From Verrucomicrobiota bacterium (GTDB lineage Bacteria > Verrucomicrobiota > Verrucomicrobiia > Opitutales > Opitutaceae): DNA of 64,000 nt. The notes below the pieces were generated by a model. It did not search any database. It was given only the letters and a program-made list of their open reading frames with translations, and was not told where the DNA came from. Location of the stretch: NCBI GenBank assembly GCA_016235555.1, contig JACRKC010000131.1, positions 62,001 to 126,000 of the forward strand. The letters run 5' to 3'. The translations under genes and the position numbers were made by a program. This document shows positions 1-64,000 of this stretch, in pieces (position 1 is the stretch's first letter; each line of letters starts with the position of its first letter).

Positions 1-14
1 AGCGAAGTTCGTTT

Positions 15-1847
15 TCATAACGACAGGAGGTAGGCGACGAGGTCGTCGAGTTGCGCGGGCGTGAGGTGCGACGTGCGGCCGTGGCGGTCGGCGGCATTTC
101 GGTCGATGAGCACTTCGCGCATCGTGCGCGCGGAGCCGTCGTGCAGGTAGGGCGCGGTCCGCCAGATTTCGATGAGCGTGGGCGTGTCGAACGGTTGCTC
201 GGGCGGATCGGTGCGGTTGCTGGTGCCGACGGCGTAGCTGTGCAGGTCGGTGAAGTAGCGGCCGGAGTGGCAGGAGGCGCAGGCGACCTTGCGGTCTTCA
301 AAGATTCTTTTGCCGCGCTGGGCGGCGGCGGAGAGGCGGCCGTTTTCGAGGAGCGGGCTCGGCTCGGGCGTGAGCGATTTTAGCCAGGCATCGACGGCGC
401 TGGGCACGTCTTCCGGCGGGTTGGCGAACTGGATGTGGCGGAAGCCGGCGCGCACGGCGATCTCGGCGGATTCGCGGACGCCGATGCTCATGGCGGGCGG
501 CGTGCGGTGCGCGTGGAGGAGGCTCTTGGCGTTTTTCGGGTTACCGATGCCGTCGTTGAGGTTATCCCAGTTGAAGCCGTCGGCACGCGCGTCCCACGAG
601 TGGCAGGAGAAGCAGCTCTGCCAGTGCTGGAAACAGTAGGTGGCGTCGTTGAAGTAGAGTTCGCCGAGACGTTCGCGCGACGGGCGCGGCGGCGGGCCGA
701 GCGGGATCAACTGCGGAGTTTTCTTGGGATTGGCGAGGTCGACGGACTCGAGGGCGTCGGAAAAATAATGGGTGACCCATGCGCGGTCGGCGGCCCGTTC
801 GGCAGGCTCAGGGCGGGCGATGGCGAGGGCGCGCGGGCCTTTGCCCTGCAACGGCACGCGGCGACGGGCGCCGAGCAGGAAGGCGAGATCGGTCGCGGCG
901 GTGGCGGGTGCGCGGGCGAGGCGTGCGAGCAGCTCGGGAAAATCGATCACGCTCAACTCGTGCGTGCCGGCGTGGGTGACGACGAGTTGCGCGCCGGTGG
1001 AGGCGAAGGCGACGGCCCAGGGGTTGGCGGCGCCGGCGTCGAGCTCGTCGAGCAGCACGGTGGCGAGCAGGCGCGGTTCGGCGGCGTCGAGGAGCGTGAG
1101 GGCGGCGCTGTTGATCCAGCCGCGTTCGACCTGCGTGGTCGGGAGTTGATAGCGGGCGAGGTTGTGCGTGATGGCGACGTGACGGCCGTCGGGCGGGATG
1201 GCGACGCCGAGCACGAGGCCGCTGCCGTTGGGCAGGCGCAACGTGTGCGAGACGGTGCGCGCGGCGGTGTCGATCACGCTGATCATGGCGGAGACGATCG
1301 GAGCGTCGGCGGCGTCGGCGGGCAGGTGGTTGGCGACGAAGAGCCGGCGGTCGTCGGGCGTGAGCGCGGCGGCGAGGGGCTGGCGCACGACGGGGAGGCG
1401 CGTGAGCGTGGCGCCAGTGGCGAGGTCGAGCAGGGCGACCTCGTCGTTGAAGCGGTTGCAGATCCAGAGCGTGCGGCCGTCGGCGCTGAACACGGGCGCG
1501 GTCGCGGTGTGGCCGGCGCGCAGGCGGGCGGTGATTTTGCCGGAGGCGAGATCGACGAGGGCGACGGTGCTTTGAGGCGCGGCGCAGGTGACGGCGAGGG
1601 TGCGGCCGTCGGGCGAGAGGGCGAGGCCGGTGGGCGCGGGATCGACGAGAAATTTGCGTTTCAGTTCACCGCGGGCGGCGAGTTCCTGCACGGTGGCGGC
1701 GGCGGTGTTGGCGACGAAGAGCGTCGAGCCGTCGGCGGTGGCGACGAGGGCGACGGGGGCGAGGGCGTTGCGGTCGGCGGCGGGGAGGGGGCAGGCGGCG
1801 GCGAGGCAGAGTGCAGCTGCCGACGTGAGCCGTTTCGACCAGCTCAA
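15..1847 (-). CDS. Secreted beta-propeller / di-haem cytochrome c protein
   Basis: The N-terminal half carries YVTN/NHL-like propeller repeats (phrases such as LALSPDGRTLAV and FSADGRTLWI recur about every 45 residues). The C-terminal half has two CxxCH haem sites, CFSCH and CASCH, as in the di-haem cytochrome c peroxidase/MauG fold. The protein probably acts in the periplasm in electron transfer or surface oxidation, but the substrate is unknown. The start is uncertain. The frame stays open to an ATG at 2063, but that leader is proline/arginine-rich repeat sequence. The TTG at 1847 starts directly on a signal peptide (SWSKRLTSAAALCLAAACP), so I chose it. The frame ends LLSL-stop at the left edge, so the gene is complete. 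A dispersed palindrome (794-817) sits in frame inside it. Confidence 0.8.
   Translation of the reverse strand: MSWSKRLTSAAALCLAAACPLPAADRNALAPVALVATADGSTLFVANTAAATVQELAARGELKRKFLVDPAPTGLALSPDGRTLAVTCAAPQSTVALVDLASGKITARLRAGHTATAPVFSADGRTLWICNRFNDEVALLDLATGATLTRLPVVRQPLAAALTPDDRRLFVANHLPADAADAPIVSAMISVIDTAARTVSHTLRLPNGSGLVLGVAIPPDGRHVAITHNLARYQLPTTQVERGWINSAALTLLDAAEPRLLATVLLDELDAGAANPWAVAFASTGAQLVVTHAGTHELSVIDFPELLARLARAPATAATDLAFLLGARRRVPLQGKGPRALAIARPEPAERAADRAWVTHYFSDALESVDLANPKKTPQLIPLGPPPRPSRERLGELYFNDATYCFQHWQSCFSCHSWDARADGFNWDNLNDGIGNPKNAKSLLHAHRTPPAMSIGVRESAEIAVRAGFRHIQFANPPEDVPSAVDAWLKSLTPEPSPLLENGRLSAAAQRGKRIFEDRKVACASCHSGRYFTDLHSYAVGTSNRTDPPEQPFDTPTLIEIWRTAPYLHDGSARTMREVLIDRNAADRHGRTSHLTPAQLDDLVAYLLSL
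794..817. repeat. Dispersed short palindromic repeat inside a coding sequence
   Basis: The stretch has the GTTCGGCAGGCTCAGGGC core of a repeat found between genes in many bacteria (often read as FDRLRAG or EPVEG). Here it lies in frame in the cytochrome/propeller gene and codes for part of its propeller-to-cytochrome linker. A related copy lies at about 1831-1867, at the likely start of the same gene. Confidence 0.6.
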
Positions 1848-2078
1848 GGCCCCGAGCCAGTCGAGGGGGAGGCGGGCGAGACCCGATCGCAGTGCGCCAG
1901 CCTCGTGACCTCGGCTGCTACGAATGGAGTGCGCCGTCGGCGGAGGAGGCGGGGTTCGGCGACCCCGCCCTACAAAGCGCGTTGAGGTCAACGCGCTCCA
2001 CCTTGCGAGAGTGCGGCCGTGGGTCAGTGGAAACTTCGGGTGGGAACGGCCGAAGTTTTCCATGCGTAGGGTATTGTT
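1848..2078. repeat. Gene-free stretch with palindromic repeats
   Basis: This lies upstream of the propeller gene. It holds two perfect-arm palindromes, 1948-1969 (GGCGGGGT/ACCCCGCC) and 1977-1996 (GCGCGTTGA/TCAACGCGC). The second recurs, slightly diverged and with the same flank (CTCCACCTT), at 38307-38326. No convincing gene is seen. Confidence 0.6.
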
Positions 2079-3488
2079 TTAGTATTCGCGCTTCACCTCG
2101 ATGCCGGGGCGAGGGATGGGATATTTGCCGGTGATGGGATCGAGTTGGAGCGGCGAGGGGCCGTCCATCGTGAGTTTGTCCACGTCGGGCGCGAACTCGT
2201 GCTCGCAGTTGAGCATCTGCTCGTAGGTGATGATCTGGCCGGTGTGCGCGGCCATGCGGCCCATGGAGCCGACGAGGCTCGCTTCGACGCCGCGCTTCAC
2301 TTCGTTGTAAGGAAGGTCCTTGCGGATGGCGTTGATGAGGTCGTCCCACTCGAGCTGGTAGGGGCTCGGCTCGGGCTGCGGGAAGGCCCACTTGAGGTTG
2401 GGGTCGTTGAGGTCGATTTTGTCCTTCGCGGTGAGGATGCGCGGGATGTTCTGGCCGGAGTAGATGCGCACCTGCCCGGGGGCGTGCGAGCGCGTGGTGA
2501 TGACGGCGGAGCCCTTCGAGCCGTGCGCGTAGCTGGCGAATTCCTGGTGCACGCCGGGCATGTTGCGGCCCTCGTAGTAGAGCTTGGAGCCGTCGGGATA
2601 GGTGTATTGGACGGAGTAGGTGTCGAAGTTCTGGTCGAGCGAATCGCCGCGGTAGTGGCGGCCGCCGATGGCCATGGCCTCGACGGGCCACGCGTTCTTC
2701 ATCCACGAACACTCGTCGATCTGGTGGATGTAGTAATCGGAAAACACGCCGCCGCTCAGCCAGAGGAACGCGTGGAATTTCGAAATCTGGTAAAGCACCT
2801 CGCTCATGCCGGCGGGCTTCGGGCCGGCGGTGCCGCCGCCCGCGCCCATGCGATAGGCGCGCATCGCGACGATGTCGCCGATCTGGCCATCGCGAATGCG
2901 CTGCCAGAGCTCCTGGCGGCCCTTGCAGTGGCGCACCATGAGACCGACGCCGACTTTCAGGTTTTTCGCGGAGGCCTCCTCGCCGAGCTTGAACATGCGT
3001 TTGCTCGTCGGGCCGTCGACCGTGACGGGTTTTTCCATGAACACATGCAGGCGCTTCGCGATGGCGTAGGTGAACATGACCCAGCGGAAGGCTGGTGGCG
3101 TGGAGAGGATGACGACATCGCCGGGCTTGAGGGCGTCCATGGCGGACTTGTAGCCGTCGAAGCCGATGAAGCGGCGGTCCGGCGGCACGTCGACCAGCGA
3201 GGCGATCTGGGGATTCTTGGAGAGTTTTTCGTAGGAGCCCGAGAGCTTGGCTTGGAACACATCGGCCATCGCCACGAGCTTGATGGGGCCGCTGGTGGTG
3301 GAGAGCGCCTGCTGGGCGGCGCCGGTGCCACGACCGCCGCAGCCGACGAGCGCGACCTGGATCAGGTCGCTGCCGGCGGCGTGGACGTAGGGGATCGAGA
3401 CGCCCGCGAGGGCGGAGACGGCGGCGACGCGGCCGGACGTTTCGAGGAAATCGCGACGCGTGACGAGGCGGGGGGCGGAGTTGTTCAT
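2079..3488 (-). CDS. Secreted Gfo/Idh/MocA family oxidoreductase
   Basis: About 469 aa. The leader has the twin-arginine-like motif TRRDFLE followed by a hydrophobic stretch, usual for exported oxidoreductases of this family in Verrucomicrobia and Planctomycetes. A glycine-rich nucleotide-binding turn (VGCGGRGTGAAQQ) opens the Rossmann domain, and the EKPV motif marks the conserved Lys/Pro that contacts the cofactor. The fold binds NAD(P) and oxidises or reduces sugars or sugar-like alcohols; the substrate cannot be told. The start at 3488 places the twin-arginine motif about 10 residues in, whereas the longer reading adds arginine-rich sequence from the intergenic region. It is divergent from the next gene, a paralogue, across 171 bp. 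Confidence 0.9.
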   Translation of the reverse strand: MNNSAPRLVTRRDFLETSGRVAAVSALAGVSIPYVHAAGSDLIQVALVGCGGRGTGAAQQALSTTSGPIKLVAMADVFQAKLSGSYEKLSKNPQIASLVDVPPDRRFIGFDGYKSAMDALKPGDVVILSTPPAFRWVMFTYAIAKRLHVFMEKPVTVDGPTSKRMFKLGEEASAKNLKVGVGLMVRHCKGRQELWQRIRDGQIGDIVAMRAYRMGAGGGTAGPKPAGMSEVLYQISKFHAFLWLSGGVFSDYYIHQIDECSWMKNAWPVEAMAIGGRHYRGDSLDQNFDTYSVQYTYPDGSKLYYEGRNMPGVHQEFASYAHGSKGSAVITTRSHAPGQVRIYSGQNIPRILTAKDKIDLNDPNLKWAFPQPEPSPYQLEWDDLINAIRKDLPYNEVKRGVEASLVGSMGRMAAHTGQIITYEQMLNCEHEFAPDVDKLTMDGPSPLQLDPITGKYPIPRPGIEVKREY

Positions 3489-3659
3489 GGCTGAAGGGGT
3501 GAGGTTGGCCGCCGGGCGGATCGCGCGGCGGATTTGGGGCGAGCCGGGAACGCGGGTATTTGCAGCCAAGACGGCGGCGATAGCGAGCGAGTTTCCGCCG
3601 CATTAACCGCTTTTCACGGCGCGCGGTTTGCGGTTCGCTTCCCGCAACCTCCCCGCCGT

Positions 3660-5060
3660 ATGAAAGTCACCCCATCCACCCGCCGTCAGTTTCTGAAAAC
3701 CTCCGCCGCCGCGGTCACCGCGTTCACAATCCTCCCGCGCCACGTGCTCGGCGGGCCGCGTTTCGTGGCGCCGAGCGAGCGCGTGAACATCGCGATCGTC
3801 GGTGCGGGCGGCCGCGGCACGCAGAACCTCAAGGCGCTGCTCGCGCTGGCCGATGCGCAGATCGTCGCGGTGGCGGATCCGGCGGAGACGTTTTCGCTGG
3901 AGAACTACTACTACAAGGGCGTCGGCGGCCGGCTGCCGGCGCTGAAGATCGTCGACGATCACCACGGCAAGACCACGCCCGGCTACAAGGCCGCGGGCTA
4001 TGAGGATTTCCGGGTGATGCTGGAAAAAGAGAAGGGGCTCGATGCGGTGTTCTGCGGCACGCCCGACCATCTGCACGCCTACGTCTCGATCCTTGCGATG
4101 CGTGCGGGCAAGCACGTCTACTGCGAAAAGCCGCTCACACATAACATCTGGGAGGCGCGTGAAGTCGCGCGGGTGGCGAAGGAGACCGGGCTCGCCACGC
4201 AGATGGGCAACCAGGGACATTCGCAGGTCGGCATCCGCGAGTGTGTCGAACATATCCGGGCCGGCACGATCGGCGCGGTGAAACAGATCTATTCGTGGGT
4301 CGGCACCAAGCGCTGGAATCCCGCGCTCACGACCAAACCCGCCGCGGGGCAAAGCGTGCCGAGTGGCATGAACTGGGATTTGTGGATCGGGCCGCGCGAA
4401 CCGCGGGCGTTTCACGCGGCCTACCACCCGGTGTCGTGGCGCGATTTCTGGGCCTTCGGCACGACGTCGATGGGCGACTTTGCGTGTCACGACATGGACG
4501 CCGCGACGTGGGCCTTTGACCTGCCGGCGCCCACGCGAATCGAGTCCTACGCGGTCGGCCCGACTGACGCAGAGATCGCGCCGCACGGGTGCATCATCCA
4601 TTTCGATTTCCCCGCGCGCGGCCAGTGGCCGGCGCAGCGGCTGACGTGGATGGATGGCGGGCTGCGGCCGGCGGCGCCTGAGGCGCTCGGGAAGTTCGCG
4701 CTGCCGAACCGCGGCACGATGTTCATGGGCGAAAAAGGTGTGATCCAGTGCGATGGCGCGGGGGCGCCGCCGCGGATTTTCCCGGAGAGTTTGCGCGCGA
4801 GTGTGCAGAAACCCGCGGCGACCATCCCGCGCTCGAAAGGCCATCACCGCGACTGGCTCGACGCGATCAAGGGCGGTCCGGCGGCGAGCAGCAACTTTGC
4901 CTACGGCGCACGGCTCACGGAGATCGGTCTCCTCGGCGTCCTGGCGCTGCGGCTCGGCAAACCGTTTGAGTGGGATGCTGCCGGCATGAAGGTCGTCGGC
5001 AAACCCGACGCTGAGCCGTTGATCCGCGGGACGTATCGCGAAGGATGGAAGATCGGGTGA
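3660..5060 (+). CDS. Secreted Gfo/Idh/MocA family oxidoreductase
   Basis: About 466 aa. The ATG at 3660 is followed by a twin-arginine-like leader (STRRQFLKTSAAAVTAF). The dinucleotide-binding turn is VGAGGRGTQNLKALLALA and the family EKP motif is YCEKPLTHN. The central part contains WDLWIGPREPR and a DMDAATWAFDL segment, typical of the large secreted subgroup often found with glycan-degrading genes. Together with the divergent paralogue it probably transforms sugar units outside the cytoplasm. The cofactor is inferred from the fold. Confidence 0.92.
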   Translation: MKVTPSTRRQFLKTSAAAVTAFTILPRHVLGGPRFVAPSERVNIAIVGAGGRGTQNLKALLALADAQIVAVADPAETFSLENYYYKGVGGRLPALKIVDDHHGKTTPGYKAAGYEDFRVMLEKEKGLDAVFCGTPDHLHAYVSILAMRAGKHVYCEKPLTHNIWEAREVARVAKETGLATQMGNQGHSQVGIRECVEHIRAGTIGAVKQIYSWVGTKRWNPALTTKPAAGQSVPSGMNWDLWIGPREPRAFHAAYHPVSWRDFWAFGTTSMGDFACHDMDAATWAFDLPAPTRIESYAVGPTDAEIAPHGCIIHFDFPARGQWPAQRLTWMDGGLRPAAPEALGKFALPNRGTMFMGEKGVIQCDGAGAPPRIFPESLRASVQKPAATIPRSKGHHRDWLDAIKGGPAASSNFAYGARLTEIGLLGVLALRLGKPFEWDAAGMKVVGKPDAEPLIRGTYREGWKIG

Positions 5061-5095
5061 GCGGTGGATCGAGCTGGGGCAGTCCCTGGCCGGGC

Positions 5096-6106
5096 CTATT
5101 TTGGGCGGCGGAGTGCTTCAAACGCCGGAGTGTGGCGCTGCGTGAAGGTTTCGCCGGTGCGGACGAAGAATACGGCGGCGATTTTTTCGCGTGTCGCGAG
5201 GGCGAGGCCTGCGTCCTCGCCGAGGACAAAAAGCGCGGTGGCGAGGGCGCTGGATTCGGCGCAGGTGGAGGCGATGACACTCACGGCGGCGAGGGTGTTT
5301 GCGACCGGGCGGCCGGTGCGTGGATCAAGGATGTGGCCATAGCGGCGGCCGGCGAGGGTGACGACGTTGCGGTAGTTGCCGGAGGTGGAGAGGGCGTGGC
5401 CGCTGAGTGCGACGACGGCGGCGAGGGTGGCGGCGTGTTCGCGCGGCTCCTCGATGCCGGCGCGCCACGCGGCGCCGTCGGCGGCGTGGCCGCGGGTGCG
5501 GATGTCGCCGCCGATTTGGATGAAGTGCTCGGGGGCGCCGAGGGAGACGAGCAGTTCGCTGAGGGCGTCGGCGGAAAAACCTTTCGCGACCGAGGAAAAA
5601 TCGGCGGCGAGAGCGGCGTTGGTTTTGCGCAGCGCGGGCGGCGAGGGGCGCGATTCGAGGCGGTGCCAGTCGACGAAGGCGAGGGCGGTGTCGATTTCGG
5701 AAGCGGTGGGGAGCGAGGTATCGGCGCGCGGCTGTGGACCGAAGCCCCACAGGCGGAGGAGCGGGGCGAGGGTGGGATCGAAGGCGCCGGCGGTAAATTC
5801 GCTGATGCGGCGCGAGGCGGTGGCGACTTCGGCGAGTTCGGGCGAGACGGGAAACCAGCCGGTGGACGTGGTGGCGTTGAAGCGGGAGAGCTCGGAGGTG
5901 GGGCGGTAGGTGGAGAATTGTTGTTCGAGGGCTTCGAGGCGGGCGGAGATTTTTTTGGAGACCGCGGCGGGAGCGAGGGGCGGGGCGGGTTGGAGAAATC
6001 TTGCGGACCACGTGGTGCCCATGGCGCGGCCGGTGAGGGAAACGGATTCGGCTGCGTAGGCCGCGGAAAGGAGTCCGAACCAGATGAGGCAGAATTTTTT
6101 GACCAC
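5096..6106 (-). CDS. apbE: FAD:protein FMN transferase (ApbE family)
   Basis: About 336 aa with a short signal peptide (CLIWFGLLSAAYAAES). ApbE enzymes move FMN from FAD onto a Thr or Ser of a target protein in the periplasm. Visible family marks are the MGTTW segment near the N-terminus, DFSSVAKGFSADAL in the middle and GRRYGHILDPRTGRP towards the end. The likely target is the adjacent upstream gene, which carries a SGAT flavinylation motif. The start is a GTG at 6106 that lies inside the arm of a palindromic repeat (6099-6181), so the 5' end may have been remodelled by the repeat. Confidence 0.93.
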   Translation of the reverse strand: MVKKFCLIWFGLLSAAYAAESVSLTGRAMGTTWSARFLQPAPPLAPAAVSKKISARLEALEQQFSTYRPTSELSRFNATTSTGWFPVSPELAEVATASRRISEFTAGAFDPTLAPLLRLWGFGPQPRADTSLPTASEIDTALAFVDWHRLESRPSPPALRKTNAALAADFSSVAKGFSADALSELLVSLGAPEHFIQIGGDIRTRGHAADGAAWRAGIEEPREHAATLAAVVALSGHALSTSGNYRNVVTLAGRRYGHILDPRTGRPVANTLAAVSVIASTCAESSALATALFVLGEDAGLALATREKIAAVFFVRTGETFTQRHTPAFEALRRPK

Positions 6107-6181
6107 GGATTACACGGATGGCACGGATGAAGACCGACGCCGGAGGAAGCCATCCGTGCTATCCGTGTAATCCGTGGTCAA
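6099..6181. repeat. Composite palindrome between flavin genes
   Basis: Arms 6099-6129 and 6151-6181 are perfect inverted copies built from the unit ACGGATTACACGGAT. The same 'CCACGGAT...' family occurs at 7601-7620, 36868-36905 and, in a CACGAATG version, 39857-39963. The left arm covers the GTG start of the ApbE gene. The transcript would form a very stable hairpin between two genes of one probable operon. Confidence 0.85.
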
Positions 6182-6198
6182 CCGGTTTGGTTTCATCG

Positions 6199-7575
6199 CT
6201 ACACGCCCTTCACCCAGTGCAGAATCGGGAGGTAGTAGTGGTTCAGCGCAGCGGCGAGGGCGACGAAGGCGAGGGCGGCGGCGTCGCGGGTGCTGAAGCG
6301 ATCGGTGGTGCCGCGGGTGCGGACGAAGTTCAGGAGTGCGCCGGTGGGGCAGCCGAAGCGGCAGTAGGCTTGTGGGACGAACCACGAGGCCACGAGGCCG
6401 ACGCCGGCGATGACCAGAGTCGCGACGCCGGCGGTGCGGAAGATGTAGGCGGCGAAGGGTTCGACGCCCGCGAGATCGAGCGGCAGCACGAGCGCGGCGA
6501 TGATGCGGGCCAGGAGGAGGAAACCGTAGGGGAGGGATTCGAGAGCGCGGATGACGTCGGCGCGAAGGACGAGCGCGCGTGGCGGCTTCGATTCAGGCGG
6601 TTTTACAGGAGGGCGCGGAGGAAGCAGAGGCTGAGGCAGGGAGTTCGATGCTCTGCTACCTCTGCGTTCTCCTGTGAGAGGTTTTGATTGTCCGAGGCGG
6701 TGACGGAATTGCCAAAGCAACTCCTGCGCGGCGCCGTGGGGGCAGAGGTGGTGGCAGTAGAAGGGCTGGCGCGTGGTCCACGGCACGAGCAGTGCGGCGG
6801 TGGTGAGGAGCGCGAGGCCGGGGAGCGTCGTCCATTGCACACCGGAGCGCGCCCAGCCGGCGACGAGTTTGACCGACACGAAGTCGCCGGCGATGAAGCC
6901 GACGTAAACGATGAGCGCGATTTGCCACGGGCGTTTCCAACGGTGGCGCCATGTGGCGGGGCCGAAGGCCAGCAACGCAGCGAGGCCGACCACGACGAAC
7001 AGGCCCGCGTCGCGCCAGCCGAGCCGCAGCGCGGGGCGCGCGATGAGCTCGTCCTTTGCGAGCTGGAGGCGCGCTTTCACGCTGCGGGCGATGGCCATGC
7101 TCGTCATCGTCGCGCCGGATACGCCTTCGATGCCGGCTTGCTTGAGATCGAGATCGGCGGCGGCGTCCCACGTGAGGCTGTTCCATTTCTTGAGAAACCG
7201 GCGGTCGGTCGCGATGCTGCGCACGTAGTCGGCGCCGTCCTCGGAGGCGTGGATTTTCAACCCGACGATCTTCCATTCGCGATCGAGGACGACGAGGGCG
7301 TCGGTGACGCCGGCGTAGCCGACGATATCGTGGCACTGCGGCTGCGTGCGGACGACGTAGCCGAGTTCGCGGCCGGCGCGGTCGAGGATGAAGAGGCCGT
7401 CGCGTGCCGAGGAGTCGGGGCGAAGCGACGCGGCGTCGGCGAAGAACGATTTCACCTCGTCGACGACGATGGGCGAATCGCCCTGCGTGCGCTGCCGCAC
7501 CGCGAGATCGCGGATGAGCCACGCGATCACGGCGACGACGGCGAGGCGGTAGAGCTGGAGGGCGAGGGGTTTCAA
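6199..7575 (-). CDS. FMN-binding, 4Fe-4S polyferredoxin-like membrane protein (NosR/RnfG-like)
   Basis: 458 aa. An N-terminal membrane segment (about 9-22) is followed by an extracytoplasmic FMN-binding domain (about 55-165). Its SGATMTS motif (Ser153-Ser159) is the site where ApbE attaches FMN. Several membrane helices follow, and two CxxxCP segments (CHHLCPHG and CRFGCPTG) resemble the iron-sulfur parts of NosR/NapH-like proteins but are shortened. This suggests an electron carrier across the inner membrane, working with the downstream ApbE. A palindromic repeat (6605-6675) is inserted in frame at about residues 301-324, between the first Cys motif and the next helix. The first ~75 bp of the gene recur as fragments at 36788-36853 and 37645-37714. 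Confidence 0.85.
   Translation of the reverse strand: MKPLALQLYRLAVVAVIAWLIRDLAVRQRTQGDSPIVVDEVKSFFADAASLRPDSSARDGLFILDRAGRELGYVVRTQPQCHDIVGYAGVTDALVVLDREWKIVGLKIHASEDGADYVRSIATDRRFLKKWNSLTWDAAADLDLKQAGIEGVSGATMTSMAIARSVKARLQLAKDELIARPALRLGWRDAGLFVVVGLAALLAFGPATWRHRWKRPWQIALIVYVGFIAGDFVSVKLVAGWARSGVQWTTLPGLALLTTAALLVPWTTRQPFYCHHLCPHGAAQELLWQFRHRLGQSKPLTGERRGSRASNSLPQPLLPPRPPVKPPESKPPRALVLRADVIRALESLPYGFLLLARIIAALVLPLDLAGVEPFAAYIFRTAGVATLVIAGVGLVASWFVPQAYCRFGCPTGALLNFVRTRGTTDRFSTRDAAALAFVALAAALNHYYLPILHWVKGV
6605..6675. repeat. In-frame palindrome in the NosR-like gene
   Basis: Left arm 6605-6630 and right arm 6651-6675 are inverted copies (about 20 of 25 bases match) based on ACAGGAGAACGCAGAGG. 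The reading frame stays open through it and it codes for a proline/arginine-rich loop not expected in this protein family. Confidence 0.75.
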
Positions 7576-7615
7576 CCGCGAAGACTCGGAATTGTTTTAA
7601 CCACGGATAGCACGG

Positions 7616-7936
7616 ATGGACAACCCTGTGTTACCAAAAGCACAGTTGTCATTAACATACCTAAGACCAAAGGTTTCCCGCAAACCAGACGAGCCGAAAA
7701 CGCTCGGGGACCATATCCGGCGGCGGCGGAGGGCGCTCGGGCTTCGCACGTGTGAAGTCGCCAGCCTGATAGGCACTACGCGGGTCTCGGTATGGAGCTG
7801 GGAGCACAACCGTTCGGCGCCGCAGCTTTGCTTCCGGCCCGCCGTTCTGGCTTTCTTGGGCTACGATCCCTCCCAGCAATCCGATACGGCGATCGCGCCC
7901 CGCAACGGTCTCACGCCGACGCTGCCCGCTGCCTGA
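7616..7936 (+). CDS. Small helix-turn-helix (Cro/C1-type) protein
   Basis: 106 aa. The centre (KTLGDHIRRRRRALGL, then EVASLIGTTRVSVWSWEHN) is a Cro/C1-type HTH, and the FLGYDP ending matches a widespread family of tiny HTH proteins in Proteobacteria and Verrucomicrobia. The start codon lies within a partial 'CCACGGATAGCACGGATGG' repeat arm, so the true start could be further in. It is probably a DNA-binding regulator, with the target unknown. It overlaps the 3' end of the convergent gene by 26 bp. Confidence 0.7.
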   Translation: MDNPVLPKAQLSLTYLRPKVSRKPDEPKTLGDHIRRRRRALGLRTCEVASLIGTTRVSVWSWEHNRSAPQLCFRPAVLAFLGYDPSQQSDTAIAPRNGLTPTLPAA

Positions 7937-8681
7937 TCTCCTTGGGGCGGTAGAGTTCGCCGAGGATGGGGTCGTAATCGTAGCTGCGCAGCAATTGCAC
8001 GCCCTTGGCCGCTGAAATACGCTCGACTTGGGCCTTCACGATGCCGGAGACGATCGTGTGGTAGAGCAGCCGCGTGTCGTGCCGGAAATACGTCAGTTCG
8101 CGGCGAGTTTCATACCACGGACCAATCACCGGCAGGTTCAAGAAAAACGAGTCGAGGTCGGCCAGCTCTTGGGCGATGAACGCCGGGACTTTCAGGGCCG
8201 GGCCGGCTTGGTCTTCCGCAGGGCCAACCGACTTCCTTGGCCGAATCAGCCAGCCGCCGGCAAGCATGATGGCGAGGCCGATGCCGATGCCCCAGTGGGG
8301 CTCGCGCATTTGCAAAATCAGAAAACCGAAGGCGGCAAGGACGAGCAACGCGAGCAGGAGGCGCGCAAGCAGCTCGAGCCAGCCGCCGCGCGGTTTTTCA
8401 ACAAACCGCAGTGAAAAGAAAAAATCCCGGCCGAAGGGCGCGGCGCACACGTCGAAGGCCAGCCGTTCCCGCGCGAGGCGGAGATATTCGCGCTTGGCGG
8501 AGAGCAGGCCGCCCTCGTAATACTCCACGCGCGAGATTTTGAGCTGCGGCATCTTTTTCGCGGCGAGTTCCGTTTCGATCGCCGCATAAAACTCCTGCGC
8601 GGAAAAATGGAGCGCCTCGACGACGACATACCAGTGCGAAAGCACTTCCTGGGGTTGCGTGGAGCTGCTGCTGTGTAGCAT
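7911..8681 (-). CDS. Hypothetical two-TM membrane protein
   Basis: About 256 aa from the ATG at 8681. An N-terminal soluble part contains SHWYVVVEALHFSAQEFYAAIE. A hairpin of two hydrophobic segments (LLARLLLALLVLAAFGFLIL and IGIGLAIMLAGGWLI) sits in the middle, followed by a C-terminal soluble domain with ETRRELTYFRHDTRLLYHTI. I do not recognise a function. The frame is open to 8942, but the extra N-terminal part overlaps the divergent PEGA gene and looks non-coding. An ATG at 8738 is the other option. Confidence 0.7.
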   Translation of the reverse strand: MLHSSSSTQPQEVLSHWYVVVEALHFSAQEFYAAIETELAAKKMPQLKISRVEYYEGGLLSAKREYLRLARERLAFDVCAAPFGRDFFFSLRFVEKPRGGWLELLARLLLALLVLAAFGFLILQMREPHWGIGIGLAIMLAGGWLIRPRKSVGPAEDQAGPALKVPAFIAQELADLDSFFLNLPVIGPWYETRRELTYFRHDTRLLYHTIVSGIVKAQVERISAAKGVQLLRSYDYDPILGELYRPKEIRQRAASA

Positions 8682-8841
8682 GACAAACGCGACGGACGGC
8701 CGAACCAGCGTGTCCACAGACCGCCCCGAGTAAATCATTTCCCGAGCCCGTCGGCGCGTTTCCGGCGTGCAACGCAGTGGGATGCTGCCATGATTGCGTT
8801 GTCGAAGCGCACCCCGCTTTTCACGCTCTACCCCTGTCGTC

Positions 8842-10860
8842 ATGCCGAGGATCACGCTCCGTTCCACGCTTGGCTGGGTGCTGGTCGCATTTGGCGCATA
8901 TTGGACCGTGCTCAGTTTTTTTCGACTCCCGCACGCAGTCACTTATGATCTGACGCTCGACGGCAAGACGATCGGCCCGTTCTCTGCCACGGTTACGATC
9001 GACGGGGTGCCGTTCAAGAGCGGCATGAGCGTGCGGGGTGGCAGCCATCAGCTCATGGCTGAAATGCGTGACGCTGATCCTATCGCGCGCGACTTCTGGG
9101 TGCTATGGGGCGAAAAACCGCTCGGGACGCTCGCGCTCGCTTCGAGCAAAGGAGCGCTCGCTGTGACGGTTTCGCCACTGCCAGCGACTCTCGCGATCTA
9201 TCGACAAACCACGTCGGTCGAGTCAGGCGATGCGCCGCTGAGAGCTGACGGGCTGATCGTGGGAGAATACTCAGTCGTCGCGCGCCACGGGGAATTTGAG
9301 GAGCGGCGGTCCGTCACGGTGCGACGTAACGCAACCGCTGCCGTGAAGATCGAGTTTCCGCTCGGAATCCTGAATTTGGCAGCGGAACCGGCCGATGCCG
9401 AGTTTGAGCTCTCGGGCAACCGCCGTGAGTGGAGGGGCAAGCTGCCGGCGAAAGTCGCTGACGTTCCGGTGGGCGACTATCGGCTTGTTGTTTCGCGCCA
9501 AGGTTGGCTCATCACCGAAAAGGTCAGTGTCACTCATGGTGACGGGCAGGCCCGCACGGTGATTTTCCCGTATGGCTCCATCGCCGTCACGAGTGAGCCC
9601 GCGGGCCTGACGATTACGAGCGACGGCGTGGCGAGTGGAGAGACGCCGCTGACGATTCGGGAATTACGGCCCGGCAATTACACGCTCACGGCCTCGGATG
9701 GGGAAAACGCCCTGACGGCCACGGCCGTCGTCGCTGAAAAGAAGGAGACGACACAGGCATTCCAGTTTCGTTACGGGTCAGTCGAAATCAAAAGCGAGCC
9801 GGCCGGCGCGACCGTGAACCGCGGCGGGCGAGCGCTGGGCGTCACGCCGTTTCGGATCGAGCGGGTCGCCGATGGCGTGAAATTCGAGGTCGAACTGCGG
9901 CTGGCGGGCTATGCGCCCCGCACGCTCAGTGTCATCGGGGGCGCAGCGACGGCCGAGGTGCGCCTCGTAAACGAGGAATTCAATCGGTGGATGCGGGTAG
10001 GGCGCGAAGCACTGGCTGGGAATGATCTGGATGCCGCCAAGACCGCCGTTCTCGCGGCGCTCAAGATGGAGCCGCAGGACGAGGAGGCCCGGCGTTTGGA
10101 TACCGAGATCGCAGCCGCCATGCATCGCGAGTCGATCGCGGTGGTCGAGCGCGCCATCGTAGCATCCGGAGGGCGGCCAGCGGTGGGGCGGCTGCGCGAG
10201 TATCAGGCGGTGTATGTTTCTTCGGTGGAACGGCCCGATGCTCGGGTGGCCACACGGTTGACCGTCTATGTTTCTTTGCCGGACAAGATTCGCCTCGATG
10301 AAGAAATCACGGTGCAGCCCAAGGGCGCGCCGATGCTGGCGATCAATATTGGGCGGGCACTAGGCGTGCCAGCTGGACCGCCTGCGCCGGTGCGCACCGC
10401 ACGCTGCCTTGCAGGTGGGAAGTGGTGGCGCAGTTCCACTGCGGGTGCGGCCTCCGACACGGACATGGACGCCGAGCTTCGCGTCCTGCTCGCCCAACTG
10501 CAATCGGCGGAAGCGGCCTCGCTGCTGCCCTTGCTCGGTGCCGACTATCGGGTTGATCTCGTGCCCGAGGCGACAAACGCGCCGGCCGGTGCAGCGGCCT
10601 TGCTCACGCATCGTCCCGGACGTCCGGACCTGACGTTTTACTTTAACCGCACGAGCGGGCTGCCGGCGGGATTCGACCGCGAGCCGACGGAGAATCGGAG
10701 AACGGGCGAGCGCTGGACGGGATTTCGGGCCTTCGACGGCCTGCGTTTGCCCGGCGTAATCCGGCGCGTGACTGACGGGCAGGTGAGCGCGGAGCTGCGC
10801 TTGGAATCGTTCGGACCGCTGTCGTCGCTGGCGGTGTTTCAGGCTCCCGCGAATCAGTGA
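8842..10860 (+). CDS. PEGA-domain membrane-anchored protein
   Basis: About 672 aa. One N-terminal membrane helix (GWVLVAFGAYWTVLSFF) is followed by repeated beta-sandwich units of the PEGA type: GSIAVTSEPAGLTITSDG and GSVEIKSEPAGATVNRGG are clear, and NLAAEPADAEFELSGN is a diverged one. PEGA repeats are usually found on the cell surface. The C-terminal third (from about residue 440) is a different domain with ARVATRLTVYVSLPDKIRLDEE, resembling outer-membrane lipid-carrier-like folds, but I cannot name it. A preceding helical segment (DAAKTAVLAALKMEPQDEEA) looks like a single TPR. The ATG at 8842 begins just before the helix. Confidence 0.85.
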   Translation: MPRITLRSTLGWVLVAFGAYWTVLSFFRLPHAVTYDLTLDGKTIGPFSATVTIDGVPFKSGMSVRGGSHQLMAEMRDADPIARDFWVLWGEKPLGTLALASSKGALAVTVSPLPATLAIYRQTTSVESGDAPLRADGLIVGEYSVVARHGEFEERRSVTVRRNATAAVKIEFPLGILNLAAEPADAEFELSGNRREWRGKLPAKVADVPVGDYRLVVSRQGWLITEKVSVTHGDGQARTVIFPYGSIAVTSEPAGLTITSDGVASGETPLTIRELRPGNYTLTASDGENALTATAVVAEKKETTQAFQFRYGSVEIKSEPAGATVNRGGRALGVTPFRIERVADGVKFEVELRLAGYAPRTLSVIGGAATAEVRLVNEEFNRWMRVGREALAGNDLDAAKTAVLAALKMEPQDEEARRLDTEIAAAMHRESIAVVERAIVASGGRPAVGRLREYQAVYVSSVERPDARVATRLTVYVSLPDKIRLDEEITVQPKGAPMLAINIGRALGVPAGPPAPVRTARCLAGGKWWRSSTAGAASDTDMDAELRVLLAQLQSAEAASLLPLLGADYRVDLVPEATNAPAGAAALLTHRPGRPDLTFYFNRTSGLPAGFDREPTENRRTGERWTGFRAFDGLRLPGVIRRVTDGQVSAELRLESFGPLSSLAVFQAPANQ

Positions 10861-11266
10861 TTTCGTGTGCGTGTCACACCGCATAATGGTTACCATTGCG
10901 GCAACCGGCTATGTCGTAGGTATCGCATCTACGAGTAAGCGTAGCTCCGGGTGCCTCGTAGTTACGGGAACTCCAATCGGGTAGAGTGGAGGGATGGGAA
11001 CTACGAGGCACCCGGAGCTACGCTTACTCCCTACTTCAGTTTGGCCCGGACTCATCACCGATGAAAGAGCCGGTGGGTTTCCTCGCCGTTGACCAAGGAC
11101 AAGCGGCACGAGGTGGGCAAGTCGCTGTGATGTTTAGTTTGAAGTAAGCGATCTTCGCTCTTGAAACGATAGAGGGTTCGTAGCCGAGAAGCTGACCATG
11201 GCGTTTTCCTCATTAATTGGCACGCTGGTCTTCACCGTGCTTTGGTTTGACTTGTGGGTTCATCGG
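10861..11266. repeat. Gene-free stretch with a perfect 31-bp inverted repeat
   Basis: Arms 10933-10963 and 10999-11029 are perfectly complementary over 31 bp (core AGCGTAGCTCCGGGTGCCTC) with a 35-bp loop. It belongs to the dispersed palindromes of this genome but is the most perfect copy here. Nothing else in this stretch supports a gene or a terminator. Confidence 0.85.
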
Positions 11267-11731
11267 TTACGATACACCGCCTTTTCGAATTCCTATGACT
11301 TTCCACAATCCTTCTCGTAGCTCTAATACGTAGGTTGTCAAAGCCCAGTCTCGCGGTCCACCATTCCATACGACATCAATAACCGCTTCCGTCTGGCTCG
11401 CAAAAGAAAGTGAAATGCCAATGGCCACGCAGTCCATTCCTGTGTCAATATCAATGATCCCAGATGCACTCTCTCGAAATCGCCCATCGACCTTTATTTT
11501 AACCACAGCAGGAAAAGCATGAACCAATGCCTCAACTATTTGTGATTCCTCTGGGGTTTTTCCTTGTATATGAAGAATCCTCCCCGGCTCCTTGTTGAGG
11601 TCGGCATAATATGACGCAAACGCCTTAGCCACTTGCTTTGCTCTAGTGCCCGCATCGTCTACTGTTCGGCATGCTGCAAAAACAGCCATCATGAGCAATG
11701 CACCACAGGCCTTGATTAGGTCATGATTCAT
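11267..11731 (-). CDS. Lipoprotein, candidate immunity protein of the RHS toxin
   Basis: 154 aa with a lipoprotein signal (ALLMMAVFAAC; the lipobox Cys is about residue 21). The mature part is alpha/beta and soluble, with no family I recognise. It begins 2 bases after the RHS stop codon (TGA-CC-ATG; a GTG start overlapping the stop is also possible), so it is translationally coupled. Like the tip of the RHS gene it is visibly AT-richer than the RHS body, as expected for a toxin-tip/immunity pair exchanged together. Its place, compartment and base composition suggest it protects the cell from the metallopeptidase tip. The role is inferred; no homologue was recognised. Confidence 0.75.
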   Translation of the reverse strand: MNHDLIKACGALLMMAVFAACRTVDDAGTRAKQVAKAFASYYADLNKEPGRILHIQGKTPEESQIVEALVHAFPAVVKIKVDGRFRESASGIIDIDTGMDCVAIGISLSFASQTEAVIDVVWNGGPRDWALTTYVLELREGLWKVIGIRKGGVS

Positions 11732-11733
11732 GG

Positions 11734-14700
11734 TCACCGGATTGGAGCTGCAAAATCGTTCATTAGATTGCGATATATGAAATCGATTTGATTTTGGTTA
11801 GGCATCGCCTTGAAATACATTATATCAGTAGGACTCGGAGAATGTCGATCAAGATCACTTCCTGGATCCCCCCCGTCACGGACATACCCCAGCACATGCC
11901 CAGTTTCGTGCGCCAACGTTGCCAGGTCCACACCAATTGAGCTACTTCTCAAGATGAGCCCAACGCCCTTAATTCCAATCCCGATTACGAAAGAACCTGC
12001 ATTTACAAAAGGTGTATTTGTAATAAGAACTGGAATCACTCCCGGCTGGCTGCCGACCTGCGGTCGTTGGGTATTAACAGCGGCCGTTACAGCAGGCATT
12101 CCAAGTCGACTGAAGTCATATGCATCTGGTGCCGTCGGTGTCACACCCGTAAGATCGTAAGTCAGTAGAATCGAGCCCAGCCCGTTTGCATCGAATAGTG
12201 TCTGCATTTCGGCAATCTGGGCGTTGAAGCCTTGAATAGCTTTGGCTGTGTCTGTTACAGAGGAGTCAAAACCAACCCTAAACGTAATTGCCCTTGTTCT
12301 CACCGGCGTTGCCGACGGCGGTGAGATAATTGTCGTCGGACTGACGACAGCTCCCACCTGAAATGACCCCACTTGAGGCAATGGCTGAGTGGATCCGATT
12401 TCCGGCATTCCGCGGTTCCAAGGGGCGGGGCGATTGCCACTCTCATCGCGAATCCAGATCAAGTCGTTGTCGGCTGGTCCGTTTTCCTGATGATTAAGGT
12501 CTGCCAGTCGCACCGCACGATAGGTGACATTTGTTATGATCGGTGTGCCATCTGCGTTGACTCCAATTTCTTCAAGAACGGTGGCGGTTTCGTCGGGATA
12601 TGTTGGCGCGTAATCGGGCTCCATTCCAAGGTAGTCCCAACGGTTGAGTGGATTGTTGTTGGTAAAAGCGTAGAGATTTCTGCCGCCCTTCTCCTCCTTT
12701 GGGTCCCTGCCGAGGAATCTCCCCTGACTTGGGCTGTAGTATCTGCGGCCGTAGTAGACCAAGCCGGTCTCATCGTCAGTAGTTTTGGTTGAAAAGCGAT
12801 ACGGGTTGGTTTTCGCGTAGTCACCCTCGCAGCGGAGCAGCTCGCCGTAGGGGGAGTATTCGTAGGCCGCCACGCAAGGGCCGCCGGAGCTATCGGCGTC
12901 GAACAGGGCGGCCACATTGCCGTTGCCGTCGTAGGCCGGAAAGTAGTCCTTTCCCGAACTGGCGTAGTCGTGGATTTGCAGAAGCGCGCCCACGCCGCCA
13001 GCATCAGTCAGCGTGCGCGCGATGTCGAGGCCCCAGGTGTAGGTGCGCGCGAGCGTGAGCGAGCTTCCCGACACCGAGAATTCCGCGATCACGCTCCAGC
13101 CGTCGTAGAGATACCGCGTAGTCGTCGTGGCCGTCGTGTCATACGCGGTGGCGGTGTCCGGCCAGAGAAACTCTTCCTTCTGCACTCTCCGTCCCAGATA
13201 GTCGTATTTGAATTTGAGCGACCGAGCCTTCGCCTTCGGTATCGGCCCGGAGGAGCCGACGAGATTCGGATTCGTGTAGACCCCAATAAGCCGGTTCTCG
13301 GCGTCCCAGCGGTAGATCCAGACGCTATCATTGATGGGGTTGCCGTCGTCATCGTAGGTAAACTCTTGATAGGCCGGGGGCAGAAACGCGTCGCGCTCGG
13401 CGGTGAAAATAGCGCCGGTGGAGCTGGTGCCAGCGGCGAAAATCTTCACCTTCCCGGCAAACGGCGCCGTCGCGTTGTCCACGATGACGTTGTCCCCCCA
13501 ATGCCGGCTCGTGCCGCTGCGACCCGCATGGTCGAGCGCCTCGGTGCCAACGGCCACCGTGGCCGACGGCACGGAGGTGCCGCCGACGGCTAAGGTGTTG
13601 TTCTCCCGGGCGACGTATTGATTGAGGGAATTGGTCCAGTAGGCGTCGGCGAGGTTCGCGTTCCCGCTCGTGTTCGAGGAGGTGCGGTTGCCAATCGCAT
13701 CGTAGGCAAACTGGTGCTTGCGCGCCGAGAGCGGAGTCGACTGGTCGGTGGGCGAGCTTCCCATGAAAGTGGCGGCTGTCTTCAATTCGCCGCGATTGTT
13801 GTATTCAAAAATCTGGTGGATTGCGCCGAGGTCTGCCCCGCTGCCACCGTAGTCGGCAAACACGTCGCCCGACTGCACGACCGACTGGCGCTGCCGCAGG
13901 TCGTTGTAGTCGTAAACAAACTTGGTCCGGGTGGCCGAATTCCACTTCGTCTCGACCGACACCAGCAAGTCTTGTTGGGACTTGAAGGTGCGCGAGACCG
14001 TGAACGGGTGACTGGTATCGACGGTGAGGGCGTTGAGCAGCGCCGAATTCGCCTCATAACCGTATTTGAACTCCCGGCTGGCTGCGCCGGAATTCCGTTC
14101 GGAAACTACGCCGGCCACGCGGCCACGGTTGCTCGTCTTATAGATGAACTCGAGGTCGGCCGCCGGGGTGGAACTGGTGCCCAGTTTCAGACCCTGGATT
14201 CGCCTGAGCACGGTGCCGATCGTGTGCTGCCCGAAATCAGGAGAAGTGGTGGCATTGGTCGAATTCTCGTAGGTGCGAGTGAGGTGGCGGGAATCGTAGA
14301 AGGCCGGGAGCTTCTCCTTCGCGAGCAAGGTGGGATAGGTCGAGTCGTAGTCGAAATCACGTTTATCGCCGGACGACGTTGAGAGGGCATCGATCACGGT
14401 GTCGGGCTGGCCAAGCCGGGTGTAGGCGTAGGACACACTCGGGGTCTCACTGTCGTTGTAGGAAATCCCCTTGAGCTCACCGGTTAATAGGTCACCGGAA
14501 GTATCACCAAAGTAGGAGTAGGTGGCGGTGATACGATTCGAGCCGGTCAGGCGGGACCAGTATCGGTGGCTGATCTGCCCGCGCGCGTTGTAGTCATATT
14601 CCACGAATTTTCCCTTCGCGTCGGTTTTCTTTTTCAAGAGGCCCGCATAGCTGTCGAACTCCCACGTCGTCTCGTCGAACGCCACTCCGGTGCCTGGCCA

Positions 14701-17700
14701 CGTGGAGGAATCGGAAGCAAAGACGTTGGTGGTGTCGCGATACGTGCGTTGCTTGATGCGCGCGCCATAGTCGTCGTAAACATAGGACACGGGATAGGTG
14801 CCGCTGCCCCAGACCGAATCGACTTCGCCGCGGGCCGTGTAGAGGGTGCGGGTGGTGCAATTGTTGGCGTCTTTCGAGAAAACTACCCGGCCGCTGCTGT
14901 CGTATTCCGAATAGGCGAGACGCTTCCCGGCGGCATCGGTCACCTCTTTCACCCAAGTGGTCGAGGGGTGATACGTCGTCGTGACCCGGCCCGTCCGCGG
15001 TTCGATCCGGCCCACGACCCGCCCCAGCGGATCGAACACCACACTCGTCGTGAGTTCGTCATGACTGGTGCTGGAAGCGGCCAGCCCGTTGACGGAGATT
15101 TCCACCTGATCTTTGGCGAGGCCCGGGCGGGTAGTTGTCGTGGTGACCTTCTTGTTATCCGCGTCGACCGTTACTTTGACTGTGGTCTCGTTGCCGGCGA
15201 TATCCGCGCTCACTTGTTCCGATCGCAGAGTCAGGGTGCGCCCGGTCAGACGGGTCTTCACAGTCGAGAGGGTGGTAGGCGTGCCGGAGTTGTCGACCGC
15301 ATAGGTCTTTTGCACCTTGGTCCGCCACCATCTGCTGTTGGTGTCAACGGTGAAGGTTTCGCTGAAATCAGTAATCCGATCCGTTGACGCTTCCGTGAGT
15401 GTATCGCTCCCATTCAAATCCAGGCCCGAACGAATCAACTGCGCCATGGAGTTGTAGGCATACAAGGTCGGCGCAAGAGCCGTCTTCTCGGTCTTCGTCA
15501 GCCAGCCCTTGGTGTTGTCGTAGGTGCGCGCCTCGTCCATGGCGGTCCCTCCGCTGCCTGTCGCCCCTTCAAATCGCGGCTGACGGGCTTTGACCACGCG
15601 GCCCAGCATGTCCACCCACGTCTCCCGCTTCCGATTGCTGGCCGACGTGGCGAGGTTCACGCTCGTGTAGCTCTGGCCGGAGGAGTTAACGTCGTAAGCG
15701 TAGTGTTCCGCCACCACGCCCGTGCCAGCGACGGACTTCTTTCGCCCGTCCAGATAGTTCTCCTCGATGCGGGTCGCACCACTGGGTAACGTGGCCGTAA
15801 CCCGGCGGCTGACAGGATCGTGATAATAAGTCGTTTTCGAAGGATTGGCTGTCGGCGACCCTGCGGTGGCAAATCCGGGCACGGTCTCCGCGATGAGGCG
15901 CCCCGTCGAGTCATAGGTGCGTGAAGTGACCAGCGTCTCGGCTGTCCCTACCCCGGACACCGTTTCTTTCAACACTCGCCCTGAATCGTCGTATTCGTAG
16001 GTGGTTGTTAGATCCGTGACCGTTACCCCAGCTGTGGTCGAACCCTTGCGTGTCTTGGTCTGCACGCGGTCATAGGCGTCGTAAGTGAATTCGGTCCGGA
16101 TGCCGTTCTCATCCACCGTCGCGGTCAAGCGGCCCGCCGTCCAGGTGTTTTGCACGACCGACCAGATGTTGCCGCTTCCAAGCACGCCGCTGTCTCGCGT
16201 CGTGTGATCCAGATAGAGGCCGCTGGTGTAGAAATTCACATCACGCTGGATGATGGTCCACGTCGGCGCCGAGGTGGTCCCGGTGCAGATCCAATCCTCC
16301 GTGCTGATTAACGTGCCGTCCGCCGCTGTGATCACGGCCTGTGCCGTCGAGATGCCGGGCACGATGCGGAACGAGCTTTCCGTCGACTGCGTCTGGTCGC
16401 CGCGGGTGTAGCTGGTCAAAGACGTGGATTCCGAGCCCGCGGTCGTGGTGCCGTTAAACGTCACCTTCATTAGGTCGGTGCCCGACTTGCTCCCGGTGAA
16501 GGCGCGGACCGAGTCGCCCCGGTCATAGCTTCCACGAAAATAAACCGTCACGGCCATCGTGCCGTCGGGCTTCTTGATGGAGTGCAAGAGCCCGCGGAAG
16601 AAGCGAAACTCGGGATCGCTGTCCTCCCGGAAAGTTTTCGCGACCGTCGTCAAGTAGTGGGTGGAGTCGGAATAATCTTTTCGCGTGTCAACATGCAGCG
16701 TCATCACTGCGTTCGAGCCTTGGTAATTGCGGGAGTAATCGGTAAGAGTCTCGGAGCTGTAATCGTGCACAACCTTGGCCGAGAGAACATTGTTCACCTT
16801 CGTTTCCGTGGACGCGGGAAGAAGGGCGCGGCCCGTCCAGTCGTAGGCATACGAATAGGTCGTAACCTCACCGGTGCTGGAGGATGCCTGCGAGGCAACG
16901 GCCGGCGAATTCATGAACGGTTTGTAAACTTGCAGATACTGGCCGGTTGAATCGAAATCCGAGGAGTATTCCATCTTGGTCCAGCCCCCGCCTTCAGTCG
17001 TTATGGTGCTGACCCGCTGGCTGTCGTAGGTGAACGTCTTGGTTGGGACGATGACCGGCAGCGTGCTGTCAAACCACGCACCGGCGATTCCCTTCAAGTC
17101 CTTGGCGAGTTCCGTCCCCCAGGAATAGCGTGTGTATTTGCGCTGGGTGTAGTCCGAACCGACCAACGTTGATTCCCAATAGTTGTCGGAGTCGACGGTC
17201 GCATAGTTCCACGTCTTGCGGAGCCCGGTCGTGCCCGATGTCGCCCAGTCGTTGACGATCGACTGATTGCTAATGCTGTTGTCCATCTCGGTGACGGTGG
17301 TGCGAGTTCCGTTCTGGCTCACCGTGCGGGTAATGCGCAGCTTGCCCGACGACGGACTCTCGATCTTGTAGTCGAGATAGGGGGTGCCTGAGACCCCGTA
17401 GACCCCGGAAGTCTTGGCCCCGATTTGACCACTGTCGCGCAGGTAAAACCTCAAGTGATAGGTCGTGCTATTGTCGGTGACGATGTCGACGAGACAACCC
17501 GTCGCATAGATCTGGCGGAACACCCCGGCAACCTTGATCGATTCGACTTCCGGGCTCGCATTGTCGTAGACCAGCGCCGCCGGGCTGAACACGGACATGG
17601 TGGTGTCGCGCAAGGCGATCGCGCCGGCGGTGGCGCCGTTGGAGAGCACGCCTAAGCCGACGGTCCAGACGATCCGCCCAGGCCGCAACGAGGAGGCTTC

Positions 17701-18141
17701 TCCGACGGCGAAGCGCTCGTCAGTCTCGACGCGCATTTTGAACCCCACGCTGGTGTTGGTGTAACCGCCCGGATTCACCACATCAATGCGACTGCGCAAC
17801 TGGTCGTTCAGGTAGACTCGATAACCCGGAGGCGCGGTAAACTGCACGGTGCAGCTGATGGCCTCAACAAAGTCGACCATGATCGTATAGTCTTGACCCG
17901 GCTTGAACGGGTTGGGCCCCGGGCCAAAGGAGTTGCCACCACCTGCCTGTGTGGCCCACGCACCACCGCCTGGACTGACAAATACGGCCCCGGAGGCCGT
18001 GCTGTCGAACCGTCCTTCAATCACAACGGGAACCGTAACGGCGTCCTTTTCCAAAATTTGGGCGGAAATCGGTCGCACGGCGAGAGACGCAAGCAACGCC
18101 CACGCGAAAATAGCCAGCCGCTGGAATTTCTTGCCACTCAT
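11734..18141 (-). CDS. Secreted RHS-repeat protein with a C-terminal metallopeptidase-like tip
   Basis: 2135 aa with a signal peptide (LAIFAWALLASLAVRPISAQ). A beta-rich N-terminal domain (to about 350) is followed by dozens of RHS/YD repeats (for example YDAYDRVQTKTRKG and YDSTGRLIAETVPG). The RHS core ends in YYGRRYYSPSQGRFLGRDP and NNNPLNRWDYLG at about residues 1795-1840. The variable tip (about 1845-2135) contains LAHETGHVLGY (His2078, Glu2079, His2082, Gly2085) and a DIMYF Met-turn-like segment at 2106-2110, as in metzincin-type zinc peptidases. The usual third ligand position is Arg2088, so the third ligand may be His2100. The tip DNA is AT-richer than the repeats. It overlaps the TPR gene by ATGA. 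It is probably a contact or exported polymorphic toxin; the export route beyond the inner membrane is unknown. Confidence 0.88.
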   Translation of the reverse strand: MSGKKFQRLAIFAWALLASLAVRPISAQILEKDAVTVPVVIEGRFDSTASGAVFVSPGGGAWATQAGGGNSFGPGPNPFKPGQDYTIMVDFVEAISCTVQFTAPPGYRVYLNDQLRSRIDVVNPGGYTNTSVGFKMRVETDERFAVGEASSLRPGRIVWTVGLGVLSNGATAGAIALRDTTMSVFSPAALVYDNASPEVESIKVAGVFRQIYATGCLVDIVTDNSTTYHLRFYLRDSGQIGAKTSGVYGVSGTPYLDYKIESPSSGKLRITRTVSQNGTRTTVTEMDNSISNQSIVNDWATSGTTGLRKTWNYATVDSDNYWESTLVGSDYTQRKYTRYSWGTELAKDLKGIAGAWFDSTLPVIVPTKTFTYDSQRVSTITTEGGGWTKMEYSSDFDSTGQYLQVYKPFMNSPAVASQASSSTGEVTTYSYAYDWTGRALLPASTETKVNNVLSAKVVHDYSSETLTDYSRNYQGSNAVMTLHVDTRKDYSDSTHYLTTVAKTFREDSDPEFRFFRGLLHSIKKPDGTMAVTVYFRGSYDRGDSVRAFTGSKSGTDLMKVTFNGTTTAGSESTSLTSYTRGDQTQSTESSFRIVPGISTAQAVITAADGTLISTEDWICTGTTSAPTWTIIQRDVNFYTSGLYLDHTTRDSGVLGSGNIWSVVQNTWTAGRLTATVDENGIRTEFTYDAYDRVQTKTRKGSTTAGVTVTDLTTTYEYDDSGRVLKETVSGVGTAETLVTSRTYDSTGRLIAETVPGFATAGSPTANPSKTTYYHDPVSRRVTATLPSGATRIEENYLDGRKKSVAGTGVVAEHYAYDVNSSGQSYTSVNLATSASNRKRETWVDMLGRVVKARQPRFEGATGSGGTAMDEARTYDNTKGWLTKTEKTALAPTLYAYNSMAQLIRSGLDLNGSDTLTEASTDRITDFSETFTVDTNSRWWRTKVQKTYAVDNSGTPTTLSTVKTRLTGRTLTLRSEQVSADIAGNETTVKVTVDADNKKVTTTTTRPGLAKDQVEISVNGLAASSTSHDELTTSVVFDPLGRVVGRIEPRTGRVTTTYHPSTTWVKEVTDAAGKRLAYSEYDSSGRVVFSKDANNCTTRTLYTARGEVDSVWGSGTYPVSYVYDDYGARIKQRTYRDTTNVFASDSSTWPGTGVAFDETTWEFDSYAGLLKKKTDAKGKFVEYDYNARGQISHRYWSRLTGSNRITATYSYFGDTSGDLLTGELKGISYNDSETPSVSYAYTRLGQPDTVIDALSTSSGDKRDFDYDSTYPTLLAKEKLPAFYDSRHLTRTYENSTNATTSPDFGQHTIGTVLRRIQGLKLGTSSTPAADLEFIYKTSNRGRVAGVVSERNSGAASREFKYGYEANSALLNALTVDTSHPFTVSRTFKSQQDLLVSVETKWNSATRTKFVYDYNDLRQRQSVVQSGDVFADYGGSGADLGAIHQIFEYNNRGELKTAATFMGSSPTDQSTPLSARKHQFAYDAIGNRTSSNTSGNANLADAYWTNSLNQYVARENNTLAVGGTSVPSATVAVGTEALDHAGRSGTSRHWGDNVIVDNATAPFAGKVKIFAAGTSSTGAIFTAERDAFLPPAYQEFTYDDDGNPINDSVWIYRWDAENRLIGVYTNPNLVGSSGPIPKAKARSLKFKYDYLGRRVQKEEFLWPDTATAYDTTATTTTRYLYDGWSVIAEFSVSGSSLTLARTYTWGLDIARTLTDAGGVGALLQIHDYASSGKDYFPAYDGNGNVAALFDADSSGGPCVAAYEYSPYGELLRCEGDYAKTNPYRFSTKTTDDETGLVYYGRRYYSPSQGRFLGRDPKEEKGGRNLYAFTNNNPLNRWDYLGMEPDYAPTYPDETATVLEEIGVNADGTPIITNVTYRAVRLADLNHQENGPADNDLIWIRDESGNRPAPWNRGMPEIGSTQPLPQVGSFQVGAVVSPTTIISPPSATPVRTRAITFRVGFDSSVTDTAKAIQGFNAQIAEMQTLFDANGLGSILLTYDLTGVTPTAPDAYDFSRLGMPAVTAAVNTQRPQVGSQPGVIPVLITNTPFVNAGSFVIGIGIKGVGLILRSSSIGVDLATLAHETGHVLGYVRDGGDPGSDLDRHSPSPTDIMYFKAMPNQNQIDFIYRNLMNDFAAPIR

Positions 18142-18758
18142 GGGCGCGGGTTCGTTGCGGATTGGAGAGCCCGCTGGGCCAGCACCGCGTTGGCGGTGGC
18201 CTTCTCGACGGCTTTGGCCTCAATGGCGTTGAGTTGCGCGAGGCGTTGAGCGACGAGCTTGTTTCCGGGGTCGAGAGCCAAGGCTTCCGTGTAAGCGATC
18301 TTGGCCTGGGCAGGCAGACCGAGAACCTGTTCGTAGATGACACCATTGAGAGACGCTGAGGAAGCTCGTTCGGCAATCGACATCCGGGTTTTACCCTGCG
18401 TCGCACGATCGAGATGCAGGGCTGCGACGGCTGCTGCCTGAGTCAGCGCCCCGTTGTTTTTCAACTGAAAACTAATCGCGGCCAGGTGGGACGCGACCTG
18501 AGAATCTTCATTGGGCGCCCGTCCGCCACGCTGGACCGCAGCATTCAGCTTCGCCAGGCCGGCTGCCGTATTTCCGGTCTTGAAAGCCTCATAGGCATCA
18601 GCTCGTGCAGCCTTTGCGGTCGCCACCTCGGCGCGCGAATTCGATGACTGCGCAACAGAACACAGTGGAAGGAGCACGGCGACAGCAGCGCACGCCAGAT
18701 GCCGACCGAGCGGAGAGCGTTGGAACGCGACAGGACGAGGTTCGGACCGAACTTTCAT
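18138..18758 (-). CDS. Exported TPR-like helical protein
   Basis: About 206 aa. A basic leader and hydrophobic stretch (LACAAVAVLLPLCSVAQ) form a signal peptide. The rest is alanine-rich helical repeats such as ADAYEAFKTGNTAAGLAKLNAA and QAKIAYTEALALDPGNKLVAQRLAQL, with the spacing of tetratricopeptide repeats. TPRs bind partner proteins, here plausibly the RHS protein. Its stop overlaps the RHS start (ATGA), and its own start follows the upstream stop after CC, so the operon is translationally coupled. Confidence 0.82.
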   Translation of the reverse strand: MKVRSEPRPVAFQRSPLGRHLACAAVAVLLPLCSVAQSSNSRAEVATAKAARADAYEAFKTGNTAAGLAKLNAAVQRGGRAPNEDSQVASHLAAISFQLKNNGALTQAAAVAALHLDRATQGKTRMSIAERASSASLNGVIYEQVLGLPAQAKIAYTEALALDPGNKLVAQRLAQLNAIEAKAVEKATANAVLAQRALQSATNPRP

Positions 18759-18760
18759 GG

Positions 18761-20932
18761 TCAGGGTCGGTGAATTTTGACTTCGAGGGCGTTGCTGGTG
18801 TCGGTGGAATTGGCGGTTCCGGTCTGCGTGCCCAAAATCGATTCGATCCGATTGGGGACGTTGTCGGAGTCCCCGTCGATCAGAGACGACGTGGTAACGG
18901 TCACGGAGTCGCTCGCGTCGGATTCGACCGATGAACCATTGAACGCCTTGACCGTGAACGTATGCTGGGTTCCTGGACTGAGCATCGTCACGGTGGCGGT
19001 GGTGCGCACTGCGCTGATTGTTCGGACCAGTGTCGTGGTCGTGGTGGTGTCGAAAATCTTGTAGCCGGTCGCACCGCCACCGGCGGGCGCGGTCCACACC
19101 AATTCCACGGCGGTGGTTGTCACGTGCGACGCGCTGAGTGCGGTGGGTTTGGCAATCGGAGTCGCAAAGGTAGCGGTGGCGCTACTGAGCGACTGGTTGC
19201 CTGAGGAGTCGTTGGCGCGCAGTGCCACAGCATACGAAGTGCCGGGAGTGAGGCTGGTGAGCGTCGCCGAGGTGGCGCTGCTGGAAATGCTCCCCGTGAC
19301 CTGACCGTTTACCCGCAGTTCGTAGGCCCCGAGTGCCACATTGTCGGTCGCCGCGGTCCAATTCAGGGCGGCCGAGGTAGCCTGCACGTTGCTGACCGCG
19401 AGATTGGTAGGGGCTGAGGGACGAACAATGTCGCGCGGCACAATGTCCACCGTAATGGAGAAATAACCACCAACCGTTTCGTTCGCACCGCTCACGGTGA
19501 TCCAATAGTTACCGGGCAGGAGTATCGATCCTGGGTTCTGCGAATTGCCATCGACGATGTTGGTGCTGAATAGCCCTCCGTCAGTCCCTGGCATGTCAAC
19601 CACGGCCCCTCCGGGATAGCTCACCGTAAAACCAAACGTTACGGTGGTTGCAGAGTTGTAGTTTCCTTCCTCGTCTTCGTAAGCGCCGTGAATAAAACCG
19701 CTGTCATCAAGCACTCGCGTCGTGCCATTCGTGACGTAAACAGGGCGCGTGATTGAAGCCGAGCGATTGCCGCTATCGGTTGCCGTCAGCTTGACCAGAT
19801 AGGTTCCTGTTGAGTTGAACGTGTGGGAAGCAGTCACGCCGGTGGCGTCGGTGCTTCCATTGTTGTCGAAATCCCATGCGTAGCCCGCCAGCGTGCCATT
19901 GATGGCGCTTGAGAACGAAGCATCGAAGGCCACCGTCAGTGGCACGGCGCCGGTTTCCGGGACCACCGCGTATTCTGCGATTGGCGGTGCCAACGGGGTC
20001 GTAATCAATACTGGTGAACTCCACTCCGTTCCGTTGGCACTCTGGACCGACACTGTATAGGACGAATTCGGGGTCAGTCCGGTGAGCGTCGCGTTCGTTG
20101 CAGAATAGGTGACCGTTACTACGGTATTCGCCGCGGAAACCGCCCGCACCGTATAACTTGACACCCCGGACACCGGCGACCAACTGACTCCCGCACTGTT
20201 CGCAGCAACATTGTTGAGATTGACCCAGGTCGGAGGCAACGGCGGGCCAGAACCACCCACGATAAGCCCGGAGACAGAGGCATACGCGTAGCTCGAAGGT
20301 GCGCCCTGATTGTCCACACAACGCACGCGGTAACGAGTGACTCCCGGGACGACATATTCCGTGTAGGTGTGGCTGCCGGCACCACTCCACAGCGTCTGCC
20401 AGCTGGTGCGGTTTGGATACTGCGCCTCGATCGTGAGCGAAACCACGAAGCCATCGGCATCGACGCCGGTGGCGGATAGCGTAAACGATCCCGGACTACT
20501 CAGGAGATAGGTCGATGCCGAGAGACCGGCGGTTGGTGGTTGATTCAGTGCGCTCGAAACGGAAATCGAAGCGGTCGGAGCTTCCGTCGGGCCGAAGAAT
20601 TCCACACCGTATTCGAGCGCCGTGAAGGTGTAGGTTTTCGAGCCTGTAGTGGCCGGCAAGGTCAGCACAAAGCTGGGGGTCACGGTCGCGTTCGCTGCGG
20701 TGCCAGCCAACGAGGCATAATACTGCGGCACCCCGGCGGCATCCTTCACCTCGAGATAGTGGTTGCTCCCCCAAGCCGACCCCGTGTTGGTCACGCTCGC
20801 CGAAAAGGTGATCGTCTGCCCAGCGGAACCGGTCGTGGGCAGGCTGATCGTGCCCCACGAAATGCTATTGGCCGCCCACAGCGGTGCGGACACGAAGGCC
20901 AGCAGGATAAGAGAAAAACGAAAGGCGATCAT
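18761..20932 (-). CDS. Exported PKD / fibronectin type III protein
   Basis: 723 aa with a signal peptide (FSLILLAFVSAPLWA). Segments such as PPTWVNLNNVAANSAGVSWS, APTNLAVSNVQATSAALNWT and KPTALSASHVTTTAVELVWT are FN3 domains. YAWDFDNNGSTDATGVTASH marks a PKD domain. An N-terminal CARDB-like beta domain precedes them. The C-terminus (DGDSDNVPNRIES) resembles thrombospondin type 3 calcium-binding turns. It is probably a surface adhesion or scaffold protein for the RHS protein encoded in the same operon. No catalytic domain is seen. Confidence 0.85.
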   Translation of the reverse strand: MIAFRFSLILLAFVSAPLWAANSISWGTISLPTTGSAGQTITFSASVTNTGSAWGSNHYLEVKDAAGVPQYYASLAGTAANATVTPSFVLTLPATTGSKTYTFTALEYGVEFFGPTEAPTASISVSSALNQPPTAGLSASTYLLSSPGSFTLSATGVDADGFVVSLTIEAQYPNRTSWQTLWSGAGSHTYTEYVVPGVTRYRVRCVDNQGAPSSYAYASVSGLIVGGSGPPLPPTWVNLNNVAANSAGVSWSPVSGVSSYTVRAVSAANTVVTVTYSATNATLTGLTPNSSYTVSVQSANGTEWSSPVLITTPLAPPIAEYAVVPETGAVPLTVAFDASFSSAINGTLAGYAWDFDNNGSTDATGVTASHTFNSTGTYLVKLTATDSGNRSASITRPVYVTNGTTRVLDDSGFIHGAYEDEEGNYNSATTVTFGFTVSYPGGAVVDMPGTDGGLFSTNIVDGNSQNPGSILLPGNYWITVSGANETVGGYFSITVDIVPRDIVRPSAPTNLAVSNVQATSAALNWTAATDNVALGAYELRVNGQVTGSISSSATSATLTSLTPGTSYAVALRANDSSGNQSLSSATATFATPIAKPTALSASHVTTTAVELVWTAPAGGGATGYKIFDTTTTTTLVRTISAVRTTATVTMLSPGTQHTFTVKAFNGSSVESDASDSVTVTTSSLIDGDSDNVPNRIESILGTQTGTANSTDTSNALEVKIHRP

Positions 20933-20944
20933 GGTGGCGGCACG

Positions 20945-22006
20945 CTAGCGCAGGGCGGCTTCTCCAAGAATCTTGGGCAATTCGTCGATGAGCCCGAATC
21001 CCGCGACCGTGCGATCCCGATTGATGACGTAGCAGTAAGGATACTGGCGCACTTTTAGTGCCTCCGCCACCGGGCCACCGAATCCGCGGGGGTCGACACA
21101 ATGCAAACCAGGAAACGGCGCCTGCGACTTTGCCGCGGTCAGCTGGGTCGCCGTGCCACCCAACGATACGAACACCCATTGGGTATCGCGGGGAACCCGT
21201 CCTTTGAGAGCGTTCAGCCCGCGAAGGCCATGTGGTGAAACTTGCGCCGACCAAACAACAACGACACTGAGTTGCCCGTTCTGCCGGTTCAGGTCCACCG
21301 GACGTCCATCCAAGGTATTGCATTGGAAATTGACCGCGCGGCCAATCAGGTTGCACCGGTCGATAATCGTCTGAGCCTCTCGTCGCACCCGTTGCGGCGC
21401 AGGCAACGCGATGATGCTCTGTGCCGCCCGACGGGCGACAGCCACATCGGAGGTGTCCGCGACGCCCAGGTAAAATCCAAACACCGCGGGTAGCGGCCGA
21501 AATTCATCATACAGACGCTTGGCAACCCGCTCGTGCTCGAGTGCGTCTCCAGCTAACGGTCTGCCTGCCGTGCGCATCTCATATTGCTTCCGCTCAATCA
21601 GCAACGCCACGTCAAAACGATCCTCGAGTGAATTGCTCTTATCCGCGCGGAAAGCCGCGGCGATCTGAATCGCCGGCTGGCCTTTGTCTTGGTCGGTCAG
21701 ATGCACGCCCAGCACAGCACTCCTCGCCTCAAGTTTCTTGGCCTGCGGGACGCGGGAATCGGTCGGATAGCTTATGATAAAATTCCTGGCTGCTTGCGCG
21801 GCCTCCTTGAACTGTCTCGCCCTCTGAACGGCAGTGGCTGTCACCTGGCTTGGCGTGGCACCTGCGTTGGCAGGCGGTGGCGGTGGCATGGTCACCACCC
21901 GGGCCCAATCCGCGTCGCGTGCCGCGCTGGCGGCCCCATTCTGGGCATACGCGGTGGTGGTCGCAAAGAAAACTGTCGCCAGGAGAATGCAAAGAGGCGG
22001 GTTCAC
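20945..22006 (-). CDS. TlpA/thioredoxin-fold protein lacking CxxC
   Basis: About 353 aa from a GTG at 22006, chosen because it begins directly on a signal peptide (PPLCILLATVFFATTTAYAQ). The first half is helical. The second half (VNFQCNTLDGRPVDLNRQNG onward) matches the AhpC/TlpA fold. The active-site region reads VVVWSAQVSPHGLRGL, where family members have a CxxC after the Trp, so disulfide chemistry is lost. It keeps the cis-Pro-like region (YPYCYVINRD). This is the first gene of the RHS operon, and the next gene starts 12 bp downstream. Possible roles are a chaperone-like partner or scaffold; this is inference. Confidence 0.78.
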   Translation of the reverse strand: MNPPLCILLATVFFATTTAYAQNGAASAARDADWARVVTMPPPPPANAGATPSQVTATAVQRARQFKEAAQAARNFIISYPTDSRVPQAKKLEARSAVLGVHLTDQDKGQPAIQIAAAFRADKSNSLEDRFDVALLIERKQYEMRTAGRPLAGDALEHERVAKRLYDEFRPLPAVFGFYLGVADTSDVAVARRAAQSIIALPAPQRVRREAQTIIDRCNLIGRAVNFQCNTLDGRPVDLNRQNGQLSVVVVWSAQVSPHGLRGLNALKGRVPRDTQWVFVSLGGTATQLTAAKSQAPFPGLHCVDPRGFGGPVAEALKVRQYPYCYVINRDRTVAGFGLIDELPKILGEAALR

Positions 22007-22284
22007 GATTGAAGGCGACAATGTATGTTGTTGTCCATGACAGCTGATCTCCGTTGGCTGCCACAGGTCGACCGCTTCGACAGGGGATAATGGTAAATAC
22101 ATGCGGATGGCTATCGGACCAGCTACTTGACGGCTGGTTGACGACGACATGGGCGCCGGCGTTTCTTGAGTCGAACGAATTTGAGGTGATCGGGAATTTT
22201 TCCCGATTTTGACTTTGCGCTTGCAATTGGCACGCACAACCACGCGTTGCGCTCTCCCTAGAGAACGCCGGCCACGGGGCGGTT
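22007..22284. other. Operon leader and probable left element boundary
   Basis: No gene seen. It contains a GTCGACCGCTTCGACAGG-type repeat (about 22067-22085) and an inverted repeat at 22189-22207 (ATCGGGAA/TTCCCGAT) followed by TTTT on the plus strand, a possible terminator reading rightward. The chromosome/element junction should lie in or just right of this stretch, but no att core is evident by eye. Confidence 0.4.
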
Positions 22285-22318
22285 GAAGGAAAACGCCCCT
22301 CGTAAGGGGCGTCGCAGT
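22285..22318 (-). terminator. Rho-independent terminator of the element's minus-strand operon
   Basis: The stem ACGCCCCT/AGGGGCGT (22293-22300 with 22305-22312) is followed on the minus strand by TTTTCC, just after the stop of the gene ending at 22320. Confidence 0.8.
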
Positions 22319-22319
22319 A

Positions 22320-22601
22320 TCAGTAATCACGAGGAAGCAGGATGGTGGTGGCCGACCGATCCGCCTCGGTGATGATCCAGAATTTCACGCCGGCGGAGGT
22401 GCGATAAACCGAGAACAGGCGCGTGCCTTCGAGGAGGGCGCAGTCATTCAAGCCGCGATCCTCGGCGCAGACCTCGCCCCAGTCGCCGGAATGATGCCGT
22501 TGCAACGCACGAAGGATTTCCGAGTTCGGGATGGTCCCGATGGCATTGGGCGTGGCAAGGAGCCGCCCCAGGGGGAACTTGCCAGCAGGTGCAGCCATCA
22601 T
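22320..22601 (-). CDS. Small plasmid/ICE-associated protein
   Basis: About 93 aa. It matches a conserved accessory-element family: an N-terminal FPLGRLLATPNAIGTI segment, then LQRHHSGDWGEVCAED, and the ending FWIITEADRSATTILLPRDY. These small proteins occur with primases and other replication genes on plasmids and integrative elements; the function is not established. The start at 22601 overlaps the primase stop (ATGA), so the two are co-translated. The frame is open further upstream, but that part is arginine-rich shadow of the primase. Confidence 0.8.
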   Translation of the reverse strand: MMAAPAGKFPLGRLLATPNAIGTIPNSEILRALQRHHSGDWGEVCAEDRGLNDCALLEGTRLFSVYRTSAGVKFWIITEADRSATTILLPRDY

Positions 22602-23683
22602 GGCCGCACCCCCAGCAACTGCGCTTCCTCGGGGGTGAGCATCTCCGGCTGACAACCCTCCTGGTCGAAAGCCACGACGCGCACGAACGCCCTGGCCGCC
22701 AGGCGCCGCAACACTTCGTCCCGGCCTTCGCGGCCGGCGTCGTCTTCGTCGAACATCACGATGACCTGCGACGAAGCCGTGAGGTGCTGCGCGAGCAGCG
22801 CCTCTTGCGCCGCCGAGAGCGAACTGCCCATGAGGGCCACGCACTTCTTCACGCCGAGCTGCCAGAGTTTGATCACATCGAAAAATCCCTCGACAATCAC
22901 CAGCGGCAATTCCGGCGGTTCCTGCTTCGCTCGGGCGAGGTTGAACACCTCGACGGATTTTTTGAAGCCATCCGGCAGCCGATACTTGGGCCGTTCGTCC
23001 GGCGGGTGGCCGGGCCAGCGCCCCGCGTAGCCGACAAGTTCGCCGCCGACATTGTGAATCGGAATGGCGATCCGCTGGGCCATCACGCCCTTGGCGCAGA
23101 AGCCGAGCCCGAACTGTTGAATGGTCTCCGGCGTGAGCCCGCGTTCGACCAGATAGGGATGCGCCGCATCCAGTTCTAAATGGAAGCCCAACGGCTTGTT
23201 CACGCCGATCTCTTCCTTCGGCGGGCGCAAGGGTGAACCGTTCGGTTTCGGTCGCGGCGGGGGAGTGCGCAGTGGAAGCACGTCACCCCGCGGTGCGCCT
23301 TCGGCTGGTGCAACCCGACCGGTCGGTTCCGAATCCTCGGAATCATGCCCGGCATTGAGCACCGCGCGATCCAATTGAAACCATTCGACGAGCAGGTTGG
23401 CGGCCTGCATCGGCGCGACGTTCTCCTTCTTGGCGACGAAGTCCAAGACATTGCCGCCGCAGTGGCATTCGCTGAAGCAGTTCCAGCAATTCTTGCTGAT
23501 CGAAACCCGGAACTGCGTCGGGTTGGTGCCTTGGTGAATCGGGCACGGCCCGCTCAGGCTATCCTGACCGCGTTTGAACCGGTCGAGGATCCCGTAGTGA
23601 TCCAATACTTGCTCCATGGTAACGGCCGCTTTCACGGCACGAAAATCCACAAAGCGCGAGGGCTTGCGTTTGGGTGGGGACAT
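22598..23683 (-). CDS. CHC2 zinc finger / Toprim DNA primase of the element
   Basis: About 361 aa. The N-terminal CHC2 zinc-binding domain has Cys47, His50 and a cysteine cluster CWNCFSECHCGG (from Cys66). The Toprim domain contains LVIVEGFFD and MFDEDDAGREG, whose Glu and Asp residues hold the metal ions. It makes RNA primers, presumably for replication of the element. It is shorter than DnaG and lacks a recognisable helicase-binding domain. The ATG at 23683 has a good AGGAG ribosome site 6 bases upstream. A GC-rich hairpin (23724-23746) lies between it and the upstream gene. Confidence 0.9.
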   Translation of the reverse strand: MSPPKRKPSRFVDFRAVKAAVTMEQVLDHYGILDRFKRGQDSLSGPCPIHQGTNPTQFRVSISKNCWNCFSECHCGGNVLDFVAKKENVAPMQAANLLVEWFQLDRAVLNAGHDSEDSEPTGRVAPAEGAPRGDVLPLRTPPPRPKPNGSPLRPPKEEIGVNKPLGFHLELDAAHPYLVERGLTPETIQQFGLGFCAKGVMAQRIAIPIHNVGGELVGYAGRWPGHPPDERPKYRLPDGFKKSVEVFNLARAKQEPPELPLVIVEGFFDVIKLWQLGVKKCVALMGSSLSAAQEALLAQHLTASSQVIVMFDEDDAGREGRDEVLRRLAARAFVRVVAFDQEGCQPEMLTPEEAQLLGVRP

Positions 23684-23815
23684 TGTTGCTCCTGGGATGG
23701 GAATGAACCTGGCGGCCCGGAATGGGCGCGCCTTCCGCGCCCATCGTATCACCCCGCTTATGACACAGCAACGAATCCTGCCGTCCGCACCCTGCGCCCC
23801 GCGCCGATGCGGGCC

Positions 23816-24745
23816 TCAGGTTTCGCAGTTCGTTGATGCGCCCGGCGAACGGGGTGGTTCCCACATGGCCGCCGGCCGGCCCCGGCCGTCGAGCCACACC
23901 GGCCGGAATACGTCGGGCAAATTTCGGAGCGTCGCGATGTCCGTGAACAAGAACAGCCCGTGCCCGCGAGGCAGCTCGCGGCAGACGGCCGCCAGCCGCG
24001 CGGCCCGCTGGCTCGTCGTCGTGACCACGAGAACCCGCATCCGCTCGATCCCGTAGCGCTCCGCGGGCAGTTTCTTTTCCCAACACGCGGCGTAGGCGAG
24101 CAGCTTCCGCCAAACCGAAGTCTGGTGTAGCGAACGCCGGCGAATCGGCATCGTCGCGCGATCCGCCTCGACAAAGCAAAGGACGCGGTCGGAAGACTCA
24201 CGCGGGGCGAGCACAAAAAGGCCGTCCGGGACGAGTCCGACCCGAACGGTCGTTTGGCGATCGCGAACAGACACTTTCCAGTCCGGCCTCACCGCGGCCG
24301 TGATGGCCGGCGCTAACTCGACGCCGGGAACCAGCTGAGGCGCGAGAGGATCGTGGCACGCCTTTTCAAGCGCGAGCATCGCGTCGGCCACCAGCAACGT
24401 GTGCTGTAGGTAGAGTTGTTTGACGTTGCTGTTGTCGAGCCGGCGGGGCGACCGGCCGGTTTCCGCGATGGCTTGCGCGCCCGCCTGGGTCAGCGCATAG
24501 ACCAACGGCCGCGAGCCATCCGCGCTGAAGTAGTGCAGCTGGGCGCGCGGCCGGTCGACGTAACCATGGTGAAAAAGCCGCTGCAGACGCCTCAGCACGT
24601 GTTGTCCGCTGCCCGGAGTCACCGCCACGATCTGGCGCGAATGCAGGAACCGGTGGCGATCGATCTGCCGCAGCATTTCCAAGTCGCGCGGCGTGAGGCG
24701 CAGCGGCAGCGATTCCGGAACCCGGTGAAAGCGAGGAAGGCGCAT
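23816..24745 (-). CDS. Replication-relaxation family protein
   Basis: 309 aa. The N-terminal winged-helix part (LTPRDLEMLRQIDRHRFLHS) and the core (GAQAIAE, then YLQHTLLVADAMLALEKA) match the plasmid replication-relaxation family. The C-terminal half (FVEADRATMPI) looks like a degenerate restriction-endonuclease fold, as is common in the family. Such genes sit beside FtsK/VirD4-like ATPases on plasmids and integrated elements, as here, with 3 bp to the ATPase stop. They are thought to help replication or mobilisation; the mechanism is unknown. Confidence 0.85.
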   Translation of the reverse strand: MRLPRFHRVPESLPLRLTPRDLEMLRQIDRHRFLHSRQIVAVTPGSGQHVLRRLQRLFHHGYVDRPRAQLHYFSADGSRPLVYALTQAGAQAIAETGRSPRRLDNSNVKQLYLQHTLLVADAMLALEKACHDPLAPQLVPGVELAPAITAAVRPDWKVSVRDRQTTVRVGLVPDGLFVLAPRESSDRVLCFVEADRATMPIRRRSLHQTSVWRKLLAYAACWEKKLPAERYGIERMRVLVVTTTSQRAARLAAVCRELPRGHGLFLFTDIATLRNLPDVFRPVWLDGRGRPAAMWEPPRSPGASTNCET

Positions 24746-24748
24746 CGC

Positions 24749-26041
24749 TCAGGTGGACTGATTATAACCCGGATTGGACCGCCAGCGCCCAAGACGCGCC
24801 TCCACGAGCGCGCGCGGGCGCGCGTATTTTTCGCGGGACCGACGGCGCAGGGTTTCCCGGCGGGCATGGGGCGCCAAGGCGGGCAGCCCGGTCCGACCGC
24901 GAAACGGCTCCCATGGCGTGCCGTCACGCAGCGTGCGCACGAGGATTTCGAAGCGATCGAGGTCGGCGAACTGCTGCGGCGCAAACGCGCCCCCGAACTC
25001 CTCCGCCAGCACGCGGGCGTCGCTGAAGCCGACCCGGAACGCGACGAGTGTGCCGACGTTGCCGAACACCGCGGACCGGGTCTCCGGCGTGAGCTGGTCG
25101 AGATACTGGTGCGCCAGCGTGAGGCTCAGGCGGTATTTGCGGGCCTCGGCGAGCGCGGTCGCGAGACTGTCCGTCGTGAAGTTGTGGAATTCGTCGATGA
25201 CGAGGTTGAAGTCGCAACGCTCGGCCTCCGGCCGGTTCGCGCGGGTCATGGCCGCGTGCTGGAACTGCGCGGCGAGCAACGCGCCGAGCAGGTTCGCGGG
25301 TTCGGCGCCGAGCCGGCCCTTGCCGAGGTTCGCGATCAGCACCCGGCGGTGGTCCATCATGAACCGCAGGTCGACCTTGGGGCCGACCTGCCCGAGGATG
25401 TTGCGCAACAGGGGAGACAGGAGCAGTTGCCCGAGCTTGTTCTGGATCGGCGCGATGGCCTCCCGCAGGAACCGCGGATCGTAACGGGCGAACTCATCCG
25501 TCCAAAAAGCCCGCACGAACGGATCGCGCACCTGCCGCACGATCCACGCCCGATAGCCTTCGTCGGAGAGCATGCGGTTCACGCCGAGCAGGGAGGTGTT
25601 CTGCGCCTCAAGGAGCGCGGCGAGCGTGTGCGCGAGAATGTATTCGAGCCGCGGTCCCCATGAGTCGCGCCAGATGCTCTTGAACGCAGAAATGAGTCCC
25701 GCGGTGACCAGCGGGCGTTCGGCTGGCGGCACGTTGGCGAGCGGATTGAAGCCGACGGGGAAGTCGGCGTCCGCGGGATCGAAGTAGACCAAGTCATCCG
25801 CCCGGGCGGGTGGAAAATGATCGAGCAGTTCTTCCGCCAGGTCGCCGTGCGGATCGAGCAGCGCGACGCCTTGGCCCGCCGCGATCAATTGCAGGAGAAT
25901 AGATTTGAGGAGGGTTGTCTTGCCCGAGCCGGTCTGGCCCAGGATATAGGTGTGCCGGCGCGCGTCAGCAACGCCGAGGCCGAAGGGCACGTCGGCGCCG
26001 TAACTGTGGCGCTGGCCAAAATGGATGACGTCCGGGTTCAT
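24749..26041 (-). CDS. VirD4/TraM-like DNA-translocating ATPase (first of two)
   Basis: About 430 aa. Walker A is GQTGSGKTT (Lys at about 41) and Walker B is NLVIDEFHNF. LTLAHQYLDQL is the sensor-like segment that follows in the TraD/VirD4/HerA group, and FQHAAMTRANRPEAER precedes Walker B. It has no membrane helices, so it resembles cytoplasmic pumps rather than full coupling proteins. It probably moves or separates element DNA. I chose the ATG at 26041; another at 26176 in the same frame would add 45 residues of unclear coding value. It forms an operon with the replication-relaxation gene. Confidence 0.85.
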   Translation of the reverse strand: MNPDVIHFGQRHSYGADVPFGLGVADARRHTYILGQTGSGKTTLLKSILLQLIAAGQGVALLDPHGDLAEELLDHFPPARADDLVYFDPADADFPVGFNPLANVPPAERPLVTAGLISAFKSIWRDSWGPRLEYILAHTLAALLEAQNTSLLGVNRMLSDEGYRAWIVRQVRDPFVRAFWTDEFARYDPRFLREAIAPIQNKLGQLLLSPLLRNILGQVGPKVDLRFMMDHRRVLIANLGKGRLGAEPANLLGALLAAQFQHAAMTRANRPEAERCDFNLVIDEFHNFTTDSLATALAEARKYRLSLTLAHQYLDQLTPETRSAVFGNVGTLVAFRVGFSDARVLAEEFGGAFAPQQFADLDRFEILVRTLRDGTPWEPFRGRTGLPALAPHARRETLRRRSREKYARPRALVEARLGRWRSNPGYNQST

Positions 26042-26382
26042 GGTGGCGGAGCCAGTCGCGACTCCGTAAACGCAAACGCCGCCCCGTATCGTTTGGCGGC
26101 GTTCAGCATTGCTTCCGGCAAACGTGGTGGAACGAGCCGGCAGGGTAATCGCGACTGGCTGCGAGATCCGAACCATGGCCAGTATAGCAGGGAGTGAAGC
26201 CGTCGGCGAAAGGATGACACCTGCCGTTTCCCCGAAACCGTGGAGGAGTGTGGCGGGCACCAAGCGGTCGGACGGGTTTGGCGATCTGCGCGCAGCGCAG
26301 CCGAGCCAAATCCGCGCGTCCGCGACTGCCCGCAATTTTGGTTCTTTTTCCAAAAGAAGGGAGGAGCAGAGGGTCGCGCGTT

Positions 26383-26627
26383 GAGCTCGCTGTGAGCCGA
26401 AGCCACGAGGAGCGCAGGCGGATGCTGGCCGCTCGGGGACAGGAGACCGCCCAGCGACGAAGGGCGGAGGGGAACAAGAGCGAAACCCGCGACATTCTGC
26501 GGGCGGGCCACGTCGTCGCTCCGGGCCGCGGACCGCGCGGCGCGTTTTCCAAATGGTGGCTAAGTAAAGCCGTCGTCCGCCGTGGTGGTGGAACCCGTCG
26601 TCGCGGTAGCGCGGTCGTGCAGTCGTG
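26383..26627. other. Gene-free stretch upstream of the ATPase operon
   Basis: Open frames here are arginine/proline-rich in every reading and have no recognisable domain, so I see no gene. It may hold leader or promoter sequence for the minus-strand operon. Confidence 0.4.
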
Positions 26628-26768
26628 CCCCCACAGGTGAGGACGAAGGCGGTTAGCCGGGCGGCCGACTTCGCGCGGTTTGGTGTGCAGCCGGCCGGCT
26701 AGGTCGGACCTCACCCGGTAGCCGCAGGAAAACGCGCGAAGTCGGGCGCGAGCCCGAACCTGTGGGGG
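26628..26768. ncRNA. Highly structured candidate RNA or DNA hairpin
   Basis: The ends form an 11-bp perfect stem (CCCCCACAGGT 26628-26638 with its complement 26758-26768). A second perfect 13-bp stem is nested inside (26665-26677 with 26733-26745). Between these lie two more perfect palindromes (AGCCGGCCGGCT 26689-26700; AGGTC/GACCT 26701-26711) and a GGGC-GAGCCC hairpin (about 26743-26755). A pseudoknot-like pairing is possible (about 26650-26661 with 26713-26724). It has no coding signal. It could be a regulatory RNA on either strand or a folded single-strand DNA site (oriT or a priming site). I recognise no named family. Confidence 0.5.
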
Positions 26769-26822
26769 AACCCGTGGCGGCTCAATCGAGCCGTGGTAGC
26801 CGGATACGGCGGGCGCTAGCCC

Positions 26823-27104
26823 CGACAAACCATGTTTGTCGCCTCGTATGTCGTGTCGCACATTCGCACTTTTGCGACACACTTTTTCTCGTTCGTCAAG
26901 GGGGTGTCCTTCATAGCGATGATCGATGAACGAATAACCACTGCGAGTTATCCACAGTGGCGTTTCTCCTTTTTCAAAGGAATCCGGTAACTGAATATTG
27001 TTAATACTGTATATTCTTCTATAGAGTGATTTCAGCGGGCTGAAGTCCGGATGTCAGCCCGCTGAAGTCTTGATTTTACCCTGTTAAAGTCTGGATTTTA
27101 CTGG
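26823..27104. other. Probable replication origin of the element
   Basis: In order: a hairpin CGACAAA/TTTGTCG (26823-26841); a hairpin GTGTCGCA/TGCGACAC (26853-26880); a DnaA-box consensus match TTATCCACA (26948-26956) inside a CCACTG/CAGTGG inverted repeat; an AT-rich stretch (about 26988-27030); and three directly repeated 22-bp iterons starting at 27039, 27061 and 27083 (core GCTGAAGTC or GTTAAAGTC then GATTTTA). A perfect 12-bp inverted repeat (27032-27043 with 27054-27065) overlaps iterons 1 and 2. A Rep-like HTH gene ends 8 bp away. This is the classic layout of an iteron-controlled plasmid origin. Confidence 0.7.
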
Positions 27105-27111
27105 GTCGATT

Positions 27112-27462
27112 TTAAGCCGTCTTTCCGCGACCCACCTGAAAGTGGACGGTGTAGAGGTTGGTTTTCCCCAGCCCGCGGCGTTTGATCGAGATAAATCCAT
27201 GCTTGGCGAGTTCCGCCGTGAAGTTGGATACGCTGGGCACGCTCATGCCCAAATCTGCCGCCAGGCGCTCTTGGCCGGGGAAGCAGAGGTCGTTGTGCCA
27301 CGCGTAGGACAAAAACATCGCATACGTCAATTTTGCGCCAATGGAGAGCCTTGTATCACGCAGCACGAAGTTGGGCACCTGCGTGAAGCCGAGTTGGATG
27401 ACCGGATCGACGCTGTCCAGTTGGATGTTCTTTTCGCGTATGACCTCGGCGATGGTTTTCAT
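27112..27462 (-). CDS. Rep-like winged-helix DNA-binding protein
   Basis: 116 aa. The central part (GAKLTYAMFLSYAWHND, then RLAADLGMSVPSVSNFTAEL and HGFISIKRRGLGKTNLY) is a winged helix of the kind found in small plasmid replication initiators and DnaD-like proteins. The gene abuts three 22-bp iterons, which are its likely binding sites. It is shorter than most Rep proteins, so it may be a regulator of replication instead of a full initiator. ATG at 27462; downstream HicBA is separate. Confidence 0.75.
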   Translation of the reverse strand: MKTIAEVIREKNIQLDSVDPVIQLGFTQVPNFVLRDTRLSIGAKLTYAMFLSYAWHNDLCFPGQERLAADLGMSVPSVSNFTAELAKHGFISIKRRGLGKTNLYTVHFQVGRGKTA

Positions 27463-27537
27463 GGGTTTATTCTACCGCGCGAAAGCGCGGAGCGCACGTG
27501 GTCGAGGCTTGGGGATAACCCGCTTCCCTGTTCCAGC

Positions 27538-27765
27538 TCACAACAACGCGCGGAATTCGTCCTCGGTAAAACCGAGCTGCGCGACAATCTGCATCAGCAT
27601 GCCGCGCCGCAAATCCCGGCTATGCAGGGAAAGCGTGGCTTGCCGCTCCTTGAGCGGATGGTAAAGAAACGCGTGGCTGCCGGTCTGGCGTTTGATGACG
27701 CAGCCGGCGCGAAGCAGGATTTTGAGGAGTTGTTTGTCGGTCAGCGTCGGCAGGCGGTCGGTCAT
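27538..27765 (-). CDS. hicA: HicA-type mRNA interferase toxin
   Basis: 75 aa. The double-stranded-RNA-binding-like fold of HicA is shown by KQLLKILLRAGCVIKRQTGSH followed by FLYHP. The His of GSH is the catalytic residue known from the family. HicA cleaves mRNA and stops growth until HicB binds it. The start at 27765 overlaps the HicB stop (ATGA). It probably stabilises the integrated element. Confidence 0.92.
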   Translation of the reverse strand: MTDRLPTLTDKQLLKILLRAGCVIKRQTGSHAFLYHPLKERQATLSLHSRDLRRGMLMQIVAQLGFTEDEFRALL

Positions 27766-28010
27766 GCCAGTGCCGGCAAACGCACGTCGATCCGCACGGC
27801 GGCGGTCCTTTCCCGCTCCACCGGGATCGGTTTTCCAATTTTCATCATGCCTTCGAGGTAGCAAAGGATCGCATCCTTGGCCATCGCCACGGCGTCCTCG
27901 TAGGTGTCGCCTTGCGTTAGGCAGCCCGGCAACGCGGGCACGGACACGACATATCCGCCTTCCTCTGCCGGCTCCAGCGTGACGGTGTAGCTATATTGGC
28001 GCTCTTGCAT
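27762..28010 (-). CDS. hicB: HicB-type antitoxin
   Basis: 82 aa. The partial RNase H-like fold of HicB is clear: YSYTVTLEPAEEGGYVVSVP, then PGCLTQGDTYEDAVAMAKDAI. It binds and neutralises HicA. It has no separate DNA-binding domain, so control of the pair may depend on another factor. The order is antitoxin first, toxin second. ATG at 28010 with the toxin overlapping its stop. Confidence 0.93.
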   Translation of the reverse strand: MQERQYSYTVTLEPAEEGGYVVSVPALPGCLTQGDTYEDAVAMAKDAILCYLEGMMKIGKPIPVERERTAAVRIDVRLPALA

Positions 28011-28055
28011 GGATATTATTTTACCATGCGTGCGGTGACCGTCAACCACCCCGGA

Positions 28056-28799
28056 TTACGCCGCGTGTGGTATCGGCTGATCGGTTGCCGTGGGCGCGTC
28101 GTGGTTGCCAGCGTTGTTACCAAACCCGTCGCCTTGGTTATCAGCGTGGTTACCAGCCGGGGTGTTTTGGTTACCAACGTCGTTAACAGATTTGCGAGTT
28201 TGGTTGCCATCTTCGGTCACAACCTCGGCGAGGTCGGTCTTGCCGCCGGTCAGCCGGAGCAAATTTTGAATCTGATCTGCCTGCTTCACGGTCTGGCCGA
28301 TGAGCTTTAGGTTCGTGTCGCTGAGGCTGCGGTTTTGCTCCGTGAGTTCGCGAATCTGGCCGTCTTTCACCTGCACCTGCGACTTGAGTAGGTCGATCAT
28401 CTCGCGCTCCAAGCCGGGCACGGCGGGCTTGGTTTCAGGCAGGGAGGAGGGCTTGGTATCAACCGCTGGCGGTTGGTGAACAAAAGGCGGTGGCTTGGTT
28501 ACCGATTCGTTAACCAACGGCGGCGTTTGGTTACCAAGGTTGGTAGCCATCGACTCGGGGTTGGTAACCGTGCCGGGCGGCGCCGTGGGTTTGGACGCGG
28601 GTTTTAGGCCGGTCTCGCGCATGAAACTGATGGGATTGACGCGCCAGAGAAAGTGCTGGTCGTCGACGAATTCGTCGCGGCGGTAGTCGGTGTTTTCAGC
28701 AAATTTGGCGGCCTGCACGAGCTGCCGCAGCCGGTAACGGATCACGCGGGAGGGAATGTCGAATTGGCGCGATAGCTCGTGGATCGTGAGGAACTCCAT
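28056..28799 (-). CDS. KfrA-like DNA-binding coiled-coil protein
   Basis: 247 aa. An N-terminal HTH (LTIHELSRQFDIPSRVIRYRL) is followed by a Pro/Thr/Asn-rich linker, a coiled coil (about 133-185, REMIDLLKSQVQVKDGQIRE and on) and an Asn/Gly-rich tail. The tail is a tandem 11-residue repeat (GNQTRKS..., GNQNTPA..., DNQGDGF..., GNHDAPT...). This architecture recalls plasmid KfrA proteins, which bind DNA and help segregation. The gene itself holds 15 copies of a GGTNACC-like DNA site (see repeat entries). A palindrome upstream (28822-28840) may be its operator. Function is inferred from architecture. Confidence 0.75.
   Translation of the reverse strand: MEFLTIHELSRQFDIPSRVIRYRLRQLVQAAKFAENTDYRRDEFVDDQHFLWRVNPISFMRETGLKPASKPTAPPGTVTNPESMATNLGNQTPPLVNESVTKPPPFVHQPPAVDTKPSSLPETKPAVPGLEREMIDLLKSQVQVKDGQIRELTEQNRSLSDTNLKLIGQTVKQADQIQNLLRLTGGKTDLAEVVTEDGNQTRKSVNDVGNQNTPAGNHADNQGDGFGNNAGNHDAPTATDQPIPHAA
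28083..28208. repeat. GGTNACC site array, first cluster (8 copies)
   Basis: Heptamers like GGTTACC, GGTTGCC or CGTTAAC start at 28083, 28103, 28115, 28136, 28148, 28169, 28181 and 28202. After the first step of 20 bp, the gaps alternate 12 and 21 exactly, giving a 33-bp unit. The flanks between heptamers diverge while the heptamers stay. It lies inside the 3' part of the KfrA-like gene. Confidence 0.8.
28455..28569. repeat. GGTNACC site array, second cluster (7 copies)
   Basis: Heptamers start at 28455, 28475, 28497, 28508, 28529, 28542 and 28563, with gaps 20, 22, 11, 21, 13 and 21. Here the motif falls in two different codon registers (GTT-ACC-AAC as Val-Thr-Asn, and GGT-AAC-CAA as Gly-Asn-Gln), so the DNA word is kept while the peptide changes. 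Confidence 0.75.
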
Positions 28800-28821
28800 G
28801 TGGCCAGTTTACCACGGATGA

Positions 28822-28840
28822 GGCAAATCAGGTATTTGCC
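28822..28840. promoter_or_regulatory. Candidate operator upstream of the KfrA-like gene
   Basis: Perfect inverted repeat GGCAAAT/ATTTGCC with a 5-bp spacer, 23 bp upstream of the gene's ATG on the minus strand. This is a fitting place for autorepression by its HTH. Confidence 0.5.
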
Positions 28841-29385
28841 GTAAATTTTGTGATGACCATGAGGTGTCCAAGCAATGATACCGGTTGCCCCATTCCTTAC
28901 AACAGCATGGCCCGTTCAGTCCAGAATTTGCCACTCTCGCACTACCAAGTCCCTGTTCGCGCGCGGCGGTGCGGCGGGCACCAGTCGTCGCGTGGGTCAC
29001 GCGCCACCAGCGCCAGTTCAAACATCTTCAGACAGGCGGACCAGCGCCGGAAATCCTCTTGCGCCACCTGTGGCTAGGACGATGACCAAACCACCGAGAG
29101 GGATTCACGGACCGGTCAGCTCGTCTTTCGCCCACGCAGGTGGGGTATTGACAGTGTCTTTGCCGAGCGTATTGTCGCTTAAGTCAAACAAGAGAGATGT
29201 CTCTCCTCTCTCTTTTTTCCGTTAATCGAAAACCGCATACGCACCTGCCCTTGTTCATTAATACATTTGATGCAATAATGGATAGGGCTTTTATACGATA
29301 ATCAAAAGGCCAAAATGGACAGCAACTAATTTCGAAAACCCCGCCAATTTAAGGCGGGGTTTTTGATTTCCTGTAGAGGTTAATC
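28841..29385. other. Gene-free stretch with promoter- and terminator-like signals
   Basis: No credible gene. It has TTGACA (29148-29153) and, 16 bp later, TATTGT, a good plus-strand promoter. About 25 bp after that comes a GAGAGA/TCTCTC hairpin (29192-29205) followed closely by T6. A second AT-rich promoter-like region lies at 29268-29300. A strong terminator (29336-29364) then precedes the next gene. A very short transcript or attenuation is possible. Confidence 0.4.
29336..29365 (+). terminator. Strong Rho-independent terminator / attenuator
   Basis: The stem AAACCCCGCC (29336-29345) pairs with GGCGGGGTTT (29353-29362) and continues into T5. It sits 20-50 bp before the ATG of the next plus-strand gene, so it either ends an upstream short RNA or attenuates that gene. 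Confidence 0.85.
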
Positions 29386-30192
29386 ATGAGTTCCCACGGC
29401 AAATGGACGTCCACAGCGATGTATTTTTACTACATCACGGGATCGATCTATTACGCTTACAAGTGGTTTGTTATCCTTGGCGTTTCCGGCTTTTTCTTCT
29501 CTGGCGCTCTACTTTATTTTTTACGCCAAGCATTTGTTTTTCCAGTTCTTGTCGCAGTCCTGTCTGTATTGGCAATCCTGATTGGTGTCGCGTTTTGGAG
29601 GAAGACTGTTTCGCTCCGAGTTCACAGCCAAAACCCCAATATTCGTATCCGAAAGATGGAGATAGAATACACGATAGTGGATAAAACAAATTGCGATTAC
29701 GCCCGAACTGTCGAATTTGTCGCCGTCGCCCCCGTCGACCATTATTCTGCGAGGTTCAATTGGACGGGCGATGGAAACGTGGAGTCACATGTTTTGTCGG
29801 GAGCCGATAGCGCCGTGGTGGAAGAGCATCCCCGTAGCCCAGAGCGGGTTTGCGTCGTAAGGTTTGGCCAAATGATCAACGCGGGCTGTAGCCATAAATT
29901 CTCCTATCGGCTCCGTTGTTTGAATGCAACGAAGCCAGTTAAGCCATTTCTTGGTTTCGACGCTGATACTTACGTTGAAGAGCTAGTGCAATGCGTGCAT
30001 TTCGCGGAATCGCCGCCACAAAGATTCAAGCGGCAGATTCTTGCGGCGAGATTGTCTGAAGTTACCCTTCGAGAATGGGTAGATGACATTGACGGTAATT
30101 GGAAAAAGGAAGCAAAATGGACGGCGATAAAGGCGTTTCCCAGAAATTACTATCGGATCGCTTGGGAGTGGCCTAAAGCAAATTCAGGTTAA
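29386..30192 (+). CDS. Two-TM membrane protein with a beta-rich cytoplasmic domain (cargo)
   Basis: 268 aa. Two N-terminal membrane helices (WFVILGVSGFFFSGALLYFL and FVFPVLVAVLSVLAILIGVA) are followed by a roughly 190-aa soluble domain. That domain contains IRIRKMEIEYTIVDKTNC, RFNWTGDGNVESH and FLGFDADTYVEEL, a beta-sandwich-like pattern reminiscent of C-terminal domains in some defence-related proteins. I cannot assign a family. The gene is distinctly AT-richer than its neighbours and stands alone behind a terminator, typical of recently acquired cargo. AGAGG lies 6 bases before the ATG. No partner nuclease or cyclase is encoded next to it. Confidence 0.75.
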   Translation: MSSHGKWTSTAMYFYYITGSIYYAYKWFVILGVSGFFFSGALLYFLRQAFVFPVLVAVLSVLAILIGVAFWRKTVSLRVHSQNPNIRIRKMEIEYTIVDKTNCDYARTVEFVAVAPVDHYSARFNWTGDGNVESHVLSGADSAVVEEHPRSPERVCVVRFGQMINAGCSHKFSYRLRCLNATKPVKPFLGFDADTYVEELVQCVHFAESPPQRFKRQILAARLSEVTLREWVDDIDGNWKKEAKWTAIKAFPRNYYRIAWEWPKANSG

Positions 30193-30306
30193 AGGTTTCA
30201 ATATCAGTGTTCGCGGGTTCCGTTGGTGTTAAACAGCCAACAGAATGGCCTTACCTGATGGGTGCTCCTCATTCCGCGCCACGTTCTGCGATGCTATGAT
30301 GATAGC

Positions 30307-30771
30307 ATGATTGCTTTCTCATGGAGCATCGAACGCTGGCGCGAGATTCTGGAATTGCTAGGCACGCCGTGTGCATTACTTTTCACCGGCTTCGCGCTGC
30401 ACATCGACGCACGGGTCCGGCGCGCCGAGACTCTCCTCGAAATCACCAAGCAGCACCGGGAATTGTGGAAATACTTTGATGAACAGCCGGAGCTGGCGCG
30501 CCTGTTGGATCAAGGCCGCGATCTCACTACCCAGCCGCTCACGGAGCGGGAAGCCCGCTTCGCAAACTTTCTCTTTCTGCACCTACGGGCGGCGTATGGC
30601 GCCCAACAGGGGAAGATTTTTCCAATGCCCGAGCATGTCGGCGAGGACTGGCGGGAGATTTTTCAGGCTCCGGCAATCACAGCGGCTTGGGAACGCATCA
30701 AGCACCTACATGACCGGCGGTTTGTCGCCCTCGTCGAGAAGTATCGCTCGGCCCCGGCACCGACCAACTAA
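30307..30771 (+). CDS. Small single-TM protein of unknown function
   Basis: 154 aa. One hydrophobic helix (LLGTPCALLFTGFALHID) is followed by a basic helix, ETLLEITKQHRELWKYF, and the phrase EQPELARLLDQGRD. The pattern matches a broad group of membrane-anchored proteins annotated DUF6082-like, without known role. The ATG at 30307 begins just before the helix; an earlier in-frame ATG adds a poor leader. It overlaps the 3' end of the convergent small gene by 4 bp. Confidence 0.7.
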   Translation: MIAFSWSIERWREILELLGTPCALLFTGFALHIDARVRRAETLLEITKQHRELWKYFDEQPELARLLDQGRDLTTQPLTEREARFANFLFLHLRAAYGAQQGKIFPMPEHVGEDWREIFQAPAITAAWERIKHLHDRRFVALVEKYRSAPAPTN

Positions 30772-31040
30772 CCGCGCGGAATATCAGGTCGCGCTTTTAT
30801 GAGAGTGGCGCGCGGAACCCACACAATCCGCTCGTCCGGCCCGCAACCGACGGTTGGCGGCAATCGGTCGAGCGACTGTGCAGTCATGTCGATGCCGATG
30901 ACAGCGAAGTTGCCGTCGGCCAGTTCAAGAATGTCGGGACAGCCGTTGCCGGCGCTGGTCCTCGCACCGTTTTCGTGAGGATCGGGGCCAAGCCGGCGGA
31001 GGAACACGGGGACGGCGGGGACAGGAGAAATGTGGTGCAT
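30768..31040 (-). CDS. Conserved small protein (DGNFAVIGxD type)
   Basis: 90 aa. The core ENGARTSAGNGCPDILELADG, then FAVIGIDMT and PPTVGCGPDERIV, belongs to a conserved small family seen across Actinobacteria, Proteobacteria and Verrucomicrobia. The function is not known. It often sits beside a small XRE regulator, as here, divergently. GGAG lies about 8 bases before the ATG at 31040. Confidence 0.75.
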   Translation of the reverse strand: MHHISPVPAVPVFLRRLGPDPHENGARTSAGNGCPDILELADGNFAVIGIDMTAQSLDRLPPTVGCGPDERIVWVPRATLIKARPDIPRG

Positions 31041-31071
31041 GCGGTTGGGCTCCGATCAACTAACCCGCCAA

Positions 31072-31117
31072 TATGAGGCGTGGTTGTCAAACTCAATCCA
31101 CGCCATTATGAGGCGTG
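31072..31117. promoter_or_regulatory. Candidate operator between divergent small genes
   Basis: The direct repeat TATGAGGCGTG occurs at 31072-31082 and 31107-31117. An inverted pair GGCGTGG/CCACGCC (31077-31083 with 31098-31104) overlaps it. It lies between the small conserved gene and the XRE gene, a fitting site for the XRE protein to control both. Confidence 0.5.
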
Positions 31118-31357
31118 CCGCCTCCCCGTCGAAAAGGTGATGACCTCCTGCTCTCGTGCCTCGGCGCAAACATTCAATCCGCACGGAAAGAGGCGGGCGT
31201 CACGCAAGAGCGGCTCGCCGAGCTGATCGACGTTCACTCGCGCATCGTGCAGAAAATCGAAGCCGGAGAGCTCAATCCAAAATCGACGACGCTTATGCGG
31301 ATTCAGGCCGTGCTTGACTGCCCATGGGAGCGACTGATCCCGCGAGTTCGGCTTTGA
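31115..31357 (+). CDS. XRE-family regulator
   Basis: 80 aa from a GTG at 31115. It is a complete Cro/C1 HTH (LGANIQSARKEAGVTQERLA, then VHSRIVQKIEAGELNPKSTT) with almost nothing else. It probably regulates itself and the divergent neighbour through repeats that overlap its start. The next gene, the large ATPase, begins 47 bp downstream and may be under the same control. Confidence 0.88.
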   Translation: MPPPRRKGDDLLLSCLGANIQSARKEAGVTQERLAELIDVHSRIVQKIEAGELNPKSTTLMRIQAVLDCPWERLIPRVRL

Positions 31358-31404
31358 CCGCTCGTGCGCGAGGACAGCGTAAGCGGGACTGAACGCACGA
31401 CGCC

Positions 31405-34400
31405 ATGAACGGCATCTCGGAACGGCGCTCCGCCCAATTCCTCCAATGGGAAGCGCGCGGGCGCGGGTTCCGCCTCTGGCCCGCACCGGTGTGGCCGGAG
31501 CCGCCGTTTGAGCCGTTCGGCGTTCGCGGGCACACCACCCCCGAACCCATCGACGACGGACGGCGGCCCACGCTCCTCAGCGCGGCGTTCCAAAAAATGA
31601 TCGGGCGCCTCGCCCCGTCCCCGCCGGGTCCGGAACCGGACCCCGAACCCGACGAAGCCACCCCGCGCCCGCTGGTGCGCCACGAACTCGTGGAACTGCA
31701 AGCCCACATTCCGCCGCGGCTCGACTTCGATGCCGGGCGCTACGCCCGCCTCTTCGGCAGCCTCGCCGTGTGTGCTGAACCCATCGTCTTTGAACTGCTC
31801 GCCACCGGCGAACGTGTGACGACGCAGTTCGCCGTGCATCCACAGGACGAACGTCTCGTCCTGCGGCAGCTCAACGCATTCCTGCCCGACGTGTCGTTCT
31901 TATCTACTCGCGGAACGCTGCCACGCGCCTGGGGCGAGCCCGGCGAAGCAGAAACCGCCATCGTCGACTTCGGCCTCGGCCGCGAGTTCCTCCTCCCATT
32001 CCAACCGACCCGCGGCGATCCCTTCACCGGCCTCGTCGGCGCCCTGTCCGAAATCGACCCCGGCGAGACGGCCCTCGTGCAGGTCATCTTCTGTCCCGCG
32101 ACCGCCCCGTGGCATGAAAGCATCCTGCGCTCGGTCACCCACGCGGACGGCAGCGCGATGTTCATCAACGCGCCGGAACTCCTGCCCGGTGCGAAGCAGA
32201 AAACCGCGGAACGCCTGTTCGCCGCCGTCGTGCGCCTGGCGACCCGCTCGCCCGTATCGGAACGTGCCTGGGAAATCGCCCTCCAAGTCGGCGGAGCGCT
32301 TGGTTCCTTCGCCTCGGTCACCGGCAACGAACTCGTCCCCCTCGTCAACGACGGCTATCCAAGCGACGAACACGAAACGGACATCCTCGCGCGCCAAACG
32401 CGGCGCTCCGGAATGCTGCTCACTGCCAGCGAACTCGCCGGCTTCGTGCATGTGCCGTCCGCGGAAGTCCAGTCAGCCCGCCTCCGCATGGAAGACGAGC
32501 GGACCAAAGCCGCGCCGGCCACCGTGCGGGACACGCGCGGCCTGCGCCTCGGCCTCAATCGTCACGCCGGCCTCGAAACCCCCGTCCATCTCTCACGCGA
32601 GGCGCGAGTCCGGCACCTCCATCTCATCGGGGCCAGCGGCACGGGCAAATCGAGCCTGCTCTATAATCTGATCACCCAGGGGATCGAACGCGGCGAAGGT
32701 GTCTCGGTGCTCGATCCGCACGGCGACCTGATCGACCGCCTCCTCGGCGCAATCCCCCCGGCACGTCGGCGGGATGTCGTCTTGCTCGACCCCTCGGATG
32801 AGGAAAGTGTCGTCGGGTTCAACATCCTGGCCGCGCATACCGAGGCGGAGAACAACCAGCTGGCCTCGGACCTGGTCGCGGTGTTCCGGCGACTCTCGTC
32901 CGCGTGGGGCGATCAATTGAACAGCGTCCTCTCGAACGCACTCCTCGCCTTTATGGAAAGCGAGCGCGGCGGCACGCTGATCGATCTCCGGCGCTTCCTC
33001 CTCGAACCCGCCTATCGGAACGACTTTCTCTCGACGGTCCGCGACCCGAATATCGTCTATTACTGGCGCAAGGCGTTCCCCGCGCTCACCGGCAACAAAT
33101 CCATCGGCCCGGTCGTCACCCGGCTCGACACGTTCCTGTCACCGAAAGCCATCCGGCGCATGGTCGGCCAGCGCGCAAACCGGCTCGACTTCGGCGACAT
33201 CATGGACGCTGGCCGCATCTTTCTCGCCAAGCTCTCGCACGGCGCCATCGGCAAGGAGAACTCGCACCTGCTCGGGAGCCTCATCGTCGCCAAAATCCAA
33301 GCCGCCGCGATGCGCCGGCAGAACCAACGCGAAACCGCACGCCGCGATCATTTTCTCTGTGCCGACGAGTTCCACGACTTCCTAACACCTTCGCTGGCCG
33401 AGTGCCTCTCGGGCGCACGCAAATACCGCCTCGGCCTCGTGCTCGCTCATCAAGAGATGCGCCAAGTCGAGCGCGACGCCGACGTGGCGAGTGCCCTGCT
33501 CGGCGCCGGCACGCGCATTGTGTTTCGCGTGAACGACCGGGACGCGAAGTCCCTCGAAGCCGGCTTCGCCTCTTTCGAGGCACGCGACATTCAGAATCTC
33601 GGCGTCGGCCGCGCGATCTGCCGGGTCGAGCGCAGCGATGCCGACTTCAACCTCACTGTCGATCCGCCGCACTTTCCCGACGACGACTCTGCCCGGTTCG
33701 CCCGAGAGCAGGTCATTGCCGCCTCCCGGGCCAGCTACGGCACGCCAAGAGCGGAAATCGACCGCCTGCTCGCCGAGGCCGCAGTCGTCGAATCCCCGCC
33801 CAAGCCCCCCGTTGAGCCGAAACCGCCCGCATCTGCCGACGTTGTTACCAAAATCGCGCCGTTGGTTGACCACGTGGCAACCAACCCGCCGTCAGCGCCC
33901 CATGAACCCGCACCGCCTGTTCCCATGGCGTCCGCGCCGCCCAGCGCAGAAAACAAGCCGACCCCGCCGGTGGCAGACCTGGGCCGCGGGGGAGCGCAAC
34001 ACCAAGCGATCCAGAATCGCCTCAAGGACGAGGCCGAAAAGCTCGGATTCCACGTCACGTTGGAAAAGGAAGTCCTCGGCGGAGCAGGGGACATCGATCT
34101 CGTGCTCACCCGCGACAGCGAGTCCATCGCATGCGAGGTGACGGTGACGACGACGATCGACCATGAAATCGGCAACGTCGCCAAATGCCTCAAGGCCGGC
34201 TTCACGCACGTCGTGTTGATCGCCGGCACCGCCGACAAAGCGGAAAAGCTCCGCGCCGCCGTCCTCGCCAGTTTCGGCGCCACCAAGGCCGCGGGCGTGA
34301 GTTGTTTTCTGCCCGACCCATTCATCGATTATCTCCGCGATCTGCCGCGCGCCCAACCCGCGTCGGCCGCCCGCCGCTCGCGCGCGGGTCGCACCGTGAA

Positions 34401-34506
34401 GACTTCGCGTGTCGCGCTTTCGCCGGAGGAGGCCAAGGCCCGCGAGGCCGACGCGATCAAGCTCATGGCGGAGACGATGCGAAAGAAAAAGCGCGGCGCG
34501 CCGTGA
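31405..34506 (+). CDS. Large VirD4/HerA-like ATPase fused to a PD-(D/E)xK-like domain (second of two)
   Basis: 1033 aa. An N-terminal domain (1-390) precedes the motor. Walker A is GASGTGKSS (Lys415) and Walker B is FLCADEFHDF (about 654). LVLAHQEMRQV follows, as in the TraD/VirB4/HerA group. A proline-rich linker (about 790-870) contains three GGTNACC-like DNA sites. The C-terminal domain (about 870-1010) has GDIDLVLTRDSESIACEVTV, in which Asp898 and Glu911 fit a restriction-endonuclease-like fold, although the usual Lys is replaced by Thr913. No membrane helices are seen. It probably pumps or processes element DNA. It is the plus-strand counterpart of the 430-aa ATPase of this element. Confidence 0.85.
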   Translation: MNGISERRSAQFLQWEARGRGFRLWPAPVWPEPPFEPFGVRGHTTPEPIDDGRRPTLLSAAFQKMIGRLAPSPPGPEPDPEPDEATPRPLVRHELVELQAHIPPRLDFDAGRYARLFGSLAVCAEPIVFELLATGERVTTQFAVHPQDERLVLRQLNAFLPDVSFLSTRGTLPRAWGEPGEAETAIVDFGLGREFLLPFQPTRGDPFTGLVGALSEIDPGETALVQVIFCPATAPWHESILRSVTHADGSAMFINAPELLPGAKQKTAERLFAAVVRLATRSPVSERAWEIALQVGGALGSFASVTGNELVPLVNDGYPSDEHETDILARQTRRSGMLLTASELAGFVHVPSAEVQSARLRMEDERTKAAPATVRDTRGLRLGLNRHAGLETPVHLSREARVRHLHLIGASGTGKSSLLYNLITQGIERGEGVSVLDPHGDLIDRLLGAIPPARRRDVVLLDPSDEESVVGFNILAAHTEAENNQLASDLVAVFRRLSSAWGDQLNSVLSNALLAFMESERGGTLIDLRRFLLEPAYRNDFLSTVRDPNIVYYWRKAFPALTGNKSIGPVVTRLDTFLSPKAIRRMVGQRANRLDFGDIMDAGRIFLAKLSHGAIGKENSHLLGSLIVAKIQAAAMRRQNQRETARRDHFLCADEFHDFLTPSLAECLSGARKYRLGLVLAHQEMRQVERDADVASALLGAGTRIVFRVNDRDAKSLEAGFASFEARDIQNLGVGRAICRVERSDADFNLTVDPPHFPDDDSARFAREQVIAASRASYGTPRAEIDRLLAEAAVVESPPKPPVEPKPPASADVVTKIAPLVDHVATNPPSAPHEPAPPVPMASAPPSAENKPTPPVADLGRGGAQHQAIQNRLKDEAEKLGFHVTLEKEVLGGAGDIDLVLTRDSESIACEVTVTTTIDHEIGNVAKCLKAGFTHVVLIAGTADKAEKLRAAVLASFGATKAAGVSCFLPDPFIDYLRDLPRAQPASAARRSRAGRTVKTSRVALSPEEAKAREADAIKLMAETMRKKKRGAP
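33843..33882. repeat. GGTNACC sites inside the ATPase gene (3 copies)
   Basis: TGTTACC at 33843, GGTTGACC at 33864 and GGCAACC at 33876 have gaps of 21 and 12 bp, the same spacing as the array in the KfrA-like gene. They lie in the proline-rich linker of an unrelated protein. Confidence 0.65.
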
Positions 34507-34549
34507 ATCGCCTTGAGTTTCGGCGTCGCCTTCGGGCATAACCAGTCCT

Positions 34550-36031
34550 ATGAAGGAGGACCGTCACCGAGCCGCCAAGGATGTGGGAATCTGGATACGT
34601 GTGTCCACGGACGAGCAGGCGAAAGGCGATTCTCCGGAGCATCATCGGGTCCGGGCGCAGAGCTATGCCGAGGCGATGGGGTGGACCGTCTCCACGGTTT
34701 ACGATCTCGCCGGGGTCTCGGGCAAGACCGTGATGGATCACCCCGAGTGCCGGCGGATGATGGATGACGTTCGCGCGAAGCGCATCACGGGGCTCGTGTT
34801 CTCGAACCTGATGCGGCTGTGCCGCAACAAACGCGAACTGGAGGACTTCGCGGCCTTCTTTCGCGACCAAGACGCGGACTTGGTCTCGATTCAGGACGCC
34901 ATCGACACGTCGACGCCCGCGGGGCGGATGTTTTTCACCTTCCGGGCGGCGCAGGCCCATTGGGAACGTGAGGAAATCTCCAGCCGGGTCGCCGTGTCCG
35001 TGCCCATCCGCGCCAAGCTCGGCAAACCCCTCGGCGGCATCGCACCCTACGGCTACCGATGGGAAGGGAAGAATCTCGTCATCGAGCCGACGGACGCCGC
35101 CGTGCGCAAACTCATCTATGAATTGTTCGCGGAGCATAAGCGGATCAAGACAGTCGCGCAGATTTTGAACGACCGTGGTTATCGCACCCGCGACCGCGCC
35201 AACGTCAAAGGCGGCCTCTTTTCCGGCACCGCAGTGCAACGCATCATCGAGGACACCTCGGCGAAAGGCGAATATCGGCGCAACCATACCCGGAGCCTCG
35301 GCGCCAAGCAGGGTTGGAAAGTGAAGCCGGAGCACGAATGGATCATCAATGCCATCGAGCCCATCGTGTCCGTCGAGTTGTGGGACAAGTGCAACGCGCT
35401 GCTCGAAGCCCGCCAGACCAAGCGCGCGCGGCCCGCGAAACGGGGCCGGGGGGTGTTTTCGGATTACGTGTTCTGCTCGTGCGGCAAGAAGATGTATTTT
35501 CCCCAGAACACGCCGAAATGGGTCTGCCGGCCCTGCAAGAACAAGATTCCCGTCGCCGACCTCGAGGCCGCCTTCCTGGATGAAATCCGCGGCTTTATGG
35601 TCTCCGCCGAGAAGGTCACCGGCTACCTCGCTTCCGCCCAAACCGGGCTGGCGGAACGCCGGGCGGCCCTCGAAACGCTCCGCAAAGAGAAGGACAAGGT
35701 AAAGCGGGAGGCGGACAAGTGCTTCGAACTTTACGAGGCCGGAGCGCTCACCGTGCCGCAGTTCAAGGAACGATTCCAACCCCTCGATGCCCGCCGACAC
35801 CAAATCGAGCGGGAGATTCCCCGGATCGAAGCTGAGATCAGCGCGCAATCGACTGACGGTGTCTCCCTCGAACACGTCGCCGCCGAAGCCCGGAACTTCT
35901 GCGACAACTGGCCAAAGCTCCCCGAGGATCGGAAACGTCAGATTGTCGACGTGTTCCTAAAAAGGATTGTCGTCAGTTCCGACGAAGTGAAAATCGAGGT
36001 CTTCAATCTTCCCGCGTTCGCAAACAGCTAA
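34550..36031 (+). CDS. Large serine recombinase (integrase) of the element
   Basis: 493 aa. The resolvase domain opens with GIWIRVSTDEQ, in which Ser19 is the nucleophile; RMFFTFRAAQAHWEREEIS belongs to the same domain. The recombinase domain (GIAPYGYRWEG onward) and a zinc ribbon (CSCGKK...CRPCKN) follow, then a coiled coil (about 360-420). Such enzymes integrate or excise elements between short att sites without a host factor. It lies at the right end of the element, as usual for integrases. No direction factor gene is obvious. Confidence 0.93.
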   Translation: MKEDRHRAAKDVGIWIRVSTDEQAKGDSPEHHRVRAQSYAEAMGWTVSTVYDLAGVSGKTVMDHPECRRMMDDVRAKRITGLVFSNLMRLCRNKRELEDFAAFFRDQDADLVSIQDAIDTSTPAGRMFFTFRAAQAHWEREEISSRVAVSVPIRAKLGKPLGGIAPYGYRWEGKNLVIEPTDAAVRKLIYELFAEHKRIKTVAQILNDRGYRTRDRANVKGGLFSGTAVQRIIEDTSAKGEYRRNHTRSLGAKQGWKVKPEHEWIINAIEPIVSVELWDKCNALLEARQTKRARPAKRGRGVFSDYVFCSCGKKMYFPQNTPKWVCRPCKNKIPVADLEAAFLDEIRGFMVSAEKVTGYLASAQTGLAERRAALETLRKEKDKVKREADKCFELYEAGALTVPQFKERFQPLDARRHQIEREIPRIEAEISAQSTDGVSLEHVAAEARNFCDNWPKLPEDRKRQIVDVFLKRIVVSSDEVKIEVFNLPAFANS

Positions 36032-36376
36032 ACATCAATCCCATAAGATCATGTCTGATTGGCCACGAACCCTCACGGATGAAATCAGGCCAAGACGGAC
36101 TGGTGGAGTGAACTACGAAAAACACCAAACACACGAAAGGCGTGGAACCTGGCGGGCACACCGCCGCAACCACGCCCAATCCACCGAATCAATGGCCACA
36201 AAAAGCACAAAAGGGCACAAAAACTAACTGCCGATTTTGTGCAGCTTGTGCTTTTTGTGGCCAACCCTGGTCGCCTCCGGCGCCGCCGCAGGCGGGTAAA
36301 CCTGCCTTGGCGAATTCCTCGCGCAACACGAACCAAGTAGTCCAGAGAATCGAGACGGCCTTGGACGCCGACATGT
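36032..36376. repeat. Repeat-filled stretch right of the recombinase
   Basis: It holds copy A of a 67-bp direct repeat (36074-36140; copy B is 36899-36965) and a perfect 18-bp inverted repeat (36193-36210 with 36246-36263, TGGCCACAAAAAGCACAA). No gene is seen. The attachment site used by the recombinase may lie in 36032-36070. Confidence 0.7.
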
Positions 36377-36481
36377 TCAACCCAGCAGCGCCACGAAGCC
36401 GGCCTGTTTGAAATGGTGATCGCCGGTCAGGGCTTCCGTGAGTTTGTGCTCCTGCATCACGACAAACGAAATGCAGTCGGT
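36377..36481 (-). pseudogene. C-terminal remnant of a PIN-domain (VapC-like) toxin
   Basis: Only about 34 codons remain: TDCISFVVMQEHKLTEALTG, then DHHFKQAGFVALLG and a stop. This is the conserved end of PIN ribonucleases (the TDC and HF..AGF segments). It begins 2 bases after the stop of the antitoxin gene at 36484, so a deletion removed the first three quarters of the toxin and joined the rest to the antitoxin. Confidence 0.8.
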
Positions 36482-36483
36482 CC

Positions 36484-36720
36484 TCACCGCTTGGGCTGCC
36501 CGTGCAGGTAGTGGTCGTGCTGGGCGGCGAGGTCGGCAGGCAGGCCGCGGGTTTGCGCGGCGAGGCTGACCAACTCATCGGTCAAATCGGCGACTGCACC
36601 GGACAGCGCGATGGAATCCAGGCTTGGCCTCGGGCGGACCTCGACTTCCGTTCCCTCGGCAAGCCGGGAATTGGGTGGCAGGATCACGGTGCCGTTGGAG
36701 ACTTTGCCAAGGAGAACCAT
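36484..36720 (-). CDS. Antitoxin of a broken VapBC-like pair
   Basis: 78 aa. The N-terminal GKVSNGTVILPPNSRLAEGT, then EVEVRPR, matches AbrB-like/DUF104 antitoxins. The C-terminus (LTDELVSLAAQTRGLPADLA) is the toxin-binding tail. The toxin downstream is truncated, so this antitoxin may be an orphan. Just upstream of its start lies a fragment of the NosR-like gene's 5' end. Confidence 0.82.
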   Translation of the reverse strand: MVLLGKVSNGTVILPPNSRLAEGTEVEVRPRPSLDSIALSGAVADLTDELVSLAAQTRGLPADLAAQHDHYLHGQPKR

Positions 36721-36787
36721 GCCGGGACGCTAGGCGACTCCGGGGCGAAAACAAGGGCGATGTCGGTGCGACGGCCCGGTGCGATCG

Positions 36788-36853
36788 CGGAGGAGCCACG
36801 TGATCACGGCGACGATGGCGAGGCGGTAGAGCTGGAGGGCGAGGGGTTTCAAC
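36788..36853 (-). pseudogene. 5' fragment of a NosR-like gene (copy 2)
   Basis: About 66 bp closely match the first codons of the NosR-like gene at 7575 (MKPLALQLYRLA is encoded again, ATG at 36851 region). The similarity runs past the start codon into the 'CCACGGAT' repeat. It is a relic or repeat-mediated copy, not a gene. Confidence 0.75.
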
Positions 36854-37158
36854 CGGAGCGGGGCGGAGTTATTTCAACCACGGATGGACACAGATGGACA
36901 CGGATGAAATCAGGCCAAGACGGACTGGCGGAGTGAACCACGAAAAACACCAAAGACACGAAAGGAGGGGCGCGGGAGACTGGCACGGCATCGCCGCAAC
37001 CGAAACGAAGAGCAGGCTCGGCCACCAAAGGCACAAAAGGCACAGAAATATTGACCGCGGATCATGCGGGTGGCGCAGATGCAAAAAACCGACCCTGCGC
37101 GGGTGAGGTGCATGGAAACGGACCTTGTTTTCCGCTCTTACCCGGCTACGGTCCGGGC
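36854..37158. repeat. Repeat stretch (copy B of the 67-bp direct repeat)
   Basis: 36868-36905 belongs to the 'CCACGGAT' family and 36899-36965 is the second copy of the 67-bp repeat at 36074-36140. No gene. Confidence 0.7.
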
Positions 37159-37347
37159 ATGAGCACCGTGCAGGAAATCGAGTCGGCGATAAAAAGACTT
37201 TCGCATGCCGAGATGAGCCAGATTCGCGACTGGCTGGAGGATTTTTTGGAGGACCAAAAGGAGTTCACACCGGAGTTTCGGGCGCGCGTGGAGACGGCCG
37301 ACCGGGAGTTGGCTTCCGGCGCGCGGCCACGGGTGCGCCAGCCGTAG
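37159..37347 (+). CDS. Small antitoxin, partner of the RelE/ParE-like toxin
   Basis: 62 aa. The helical sequence (VQEIESAIKRLSHAEMSQIRDWLEDFLEDQ) resembles short antitoxins that pair with RelE/ParE toxins. The ATG at 37159 starts the conserved part; the frame upstream is repeat sequence. The toxin starts 27 bp downstream. Confidence 0.8.
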   Translation: MSTVQEIESAIKRLSHAEMSQIRDWLEDFLEDQKEFTPEFRARVETADRELASGARPRVRQP

Positions 37348-37373
37348 GCGACGGCGGCCGCGGGTCTTTTCGC

Positions 37374-37628
37374 GTGAACGCCGAGCAGGTCTACTCGACC
37401 AATTTCGACCGGATGTTTTTCGCGCTGCCGCCGGCAACGCGGCGGCAGATCGAGGCCAGGATTGACGAACTCGGAGCGGATCTGCGCGGATTTCGTCACC
37501 ACCAACTCACGGGATCGAGGTGGTTCCGGCTACGAGCAGGCGACTATCGCATCATCTACCGGTTCGACGCGGCGAGGAACGAACTTTTCCTGCTGGAAGT
37601 CGGGCATCGGCGCGAAATCTACCGGTAG
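37374..37628 (+). CDS. RelE/ParE-family toxin
   Basis: 84 aa from a GTG at 37374. The fold signature is VYSTNFDRMFFALPPATRRQ, then LTGSRWFRLRAGDYRIIYRF, with the family Arg and Tyr residues in RAGDYRIIY and the terminal EVGHRREIY. It may be an mRNA or gyrase-targeting toxin; the subgroup cannot be told. It follows its antitoxin, the usual order. Confidence 0.88.
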   Translation: MNAEQVYSTNFDRMFFALPPATRRQIEARIDELGADLRGFRHHQLTGSRWFRLRAGDYRIIYRFDAARNELFLLEVGHRREIYR

Positions 37629-37644
37629 GCGGACCGCACGGCGA

Positions 37645-37714
37645 GATCGCGGATGAGCCACGCGACGACGGCGACGATGGCGAGGCGGTAGAGCTGGAGG
37701 GCGAGGGGTTTCAA
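37645..37714 (-). pseudogene. 5' fragment of a NosR-like gene (copy 3)
   Basis: About 70 bp with only a few changes from the first codons of the NosR-like gene (again encoding MKPLALQLYRLA near 37714). It lies right after the toxin gene. Not a functional gene. Confidence 0.75.
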
Positions 37715-37740
37715 AAACGGGGTAAGCGCCTACGTGAAGC

Positions 37741-38160
37741 TTATCGCGTCATCACCGGATCTTCGCTTATCCACTTGAGTTCCGATACCGCGCCGATCGA
37801 TCCAGTGAGGAACAAGTTTGCACCCTCGCGGCGCACTCGAAAGCGGCGGACGATGCCGCTTTTCGACGATAGGGCTATCTCGTCGCTTGTCCGCGTCCAC
37901 CGGCCCGACTCCGGAGTAAACGCGACGCCTTTCAGGAGTGGCACACCGTTGAGCGAGTCCTTCCTCCATTGGTTCATGGTGAGGTCGTAACCTCCGAATC
38001 GATAAAGGATGAGCGAAGCCGACTCTAGTTCGTCGTCGGACTTCCCTTCGTAGCAGCTTGGTGCGACCCTTGGCGTGAAGGAATTCGCGCAACTGGTAAG
38101 TGAGAGGCAGGCCGCGAGGAGAACGGACCAAATAGTGACTACTTTGTTGAGCGGTTTCAT
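37741..38160 (-). CDS. Hypothetical lipoprotein
   Basis: 139 aa with a lipoprotein signal (VVTIWSVLLAACLSLTSC; lipobox LTSC). The mature part contains LILYRFGGYDLTMNQWRKDS. No known family. Reading composition is less GC-rich than neighbours, and the context is an accessory zone, so it may be transferred DNA. Confidence 0.8.
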   Translation of the reverse strand: MKPLNKVVTIWSVLLAACLSLTSCANSFTPRVAPSCYEGKSDDELESASLILYRFGGYDLTMNQWRKDSLNGVPLLKGVAFTPESGRWTRTSDEIALSSKSGIVRRFRVRREGANLFLTGSIGAVSELKWISEDPVMTR

Positions 38161-38343
38161 TGGTGATCGGTCCCGACCTGATGAGCGAACAGGCGACAGG
38201 ACACGAGTGGGATTCCAGATGGATTGCTTCCTCGTCCCGGCACGGCGGGACTTTTCGCAATGACAGACGCGGCACGGCGACGAGCGCCGGCCCTACAACG
38301 AGCCAAGCGCGTTGGGGGCAACGCGCTCCACCTTCAGGCGATC
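38161..38343. repeat. Repeat-filled intergenic stretch
   Basis: It contains a known type of dispersed repeat (GGATTGCTTCCTCG...TTTTCGCAATGAC, 38221-38264) and a GCGCGTTG palindrome (38307-38326) that also occurs at 1977-1996. No gene. Confidence 0.7.
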
Positions 38344-39840
38344 TCAACCGAGAATTCCCTTCACCACGCTCGCCGGTTCGACGCCGGTGAGGCGTTGGTC
38401 GAGGCCTTGGTATTTGAAGGTGAACTTCGAATGGTCGACGCCCAGGCAGTGCAGGATCGTCGCGTTGAGGTCGAAGAGGCTCACGGGGTCGCGCACGATG
38501 TTGTAGGAGAAATCATCGGTCTCGCCGTAGATCACGCCGCCTTTCACGCCGCCGCCGGCCAGCCACACGGTGAAGCAGCGCGGGTGGTGGTCGCGGCCGT
38601 AGTTGGTCGCCGTGAGCGTGCCCTGGCTGTAGACCGTGCGGCCGAATTCGCCCGCCCAGACGACGAGCGTGTCGTTGAGCAGGCCGCGTTGCTTGAGGTC
38701 GGCGATGAGGCCGTAGCAACCGTGGTCGGTGTCGCCGCACTGGATCTTGAGGTGCTCGGGGAGCGTGCCGTGCTGGTCCCAGCCGCGGTGGTTGACCTGC
38801 ACGACGCGCACGCCGCGCTCGATGAGGCGGCGCGCGAGGAGGCAGCTCGCGGCGAACGTGCCGGGCTCGTTCACGCCGGGGCCGTAGAGGTCGAGCGTGG
38901 CGGGCGACTCGCCGGAGATGTCGGTGAGCTCGGGCACGCTGGTCTGCATGCGAAACGCCATCTCGTATTGCTGGATGCGCGTGAGCGTCTCGGGATCGCC
39001 GTGGCGCGACTGGGCGAGATGGTTGAACTGGCCGAGCGCGTCGAGCATGGCGCGGCGCGTGGAGGCATCGACACCAGCGGGGTTGTCGAGGAAGAGCACG
39101 GGATCGCCCTGCGCACGGAGCGCGACGCCGGTGTGCGAGGTGGGCAGAAAACCGCTGCTCCACATGCGCGTGAAGAGCGCCTGCGCCGCGACCTTCGGGG
39201 AAAACTTCGGCGTGAGCACGACGAACGCGGGCAGATCGTTGCTCTCGCTGCCGAGGCCGTAGGAGAGCCACGAGCCGAGCGAGGCCTTGCCGGGGATTTC
39301 GCTGCCAGTCATCAGGAACGTGCACGCCGGATCGTGGTTGATGGCGTTGGTGTGGACGGAGCGGACGATGGCGAGGTCGTCGACGATCTTGGCGGTCCAC
39401 GGGAGGAGTTCGCTGACCCACGCGCCGTTCTGGCCGTGTTGCGCGAATTTGAAAATCGACGGCGCGACGGGAAACGTGGTCTGGCCGCTCGTCATCGTCG
39501 TGATGCGCTGGCCCATGCGGATGGACTCGGGCAGCTCCTGCTTGAAGCGCGGCTGGAGGGCGGGCTTGTAGTCGAACGTGTCGAGCTGCGACGGCCCGCC
39601 GTTCATGTGGAGGTAGATGATGCGCTTGGCGGTCGGGGCGAAGTGCGGGAAGCCGGGCAGCGGGGGGAACAGCCGCGGAACGGCTGCGGGAGATGGGGGA
39701 TGGGAGATGGGAGATGGCGCGGCGGCGGCGCGGACGCGCGGGGCGAGGTAGTTGAGCGCGAGGCCGCCCATGGCGAGGCCCGCGCCGGAGAAAAACTGGC
39801 GGCGCGTGAGGCGGTTGAGGAATTCGTGATGCGGATCCAT
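38344..39840 (-). CDS. DUF1501 secreted protein
   Basis: About 498 aa from the ATG at 39840, which places a twin-arginine-like motif ([19 protein letters not shown]) near the start. Family marks are [20 protein letters not shown] near the N-terminus and [15 protein letters not shown] and [20 protein letters not shown] towards the end. DUF1501 proteins are sulfatase-fold-related and nearly always paired with DUF1549/DUF1553 proteins, as here, in Planctomycetes and Verrucomicrobia; the substrate is unknown. A CATCTCCC tandem (about 39690-39718) codes for a [10 protein letters not shown] spacer in frame. Confidence 0.93.
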
Positions 39841-39963
39841 GCGACGCAGAAGTTTTTCAACCACGAATGGACACAAATAGACACGAATGAATCGAAAACT
39901 CGAAAGACGGATTCAAGCGCGACGGTTTTGATTCGTGTGAATTCGTGTCCATTCGTGGTTCAA
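39841..39963. repeat. CACGAATG-type composite palindrome
   Basis: Arms 39857-39888 and 39931-39963 are inverted copies of TCAACCACGAATGGACAC. The right arm covers the stop codon of the next minus-strand gene (TGA at 39962-39960), so the repeat supplies the end of that gene. Confidence 0.8.
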
Positions 39964-42900
39964 CTCCGGTTGATCGTTTCGTCGAGGTTGAGGAGGAGGT
40001 TGGCGAGCATCGTCCAGGCGGCGAGGGCGACGGGGTCGCCAGACGGGGCGGGGGACTCGCCGTTGGTCAGGACTTTTTTCGCGGCCTCGGGATCGGCGGC
40101 GAAATGGGCGCGGTGTTTCGCAAGGGTCGCGGCGAGCAGTTTCTGCTCGTCGCCGGTCGGCGTGCGGGCGGTGGCGCTGCGGAAGGCGAAGGTGAGGCGC
40201 GCCGTGTCATCGCCGGCGCGCGCGAGGAGTTGCGCGGCGAACCCGCGGGCGGCCTCGATGTGCTGCACGTCGTTCATTAGCGCGAGGGCTTGCAACGGCG
40301 TGTTGGAGCGCGGGCGCACGGCGCACGCGATTTCGCGCGACGGGGCGTCGAACGTGACCATCGACGGCGCGGGCGCGGTGCGTTTCCAGAAGGTGTAGAG
40401 GCTCCGGCGGTAGAGGGCGTCGCCGTGTTCCTGGACGTAGGTCTTGGTGTTGCTGCCGCCGAACGCGACGGGCTCCCAGATGTTGATCGGCTGGTAGGGG
40501 CGGACGGGCGGGCCGCCGATTTCGGGGCGGAGCAGGCCGCCCAGCGCGAGCGCCTGATCGCGGAGGACCTCGGCGTCGAGGCGGAGGCGCGGGGCGCGGG
40601 CAAGCAGCTTGTTCTCCGGATCGGTGGCGAGCAGCGCGGGGGTGACCCGCGATTCCTGGCGATAGGTGCGCGACGTGACGAGCAGGCGGACGAATTGCTT
40701 CACGTCCCAGCCGGTGCGCACGAACTCACTCGCGAGCCAGTCGAGCAGTTCGGGGTGCGTGGGCGTCTCGCCCTGCACGCCGAAATCGTGCGGCGTGCGC
40801 ACGAGGCCGGCGCCGAAGAGCTGCTGCCAGAAACGGTTCACGGCGACGCGCGCCGTGAGCGGGTTTTTCGGATCGACGAGCCAGCGGGCGAGGTCGAGAC
40901 GCGAGGGACGCGGAGGCGTTTCCTGGAGACGCGGCGCCCCCGCCGCGTTGGTTTCGGCGGGCGCACCTGAGCCGGGAGCGTCCGCGGCGAGGGCGCCGCG
41001 GCTCCAGCCGCTGGAAAGCGGCGGGAGGAACGCCGGCGTGGCGGGCGTGACGGTGTCGCCGGGTTTGTCGTATTGGCCGCGGAGCAGGATGTGCGCGGCG
41101 CGCGGCTCGGGCAGTTCGCGCGAGACCGGCGACGACGGGAGCGTCATCTCGTAATGCGTGCGCTCGACGAGCAGGCGGCGGGCGGCATTCGCCTCGGGTT
41201 CGAGCGCGGCGCGGGTCGGGCCCATGATGAAGTCGCGGTGGAATTGCACGATGCGCGCCTTCTCCTCCTTGGTCTGCTGCGTGCCCGAGAGGCCGATGAG
41301 AAAGATCGTCTCGTGCGGCAGCGGCAGGCCCGTCTCGGCGCGCCCGAAATTGCGCAGACCGTTGACCCACGCGCCGGAGTTCAGCAGCGGATCCGCGTTG
41401 GCGCTGGGGCTGGTGCACGCAGCCCCGATGCGATCCCACCATGCGGCGCCGCCGCTCTGGGCGACGCGGAGACCGGAGTAGGGCTTGTCCTTCGCGAGAC
41501 CGGTGGCGACGGCGTCGATTTCGAGACGCGTGTAGGCGCCCACCGGCGGGAGCGGGCCGGCGACGATCGCGTCCTTGGCGGCATCGGGGCCGAACGCGGC
41601 GGGGTCGCCCCAAATCACGCGTCTGGTCTTTTCCTCGCTGATGAACTGCAGGCTCACGGCGCGCGGCGGGTGCGCCAGATCGGGGTTGAAATACGCGAAG
41701 GCCTTCGCGGCGGTGCGCACGATGAGCAGCACCTCGCTGCCGCCGAAATCAACCGGCCGCTCAATCGCGCCCTCGAGACGCAGCGCGCGCTGGCCGGCGA
41801 TGACGGGCACGCCGACGCCGCTGCGCCACTCGCCGGCCGGCGGGGGCTTGCCGTAGTTGATGGCGTAAGGCGTGTCGTCGTCCTCGGCCCACACGACTTC
41901 GTAGGACACGCCCGCGGGTCTGGCGGCGGCGGGTTTTTTCGCGGCGTCGCCGGAAAGGTCGTCGGTGTCCCCGTCGACGGGCGGCGGCGGTTTCGGTGCG
42001 GTCGCGACGGCCAGATCGAGTTTGGCGTTCTTCTTGGCGGATTTCTTCGCGGATTTGCGTGCCGGCGGCCCGCCTTCGCCCGTTGGGCTGCGGCGCGGTT
42101 CGTCCGACGGTTTCACCGCCGGCGAAGCGGCGACGGTGGTGTTGTCGGTGAGTTTTTTGACGGCCTCCAGCGCGGCGGCGCGGGCGGAGAGCGCGGCGGC
42201 GAGCGGCGGGTAGGCGGCGTCGATTTCCTTCAGGCGGGCCTGGACCTTGGCATCACCGATCACGACGAGCGGGCCGGGCTTCGGGATGTTGCCGTCCCAG
42301 CAGCGGTCGGCGAGGCCCTTGAAGAACGCGCCGAGCGAGTAGTATTCGCGCTGCGAAATCGGATCGAACTTGTGGTCGTGGCATTGCGCGCAACCGGCGG
42401 TGAGACCGAGCCAGACGGTCGCGGTGGTGTTGACGCGGTCCATCGTGGTGCGCGCCTCGGCCTCCTCCTCGATCGCGCCGCCCTCGGAGGTCGAGAGGTG
42501 GTTGCGGTTGTAGCCCGTGGCGACGAGCTGGTCGACGGTCGGGTTGGGCAACAAATCGCCGGCGAGCTGCTCGATGGTGAATTGATCGAAGGGGAGATTG
42601 CGGTTGAACGCGGCGACGACCCAGTCGCGGTAGGGCCAGATGTTGCGGACGTTGTCGAGGTGGAGACCGTGGGTGTCGGCGTAGCGCACGGCATCGAGCC
42701 ACGTGCGCGCAAAATGCTCGCCGTAGCGCGGCGAGTCGAGCAGACGCGTGACGGCGCGCTCGTAGGCGTCGGGCGCGCGGTCGGCGAGGAAGGCGTCGAG
42801 CTCGGCGACGGTCGGCGGCAGGCCCGTGAGGTCGAGGGTGAGGCGGCGGAGCTGCGCTTCGCGCGGCGCCTCGGGCGAAAGCTTCAGGCCGCTGCGGGCG

Positions 42901-43436
42901 AGGCGTGCGATGATAAATGCGTCAACTGGGTTCGAGGCAGGACGGGGAGACGGAGAGACAGAGAGAGGGGGAGATGGTTTTTCCCTTCCGTCTCTCTGTC
43001 TCTCCATCTCTCCGTCTGGTATCGCCGGCTCCTCGGGGCGACGAATCGGCTCGAATGCCCAGTGCTTCTGGTAAACGGCGCCGGACTCGATCCAGCGCTT
43101 GATCAGCGCGCGCTGCGCGGGCGAGAGCGGCGGCTTGTGCGACTCCTCCGGCGGCATCAGCTCGTCGGGATCGGTGCTGTTGATGCGGTGCCAGAGCTCG
43201 GAGTTCTGCAGATCGCGCGGCACGATGGCCCGCGAGCCGTCGCGATCGGCGTAGGCGCTCTCGGCGAGGTCGAGGCGGAGCTTGGCCTTGCGCTTGTTGG
43301 CGTCGGTGCCGTGGCAGGCGAAGCAGTTCTCCGCGAGGATGGGGCGGATGTGCTCGTTGAACGTGACCGTCTCCGCCGCGGCGGCGCAAAGCGGCAGGAA
43401 CGCGCAAAACACGAGAGCGTGACGAGAATGGGTCAT
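39960..43436 (-). CDS. PSCyt1/DUF1549/DUF1553 secreted cytochrome protein
   Basis: About 1158 aa with a signal peptide (ALVFCAFLPLCAAAA). A planctomycete cytochrome domain follows (haem motif CFACH in ILAENCFACHGTDAN). DUF1549 begins around NPVDAFIIARLARSG and includes DGLGHAR-type ARTWLDAVRYADTHG and a further CAQCH motif (TAGCAQCHDHKFDP). DUF1553 begins at LDLARWLVDPKNPLTARVAV. It is paired with DUF1501. Two palindromic repeats are inserted in frame (about residues 140-166 and 810-838), both at domain borders. A Lys/Ala-rich low-complexity linker lies near residue 455. Confidence 0.93.
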   Translation of the reverse strand: MTHSRHALVFCAFLPLCAAAAETVTFNEHIRPILAENCFACHGTDANKRKAKLRLDLAESAYADRDGSRAIVPRDLQNSELWHRINSTDPDELMPPEESHKPPLSPAQRALIKRWIESGAVYQKHWAFEPIRRPEEPAIPDGEMERQRDGREKPSPPLSVSPSPRPASNPVDAFIIARLARSGLKLSPEAPREAQLRRLTLDLTGLPPTVAELDAFLADRAPDAYERAVTRLLDSPRYGEHFARTWLDAVRYADTHGLHLDNVRNIWPYRDWVVAAFNRNLPFDQFTIEQLAGDLLPNPTVDQLVATGYNRNHLSTSEGGAIEEEAEARTTMDRVNTTATVWLGLTAGCAQCHDHKFDPISQREYYSLGAFFKGLADRCWDGNIPKPGPLVVIGDAKVQARLKEIDAAYPPLAAALSARAAALEAVKKLTDNTTVAASPAVKPSDEPRRSPTGEGGPPARKSAKKSAKKNAKLDLAVATAPKPPPPVDGDTDDLSGDAAKKPAAARPAGVSYEVVWAEDDDTPYAINYGKPPPAGEWRSGVGVPVIAGQRALRLEGAIERPVDFGGSEVLLIVRTAAKAFAYFNPDLAHPPRAVSLQFISEEKTRRVIWGDPAAFGPDAAKDAIVAGPLPPVGAYTRLEIDAVATGLAKDKPYSGLRVAQSGGAAWWDRIGAACTSPSANADPLLNSGAWVNGLRNFGRAETGLPLPHETIFLIGLSGTQQTKEEKARIVQFHRDFIMGPTRAALEPEANAARRLLVERTHYEMTLPSSPVSRELPEPRAAHILLRGQYDKPGDTVTPATPAFLPPLSSGWSRGALAADAPGSGAPAETNAAGAPRLQETPPRPSRLDLARWLVDPKNPLTARVAVNRFWQQLFGAGLVRTPHDFGVQGETPTHPELLDWLASEFVRTGWDVKQFVRLLVTSRTYRQESRVTPALLATDPENKLLARAPRLRLDAEVLRDQALALGGLLRPEIGGPPVRPYQPINIWEPVAFGGSNTKTYVQEHGDALYRRSLYTFWKRTAPAPSMVTFDAPSREIACAVRPRSNTPLQALALMNDVQHIEAARGFAAQLLARAGDDTARLTFAFRSATARTPTGDEQKLLAATLAKHRAHFAADPEAAKKVLTNGESPAPSGDPVALAAWTMLANLLLNLDETINRS
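40923..41007. repeat. In-frame palindrome before DUF1553
   Basis: Arms 40923-40951 and 40982-41007 (CTGGAG-CGCGGCGCCC type) are inverted copies. It is translated as a Gly/Ala-rich loop (about residues 810-838) between the family phrase VTPATPAFLPP and the DUF1553 start. Confidence 0.8.
42941..43017. repeat. In-frame palindrome between PSCyt1 and DUF1549
   Basis: Arms 42941-42967 and 42988-43017 are inverted copies of ACGGAGAGACAGAGAGA. The translated loop (about residues 140-166, ERQRDGREKPSPP) replaces the usual short linker of the family. Confidence 0.8.
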
Positions 43437-43552
43437 CAGCGGGGAACGGCGGGGAACCAAGACGCCAGACAGTGCAGCGAAGTATCAATGCGGGTCAACG
43501 CCCCGGACGGGCAGAAGTGCAAAGAAAGTCATGTCGCTTTGGGCTTGTTTTT

Positions 43553-43569
43553 GTCGCCATTATGGCGAC
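43553..43569. promoter_or_regulatory. Operator palindrome of the HigBA pair
   Basis: Perfect palindrome GTCGCCATtATGGCGAC, 18 bp before the HigB start. This is the expected binding site for the HTH antitoxin HigA. Confidence 0.65.
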
Positions 43570-43586
43570 TTTCTGGCCGAGCCGCC

Positions 43587-43892
43587 ATGCGCATCATCAC
43601 GGTCAAGCGACTCGCCGAATATGCTGCATTACATTCGACTGTCGCCACCACGCTGGAACATTGGACGGAGTTGATGCTGGCCGGCGAGTTTGCGAACCTT
43701 GTTGAACTCCGGCGAGTGCTGCCCACCGCCGACCAAGTCCGCGTGGAGAGCGGCAGAACGGTCACGATTTTCAACATCAAGAATCACTATCGGCTCATCA
43801 CCGCCATCCACTACAACCACCAAATCGTCTACATCCTGCTGCTGCTCACGCACAGCGACTACGATGCGGGTCACTGGAAGGACAACCTATGA
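43587..43892 (+). CDS. higB: HigB-type mRNA interferase toxin
   Basis: 101 aa. The RelE-like HigB family is shown by MRIITVKRLAEYAALH, then NHYRLITAIHYNHQIVYILL and LTHSDYDAGHWKDNL. HigB cleaves mRNA on the ribosome. The stop overlaps the HigA start (ATGA). The ATG at 43587 follows a palindromic operator. Confidence 0.92.
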   Translation: MRIITVKRLAEYAALHSTVATTLEHWTELMLAGEFANLVELRRVLPTADQVRVESGRTVTIFNIKNHYRLITAIHYNHQIVYILLLLTHSDYDAGHWKDNL

Positions 43893-44311
43893 AGAACACA
43901 CGCAAACTTACCTTCGACCGGCTGCCCACGACCTTCGACGGGCTCATCAAACTGCACGCGCCGCGGCCGATTCATGACGCAGTGGCCTACGCCAACACCG
44001 TCGAGGTCGTCGATGCCCTCGCCGGCCACAAGCTCAACCGCGATCAGGATGATTACCTATTGCTGCTTTCGGCGATGATTGAGCGTTACGAGGCGGACAC
44101 ACTGCCGAAACGGCCGCGGGCTGCCGGCATCGACCTGCTGCGCTACCTGCTCGAAGAAAACGATCTGGGCGGCGACGATCTGGCGAAAATCCTCGCGGTG
44201 GATCGTTCGGTGGCGTTTCGGATTTTGAAAGGCGAGCGGCAGCTCACGACGTCGCACATCAAGGCGTTGCGAGAGAGGTTCGGGGTGCCGGCGGATATGT
44301 TTGTGAGGTGA
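43889..44311 (+). CDS. higA: HigA-type antitoxin
   Basis: 140 aa. The N-terminal part (FDRLPTTFDGLIKLHAPRPI) binds toxin and the C-terminal Cro/C1 HTH (LLEENDLGGDDLAKILAVDR, then ALRERFGVPADMFV) binds the operator. Toxin first, antitoxin second, as usual for HigBA. It is a chromosomal pair outside the plasmid-like element. Confidence 0.92.
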   Translation: MKNTRKLTFDRLPTTFDGLIKLHAPRPIHDAVAYANTVEVVDALAGHKLNRDQDDYLLLLSAMIERYEADTLPKRPRAAGIDLLRYLLEENDLGGDDLAKILAVDRSVAFRILKGERQLTTSHIKALRERFGVPADMFVR

Positions 44312-44344
44312 GTCAGGCGCATCTTCGACAAGTGCGCTGCTGCT

Positions 44345-44743
44345 TCAGTCAACCCCTCCGTATTTCGAAAGTTCCGCTTTCAAGTTCGCCTTAAGATCGT
44401 CAAAACTGACGAGAATCGAACTGCCGGTTCCGACCGGGAAAATGGCGGGAGCCACGCCCTCTTTCTGCATACCGGGAATCCAGTCCCTCAAGAATTCATC
44501 CAACTCAATGGCCTTTGGTTCGTATGATGCCCAGTCGCCGGTCTTGAATAACGACGCGTAGGCCGCATGCGGCCAGAACGGGATGAGCTTTCGGTCCCCA
44601 TCACCAAGGCTTGCCCAGCCATCTTGAAACAAGCTCCAAATGCGTCGTGAGTCGCATACTCGGTGGATAAAGTATTCATAGCGGCGTTTCCCATCGGCCG
44701 CAACGAGCGCCTCGATTTCCCGTTCTTTGGGAGTCCAGCTCAC
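44345..44743 (-). CDS. DUF2750 protein
   Basis: 132 aa. The features WSLFQDGWASLGDGDRKLIP, FWPHAAYASLF and the C-terminal GTGSSILVSFDDLKANLKAE match DUF2750, small cytoplasmic proteins of unknown function. It faces the HigBA pair convergently. The ATG at 44743 is the only good start. Confidence 0.88.
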   Translation of the reverse strand: MSWTPKEREIEALVAADGKRRYEYFIHRVCDSRRIWSLFQDGWASLGDGDRKLIPFWPHAAYASLFKTGDWASYEPKAIELDEFLRDWIPGMQKEGVAPAIFPVGTGSSILVSFDDLKANLKAELSKYGGVD

Positions 44744-44768
44744 GCGTGTTGAGGGTTAATAGCGCAGA

Positions 44769-47051
44769 TCATTTCGCCGGCAGCACCTGCACGGCGTCGA
44801 TGTGGGCGTTGCCGTTGGCGGTGGCGGCGTCGACTTCGACGGCGCCGGGGGTGCCTTTCGCGAAGCGATAGACGCCGAGCGAGACCCACTGGCCGTCGAG
44901 CGGGGCCGGCTGTTTCTGGTTCACGGTGATTTTCGCGGTGCCGTCGGCGTGGCGCACGGTGGTCGCGGTGTTGCTCGCGCGGTTTTCGTGCGGGGCGGTG
45001 GCGAAGCGGACTTCGTAGCGGCCGTCGGCAGGCACGAGGAATTCGAACACGGCCTTGTTGCCGGCGCCGCGCGCGTAGGCGTAGTCGGCACCGACGTGCT
45101 CGAGGTTGGTGCCGGTGGCCCATTTGCCGCTAAGTTTCGCGGCGGTGTTGTCGATGACGATGCCCTTGAGCGAGGCGAGCGGCTTGCCGCCGCCGGACTC
45201 GGCGACGGGCGGCGGGGCGTCGCCGACGAGCTCGATCGTGCCGTCGGTGCCGCGGCGGGCGCGCCCGGGGAGCTTGAGGAGCTCGTCGAGCTCGGACCAG
45301 TAGAGGAGGTAGACGTCGCGGTTGGTGGCGTTGTGCTTGGCGGCGACGTAGGCGGCCTTGCCGACGACCTCGCCCATCATGCCGATGGTCTTCATCACGC
45401 GCACGGTGCCGAGCGCTTGATCGGTCACGCTGATGTCGCGGCCGGCCATGAAGAGATTCGGCACGTTGACGGAGTAGAGGCAGCGATACGGGACCGGGTA
45501 ACCGAAGTCGCGATCGATGCGGCGGTCGTGCTCGGCGATCGAGATGAAGGGGTTGTCGGGAAATTTCGCGGCGTATTCCTTTTTCGCGAAGTGGAGATCG
45601 ATGCTCCACGTGCTGGGCACGCAGCCGTCGGGGAAGTCCTTCTTCGTGACGATGTCCTCGTGCGTGAGCATTACGTCGCCGACGATGCGGCGCGATTCGC
45701 GCGGGCCGCCGATGTAGGCGACCCAGTCGAGCTTCGCGTTGGGGTGCTCCTTGGCGCCGTCGCGGTTCTTCATCGCGTTGAACGCGCCGAAGACTGCGCG
45801 GAGATTCCAGTCGCGGATGTATTCGAGGTCCTTGATCGGGTCCTGGTTGAAGCCGCTTTCCCAAAACCACTCGCCCTTGCCCTGCTGCGTCATCGGGCCG
45901 CGGCCCATCTTGGGGTAGGGAAAATCGTCCATGTTGAGATCGAGCGCCCACGGGGTGGCGGGGAACGACTGCGGCGTCGGGGCGTTGGACCACACCCACA
46001 TGTTGGACATGCCGAGGAGGTCCTTGTATTCGATCTCGTATTTGGCGCCGCCGAGGAACGCGATGCTGCCATGGCCGGTGCAGTCGGAGAAATATTTGCC
46101 GCGGTATTTCTTCTCACGGCTGGTGGAGGTGTTGAGCGACGTGACCGACACGATTTTGCCGTCCCGGGTCTCGACGGCGAAGACGTGCTCGTGGAGGAAA
46201 AGCGAAATGTTTTTCTCGGCGCGGACGAGCTGCTCCTTCTTCGCGTCGCCGAATTCCTCGGCGGGTCCGGGGGAATTCGTGGCGCGGTCGGCGAATTCCT
46301 CGATCATCTCGCCGATGTGCGGGTATTTGCCGCGGCGGATGAGGCCCTGCGACCACACGCGGATCTCGGAGCTGCCGTTGCCGCCGAGCACGCCGCGGTT
46401 CTGGATGAGCGCGACCTTGAGGCCCATGCGCGCGGCGGAGAGGGCGCTGCCCATGCCGCCGTAACCGCCGCCAACCACGACGAGATCGAACTCGCCCATG
46501 TCCTGCGGTGTGGGCGGGAGGCCGAGCGCGGTCTTGCGCCACGCGGAGAGCGGCGCGGTGTCGTTCGGCGGGGTCTCGGCGAGATCGGTGGTGAAATAGA
46601 GCGCGTCGCAGCGGCCGTCGAAGCCGGTGAGATCGTGGAGGGCGAGGGCGGTCTGCTTTTGCGCAACGTCGACGGTGCCGCCGTCGTGCCAGAACCAGTT
46701 GGCGCCCTTCGCGCCGAACGTCTCGGCGAGCGCGGTGCCGTTGACGAGGAGCTGGAACTTGCCCGGCGCCCCGGGGGCTTTCCAGTGGGCGACCCAATCC
46801 TTGGTGCGGACCCAGACGCGGTATTTGCCGGCGGTGGGGAAAGTCACGCTGGTGGAAGCATCGGCGACGGGCTGGCCGAGGCCGTGCGCGAGCAGATAGG
46901 GCGACCCCATGAGGTCGATGAACTGGGTGTCGAGCGACCAGCCGCCGGATTTTTGGAAGCTCTCGGCCTCCACGAGGAGGCGATCGGCGGCGCGGGAGGT
47001 GCCCGTGAAGACGAGGGCGGCGGCGAGGAGGAGAAGGGGAGTGTGTTTCAT
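44769..47051 (-). CDS. Secreted FAD-dependent oxidoreductase with golvesin/CBM-like ends
   Basis: 760 aa with a signal peptide (LLLLAAALVFTGTSRAA). A beta-sandwich of carbohydrate-binding type follows (about 25-170, VEAESFQKSGGWSLDTQF). The FAD-binding domain begins at FDLVVVGGGYGGMGSALSAA and contains RGVLGGNGSSEIRVW. The C-terminal domain resembles golvesin/xanthan-lyase CBM (VFEFLVPADGRYEVRFATAP). The oxidoreductase core is the FAD_oxidored type frequent in glycan loci; the substrate is unknown. It is followed upstream by a palindrome and a Gfo/Idh gene. Confidence 0.92.
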   Translation of the reverse strand: MKHTPLLLLAAALVFTGTSRAADRLLVEAESFQKSGGWSLDTQFIDLMGSPYLLAHGLGQPVADASTSVTFPTAGKYRVWVRTKDWVAHWKAPGAPGKFQLLVNGTALAETFGAKGANWFWHDGGTVDVAQKQTALALHDLTGFDGRCDALYFTTDLAETPPNDTAPLSAWRKTALGLPPTPQDMGEFDLVVVGGGYGGMGSALSAARMGLKVALIQNRGVLGGNGSSEIRVWSQGLIRRGKYPHIGEMIEEFADRATNSPGPAEEFGDAKKEQLVRAEKNISLFLHEHVFAVETRDGKIVSVTSLNTSTSREKKYRGKYFSDCTGHGSIAFLGGAKYEIEYKDLLGMSNMWVWSNAPTPQSFPATPWALDLNMDDFPYPKMGRGPMTQQGKGEWFWESGFNQDPIKDLEYIRDWNLRAVFGAFNAMKNRDGAKEHPNAKLDWVAYIGGPRESRRIVGDVMLTHEDIVTKKDFPDGCVPSTWSIDLHFAKKEYAAKFPDNPFISIAEHDRRIDRDFGYPVPYRCLYSVNVPNLFMAGRDISVTDQALGTVRVMKTIGMMGEVVGKAAYVAAKHNATNRDVYLLYWSELDELLKLPGRARRGTDGTIELVGDAPPPVAESGGGKPLASLKGIVIDNTAAKLSGKWATGTNLEHVGADYAYARGAGNKAVFEFLVPADGRYEVRFATAPHENRASNTATTVRHADGTAKITVNQKQPAPLDGQWVSLGVYRFAKGTPGAVEVDAATANGNAHIDAVQVLPAK

Positions 47052-47057
47052 GGGAAT

Positions 47058-47119
47058 TGTAGGTCGGGGTTTATCCCCGACGCGAAGAGTTGGGTGTCGG
47101 GCGTAAAGCCCGACCTACA
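47058..47119. repeat. Dispersed palindrome
   Basis: TGTAGGTCGGG...CCCGACCTACA arms with an inner pair (GGGGTTTATCCCCGA), between two genes. It belongs to a family also translated inside genes elsewhere in this genome type. Confidence 0.75.
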
Positions 47120-47127
47120 GGCCAGAG

Positions 47128-48498
47128 TCACGCCGACGGGTAGGTGTAGCCGGGGCGGTAGTCACGGCGGAGGAGTTTGTGGGCGGCCTCGTCGCCGACG
47201 ATGCGTTCTTTCGCGCCGTCCCACTCGAGGCTACGGCCGAGCTTGAGCGAGATCATGCCGAGCAACGCCAGGTTGGTGGAGAGATGGACCTCGCCGATGT
47301 CGCTCACGGGTTTGATTTTTCCGTCGCTGCGGATGGCGGCGAGGAAATCGGCGAAGAGTTCGCGGATGTTTTGGGAGTCGGGCGAGTTGAGGCGCGCCTC
47401 TTCGCTGATGGGCGCCTGTCTCCCGTCGATCGGATAAAACGTCCAGCCCTTCTGCCAGCCCATGTGTAACGTGCCCTTGGTGCCGTAGAAATAGCAGCCG
47501 ACGTTCTCGCCCTTGTCGGTGTTGTTGCCGGCGAAGCGGCGGTGCTCCCACTGGACGGTGAACTTGTCGAAGGCGTAGCTCGCGACCTGGTGGTCGGGGG
47601 CGTCGGTGGTCTGCTCGCTGGCGGTGTGGACGATGGGGCCGGCGATGGGGCGGCCGCCGGTGGAGAAAATTTTCTTCGGATATTTTTCGCCGGTGACCCA
47701 GAGGATCTGATCGAGCCAGTGGATGCCCCAGTCGCCGAGGGTGCCGTTGGCGTAGTCGAGATAGTTGCGGAAGCCGCGCGGGTGGATGCCGCGGTTGCCG
47801 GCGCCCTGGCGCGGATCGCGCGGGTCGCCGCCGTTGAACGGCCGGAGTGGGGCGGGGCCGCACCACAGATCCCAATCGAGTTCGGGCGGCACGGCGACGG
47901 TGGGGAGGGGTTTTTCGGGGCCGCCGGCATAGTGCACGAAGCAGCGGACCATGCCGATGTCGCCGAGCTTGCCGGAGCGGATGAAGTCGCGGCCGCTGAC
48001 GTTGTGCGGCGAGATGCGGCGGTGCGTGCCGACCTGGACGACGCGGCCGGTGGCGCGCGCAGCGTTCACCATCGCGCGGCCCTCCAGGACGGTGTGGCCG
48101 ATGGGTTTTTCGACGTAGACGTGGGCGCCGGCCTTGACCGCGGCGATCATGGGCAACGCGTGCCAGTGGTCGGGTGTGCCGATGATCGCGATGTCGGGCT
48201 TGGTCTGCGCGAGGCACTCCCGGTAGTCCTTGAACCGCTTCGGCGTCGCGCCGGAGCCGGCGGCGCCGTTCTTCATTGTGAGATCGAACTGGCGGGCATC
48301 GACGTCGCAGAGGCCGACGAGTTCGCAGGCGCCGCTGGCGAGGGCCTCGCGGAGGATGTTGTTGCCCCACCAGCCGCAGCCGATGAGGACGGTGCGGAAT
48401 TTGCGGGCGCCGGCCTTGTCCTGGGCGCGGATGGAAAACGGCAGGGCGGCGAGCGCGGTGGCGGCGGCGGAGTGTTGGAGGAAGGAGCGGCGGTTCAT
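47128..48498 (-). CDS. Secreted Gfo/Idh/MocA family oxidoreductase
   Basis: 456 aa with a short leader (NRRSFLQHSAAATALAALP) of twin-arginine-like type. The nucleotide-binding turn is LIGCGWWGNNILREAL and the family EKP motif is YVEKPIGHT. LDWDLWCGPAPLRPF is typical of the large secreted subgroup. It is the third family member in this window and neighbours the FAD oxidoreductase, so it probably acts on a glycan-derived sugar. Confidence 0.93.
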   Translation of the reverse strand: MNRRSFLQHSAAATALAALPFSIRAQDKAGARKFRTVLIGCGWWGNNILREALASGACELVGLCDVDARQFDLTMKNGAAGSGATPKRFKDYRECLAQTKPDIAIIGTPDHWHALPMIAAVKAGAHVYVEKPIGHTVLEGRAMVNAARATGRVVQVGTHRRISPHNVSGRDFIRSGKLGDIGMVRCFVHYAGGPEKPLPTVAVPPELDWDLWCGPAPLRPFNGGDPRDPRQGAGNRGIHPRGFRNYLDYANGTLGDWGIHWLDQILWVTGEKYPKKIFSTGGRPIAGPIVHTASEQTTDAPDHQVASYAFDKFTVQWEHRRFAGNNTDKGENVGCYFYGTKGTLHMGWQKGWTFYPIDGRQAPISEEARLNSPDSQNIRELFADFLAAIRSDGKIKPVSDIGEVHLSTNLALLGMISLKLGRSLEWDGAKERIVGDEAAHKLLRRDYRPGYTYPSA

Positions 48499-48513
48499 GA
48501 CGGGGCGGGGTTT

Positions 48514-48607
48514 GTCATTCTGAGCGAAGCGAAGAATCCAGCAGGATTTTCGATGTCGTTTTCGGTTTCGTTAGTCCAATTGGATTCTTCGCGGTGCTCA
48601 GAATGAC
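48514..48607. repeat. CATTCTGAGCGAAGCGAAG-type palindrome
   Basis: Arms GTCATTCTGAGCG.. (48514-48540) and its complement (48581-48607), both with the TGGATTCTTCGC core. This is a very widespread repeat class. It lies between the Gfo/Idh gene and the next minus-strand gene. Confidence 0.8.
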
Positions 48608-48626
48608 AGGTTGGAGCTTTCGGGGA

Positions 48627-51200
48627 TCAATCGTAGGTCAGCCACGCGGTGGCGGTGGTGGCGGTGTCGGCGGTGACGCGCAGCCAGTAGGCTTGGTAAC
48701 CGTCGGGAAACGCGTGCTCGAGCGGGCGGCCCGCGGGGACGTCGAGCGTCGCGTAGGTGGCCCACACGCCGGTGCCGGTGAGATCGACTTCGAGTTTCAT
48801 GCGCACCGGTGCTGCCGCGGTGTGCGAGAGCGTGAGCTTTTTCCGGTCGTAGCCGGTCAGGAGGTAGGGCTCGGAGGGTGCGCCGGCGGTGACAGCAGTG
48901 TCTTTCCACGGACCGCCCACGCCGGTGGCCTTCCCAAACGCCCAGAGGTCGTCGATGGCGCCGAGCCAGACGGCGGCGCGGCCGTCGGTGGAGCGGATGA
49001 TGTGGGGGTTTTGTGGGAGGGGCTTTACGCCCCGATTCGTTTGTCGTCCGGCCAAAGCAGTCGGGGCATAAAGCCCCTCCCACAGCTCCATCTCAACGCC
49101 GGTGAGCACCATGAGGCCGCGCCAGCTCGCGAAGTCCTGGATGCGGCGGTTGTGCGTGGCGATGGGGCGGACTTTGGCGATGCCGCCGGCGTTTTCGGCG
49201 GGGAGTTCGAAGAAGGTGCCGCCGCAGTTCAGCACGTCACGTTCGGTCACGACCTCACGCGCGATGCGCTCGTCGCCAAACGGACCGGTGGCGGCGAAAT
49301 CGGCGCGGCCGCGCGGAAGGCGCCAGCGTTTGCCCTGCTCGTCCGTGTAGATGATCGAGGCCGCGTCGGCGCCGATGACGTTCGTCGGAATCGCGAAGTT
49401 TTTCCGGGCCCACGCGAGGGCGGCCGCGTCGTCGAGGCGGCGGAGGCGCAGGTCAGGGCCCATTTCGTAGTAGCCGCCGGATGTGGCGAGGCCGAGGGTC
49501 TTCTTTTCGGCGCCGCGGGCGTGAAGGAGGCCGGCGGTGCTGGAAGGATAAGACGACGAGGACTGATGGGAGACCAGACCGGCGAAACGAGCGTCGGGCG
49601 TCGTGGGTCGCGGGTCGCGGTTGCGGTAGCTGAAGAAGGCGGTGGCGTGGGCGAGGTCGCGCGAGGCGCGGATGCGAATCCAGGCGCCGGTGTCTTTCGT
49701 GGCACGGGTCTCCCGACCCGTGGCGGAATCACGGGTCGGGAGACCCGTGCCACTTTCAAACGCGATCCACGTGTAGCCGGCCGCGGGCACGTCGATCGTG
49801 CGGAGGGTGGTCCAGCGGCCTTCGCCGGCGCGATCGATTTCGAGCGTGAAGGTCACGGACGCGCCGGCGTCGTGCGCGAGGTGGAGGAGGCGCTGCTCGA
49901 AACCGGAGAACAGAAACGGATCCGACGGGGCGTCCTTTTTCACCGGCTCATCGAGCCACACGGCGCCGCGGCCGAGGCACGGTCCGAGGCGGTCGAGTTG
50001 CGCGGGGTCGACGAACCAGAGGTTGGATTGCGACTGGCCGGGACCGGCGATGGTGCCCTTCACGCGGCGCTTGTTGAGGAATTCGCTTTTCGCGGTGTCG
50101 TCGCAACCGAGCACGAGGCGGTCGCCCCAGCGGGTGAAGTCGCCGACGACCTTGAGGTAGTTCGAGCGCGGGGCGATGCCGGAGGATTTCGCGGGCGCGA
50201 AATCCTTGGGGAAACGCCAGAACGCGCCGTGCATCGTCATGAGCAGGTCGGTTTCGCCGATGTCGCGGATGCGGGGCCACTCGGTGTTCCAGCCGTGCGC
50301 GCCGTCGTAGCTGTGGCTCGCCTTCGGCAGGCGGTAGCTGTGCCACGGACTGTCGGGGCGTAAAGCCCCTCCCACCGTTTTCGTGTCGCGCACCATGAGG
50401 ATGAGCGAGCGGTGATCCCAGCCGATGGTCCAAAGGGGATCGGTGGCGGGATTTGGGTTGCCGCTGAGGTCACCCGGGCCGGTGACCTCGGTGAACTGGT
50501 TGCGGCGGACGACGGTCCATTTTTCGGCGCGGCCATCCCACTCGGCGAGGGCGCCGCTGGGGATGTCGGGTTTCTGGCGGGCGAGGGCGGATTGCTCGCC
50601 GTTGTTGGCGTAGATGAGCACGCCCTGGCCGGAGTAGAGGCCCTTGCCGTGGTAGCCGGGGAGATCGGCCTTGCGGCCGTCTTTCACCTGCTCGTCGCGG
50701 AACAGCTCGGTGACGGCGAGCGAGCGCACGTCGACCTCGTAGAAACCCTCCTCCATCGACGCGTAGTAGATCTTGTTGGCGGGATCGGTGAGGTGCCGGG
50801 CGTTGCCGGTGGGGCGGCCGAACATCTGGTCGTAGGAAATCGCGCGCACGCGGCGCTGCGCATCGATCGCGTAGGGGCCGATGAAGAGCTGCTGCGACTC
50901 GGTGTGGATGAAACGATTCGCGGGCGTGCCACCGATGCTCTCGGGGCGGATGATCTGCCGGAGGTCGGAGGTGATTTCGTAGAGTTTGTCGTCGGAGCCT
51001 TTCGGCGAGTGGGGCGAGTAAGTGACGACCCAGAGGCGGTCGGCCCACGGGACGACGGCGCCGGTGCCGCACTCGTTGCCGCCGTTGAACATCGCGAGGT
51101 GCGGATAGACGCCGCTGATCTGAAACGGGGGAGAGGCATCCGCGGCGGCGACGGACGAGGCCAGGGCGAGGAGGGCCGCGAGGGTGAGGGGTAACTTCAT
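48627..51200 (-). CDS. Large secreted protein of unknown function with in-frame repeats
   Basis: About 857 aa with a signal peptide (PLTLAALLALASSVAAADAS). The mature part has alternating Trp- and Gly-rich beta segments (VVPWADRLWVVTYSPH, TIGWDHRSLILMVRD) suggesting a beta-propeller; I recognise no catalytic motif. Three palindromic insertions are translated at about residues 276-283, 483-501 and 706-730. The ATG at 51200 begins the signal peptide; the frame continues upstream but overlaps another gene. Its place among esterases suggests a surface or glycan role; this is inference. Confidence 0.8.
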   Translation of the reverse strand: MKLPLTLAALLALASSVAAADASPPFQISGVYPHLAMFNGGNECGTGAVVPWADRLWVVTYSPHSPKGSDDKLYEITSDLRQIIRPESIGGTPANRFIHTESQQLFIGPYAIDAQRRVRAISYDQMFGRPTGNARHLTDPANKIYYASMEEGFYEVDVRSLAVTELFRDEQVKDGRKADLPGYHGKGLYSGQGVLIYANNGEQSALARQKPDIPSGALAEWDGRAEKWTVVRRNQFTEVTGPGDLSGNPNPATDPLWTIGWDHRSLILMVRDTKTVGGALRPDSPWHSYRLPKASHSYDGAHGWNTEWPRIRDIGETDLLMTMHGAFWRFPKDFAPAKSSGIAPRSNYLKVVGDFTRWGDRLVLGCDDTAKSEFLNKRRVKGTIAGPGQSQSNLWFVDPAQLDRLGPCLGRGAVWLDEPVKKDAPSDPFLFSGFEQRLLHLAHDAGASVTFTLEIDRAGEGRWTTLRTIDVPAAGYTWIAFESGTGLPTRDSATGRETRATKDTGAWIRIRASRDLAHATAFFSYRNRDPRPTTPDARFAGLVSHQSSSSYPSSTAGLLHARGAEKKTLGLATSGGYYEMGPDLRLRRLDDAAALAWARKNFAIPTNVIGADAASIIYTDEQGKRWRLPRGRADFAATGPFGDERIAREVVTERDVLNCGGTFFELPAENAGGIAKVRPIATHNRRIQDFASWRGLMVLTGVEMELWEGLYAPTALAGRQTNRGVKPLPQNPHIIRSTDGRAAVWLGAIDDLWAFGKATGVGGPWKDTAVTAGAPSEPYLLTGYDRKKLTLSHTAAAPVRMKLEVDLTGTGVWATYATLDVPAGRPLEHAFPDGYQAYWLRVTADTATTATAWLTYD
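49012..49084. repeat. In-frame palindrome (TGTGGGAGGGGCTTTA family)
   Basis: Arms 49012-49035 and 49061-49084 are inverted copies (one mismatch, TACG/TATG). Translated as GLYAPTALAGRQTNRGVKPL within the 857-aa protein. A single arm of the same family is translated at 50353-50375. Confidence 0.85.
49699..49753. repeat. In-frame palindrome (GTGGCACGGGTCTCCC family)
   Basis: Perfect 23-bp arms 49699-49721 and 49731-49753. Translated as GTGLPTRDSATGRETRAT within the 857-aa protein, at a predicted loop. Confidence 0.88.
50353..50375. repeat. Single in-frame repeat arm
   Basis: One 23-bp arm of the TGGGAGGGGCTTTACGCCCC family, without its partner, translated as VGGALRPDS in the 857-aa protein. 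Confidence 0.75.
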
Positions 51201-51204
51201 GCGA

Positions 51205-51321
51205 TCAACGAGCCTCGGGGCGGCGGAGGGGGATGGCGACATTGAAGCTGCGCACGCGGCCGGTCTCGCAGGTGTCGGCGCCGGGCAGGCCCAAGGCGGC
51301 GCCCCGGAAGAAACGTGACAT
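51205..51321 (-). pseudogene. Possible 3' remnant of a lost gene
   Basis: A 38-codon frame (ATG at 51321) ends in LPGADTCETGRVRSFNVAIP and LRRPEAR-stop. This looks like the tail of a real protein rather than random sequence, and its upstream side is cut by a palindrome (51333-51388). The family is not identified, so this is weakly supported. Confidence 0.3.
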
Positions 51322-51332
51322 CGCAACGACGG

Positions 51333-51388
51333 GTAGCTGCGAGCGTGGGCGAGTGGCTCGCCCGTAAACCACTCGCTCTCGCGGCTAC
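51333..51388. repeat. Imperfect palindrome (GTAGCTGCGAGC family)
   Basis: Arms 51333-51356 and 51369-51388 pair imperfectly (GTAGC.GCGAG...GAGTGG). It separates the remnant at 51205-51321 from the SGNH hydrolase gene. Confidence 0.6.
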
Positions 51389-51439
51389 ACCCCACGAAAT
51401 CTCGGTGTCGCCGCACCACGGCGGCCGGGCGGAGGGGCG

Positions 51440-52141
51440 TCATGGGGGAAGCCGCAGCGACTGCAGCGCCTCGAACCAGCGCTGCGCCATCTTGGCGGCG
51501 CCGGTGGTGTTGGGATGCACGAGGTCGGCGACGGTGTCGGTGCGCCAGTCGAAGCCGGTCGCCTGATCGACGAGGATCACGGGCTGATTCGGGGAATGCA
51601 GGCGCGGCGCGAGGCGGGCGAGTTCGAGGTTGAGCGCGGGCAGGTAGGCGTATTTCGGGAGCTTGCCGGCGGGAATGACCTGCGCGAGCAGCACGATGAC
51701 GCGCGGGTTTTGCGCGCGGGCGAGGCGGATGATTTCCTCGGTTGCGCGCACGATGCCGGGGACCGGGTTTTCCTCGACGGTGTGGTTGTGGCCGGAGTGC
51801 AGCAGGATGATGTCGGCGGGGTTGGCGCGAAACCAGTCGGCGAAATGCGCGGCGAGGAACTCCGCGTTGCGCCCGCTGTAGGCCTCGTGGCGCAGCGCGC
51901 CGTGCGGGGCCTTGGTGGAGCGCGAACCGACGAACTCGAATTTGACCGGGAGGGCGGCGAGTTTTGCGGCGAGTTCGATGCGGTAGTTGCCGAAGCCGCC
52001 ATCGACCGCCGTGATCGAATCGCCGACCGGCATGATGCGCCACACGCGATCGAGCTCGGCCGCCGGGGCGGCGGTCGCGGCGAGACGTGCGATGGCGAGC
52101 GCGGCGCAGAATCCGAGACGGAGACGGGGAGGAATTCTCAT
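51440..52141 (-). CDS. Secreted SGNH/GDSL hydrolase
   Basis: 233 aa with a signal peptide (LGFCAALAIARLAATAAPAA). The catalytic Ser is in VGDSITAV, block III is SGHNHTVEE and the Asp-x-x-His dyad is DLVHPN. This is a complete and probably active esterase, likely removing acetyl groups from glycans. It is divergent from the fused esterase at 52260 across 118 bp. Confidence 0.92.
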   Translation of the reverse strand: MRIPPRLRLGFCAALAIARLAATAAPAAELDRVWRIMPVGDSITAVDGGFGNYRIELAAKLAALPVKFEFVGSRSTKAPHGALRHEAYSGRNAEFLAAHFADWFRANPADIILLHSGHNHTVEENPVPGIVRATEEIIRLARAQNPRVIVLLAQVIPAGKLPKYAYLPALNLELARLAPRLHSPNQPVILVDQATGFDWRTDTVADLVHPNTTGAAKMAQRWFEALQSLRLPP

Positions 52142-52259
52142 GGTTTGAACATCAGCTGTCCGACGCGGCGCGGCAATCGAAGGACGCCGCGAAAAAGGGC
52201 GGGGGCGCGAGTCGAACCTTGCCACGGACTGCGACGCGCCGTCGTTTCTTTCCCGCAAC

Positions 52260-53648
52260 ATGTCCTGCCTGCACACGCCACGTCCGGTGCTTTTCATTTT
52301 GGGCTGGCTGTGGACCGCAAACGCGCTCGCTGCGGCGTATTTTCCCGCGGTGCTGACGGTCGGCGACGACACGGGCGCCGCGCTCCCGACACCGACGGCA
52401 GCGGCGCCCTCGGCACCGGCGGTGCGACGCGTGGCGGCACCGCCGCAAACTTCCCGGCAGTTGCTCGAATTCCTGCGGCAGCAGCGCGCGCAGGGCGCTC
52501 TTTCGACCGAAGTGATCCTGATCGGTTGCGGGGCCGAGGACCTCAGCCGGCGCGATGCCGCGGCCGAGACCGCACTCGCGGATTACACGGCGAACCTCCC
52601 GTTGCTCGTGCGCGAGGCGCGCGCGCTTTGCCGCGAAATTCTCTGGTGCAACCTGCCGCCGGGCGCGGCCGAAGGCGCGGTGGAAAATTACAATCGCGCC
52701 GCGGCCGAAGCCATGCGCCGCGAAGGTGTCGCCGTGATCGATTATCACGGCTTCTGCCGCACGTTGACACCCGCCACGGACACGCCGGCGCAACGCGCCC
52801 GCTTCCTGACCGAAGCGATCGCGCAGTGGTGGGCGGCCACGGCGCGATCGAATGGCCACGTGATCCGCGAACCGCTCTGGCCAAGTCCCGATCGCATTCC
52901 GGCGTTCGAGGATCGCGGGCCGGAAGGCATCAACGGGCGGACGCGAGTCGGGAACGTCGCTGTGCCGGAAATCGTGCGCTTCGCACCGCAGACGAGCGCC
53001 AGCGGGACGGCGGTGATTTTCTTTCCCGGCGGCGGCTATGCGTATCTCGGATTTCCGCGCAACGCCCGGGAACTCGCCGAGCGTCTCGCGCCCGCCGGCA
53101 TCGCGGTCATCGGGTTGAAATACCGCACCGGGCGCCCGGCGGAGGTGCCGCTGCTCGATGCCGCGCGCGCGGTCCGGTATGTCCGGCACCACGCGAAAGC
53201 CTGGGGCATCGATCCGCGGCGCCTCGGCATCGCGGGCCAGTCCGCCGGCGCCCATCTGGCGCTGAATCTCGCCGTGCATTTTGCCGCCGGCGATCCGGCG
53301 GCTGCCGATCCGGTCGAGCGCGAGAGCAGCCGGCCGGATTTCGTCGCGCCGCTGACCAGCTGGAATTTCGGCCGGACGGAGTCGCCGTTTCGTTTCACCG
53401 CCGAGACCCCACCGTTCTTCGTGCGGCACGCGCGCGACGACAGCGGCTTCGCGATCGCGGAGGCCGTGGTCGCCGAGCTCCGGCGCGCGGGGGTGCCGGT
53501 CGATGCGCGCTTTCTGGACAAGGGCGGGCACGGCGCGTTCGAACTCAGCCCGGAGAACGCCGGCTTCGGCTGGCCGGAGGAATTCGTGGGCTGGTTGGAG
53601 AAGATGCATCTGGCGCCGGTGCGTCCCGCGTCGCCGCCGAAGCGGTGA
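52260..53648 (+). CDS. Fusion of a degenerate SGNH domain and an alpha/beta-hydrolase esterase
   Basis: 462 aa with a signal peptide (PVLFILGWLWTANALAAA). The N-terminal domain (about 25-215) has the SGNH shape but the GDS motif reads VGDDTGAAL and the block III region is IGCGAEDLSR, so the catalytic Ser is missing. The C-terminal alpha/beta hydrolase (about 225-455) has an oxyanion segment FFPGGGYAYLGF, the nucleophile motif GIAGQSAGAHLAL, and a C-terminal His in DKGGHGAFE, as in BD-FAE/acetyl-xylan esterases. It is probably a periplasmic esterase with a non-catalytic SGNH partner domain. Confidence 0.88.
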   Translation: MSCLHTPRPVLFILGWLWTANALAAAYFPAVLTVGDDTGAALPTPTAAAPSAPAVRRVAAPPQTSRQLLEFLRQQRAQGALSTEVILIGCGAEDLSRRDAAAETALADYTANLPLLVREARALCREILWCNLPPGAAEGAVENYNRAAAEAMRREGVAVIDYHGFCRTLTPATDTPAQRARFLTEAIAQWWAATARSNGHVIREPLWPSPDRIPAFEDRGPEGINGRTRVGNVAVPEIVRFAPQTSASGTAVIFFPGGGYAYLGFPRNARELAERLAPAGIAVIGLKYRTGRPAEVPLLDAARAVRYVRHHAKAWGIDPRRLGIAGQSAGAHLALNLAVHFAAGDPAAADPVERESSRPDFVAPLTSWNFGRTESPFRFTAETPPFFVRHARDDSGFAIAEAVVAELRRAGVPVDARFLDKGGHGAFELSPENAGFGWPEEFVGWLEKMHLAPVRPASPPKR

Positions 53649-53669
53649 ACGAGGCGGGACGCTGCCGGA

Positions 53670-56138
53670 TCATTCCAGGTTCACCGCGACCACGCCGATG
53701 CCCCACGGCGCGAGGTCGAAGACGAATTCGCCGTCGCGGCCCTCCGCGTCTTTGACCGCGCCGGCGAGCGCCTGCCAGCGCTTCGTGCGCAACGCGGGCT
53801 CGAGTGTGATCGGTTGCGGATCGAGCCGGAGTTTCGTCGATTGCGCGCGCGGCGACTGGTTGAGCGCGACGAGAAACACCGTGCGGCGGGCGGCGTCGGT
53901 GGCGCAGAGGTATTCGACGTTGGGCGAGTCGCACTTCACCGCGCCGGTCCCCATCCAGAGCGAGGCCGGGCGGCCGTAGATTTTTCCCGGGGCAAACCCA
54001 TACGTGACGTGCGGGCCGACCTTGGGCGTCGGATGGCCGCCGGGAAAACGGATCTGGCCGGCGGTGCGCAGCGCGGCCTCCGACACGAGATAATCGGTGA
54101 TCCAGCCGACGTGCCACTCGGCGTGCCAGGGGAACATCGTCGAGACCGCCGCCACGCGGTCGATGCTGTTCCAGTAATACGTGCCCATGCCCGTGATCTC
54201 GTCGGTGAAGTGATGGCGGCCGCGGGCCGCGGCGCGCGCCAGGTCGAGGAAGAGCGCATCCCTCGTCAGCTCAGACATGCGGACGAACAGCCCGGCGTGA
54301 CTCGACAGCGTGATCGGGCCGCCGCCGGCGGTGCCGCGGATGTGCTCCACGCTGAGGCCGGTCTGCGTGATCTCCCAGTCGGCGCGTTTCACGCCCGCGA
54401 CCGTCTTTTCCTTCGTCGTCGGGATCGGCTGGGTGAAGATCGTGGTCGCGTAAATCCGCGCGACGGCGATCGCGGCGTCGCGGTAGCGGGGGTCCTGCGT
54501 GGCGTCGAAGAGCCCGAGCAGCGCCTGCGCGCCGGTCGCGGTGGTGAAGTCCCACACGTTGAGCGCATCGCCGCACGCGCCGAGGAAATGGCCGGGCTGC
54601 ACGGCGTTCGCGACATACCAGTCGGCGCCGCGGCGCGCGGCGGCGAGGTAGCGGTCGTCGCCCAGCGCCCGCCACGCGACGAGCAGCCCATACCACGTGG
54701 GCCGCAAATCCGTGAGATGCGGAAACGCCTCGCGGTGACTGTAGCGATCGTAGGCGACCACCCAGCTGCCATCGGGCTTCTGCCACTGGAGCAGTTTGTC
54801 GGCGGCGAGGCGGATGCGCTCGCGCACGGTCGTGTCCTGCGGATCGAAAAGCAGGATGTTGCCGAGATCGAAGAGCGTGTAGTAGGTCGTGAAGAGCGGT
54901 TCGATCCAGTTGCCGCGCTCGGCTTCGAAGCCGTTTTCGCCGGGGTATTCGCCGGTGGCCGCATGCTGGAAAAAGCCCGGCGCCATCTGCTGCTGCTCGA
55001 GCTTGAAGTTGCGCAGGAACGGCAGGCGCGCGAGGAGCTTGGGATCGCGGCTGGTGCGCGCGAGCATCCACATCGCGCCGACGTCGGAAGTCTTCGTGCC
55101 GTTGGCGCCGATCTCGACGCCGTTGTAGGACTTCGTTTTCCAAAGCGAGCGCTTGTCGTCGCCCAGCGCCGCGTGCAGCCGCTCGAGGCGCACGGCCAGC
55201 GACTCACGCGAACTCTGGAGGTCCAGCAATTGCGGGAAGCGATACACGTCCATCACCGCGTGGCGAAACGCCGAGAACCACGGCGCCGCCTCGATGGTGT
55301 AGCGCCAGGAAAACGTGAGCGTCTGCCCGGGCTCGAGCTTCGAGCCAAGGCCGCCGAGGATGGGCGAGTAAACGACCGGCGTGAGCTGCTGATAGCGATC
55401 CATCGTGGAGAGCTGGAGCCGCAGGTTGCCGCGCGTGCTTTGATCGTTTTCCCACGGGTCCATCGCCGAGCCGGGCTCCGGGATGACGGCGAGCGTGACG
55501 CCCGACTTGCTCGTGAGCAGCGGGCAGAGCGTCATGGTGTTGGTCTCGGTGACGAGCGTGGGCCGGTCGGGGAGTCCCTGGCTGTAGCCGGGCGAGAGCT
55601 CGGCGTTGCGCTGGAGATCGGTGCCATACCAGTTGCCGGGCACCATGCCCCAGGCGAGCTCGTCCCGCTCGAGATAGGCGAGCGTGGGCGTCGCGAGCGA
55701 GAAGCTGCCGCGCTTCGTGGCGGTGAGCGTCATCGTCACGCGCACGTCGCCGGGGAACTGCGGGTCGTGGCGCCATTCGGTGATCACCTTGGCGGGCGGG
55801 AGATTTTCGGTGAACACGAGGGCGCCGTCGGCGCCGCGGCTGAGTTCGCCCGGAAAATACGGCCACGCGGTGCCCTCCTTCTGCACCTCGACCAGCTTCC
55901 CCGCCGGCCGCCGGTCGATGTGCACGATGGTGTGGCGGCCGCTCGGGTGGGCGAACGGCACCCAGCCGCCGGGGCCGCGCGCGGCGAGTTCGCGGACGTG
56001 CCAGCCGTCGGCTTCGCGCTGCCACACGAGCTTCACGCGCTCGTTGGCGAGCTGGACGCTCTCGGCGCCGAAAGCGAGGGCGGCGGGCAGCAGCAGAGTG
56101 AGCGGCGAGACGAGGAGACGGCGGAATGAGGTGGACAT
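53670..56138 (-). CDS. Large secreted six-hairpin-glycosidase-like protein
   Basis: 822 aa with a signal peptide (LLVSPLTLLLPAALAFGA). An N-terminal beta-sandwich (about 25-290) precedes an alpha/alpha-toroid (about 300-700), where WQKPDGSWVVAYDRYSHREA and ARRGADWYVANAVQPG repeat the helix-hairpin pattern. A C-terminal beta domain ends the protein. This architecture occurs in polysaccharide lyases and glycosidases of unclassified or rare families; the exact activity cannot be called. It is part of the esterase cluster and is 36 bp from the sialate O-acetylesterase gene. Confidence 0.75.
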   Translation of the reverse strand: MSTSFRRLLVSPLTLLLPAALAFGAESVQLANERVKLVWQREADGWHVRELAARGPGGWVPFAHPSGRHTIVHIDRRPAGKLVEVQKEGTAWPYFPGELSRGADGALVFTENLPPAKVITEWRHDPQFPGDVRVTMTLTATKRGSFSLATPTLAYLERDELAWGMVPGNWYGTDLQRNAELSPGYSQGLPDRPTLVTETNTMTLCPLLTSKSGVTLAVIPEPGSAMDPWENDQSTRGNLRLQLSTMDRYQQLTPVVYSPILGGLGSKLEPGQTLTFSWRYTIEAAPWFSAFRHAVMDVYRFPQLLDLQSSRESLAVRLERLHAALGDDKRSLWKTKSYNGVEIGANGTKTSDVGAMWMLARTSRDPKLLARLPFLRNFKLEQQQMAPGFFQHAATGEYPGENGFEAERGNWIEPLFTTYYTLFDLGNILLFDPQDTTVRERIRLAADKLLQWQKPDGSWVVAYDRYSHREAFPHLTDLRPTWYGLLVAWRALGDDRYLAAARRGADWYVANAVQPGHFLGACGDALNVWDFTTATGAQALLGLFDATQDPRYRDAAIAVARIYATTIFTQPIPTTKEKTVAGVKRADWEITQTGLSVEHIRGTAGGGPITLSSHAGLFVRMSELTRDALFLDLARAAARGRHHFTDEITGMGTYYWNSIDRVAAVSTMFPWHAEWHVGWITDYLVSEAALRTAGQIRFPGGHPTPKVGPHVTYGFAPGKIYGRPASLWMGTGAVKCDSPNVEYLCATDAARRTVFLVALNQSPRAQSTKLRLDPQPITLEPALRTKRWQALAGAVKDAEGRDGEFVFDLAPWGIGVVAVNLE

Positions 56139-56174
56139 GAAAGGGAGTCGGATGCGGTGCGGCGGAGTGAGGAA

Positions 56175-57755
56175 TCAACGGTGCTCGAGCGGCCAGTCAT
56201 CCGTGCGAAACGTGGGCGCGGGCAGGCCGGCGGCGTTGACGAGATTCGCCCCGAGCGGGAAGTCGGACCAGTTGTAGCGCACGGCGACGGGAGTGGGCAC
56301 GGCGTCGCTCCAGACGACGACTTCGTCGCCGTCGATTCGCGCGTTGGCCCACACCCAGCGGCGATCGGCGCCGGCGATGGAGAAACCGTGCAGGTCGCCG
56401 CCGGTGGTCGCGAGCCCGGTGGCGTGATCGAAGTGCAGGCGCGCGCGGCCGGCGGCGAACTCGGCGCGTCGAAAGAGCGGGCCCGAAGCTTCGCCCGGCT
56501 GGCCGTAAACGACGTGCAGCGCCGTGAGCGCGAAGCGCCGGCCGACGGGGAGTTTGTCGCGAAAGTGCACGTCGTCCTCCGGCCGCACGAGATCGTGCGT
56601 GACGATCAAGCCGGTGTGCGGGACGGTGCGGGCGGCGAACTGCGCCTGGCGGATGGAGGCGCTCGGGCTCGGGATCGGCGGGCCGTCGCGCGCGATGCCG
56701 GGACGAGGCGAGCCGGCGCTGAAGGCGATCTGGGCGCAGATGAAAGGCAGCTCGGGCTCGCGCCACCGCTCGCGCCAGTCGGCGACGAACGCGCGGAAAC
56801 GCGCTTCGTAGAGCTCGGCCTGCGGCGAATCGCTTTCGCCCTGATACCAGAGCACGCCGCGAATCGCGAAAGGCGCGACGGGATCGATCAGCGTGTCGTA
56901 TTGGATGGCGGCTTCGTTGGGGTTGGCGGCGAGTTCCTTGGGCGCGGGGGGCGGTGGCGGAGTTTTTCCCGCGGCGAGCGCGGCGTCGCGGAGCTTGGTC
57001 CAGGCGGCCACTTCATCGGCGCGGCGGGCGGCGTGCGTGCGCCCGGCTTTGGTGCGGGTCTCCGCGGAGGCTGCGAGCACGCCGCGGAAGGCCGGTTCGC
57101 GTTCGTGGGTGGCGCGGCTCGTCCACGCGGAGATGCGCGTGCCGCCGCGATTCGCCCCGATGAGGCCGACGGCGACGCCGAGCCGTTCGTGCAGCAGCGT
57201 GCCGAAGGCGAAATGGATGCCGTGCCAGCGCTGCATCGCATCGGGATTGCCGCCCGAGATGGCGTTGACCCACGCGACCGGCTGCAGTTTTTGCCCGGTG
57301 GGCGCGGGGCCGGCGGCGTGGACGAAACCGAGGCGCACGAGCGGCGAGTTGGCGCCCCGCGCGGCTTCGACGCCACCGAGGGAGCTGAGCAACGGCCCGC
57401 CCATGTTCGACTGGCCGGAGAGGAGCCAGACCTCGCCGACCATCACGTCGCGAATGGCGAGGGGATTTTCGCCCGGCGCGCGGATTTCGAGCACGTGCGG
57501 GCCGCCCGCGCGCAGCGGCGCGAGATCGACGCGCCAGGCTCCGGCGGAGTCGGCGCGCGTTTCGTGGCGCTGATCGAGGAACGAAACCGTCACCGCCTGC
57601 CCCGCGCGCGCCCAGCCCCACACGGGCACGGGTTTTTCGCGTTGCAGCACGACGCCGTCACGGAAGAGGCCGGCGAGTTCGAGGCGCGCCGGCTCCGCGG
57701 CGCAGAGCGCGCAGTGCAAAACCAGGAGGAACGTGAGGCCGGCGACGGATTTCAT
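56175..57755 (-). CDS. Sialate O-acetylesterase-type SGNH esterase
   Basis: 526 aa with a signal peptide (LTFLLVLHCALCAAEP). The catalytic Ser is in GEVWLLSGQSNMGG. LWYQGESDSPQAEL and the Asp/His block RPEDDVHFRDK complete the SGNH set of this family. It removes O-acetyl groups from sialic acid or from plant glycans in this lineage. Its ATG lies at the inner edge of a composite repeat (57753-57905). It probably shares the glycan substrate of the adjacent TonB receptor. Confidence 0.94.
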   Translation of the reverse strand: MKSVAGLTFLLVLHCALCAAEPARLELAGLFRDGVVLQREKPVPVWGWARAGQAVTVSFLDQRHETRADSAGAWRVDLAPLRAGGPHVLEIRAPGENPLAIRDVMVGEVWLLSGQSNMGGPLLSSLGGVEAARGANSPLVRLGFVHAAGPAPTGQKLQPVAWVNAISGGNPDAMQRWHGIHFAFGTLLHERLGVAVGLIGANRGGTRISAWTSRATHEREPAFRGVLAASAETRTKAGRTHAARRADEVAAWTKLRDAALAAGKTPPPPPAPKELAANPNEAAIQYDTLIDPVAPFAIRGVLWYQGESDSPQAELYEARFRAFVADWRERWREPELPFICAQIAFSAGSPRPGIARDGPPIPSPSASIRQAQFAARTVPHTGLIVTHDLVRPEDDVHFRDKLPVGRRFALTALHVVYGQPGEASGPLFRRAEFAAGRARLHFDHATGLATTGGDLHGFSIAGADRRWVWANARIDGDEVVVWSDAVPTPVAVRYNWSDFPLGANLVNAAGLPAPTFRTDDWPLEHR

Positions 57756-57905
57756 TCTCGTTGGGGCCGATGTCCCGAAGCTTGCTTCGGCTTGGTTGGG
57801 TAGCGACGAGCGCCAGCGAGTCGAAGAGCATCGGCTCGCTGGCGCTCGCCGCTACGATGAGTGGTCGAGGGTTGCATGGTGGGATTGGTCGAATACCCCG
57901 GGGAG
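57753..57905. repeat. ~150-bp composite repeat, copy 1
   Basis: It contains a GTAGCGACGAGCGCC palindrome (57800-57855) with flanks that recur, in inverted orientation, around 61471-61616. The two copies flank the TonB receptor gene. Its edge includes the start codon of the esterase gene. Confidence 0.75.
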
Positions 57906-57939
57906 ATTTACGGCCTGAATACCCGACGCGGGCCGCGTT

Positions 57940-60900
57940 TCAGAACGTGCCCTTCAGCCCGAGGGAGTGCAGAGCGGGCGTCTGCGTCCAGCTCCGGAAG
58001 CGGGCGTAGTTGGGGGTGTTGTCGCTGTAGCGGCGCTGGTAGAAGAAGTCGCCGTGCACGTCGCGCACGGAGTAGAAGAGCTGGAGGTGGCGGTTGATCA
58101 CGAGGCCGGCGCTGAGGTTGTAGATGCGCGGCTGGAAGTTGTCGGCGATGGAGTTGGCGGGCACGCCGGTGCCGGTGAACGCACCGTAGCGGTGCTTGCC
58201 GACGCTGGCGACGTTGGCCTGCATGGTGAAGCGCTTGAACGTCCACGCCAACCCGTAGCTGAACATGTGGGGCGTGAACGTGTTGAGCAGGTAGCTCGCG
58301 GCCCGGCCGCCCATGCGCATCTGCGTATAGGTGCCGAAGACCTGCACCGCGCCGAGCCGGTCGGGAATGAAGCCGAGCGTCTGTTTGTAGCCGAGCTCGA
58401 GGCCGTTCATCGTGCCGCTGCCGACGTTCTTCTGGGTCGAGACGAGGTAGCCGTTCTGGTCGCCGTAGATGGAGGGCTCGATGTCGTAGGGTTCGAGCAG
58501 ATCGGCGGTGGCGGGCACGGTCACGCTGCCGATGAAGTCGGTGATGTCCTTGTGAAACACGCCGACGCTCACGCTGCCGATGCGCGCGAAGTAGTATTCG
58601 AGGTTGAGGTCGGAGTTGTTGGACTCCCACGGGCGGAGCGTGGTGTTCGTGAGCGTGATGGTGCGGCCGGTGCCCGAAGGATCGGGGAGCGTGGCGCCGG
58701 GCAGGATGCTGCTGAGATCAGGCCGCGTGAGCGTGCGGGCGTAGGCGGCGCGCAGGATGAGGTTGTCGGTGAAACTCCAGCTCGCGTTGAGGCTCGGGTA
58801 GAGCGCGCCGTAGGTCACGAGCGAGTGCGAGCCGCGGAGCTTGTAGGTGTATTGGTTGATGAGGTTGGGATCGGTCGTGCCCTTCGGCACGAGCGTGGGA
58901 TCCTGCAGCGGGCCGATGCCGTCGTCCTTGGTGTGTTCGTAGCGGGCGCCGCCGACGAGCCAGAGGCGGTTTTTGAAGAGCCGGAGATCGGCGCGGAGGT
59001 AGCCGGAGGTGATGGACTCCTGCAGCCACTTCGAGGCGCGCACGTAGGTCTGCCACGGGGAGAGGGCGTTGGTGATCGAGAAATACTCGGGGTGCGCGAC
59101 GAAGAGCTGGTAGGCCTTGCTCGGGCTGGCCCACTGCTGCTTCTGCGGGAAACGCCACGGCGAGTTGCGCTGCGAGTAGATTTCGTCGAGCAGCACGGCG
59201 GCGTTATCATCCGCTGTGCCGGCGCGGCGGTCGGCGCCGACGAAATTGTAGCCCCACGACCAGCGGTTGATGTCGCGCGTCTGCTCCCGGAAATCGACGC
59301 CGGCCTTGAGAGTCAGCGGCACGCCGAAGTTGAAGTCGCGCGTGGCGTTGGCGGACGCGGAGCGGATCAGGTCGGTCGACTGGCGCGTGGCCTCGGTGAC
59401 GCTGCTGATCGTGTAGTTGTTCAGATTGTAGAAATTGAGCGGGTTGCCGGCGGCGTCGCGGGCGGTGACGACGGCGTGGCGCTCCTCGATGTTGCTGTAG
59501 GCGAGGGTGACCCGGGGCAGGCTGACGTTGACGGAGTTGAACTCGCCCGACTTGGCGGCGGGCGGGATGTTTTCCTTGGAGTGCGAGTAGGCGGCGCGCG
59601 CTTCGAGGCGCCAGACGCGGCCGTTGTGGCGGTAGAGGAGATTCGGCTGGTAGCTCTCGCCGTGCGTCATGTTGGCCGTGGTGCCGAGCGTGATCGAGCC
59701 GGCGGCGGCGGCGCCCTGCACGTTGGACCGCGTCCAGCCGGGCAGCACGCCGTTGCCGAGATCGGCGTTGAAGCCCTGGAACACGCCGTTGAGGTCGCGC
59801 TTCGTGTAGGTGAAGCCGAGCGAGAGCACGTCGTTGGGCGTGAGGCGGAAATCCGTGGTGAAGCCGGCGGACACGCGCTTGATGATGCGCGGCTGGTCGC
59901 GGACGGTGTAGAGCTTGAGGTAGGGATTCTCGACCGGCGCCGAGGTGACGGCGGCGGACGCGACGCCGGAGGTCGGCACCCAGTCCATCGAGATGAACGG
60001 CGCGGGCGACGACGACTCGACCGTGGTGAGCGTGACCGTGAAGCCGAGGCGATCGTTGACGGGCACGAGCCAGTTGAGATCGGCGCCGGGCGTGGTGAGG
60101 CGGCGGCGGCCCATCATCGCGGGCTGCTCGCTCAGCTTGAACGCCTCGCCGCCGCGCCACTGGAGAAACGTGCGGTAGGCGAACTCCGGTTTCTTCCGCT
60201 CGAACGCGCTCTTGCTGATGAGATTCACGGAACCCGACATCGCATCGGCCGGCTGGTCGGGCGTCGGCACCTTGGTGACTTCGATGCGCGAGACGTTGTT
60301 GAGCATGAGCTGTTCGAGGCCGACCGTGCGCGACTCGGTGGAGTTGATCGCGTTGGCCACGCGGTTGCCGTCGATGTTGACGGTCGTGAGCGTGTCGGAG
60401 AACCCGCGGATGCGGAAACCGCCTTCGCCCGCGGCGACACCGGGGATGAATTTCACGAACTGCTCGATGTCGCCGTCGGTGTTTTCGCCAAACTCGGTGG
60501 TCGAGACGACATTCTTGATGTTGGGTGCGACGCGCTGCTCGTTGATGGCGAGGGCGGCGCCGTCTGTCTCGCGCGCGACGGATACCACGAACGCGCCGAG
60601 CTGGACCGTCTCGCCCGCCGTTCCGCTTCCGCCGGCATAGTTGAAGTCGTGCACGGCGGTCTGGCCGGGGGTCACGGTCACTTTCGCGGTGAGGCTGTCG
60701 AGGCCGGTGTAGAAGGCCTTGACGGTGGCGGCGCCCGGCGGAACCCCGATGAACCGATACCGGCCGGACGAATCCGTGAGTTGTTCGGCGCCGGTTTCGA
60801 CGATCGTCACCCGGGCGTTTTCGAGGTAGCGGCCGGTCACCTGATCGAACACGCGGCCTTCGAGCGTGGCGCGGGTGGATGGTTGGGCGGGGAGCAACGG

Positions 60901-60972
60901 GGAGAAAACGCAAACGGCGGCGGCGATGGAAGCGGCTGCGACAAAAACTCGGACGCGGGTGAAGTAGTTCAT
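57940..60972 (-). CDS. TonB-dependent receptor with carboxypeptidase-regulatory N-domain
   Basis: 1010 aa with a signal peptide (AASIAAAVCVFSPLLPAQ). A CarboxypepD-regulatory beta-sandwich follows (RATLEGRVFDQVTGRYLENA, then YRFIGVPPGAATVKA), then a plug domain (FRIRGFSDTLTTVNIDGNRV) and an outer-membrane barrel ending in LGLKGTF. No TonB box is assigned with certainty. It imports a substrate, probably an oligosaccharide released by the neighbouring esterases and glycosidase-like protein. The receptor stands alone without a SusD-like partner, as usual in Verrucomicrobia. Confidence 0.94.
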   Translation of the reverse strand: MNYFTRVRVFVAAASIAAAVCVFSPLLPAQPSTRATLEGRVFDQVTGRYLENARVTIVETGAEQLTDSSGRYRFIGVPPGAATVKAFYTGLDSLTAKVTVTPGQTAVHDFNYAGGSGTAGETVQLGAFVVSVARETDGAALAINEQRVAPNIKNVVSTTEFGENTDGDIEQFVKFIPGVAAGEGGFRIRGFSDTLTTVNIDGNRVANAINSTESRTVGLEQLMLNNVSRIEVTKVPTPDQPADAMSGSVNLISKSAFERKKPEFAYRTFLQWRGGEAFKLSEQPAMMGRRRLTTPGADLNWLVPVNDRLGFTVTLTTVESSSPAPFISMDWVPTSGVASAAVTSAPVENPYLKLYTVRDQPRIIKRVSAGFTTDFRLTPNDVLSLGFTYTKRDLNGVFQGFNADLGNGVLPGWTRSNVQGAAAAGSITLGTTANMTHGESYQPNLLYRHNGRVWRLEARAAYSHSKENIPPAAKSGEFNSVNVSLPRVTLAYSNIEERHAVVTARDAAGNPLNFYNLNNYTISSVTEATRQSTDLIRSASANATRDFNFGVPLTLKAGVDFREQTRDINRWSWGYNFVGADRRAGTADDNAAVLLDEIYSQRNSPWRFPQKQQWASPSKAYQLFVAHPEYFSITNALSPWQTYVRASKWLQESITSGYLRADLRLFKNRLWLVGGARYEHTKDDGIGPLQDPTLVPKGTTDPNLINQYTYKLRGSHSLVTYGALYPSLNASWSFTDNLILRAAYARTLTRPDLSSILPGATLPDPSGTGRTITLTNTTLRPWESNNSDLNLEYYFARIGSVSVGVFHKDITDFIGSVTVPATADLLEPYDIEPSIYGDQNGYLVSTQKNVGSGTMNGLELGYKQTLGFIPDRLGAVQVFGTYTQMRMGGRAASYLLNTFTPHMFSYGLAWTFKRFTMQANVASVGKHRYGAFTGTGVPANSIADNFQPRIYNLSAGLVINRHLQLFYSVRDVHGDFFYQRRYSDNTPNYARFRSWTQTPALHSLGLKGTF

Positions 60973-61231
60973 GGTAACCAGGGGGAGAAAGGTCTAACGA
61001 GCCGGTGGCGCCGGAGGAGAGCGTCAATTTGCTCAATGGTTGACTTGAGGGTGCCATGAACGCTCACCCGAGAAAGCCGGCCGGGCTCAACGGCAGGGCA
61101 GGTCTGTGACCTGACCTTTCACGCGGTGAGGGTTCGCTGGGCCGGTCAAAGAGCTCCGCCGCTTCGCACAAAGTTCCTGACCGGCCTCGAACCGGCGGGC
61201 ACACGCAGGCGCCACGTGTGCCGTCGCGTGC
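60973..61231. other. Upstream region of the TonB receptor gene
   Basis: No gene. It contains AGGTCTGTGACCTGACCT, a short inverted pair near 61100-61120, which may be a regulatory site or another small repeat. Nothing else can be supported. Confidence 0.35.
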
Positions 61232-61395
61232 CTACTTCGCCACCGGCGTGTTCACCCGCGGCTCGCCGTCGAGCTGGAGGGCGATCACGGAGGCGATGGC
61301 GTCGTCGACGTCAGATCGTCACTGGCGCCCTCGGCGAGGCTGGCGAGGATGGTGCGCACGGTGACGCGGGTGCCGCGAATCACGGTCTCACCGCC
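61232..61395 (-). pseudogene. Frameshifted DUF433 antitoxin remnant
   Basis: In one frame it reads GGETVIRGTRVTVRTILASL then AEGASDD, the hallmark start of DUF433 antitoxins. The frame then shifts, and a continuation DVDDAIASVIALQLDGEPRV ends at a stop at 61232. The N-terminus is also missing. Confidence 0.6.
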
Positions 61396-61470
61396 AGCCT
61401 CTTGAGTTTAGCGATTCCGAAACGGCTTTGCCGCATTGGCGGAGTAAAGAACCCCGGAGGAAGCTCCGGG

Positions 61471-61616
61471 GCATTGGACCAATCCCGCCATGCCACCTTC
61501 GATCATGCAGCGTAGCGGCGAGCGCCAGCGAGCCGACGCGCTTCGACTCGCTGGCGCTCGTCGCTACTCCATCCAAGGCGAAGCGAGCTTCGCGGTATCG
61601 GACCCAAAGCGAATGA
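61471..61616. repeat. ~150-bp composite repeat, copy 2
   Basis: Inverted relative to copy 1. It includes the palindrome 61512-61567 (GTAGCGGCGAGCGCCAGCGAG...) with the same flanking words (AATCCCGCCATGC on one side, CGAAGCGAGCTTCG and GAATGAA on the other). Preceded by a CCCCGGAG/CTCCGGGG hairpin (61451-61471). Confidence 0.75.
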
Positions 61617-61702
61617 AGCCCGGCGAGGGACGCCGGCCTGTGCGAGGGGATCAGCCGATTCTACTGATGGTGCTCCGTGACCCGCCAAACCGGGAGGCCG
61701 CT

Positions 61703-62506
61703 CTACTTCCTGACGCCGGTCGAGGGCGAAGGGATGGTTGTGACCGAAGTTCCCTTGAGCACCACGAAATACTTCGCGATGGCCCACTCCGGCACGACCA
61801 GTTTCCAGCCATCGCCTTGTTGGGTGAGCCGAAGAATCAGGTCCTTCGTTTTTCCGTCCGGAGCCGTTAGCTGCAATCGCACTTGCTCAGAGGAGGTCGG
61901 GGCCTTGCCTGAGTTCCGGGCAAGGACCTGCGCTGCACCGAGCGGCACGTCCTTGCTCGCAAGGAAGGCGATGAGCCGCTCCGGCGTGCCGTAGTGCGCT
62001 CGCATCTCTGGCGGCAAACTCTCCAGCAACGCGGTCGCCCGCTGACGGCTCCGCTCATCAGGCAGCAAGAGATGCTTGGCAAATGCCTCCACGTCGCCAC
62101 CCGCTGCCGCCCACAGTATCGTCTCGAGCGCCGCGCTTGGAGTCGTCGCGCCGGCGTTCTTCCAATCGCCGGCCGGCACCTTGCCGCCCGCGGCGAATCG
62201 CGCGGAGGAGCGCACCGCCCATTGTTCGTCAGCCATCCGCGCCCGGGCCTGTAGGGCGGCAATTTCTACGCGCAGTAGGGAAAGCGCCGCGTGATCGGCG
62301 CGCAGATTTTCCAGTTCGTTCGGGGTGGGCTGGGCCTCGGCCAGCCGCCGGTTCGCCTCCCGGAGTCGCGCCCGTTCGCTGCCCTGGCGGCGCAACTCGC
62401 CGAGTTCCCGCTGCATTCGCATCTGCGACTCGTGTTGCCACCACAGTGCGAACCCACCGGCGCCAACCATGACGAATATCACCAGCCAACCCAGTTTCGT
62501 TTTCAT
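61703..62506 (-). CDS. Single-TM coiled-coil protein partnered with the ECF sigma factor
   Basis: 267 aa. One membrane helix (LGWLVIFVMVGAGGFALWW) is followed by a coiled coil (about 35-95) and a soluble domain (PSAALETILWAAAGGDVEAF and WKLVVPEWAIAKYFVVL). It starts 3 bp after the stop of the sigma factor gene, so the two form one operon. It could act as the membrane-bound partner or as a target of the sigma factor. No known anti-sigma motif is visible; function inferred from the pair. Confidence 0.8.
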   Translation of the reverse strand: MKTKLGWLVIFVMVGAGGFALWWQHESQMRMQRELGELRRQGSERARLREANRRLAEAQPTPNELENLRADHAALSLLRVEIAALQARARMADEQWAVRSSARFAAGGKVPAGDWKNAGATTPSAALETILWAAAGGDVEAFAKHLLLPDERSRQRATALLESLPPEMRAHYGTPERLIAFLASKDVPLGAAQVLARNSGKAPTSSEQVRLQLTAPDGKTKDLILRLTQQGDGWKLVVPEWAIAKYFVVLKGTSVTTIPSPSTGVRK

Positions 62507-62509
62507 CGA

Positions 62510-63865
62510 TCAAAACCACAATCCTTGCGGAGCCTCTGCGGTCAGGCCGTCGCATTGATACCGAAGTTGGGCCAGATAATAAACTTTGTCGCAGGCGTCT
62601 TTGTCGTCGAAATACTTGAACTGGTCCGACAACTGCAGCGCCTTTTCCCAAGGCTCGATCGCCTTGCTGTATTGTTCCAGAGCGAGGTAGAGCTTGGCTT
62701 TCATGTCCAGGATCTGCGCCATGTCGTAGCTGGTGGGCTCGACTTGGGGAATCAGGCCGTCGAGAAAGACCAACATGCCCGACCAGTCCTTGGCCGCCTG
62801 TAGCGGCTTGAGTTTGCCGAAGGCCGCGCTGGTTTTTTCGCTGAGACGGCGTGGTGGAGTGGTGGCGCGATCGGGTGTTGTTGCCGCGCTCAAGCGCGCC
62901 ATGCTCTGCAGGCGCGCTTGGAGTGCGGCCGCCTCGTCCCGCAGTCGCGCCAAGACCACATCGTCCTGGCGCAACCGTGACACCTCGGCTGCGAGGTCTT
63001 CGCTACGCCTGTTCTCGGCTCGGAGCGAAGCGATTTCCTGATTCTGCTGGCGCAGCATCGCCATTTCCGTGTGCAACCCCGCGTTGTGCTGGGCCTGGAT
63101 TACGAATCCGATGGCGCCGCCGCCGACCAGCGCGGTTCCAATCCCAATCTGCAATTTGGTCATAAAGGTGACCGCCGCCAAAACACCGGAACCGATCCCG
63201 GCGCCGGCCGCGATGGCGCCACCGGCAAGCGCCGCTCCGGTCACGCTCGTCGCGAGTCCGGCGGGCATCGCGACCGCCGTTTGGTGGGCGAGGACCGTCG
63301 CGAGCGCCGCCGCCGTCGACGTGATTCCGCGGCGTTCAAGCCGCGCCCGCAGTTTTTCCAGCGCGCGCTCCACCCGCATCCGGGCGGCGTTGTCGCTGAG
63401 ATTGAGCTTGGTGCCGATGCCGGAGAAATCACATCCCTCGAAGTATCGCAGCAGGATGGCCTCGCGGTCGCTTTCGTTGAGATCGCCAATCGCGTCGTCC
63501 AGCACGGGGCGCGCTCTTTCCCAGTCAATTTGCGCCGTCGTGTCGTGCGATAGTTTCTCCATGATTTGAGCCTCCTGTTCGCGTTCGAGCCGGCGCCGGG
63601 CTGTGCGCATCGCCTTGGATGCCGCAAACCTCGCGCTCGTGAACAACCAGCCCGCCAGCACCGGCCGGCGCGAGAGCACGGATGCGCGGCGGGCGACATC
63701 GGTGAAGACCTGCTGGGCCACATCCTCGGCAAGTTGGGAATCGCCACCAACGCGTCGCAGGGCGCAGGCATACACCAAGCCGAGATGCCGCTGCACCAAG
63801 GCGGCAAAAGCGTCCTCGGACTTTTCTTCAACGTAACGGCGGAGTAATTCGGCGTCCTCGATCAT
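62510..63865 (-). CDS. ECF sigma factor with a membrane/coiled-coil C-terminal extension
   Basis: About 451 aa. Region 2 (AFAALVQRHLGLVYACALRR, then VFTDVARR) and region 4 (YFEGCDFSGIGTKLNLSDNA) are complete. After about residue 195 the protein leaves the sigma fold with an Ala/Gly-rich hydrophobic segment (GGAIAAGAGIGSGVLAAV), a membrane-like helix, a coiled coil (about 270-340) and a TPR-like end (QILDMKAKLYLALEQYSKAI). Such extended ECF factors are characteristic of Verrucomicrobia. The extension may fix the sigma factor at the membrane until a signal arrives. Start at the ATG at 63865. Confidence 0.9.
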   Translation of the reverse strand: MIEDAELLRRYVEEKSEDAFAALVQRHLGLVYACALRRVGGDSQLAEDVAQQVFTDVARRASVLSRRPVLAGWLFTSARFAASKAMRTARRRLEREQEAQIMEKLSHDTTAQIDWERARPVLDDAIGDLNESDREAILLRYFEGCDFSGIGTKLNLSDNAARMRVERALEKLRARLERRGITSTAAALATVLAHQTAVAMPAGLATSVTGAALAGGAIAAGAGIGSGVLAAVTFMTKLQIGIGTALVGGGAIGFVIQAQHNAGLHTEMAMLRQQNQEIASLRAENRRSEDLAAEVSRLRQDDVVLARLRDEAAALQARLQSMARLSAATTPDRATTPPRRLSEKTSAAFGKLKPLQAAKDWSGMLVFLDGLIPQVEPTSYDMAQILDMKAKLYLALEQYSKAIEPWEKALQLSDQFKYFDDKDACDKVYYLAQLRYQCDGLTAEAPQGLWF

Positions 63866-64000
63866 GGCATCCCCAACATAAGCAACCCGCCGAAGGAAAA
63901 AGCGCACAAACAATATTCCCGGCCGGTGGGTGCCGCCGGTCGTGACCCGGCGCGGCTGAGGCGGAAACGTGCAGTTGAACTGTGCTGGTTCGTGACCGCG
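63866..64000. other. Right edge of the window, gene-free
   Basis: Upstream region of the sigma factor operon. No gene or clear site is seen in these 135 bp. Confidence 0.4.

Follow-up and report, generated by a model that had tools for sequence, protein, structure and literature searches.

What is a gene for whose coding sequence carries, in two clusters, palindromic DNA words resembling GGTNACC at regular steps of about 12 and 21 bp, and what reads these words? This question is raised by a gene in a 64,000-nucleotide stretch of DNA from a Verrucomicrobiota bacterium (hereafter, the window, meaning the whole stretch that was analysed). The sequence-only reading had proposed that the words are either the centromere of a mobile element or an autoregulatory array for the encoded protein, and this still appears to be the best pair of readings. 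The gene comprises, in order, a winged helix (approximately aa 1-66), a first linker, a coiled coil, and a second linker, with the following features:

28056..28799, minus strand: array gene, 247 aa (ORF list, five-gene alignment, and AlphaFold model)
28590..28799, minus strand: predicted winged helix, with helices 6-13 and 17-29, strands 36-39 and 51-54, and helix 56-63 (models and weak fold matches)
28455..28569: word cluster of linker 1, between the HTH and the coiled coil, 7 heptamers
28248..28415, minus strand: predicted coiled coil (aa 129-184), conserved and with few words (model and alignment with the paralog C51)
28083..28221: word cluster of linker 2 (the C-terminal linker, towards the 3' end of the gene), 8 heptamers plus GGTCACA at 28215

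All 15 heptamers reported earlier for this gene were located at the positions that the reported steps imply. Those of linker 2 start at 28083, 28103, 28115, 28136, 28148, 28169, 28181, and 28202, with steps of 20, 12, 21, 12, 21, 12, and 21 bp, and those of linker 1 at 28455, 28475, 28497, 28508, 28529, 28542, and 28563, with steps of 20, 22, 11, 21, 13, and 21 bp. Their description as GGTNACC holds exactly for five of the 15, with one mismatch for seven and with two mismatches for three (28181, 28455, and 28508). The two codon registers, read as Val-Thr and Gly-Asn, were borne out: the 54 linker words of five array genes were divided between them (30 and 24), with none in a third register, which would place TNA in frame, a stop codon if N is A or G. 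Base counts around these 54 words suggest a longer palindrome, approximately YYGGTNACCAA. Over the whole window, exact GGTNACC occurred 30 times, as compared to 11.0 ± 3.3 in shuffles; this excess is not evidence for the array, because only five of the 30 exact words lie inside the gene.

The genome itself holds two paralogs of the array gene, C51 (71% identity) and C138 (46-47%), and a scan of genome contigs yielded two further relatives, L004 from an Opitutaceae MAG (46%) and L005 from an Opitutae MAG (55%, for residues 1-99). In L005, the frame reaches the contig end, and a coiled coil was unmatched in the available part. Kinship with the genome of L004 places the host in the Opitutaceae. 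In the head of the gene, identity was 88% between the window copy and C51, 74% between C138 and L004, and 56-61% for the other pairs. The array was present in all five genes found, from three genomes, with 9-16 words per gene. Matches to the array gene in 252 family genomes numbered three, corresponding by coordinates to the own genome and to the L004 and L005 loci, while only the own genome matched among 57 related genomes. Three matches were obtained from 387 phylum genomes; two of these, G170 and G214, were weak stretches of 40 residues in ORFs that appeared to be in the wrong frame, and were set aside. No relative of the array protein was detected in the viral contigs or plasmids searched. 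The array-gene family is rare in the genomes searched.

The regularity of the array was quantified by counting lattice pairs, defined as two words of at most one mismatch that are 11-13, 20-22, or 32-34 bp apart. The window gene contained 16 words and 21 lattice pairs; its 500 dinucleotide shuffles held 3.5 words and 0.13 pairs on average and never more than 10 and 3, respectively. The best 24 of 3275 segments (744 bp each, from three gene-family contigs, ~330 kb) all overlapped the three array genes of this genome. When 64 palindromic heptamers were scored on the five genes, GGTNACC ranked first with 68 pairs, the runner-up reaching 13. Pooled pair distances in the five genes peaked at 12, 21, 33, 45, 54, and 66 bp. 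Within clusters, adjacent steps fell on the lattice in 41 of 50 cases, versus 8.8 ± 2.6 under random placement (maximum 19, n = 5000). Exact word pairs 3-18 bp apart are a poor array detector, since genome-wide they were found at 10 places versus 5 for a reversed control, and a single one of the 10 belonged to an array. When palindromes of any sequence were scanned blindly for the 12/21 spacing, low-complexity DNA dominated, and the window array was absent from the 40 rows listed; the only useful lead was L026, described below. An association of half-site flavour with the array-gene tree gave p = 0.03, a post hoc value from one of six tests to which no weight is given.

Is it the DNA word or the peptide that is conserved? 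The claim, made from the window alone, that it is the DNA word is well supported by the four relatives and by a synonymous-recoding test. Recoding of the five genes according to host-contig codon usage gave 13.9 ± 4.5 lattice pairs (maximum 37) versus the 68 observed, and 34.3 words versus the 65 observed; neither observed value was reached in 2000 recodings. The lattice had been proposed from the window gene, and the other four genes test it separately: each passed on its own (0, 0, 0, and 1 of 2000 recodings reached the observed number of pairs), the five genes being homologous and therefore not fully independent samples. Because recoding loses lattice pairs and GGTNACC stands out among the 64 palindromes, the DNA itself is conserved, and selection on the DNA rather than on the peptide of the linkers is well supported. 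Plain word counts were weaker evidence: when the own codons of each gene were shuffled, p values for words were 0.07 (window), 0.04 (C51), 0.015 (C138), 0.0015 (L004), and 0.04 (L005); for exact words, they were 0.01, 0.04, 0.13, 0.24, and 1.0, respectively, L004 having one exact word and L005 none (degenerate words). Gly codons in front of Asn were GGT in 10 of 15 cases, as compared to 7 of 41 for Gly codons elsewhere in the five genes and 13% for the host contigs.

Between the window gene and C51, its closest paralog, identical residues numbered 29 of 60 in one linker and 28 of 52 in the other, versus 59 of 68 in the HTH and 58 of 64 in the coiled coil. This is the opposite of the refuting case, an Asn-rich peptide that is kept while the word is lost: the linkers diverge and the words stay. 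At the codon level, the comparison pointed in the expected direction only: of the linker sites inside words, 25 of 34 had the same third base in both genes, and of the remaining linker sites, 45 of 78 did. Among neighbouring words in different registers and less than 40 bp apart, 21 of 25 were separated by 11, 13, 20, or 22 bp (the rest by 1, 10, 32, and 34 bp); that spacing modulo 3 tracks the register is arithmetic, and the informative part is the closeness to the 12/21 step despite the register change.

The encoded protein is predicted to combine a MerR-like winged helix with a coiled coil and disordered segments, the fold matches being weak. The AlphaFold prediction (five sequences) placed helices at residues 6-13 and 17-29, a wing, a helix at 56-63, disorder at 72-125, a helix at 129-184, and disorder thereafter. 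The full model had a mean pLDDT of 61 and a pTM of 0.28, with high values for helix 129-184 and a pLDDT below 50 for residues 191-247; modelled alone, the winged-helix head reached a pLDDT of 79. Matches of the head to known folds were weak: a viral DNA-packaging protein (Z 5.7, best VIA), BldC (Z 5.4), the partition protein 3ez9 (Z 5.0), excisionases (Z 4.3-5.0), RacA (Z 4.9), and pSK1 Par on centromere DNA (8csh_A, Z 4.7, 50 residues at 2.5 A), unrelated winged helices scoring about as high as all of these; the best Foldseek match had an E value of 0.64. Such matches weakly suggest a common fold and indicate no function. A sequence search against the PDB gave a best E value of 0.21. The gene had been called KfrA-like, a name that fits its layout (a predicted N-terminal HTH followed by a long coiled coil) and not its profile, as no KfrA family was recovered in the Pfam scan (E <= 0.1).

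The array gene heads a module that runs from hicB to the primase, and the element further carries a second ATPase and a large serine integrase:

27762..28010, minus strand: hicB-like antitoxin (PF15919, E 2.5e-14; start placed by eye, at an ATG within the listed ORF)
27538..27765, minus strand: hicA toxin (PF07927, E 1.7e-13; start set by eye at an internal ATG)
27112..27462, minus strand: HTH_36 protein resembling the DNA-binding part of O/RepA-type initiators (PF13730; PHROGs replication initiation families)
24749..26353, minus strand: VirD4/TraD/HerA-like ATPase (PF01935, PF10412)
23816..24745, minus strand: Replic_Relax protein (PF13814, E 3.3e-22)
22598..23752, minus strand: DnaG-type primase (CHC2 zinc finger, Toprim)
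31405..34506, plus strand: second, larger TrwB-like ATPase (PF10412; relatives on C51, C138, and L005)
34550..36031, plus strand: large serine integrase (PF00239, PF07508; relatives on C51, C138, and L005)

In four of the five loci (window, C51, C138, and L004), the array gene is followed by hicB, HTH_36, the VirD4/HerA-like ATPase, Replic_Relax, and the primase, the last of these extending to the locus end in L004. A hicA gene was matched in the window, C51, C138, and L005, with none listed for L004. L005 is organised differently: the opposite strand carries hicBA together with the second ATPase and the integrase, and among the matches listed for the 6.6 kb compared, none was to HTH_36. Judging from their sequences, the second ATPase and the large serine integrase mark an integrative element, integration being assessed by eye in the window copy. 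In the own genome, Replic_Relax is encoded three times, once for each array gene. The HTH_36 proteins of C51 and C138 (loci L010 and L015) were 96% identical, versus 43% for their array genes; the units of the element have therefore been reshuffled. No ParA/ParM-like NTPase was found among the module proteins scanned.

Relatives of HTH_36 were more widely distributed, in 17 viral loci, 9 of 387 phylum genomes, and 5 of 372 order genomes (the own genome counting once in each genome set), as well as in 9 plasmid and 16 phage records. A tblastn search with the HTH and coiled coil of the array protein against the collected loci from L026 on hit two own-genome loci only, so that, at this sensitivity, the array gene was present in none of the 17 HTH_36 viral loci. 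The module ATPase had no relative in viral contigs; distant relatives were found in six plasmid records, and such a module was absent from the two that were inspected. To our knowledge, the mobile elements of this bacterial group have been little studied.

Taken together, we tentatively favour, at somewhat less than an even chance, a self-encoded binding array that would maintain the element in the manner of a centromere and, secondarily, repress its own gene. The parts of this reading differ in strength. That the lattice is a protein-binding array is very probable; that the encoded protein is its ligand is, from the architecture, a reasonably likely assignment; and segregation or tethering as the main role is, by analogy, a possibility that we would put forward with reserve. 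In such a mechanism, the two disordered linkers would be written in codons that spell the protein's own site, a palindrome of approximately YYGGTNACCAA on a 12/21-bp lattice. The protein, presumably as a dimer, would load on the lattice palindromes, and its coiled coils would bridge neighbouring sites, yielding one compact nucleoprotein complex. This complex would anchor or segregate an excised, replicating form of the element, and the bound array may also dampen its own operon. Three elements with the same word reside in one genome, which counts against a plasmid-type partition site, because their free forms would be incompatible; that no NTPase was found among the proteins scanned also speaks against a classical partition site.

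The strongest competitor, a serious alternative that we consider less probable, is an operator array, in which the protein bound to the intragenic words would mainly repress or silence its own gene and the hicBA-HTH_36 genes downstream, with segregation uninvolved. An exact GGTNACC word (28034-28040) lies, as an operator would, inside the spacer of a promoter-like sequence before hicB:

28018..28045, minus strand: sigma-70-like promoter sequence before hicB, TTGACG-16-TAAAAT (scan for promoter-like sequences; three such sites in that stretch versus 1.3 expected in shuffles)

Three of the five genes also had words with 0-1 mismatch in the 60 bp before the start codon, little over background, and C51 and L005 had none upstream. 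Against the operator array, most words lie in the gene body, in two clusters ~230 bp apart, which exceeds the needs of repression. A precedent is KfrA of RA3, which has an N-terminal HTH, a long coiled coil, and a role in stability; it recognises five 9-bp repeats in an operator overlapping its promoter, this binding being described as needed for its role in plasmid maintenance (PMC7783346). The array words, by contrast, are intragenic, and the array gene lacks a match to the KfrA profile.

Less probable still, though also a serious alternative, is a replication origin, the words being iterons of a lambda-type origin or a handcuffing copy-control locus, bound by HTH_36 or by the array protein. 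Lambdoid origins, as described, sit in the O gene, with iterons within the gene of the DNA-binding protein, and to that extent resemble the array gene (PMC7466680). The module encodes an O-like wHTH protein, a primase, and Replic_Relax. Here, in contrast to lambda O, the O-like protein is encoded by a separate gene with a candidate origin of its own, and the array gene, which had no HTH_36 or initiator match, carries another HTH. The candidate origin lies just 3' of HTH_36:

26948..27094, minus strand: candidate oriV, with short palindromic iterons, an AT-rich tract, and a perfect DnaA box (26948-26956)

These features were observed next to HTH_36 in four loci, the DnaA box being perfect in the window, C51, and C138 and having one mismatch in L004. 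The maximal AT content over 30 bp was higher in the HTH_36 flank than in the array gene at each of the four loci (0.83 versus 0.63, 0.80 versus 0.70, 0.83 versus 0.57, and 0.70 versus 0.53). On the other side, the C51 array gene has the highest value in the range for array genes (0.53-0.70), and the L004 array gene holds a DnaA box with one mismatch. The flanks of the window and L004 loci have the half-sites TTCAGC/GCTGAA, plus one GCTGAC in the window; those of C51 and C138 have GTCAGC/GCTGAC. The recognition helix of HTH_36 is split in the same way (SVPSVSNF in the window and L004, SRTSVTAF in C51 and C138), unlike the pairing of the array genes, a comparison of two against two loci in which the C51 and C138 HTH_36 proteins are nearly identical. 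As it is the flank half-sites, and not the array genes, that split like HTH_36, this protein is a poorer candidate for the GGTNACC ligand and was down-weighted on these sequence grounds. With the candidate origin features beside HTH_36 and away from the array, the array is left free for another job. The origin reading is kept alive by L026, in which the words lie in an initiator gene: this HTH_36-type, O-like initiator from a different family of the phylum (286 aa, minus strand of the locus) has GGTTACC words at 1265-1409, in steps of 6, 12, 18, and 36 bp within its own gene and with 11 of 12 in one register, and is perhaps a lambda-type intragenic origin.

Only a slight chance can be given to a transfer site, i.e., an array serving as the accessory-protein binding region of an oriT. 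VirD4-like ATPases and Replic_Relax in the module would suit such a site; against it, no nick-site evidence emerged, and strong conservation was seen elsewhere, at about 26600-26870 on the ATPase side. That stretch (26600-26870, minus strand), between the candidate oriV and the ATPase, was conserved in four loci and contains small inverted repeats. It is possibly an oriT, a small ORF, or an RNA; an Rfam search gave nothing near the gathering score. Finally, an 11-residue peptide repeat, arising from a 33-bp duplication and having no DNA function, with selection on the peptide or none, would account for the unit of 11 codons, for the predicted disorder of the linkers, and for 13.9 of the 68 pairs, and is highly improbable in view of two registers near the same lattice, the diverged linker peptides, and the outcome of synonymous recoding.

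For the favoured reading, a self-encoded, centromere-like maintenance site, partial counterparts can be found among known systems. The sites of pSK1 Par lie outside the coding region, whereas the array words lie inside theirs. Sequence similarity between pSK1 Par and the array protein was not found in the PDB sequence search. Both RacA and pSK1 Par are described as having a three-part layout of wHTH, coiled coil, and disorder; pSK1 Par, a staphylococcal single-protein partition system, shares with the prediction for the array protein a wHTH, a central coiled coil, and a disordered C-terminus, and RacA, the chromosome anchor of B. subtilis, combines a MerR-type wHTH, a coiled coil, and disorder with repeated centromere-like targets (PMC11500499). 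The sites of RacA are on the nucleoid, as opposed to a compact array in the protein's own gene. In SCP2 ParT/parS, the centromere site is within the coding sequence of its own binder, as in the array gene; that system, as described, uses a single 18-bp inverted repeat, sliding, and ParA (PMC12260392), whereas here the 9-16 words per gene are ordered and no ParA was found among the proteins scanned. A search of the open-licence literature turned up no account of an ordered array of several sites within a gene for a coiled-coil wHTH protein; the nearest cases were lambda O and SCP2 parT. Intragenic sites are thus precedented by these two, and what looks new is the arrangement, with an ordered two-cluster array in a gene for a coiled-coil protein.

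If the favoured reading is true, the array would be a compact stretch of DNA with two codes, in which words shift register while the lattice is kept, and would offer a testable system for the upkeep of an element by a single protein without a known NTPase. It also suggests a route to unrecognised centromeres, through ordered palindromes in the linkers of coiled-coil genes. A general class of self-addressed wHTH/coiled-coil maintenance genes of mobile elements, in which the disordered linkers are mainly coding space for the gene's own sites, protein and centromere are passed on together as a single inseparable gene, and word and HTH co-evolve, is a more doubtful extension.

A locus that may bear on such a class is L039, a 4-kb viral contig in which a relative of HTH_36 (58% over 71 residues) directly follows a gene at 184-1104. 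By eye, this gene encodes an HTH and a coiled coil, and it had no significant similarity to the array gene. It contains GGCRNCGCC words, with four pairs 19 bp apart and in two registers. In own-codon shuffles, 10 pairs were observed versus 1.3 expected (0 of 2000), and with the looser GGCNNNGCC, 10 versus 3.3 (35 of 2000). L039 is suggestive only as a second array case, the word and distances having been picked after looking. A different palindrome beside an HTH_36 relative is expected if the word follows the HTH of the neighbouring gene itself. Were this so, L039 would be a second, independent self-addressed gene. The L039 ORF appears to run into what is presumably phage-head-like sequence, and the contig may be chimeric. 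The L039 protein had no relative in plasmids and matched only itself in viral contigs.

Two further observations were made in the window. A strong terminator-like hairpin of 14 pairs (29332-29366, plus strand) lies upstream of a 268-aa ORF at 29386, which had no Pfam match. In addition, judged by eye, an ORF of 2135 aa (11734-18141, minus strand) is YD-repeat/RHS-like and has a C-terminal HETGH metalloprotease-like stretch.
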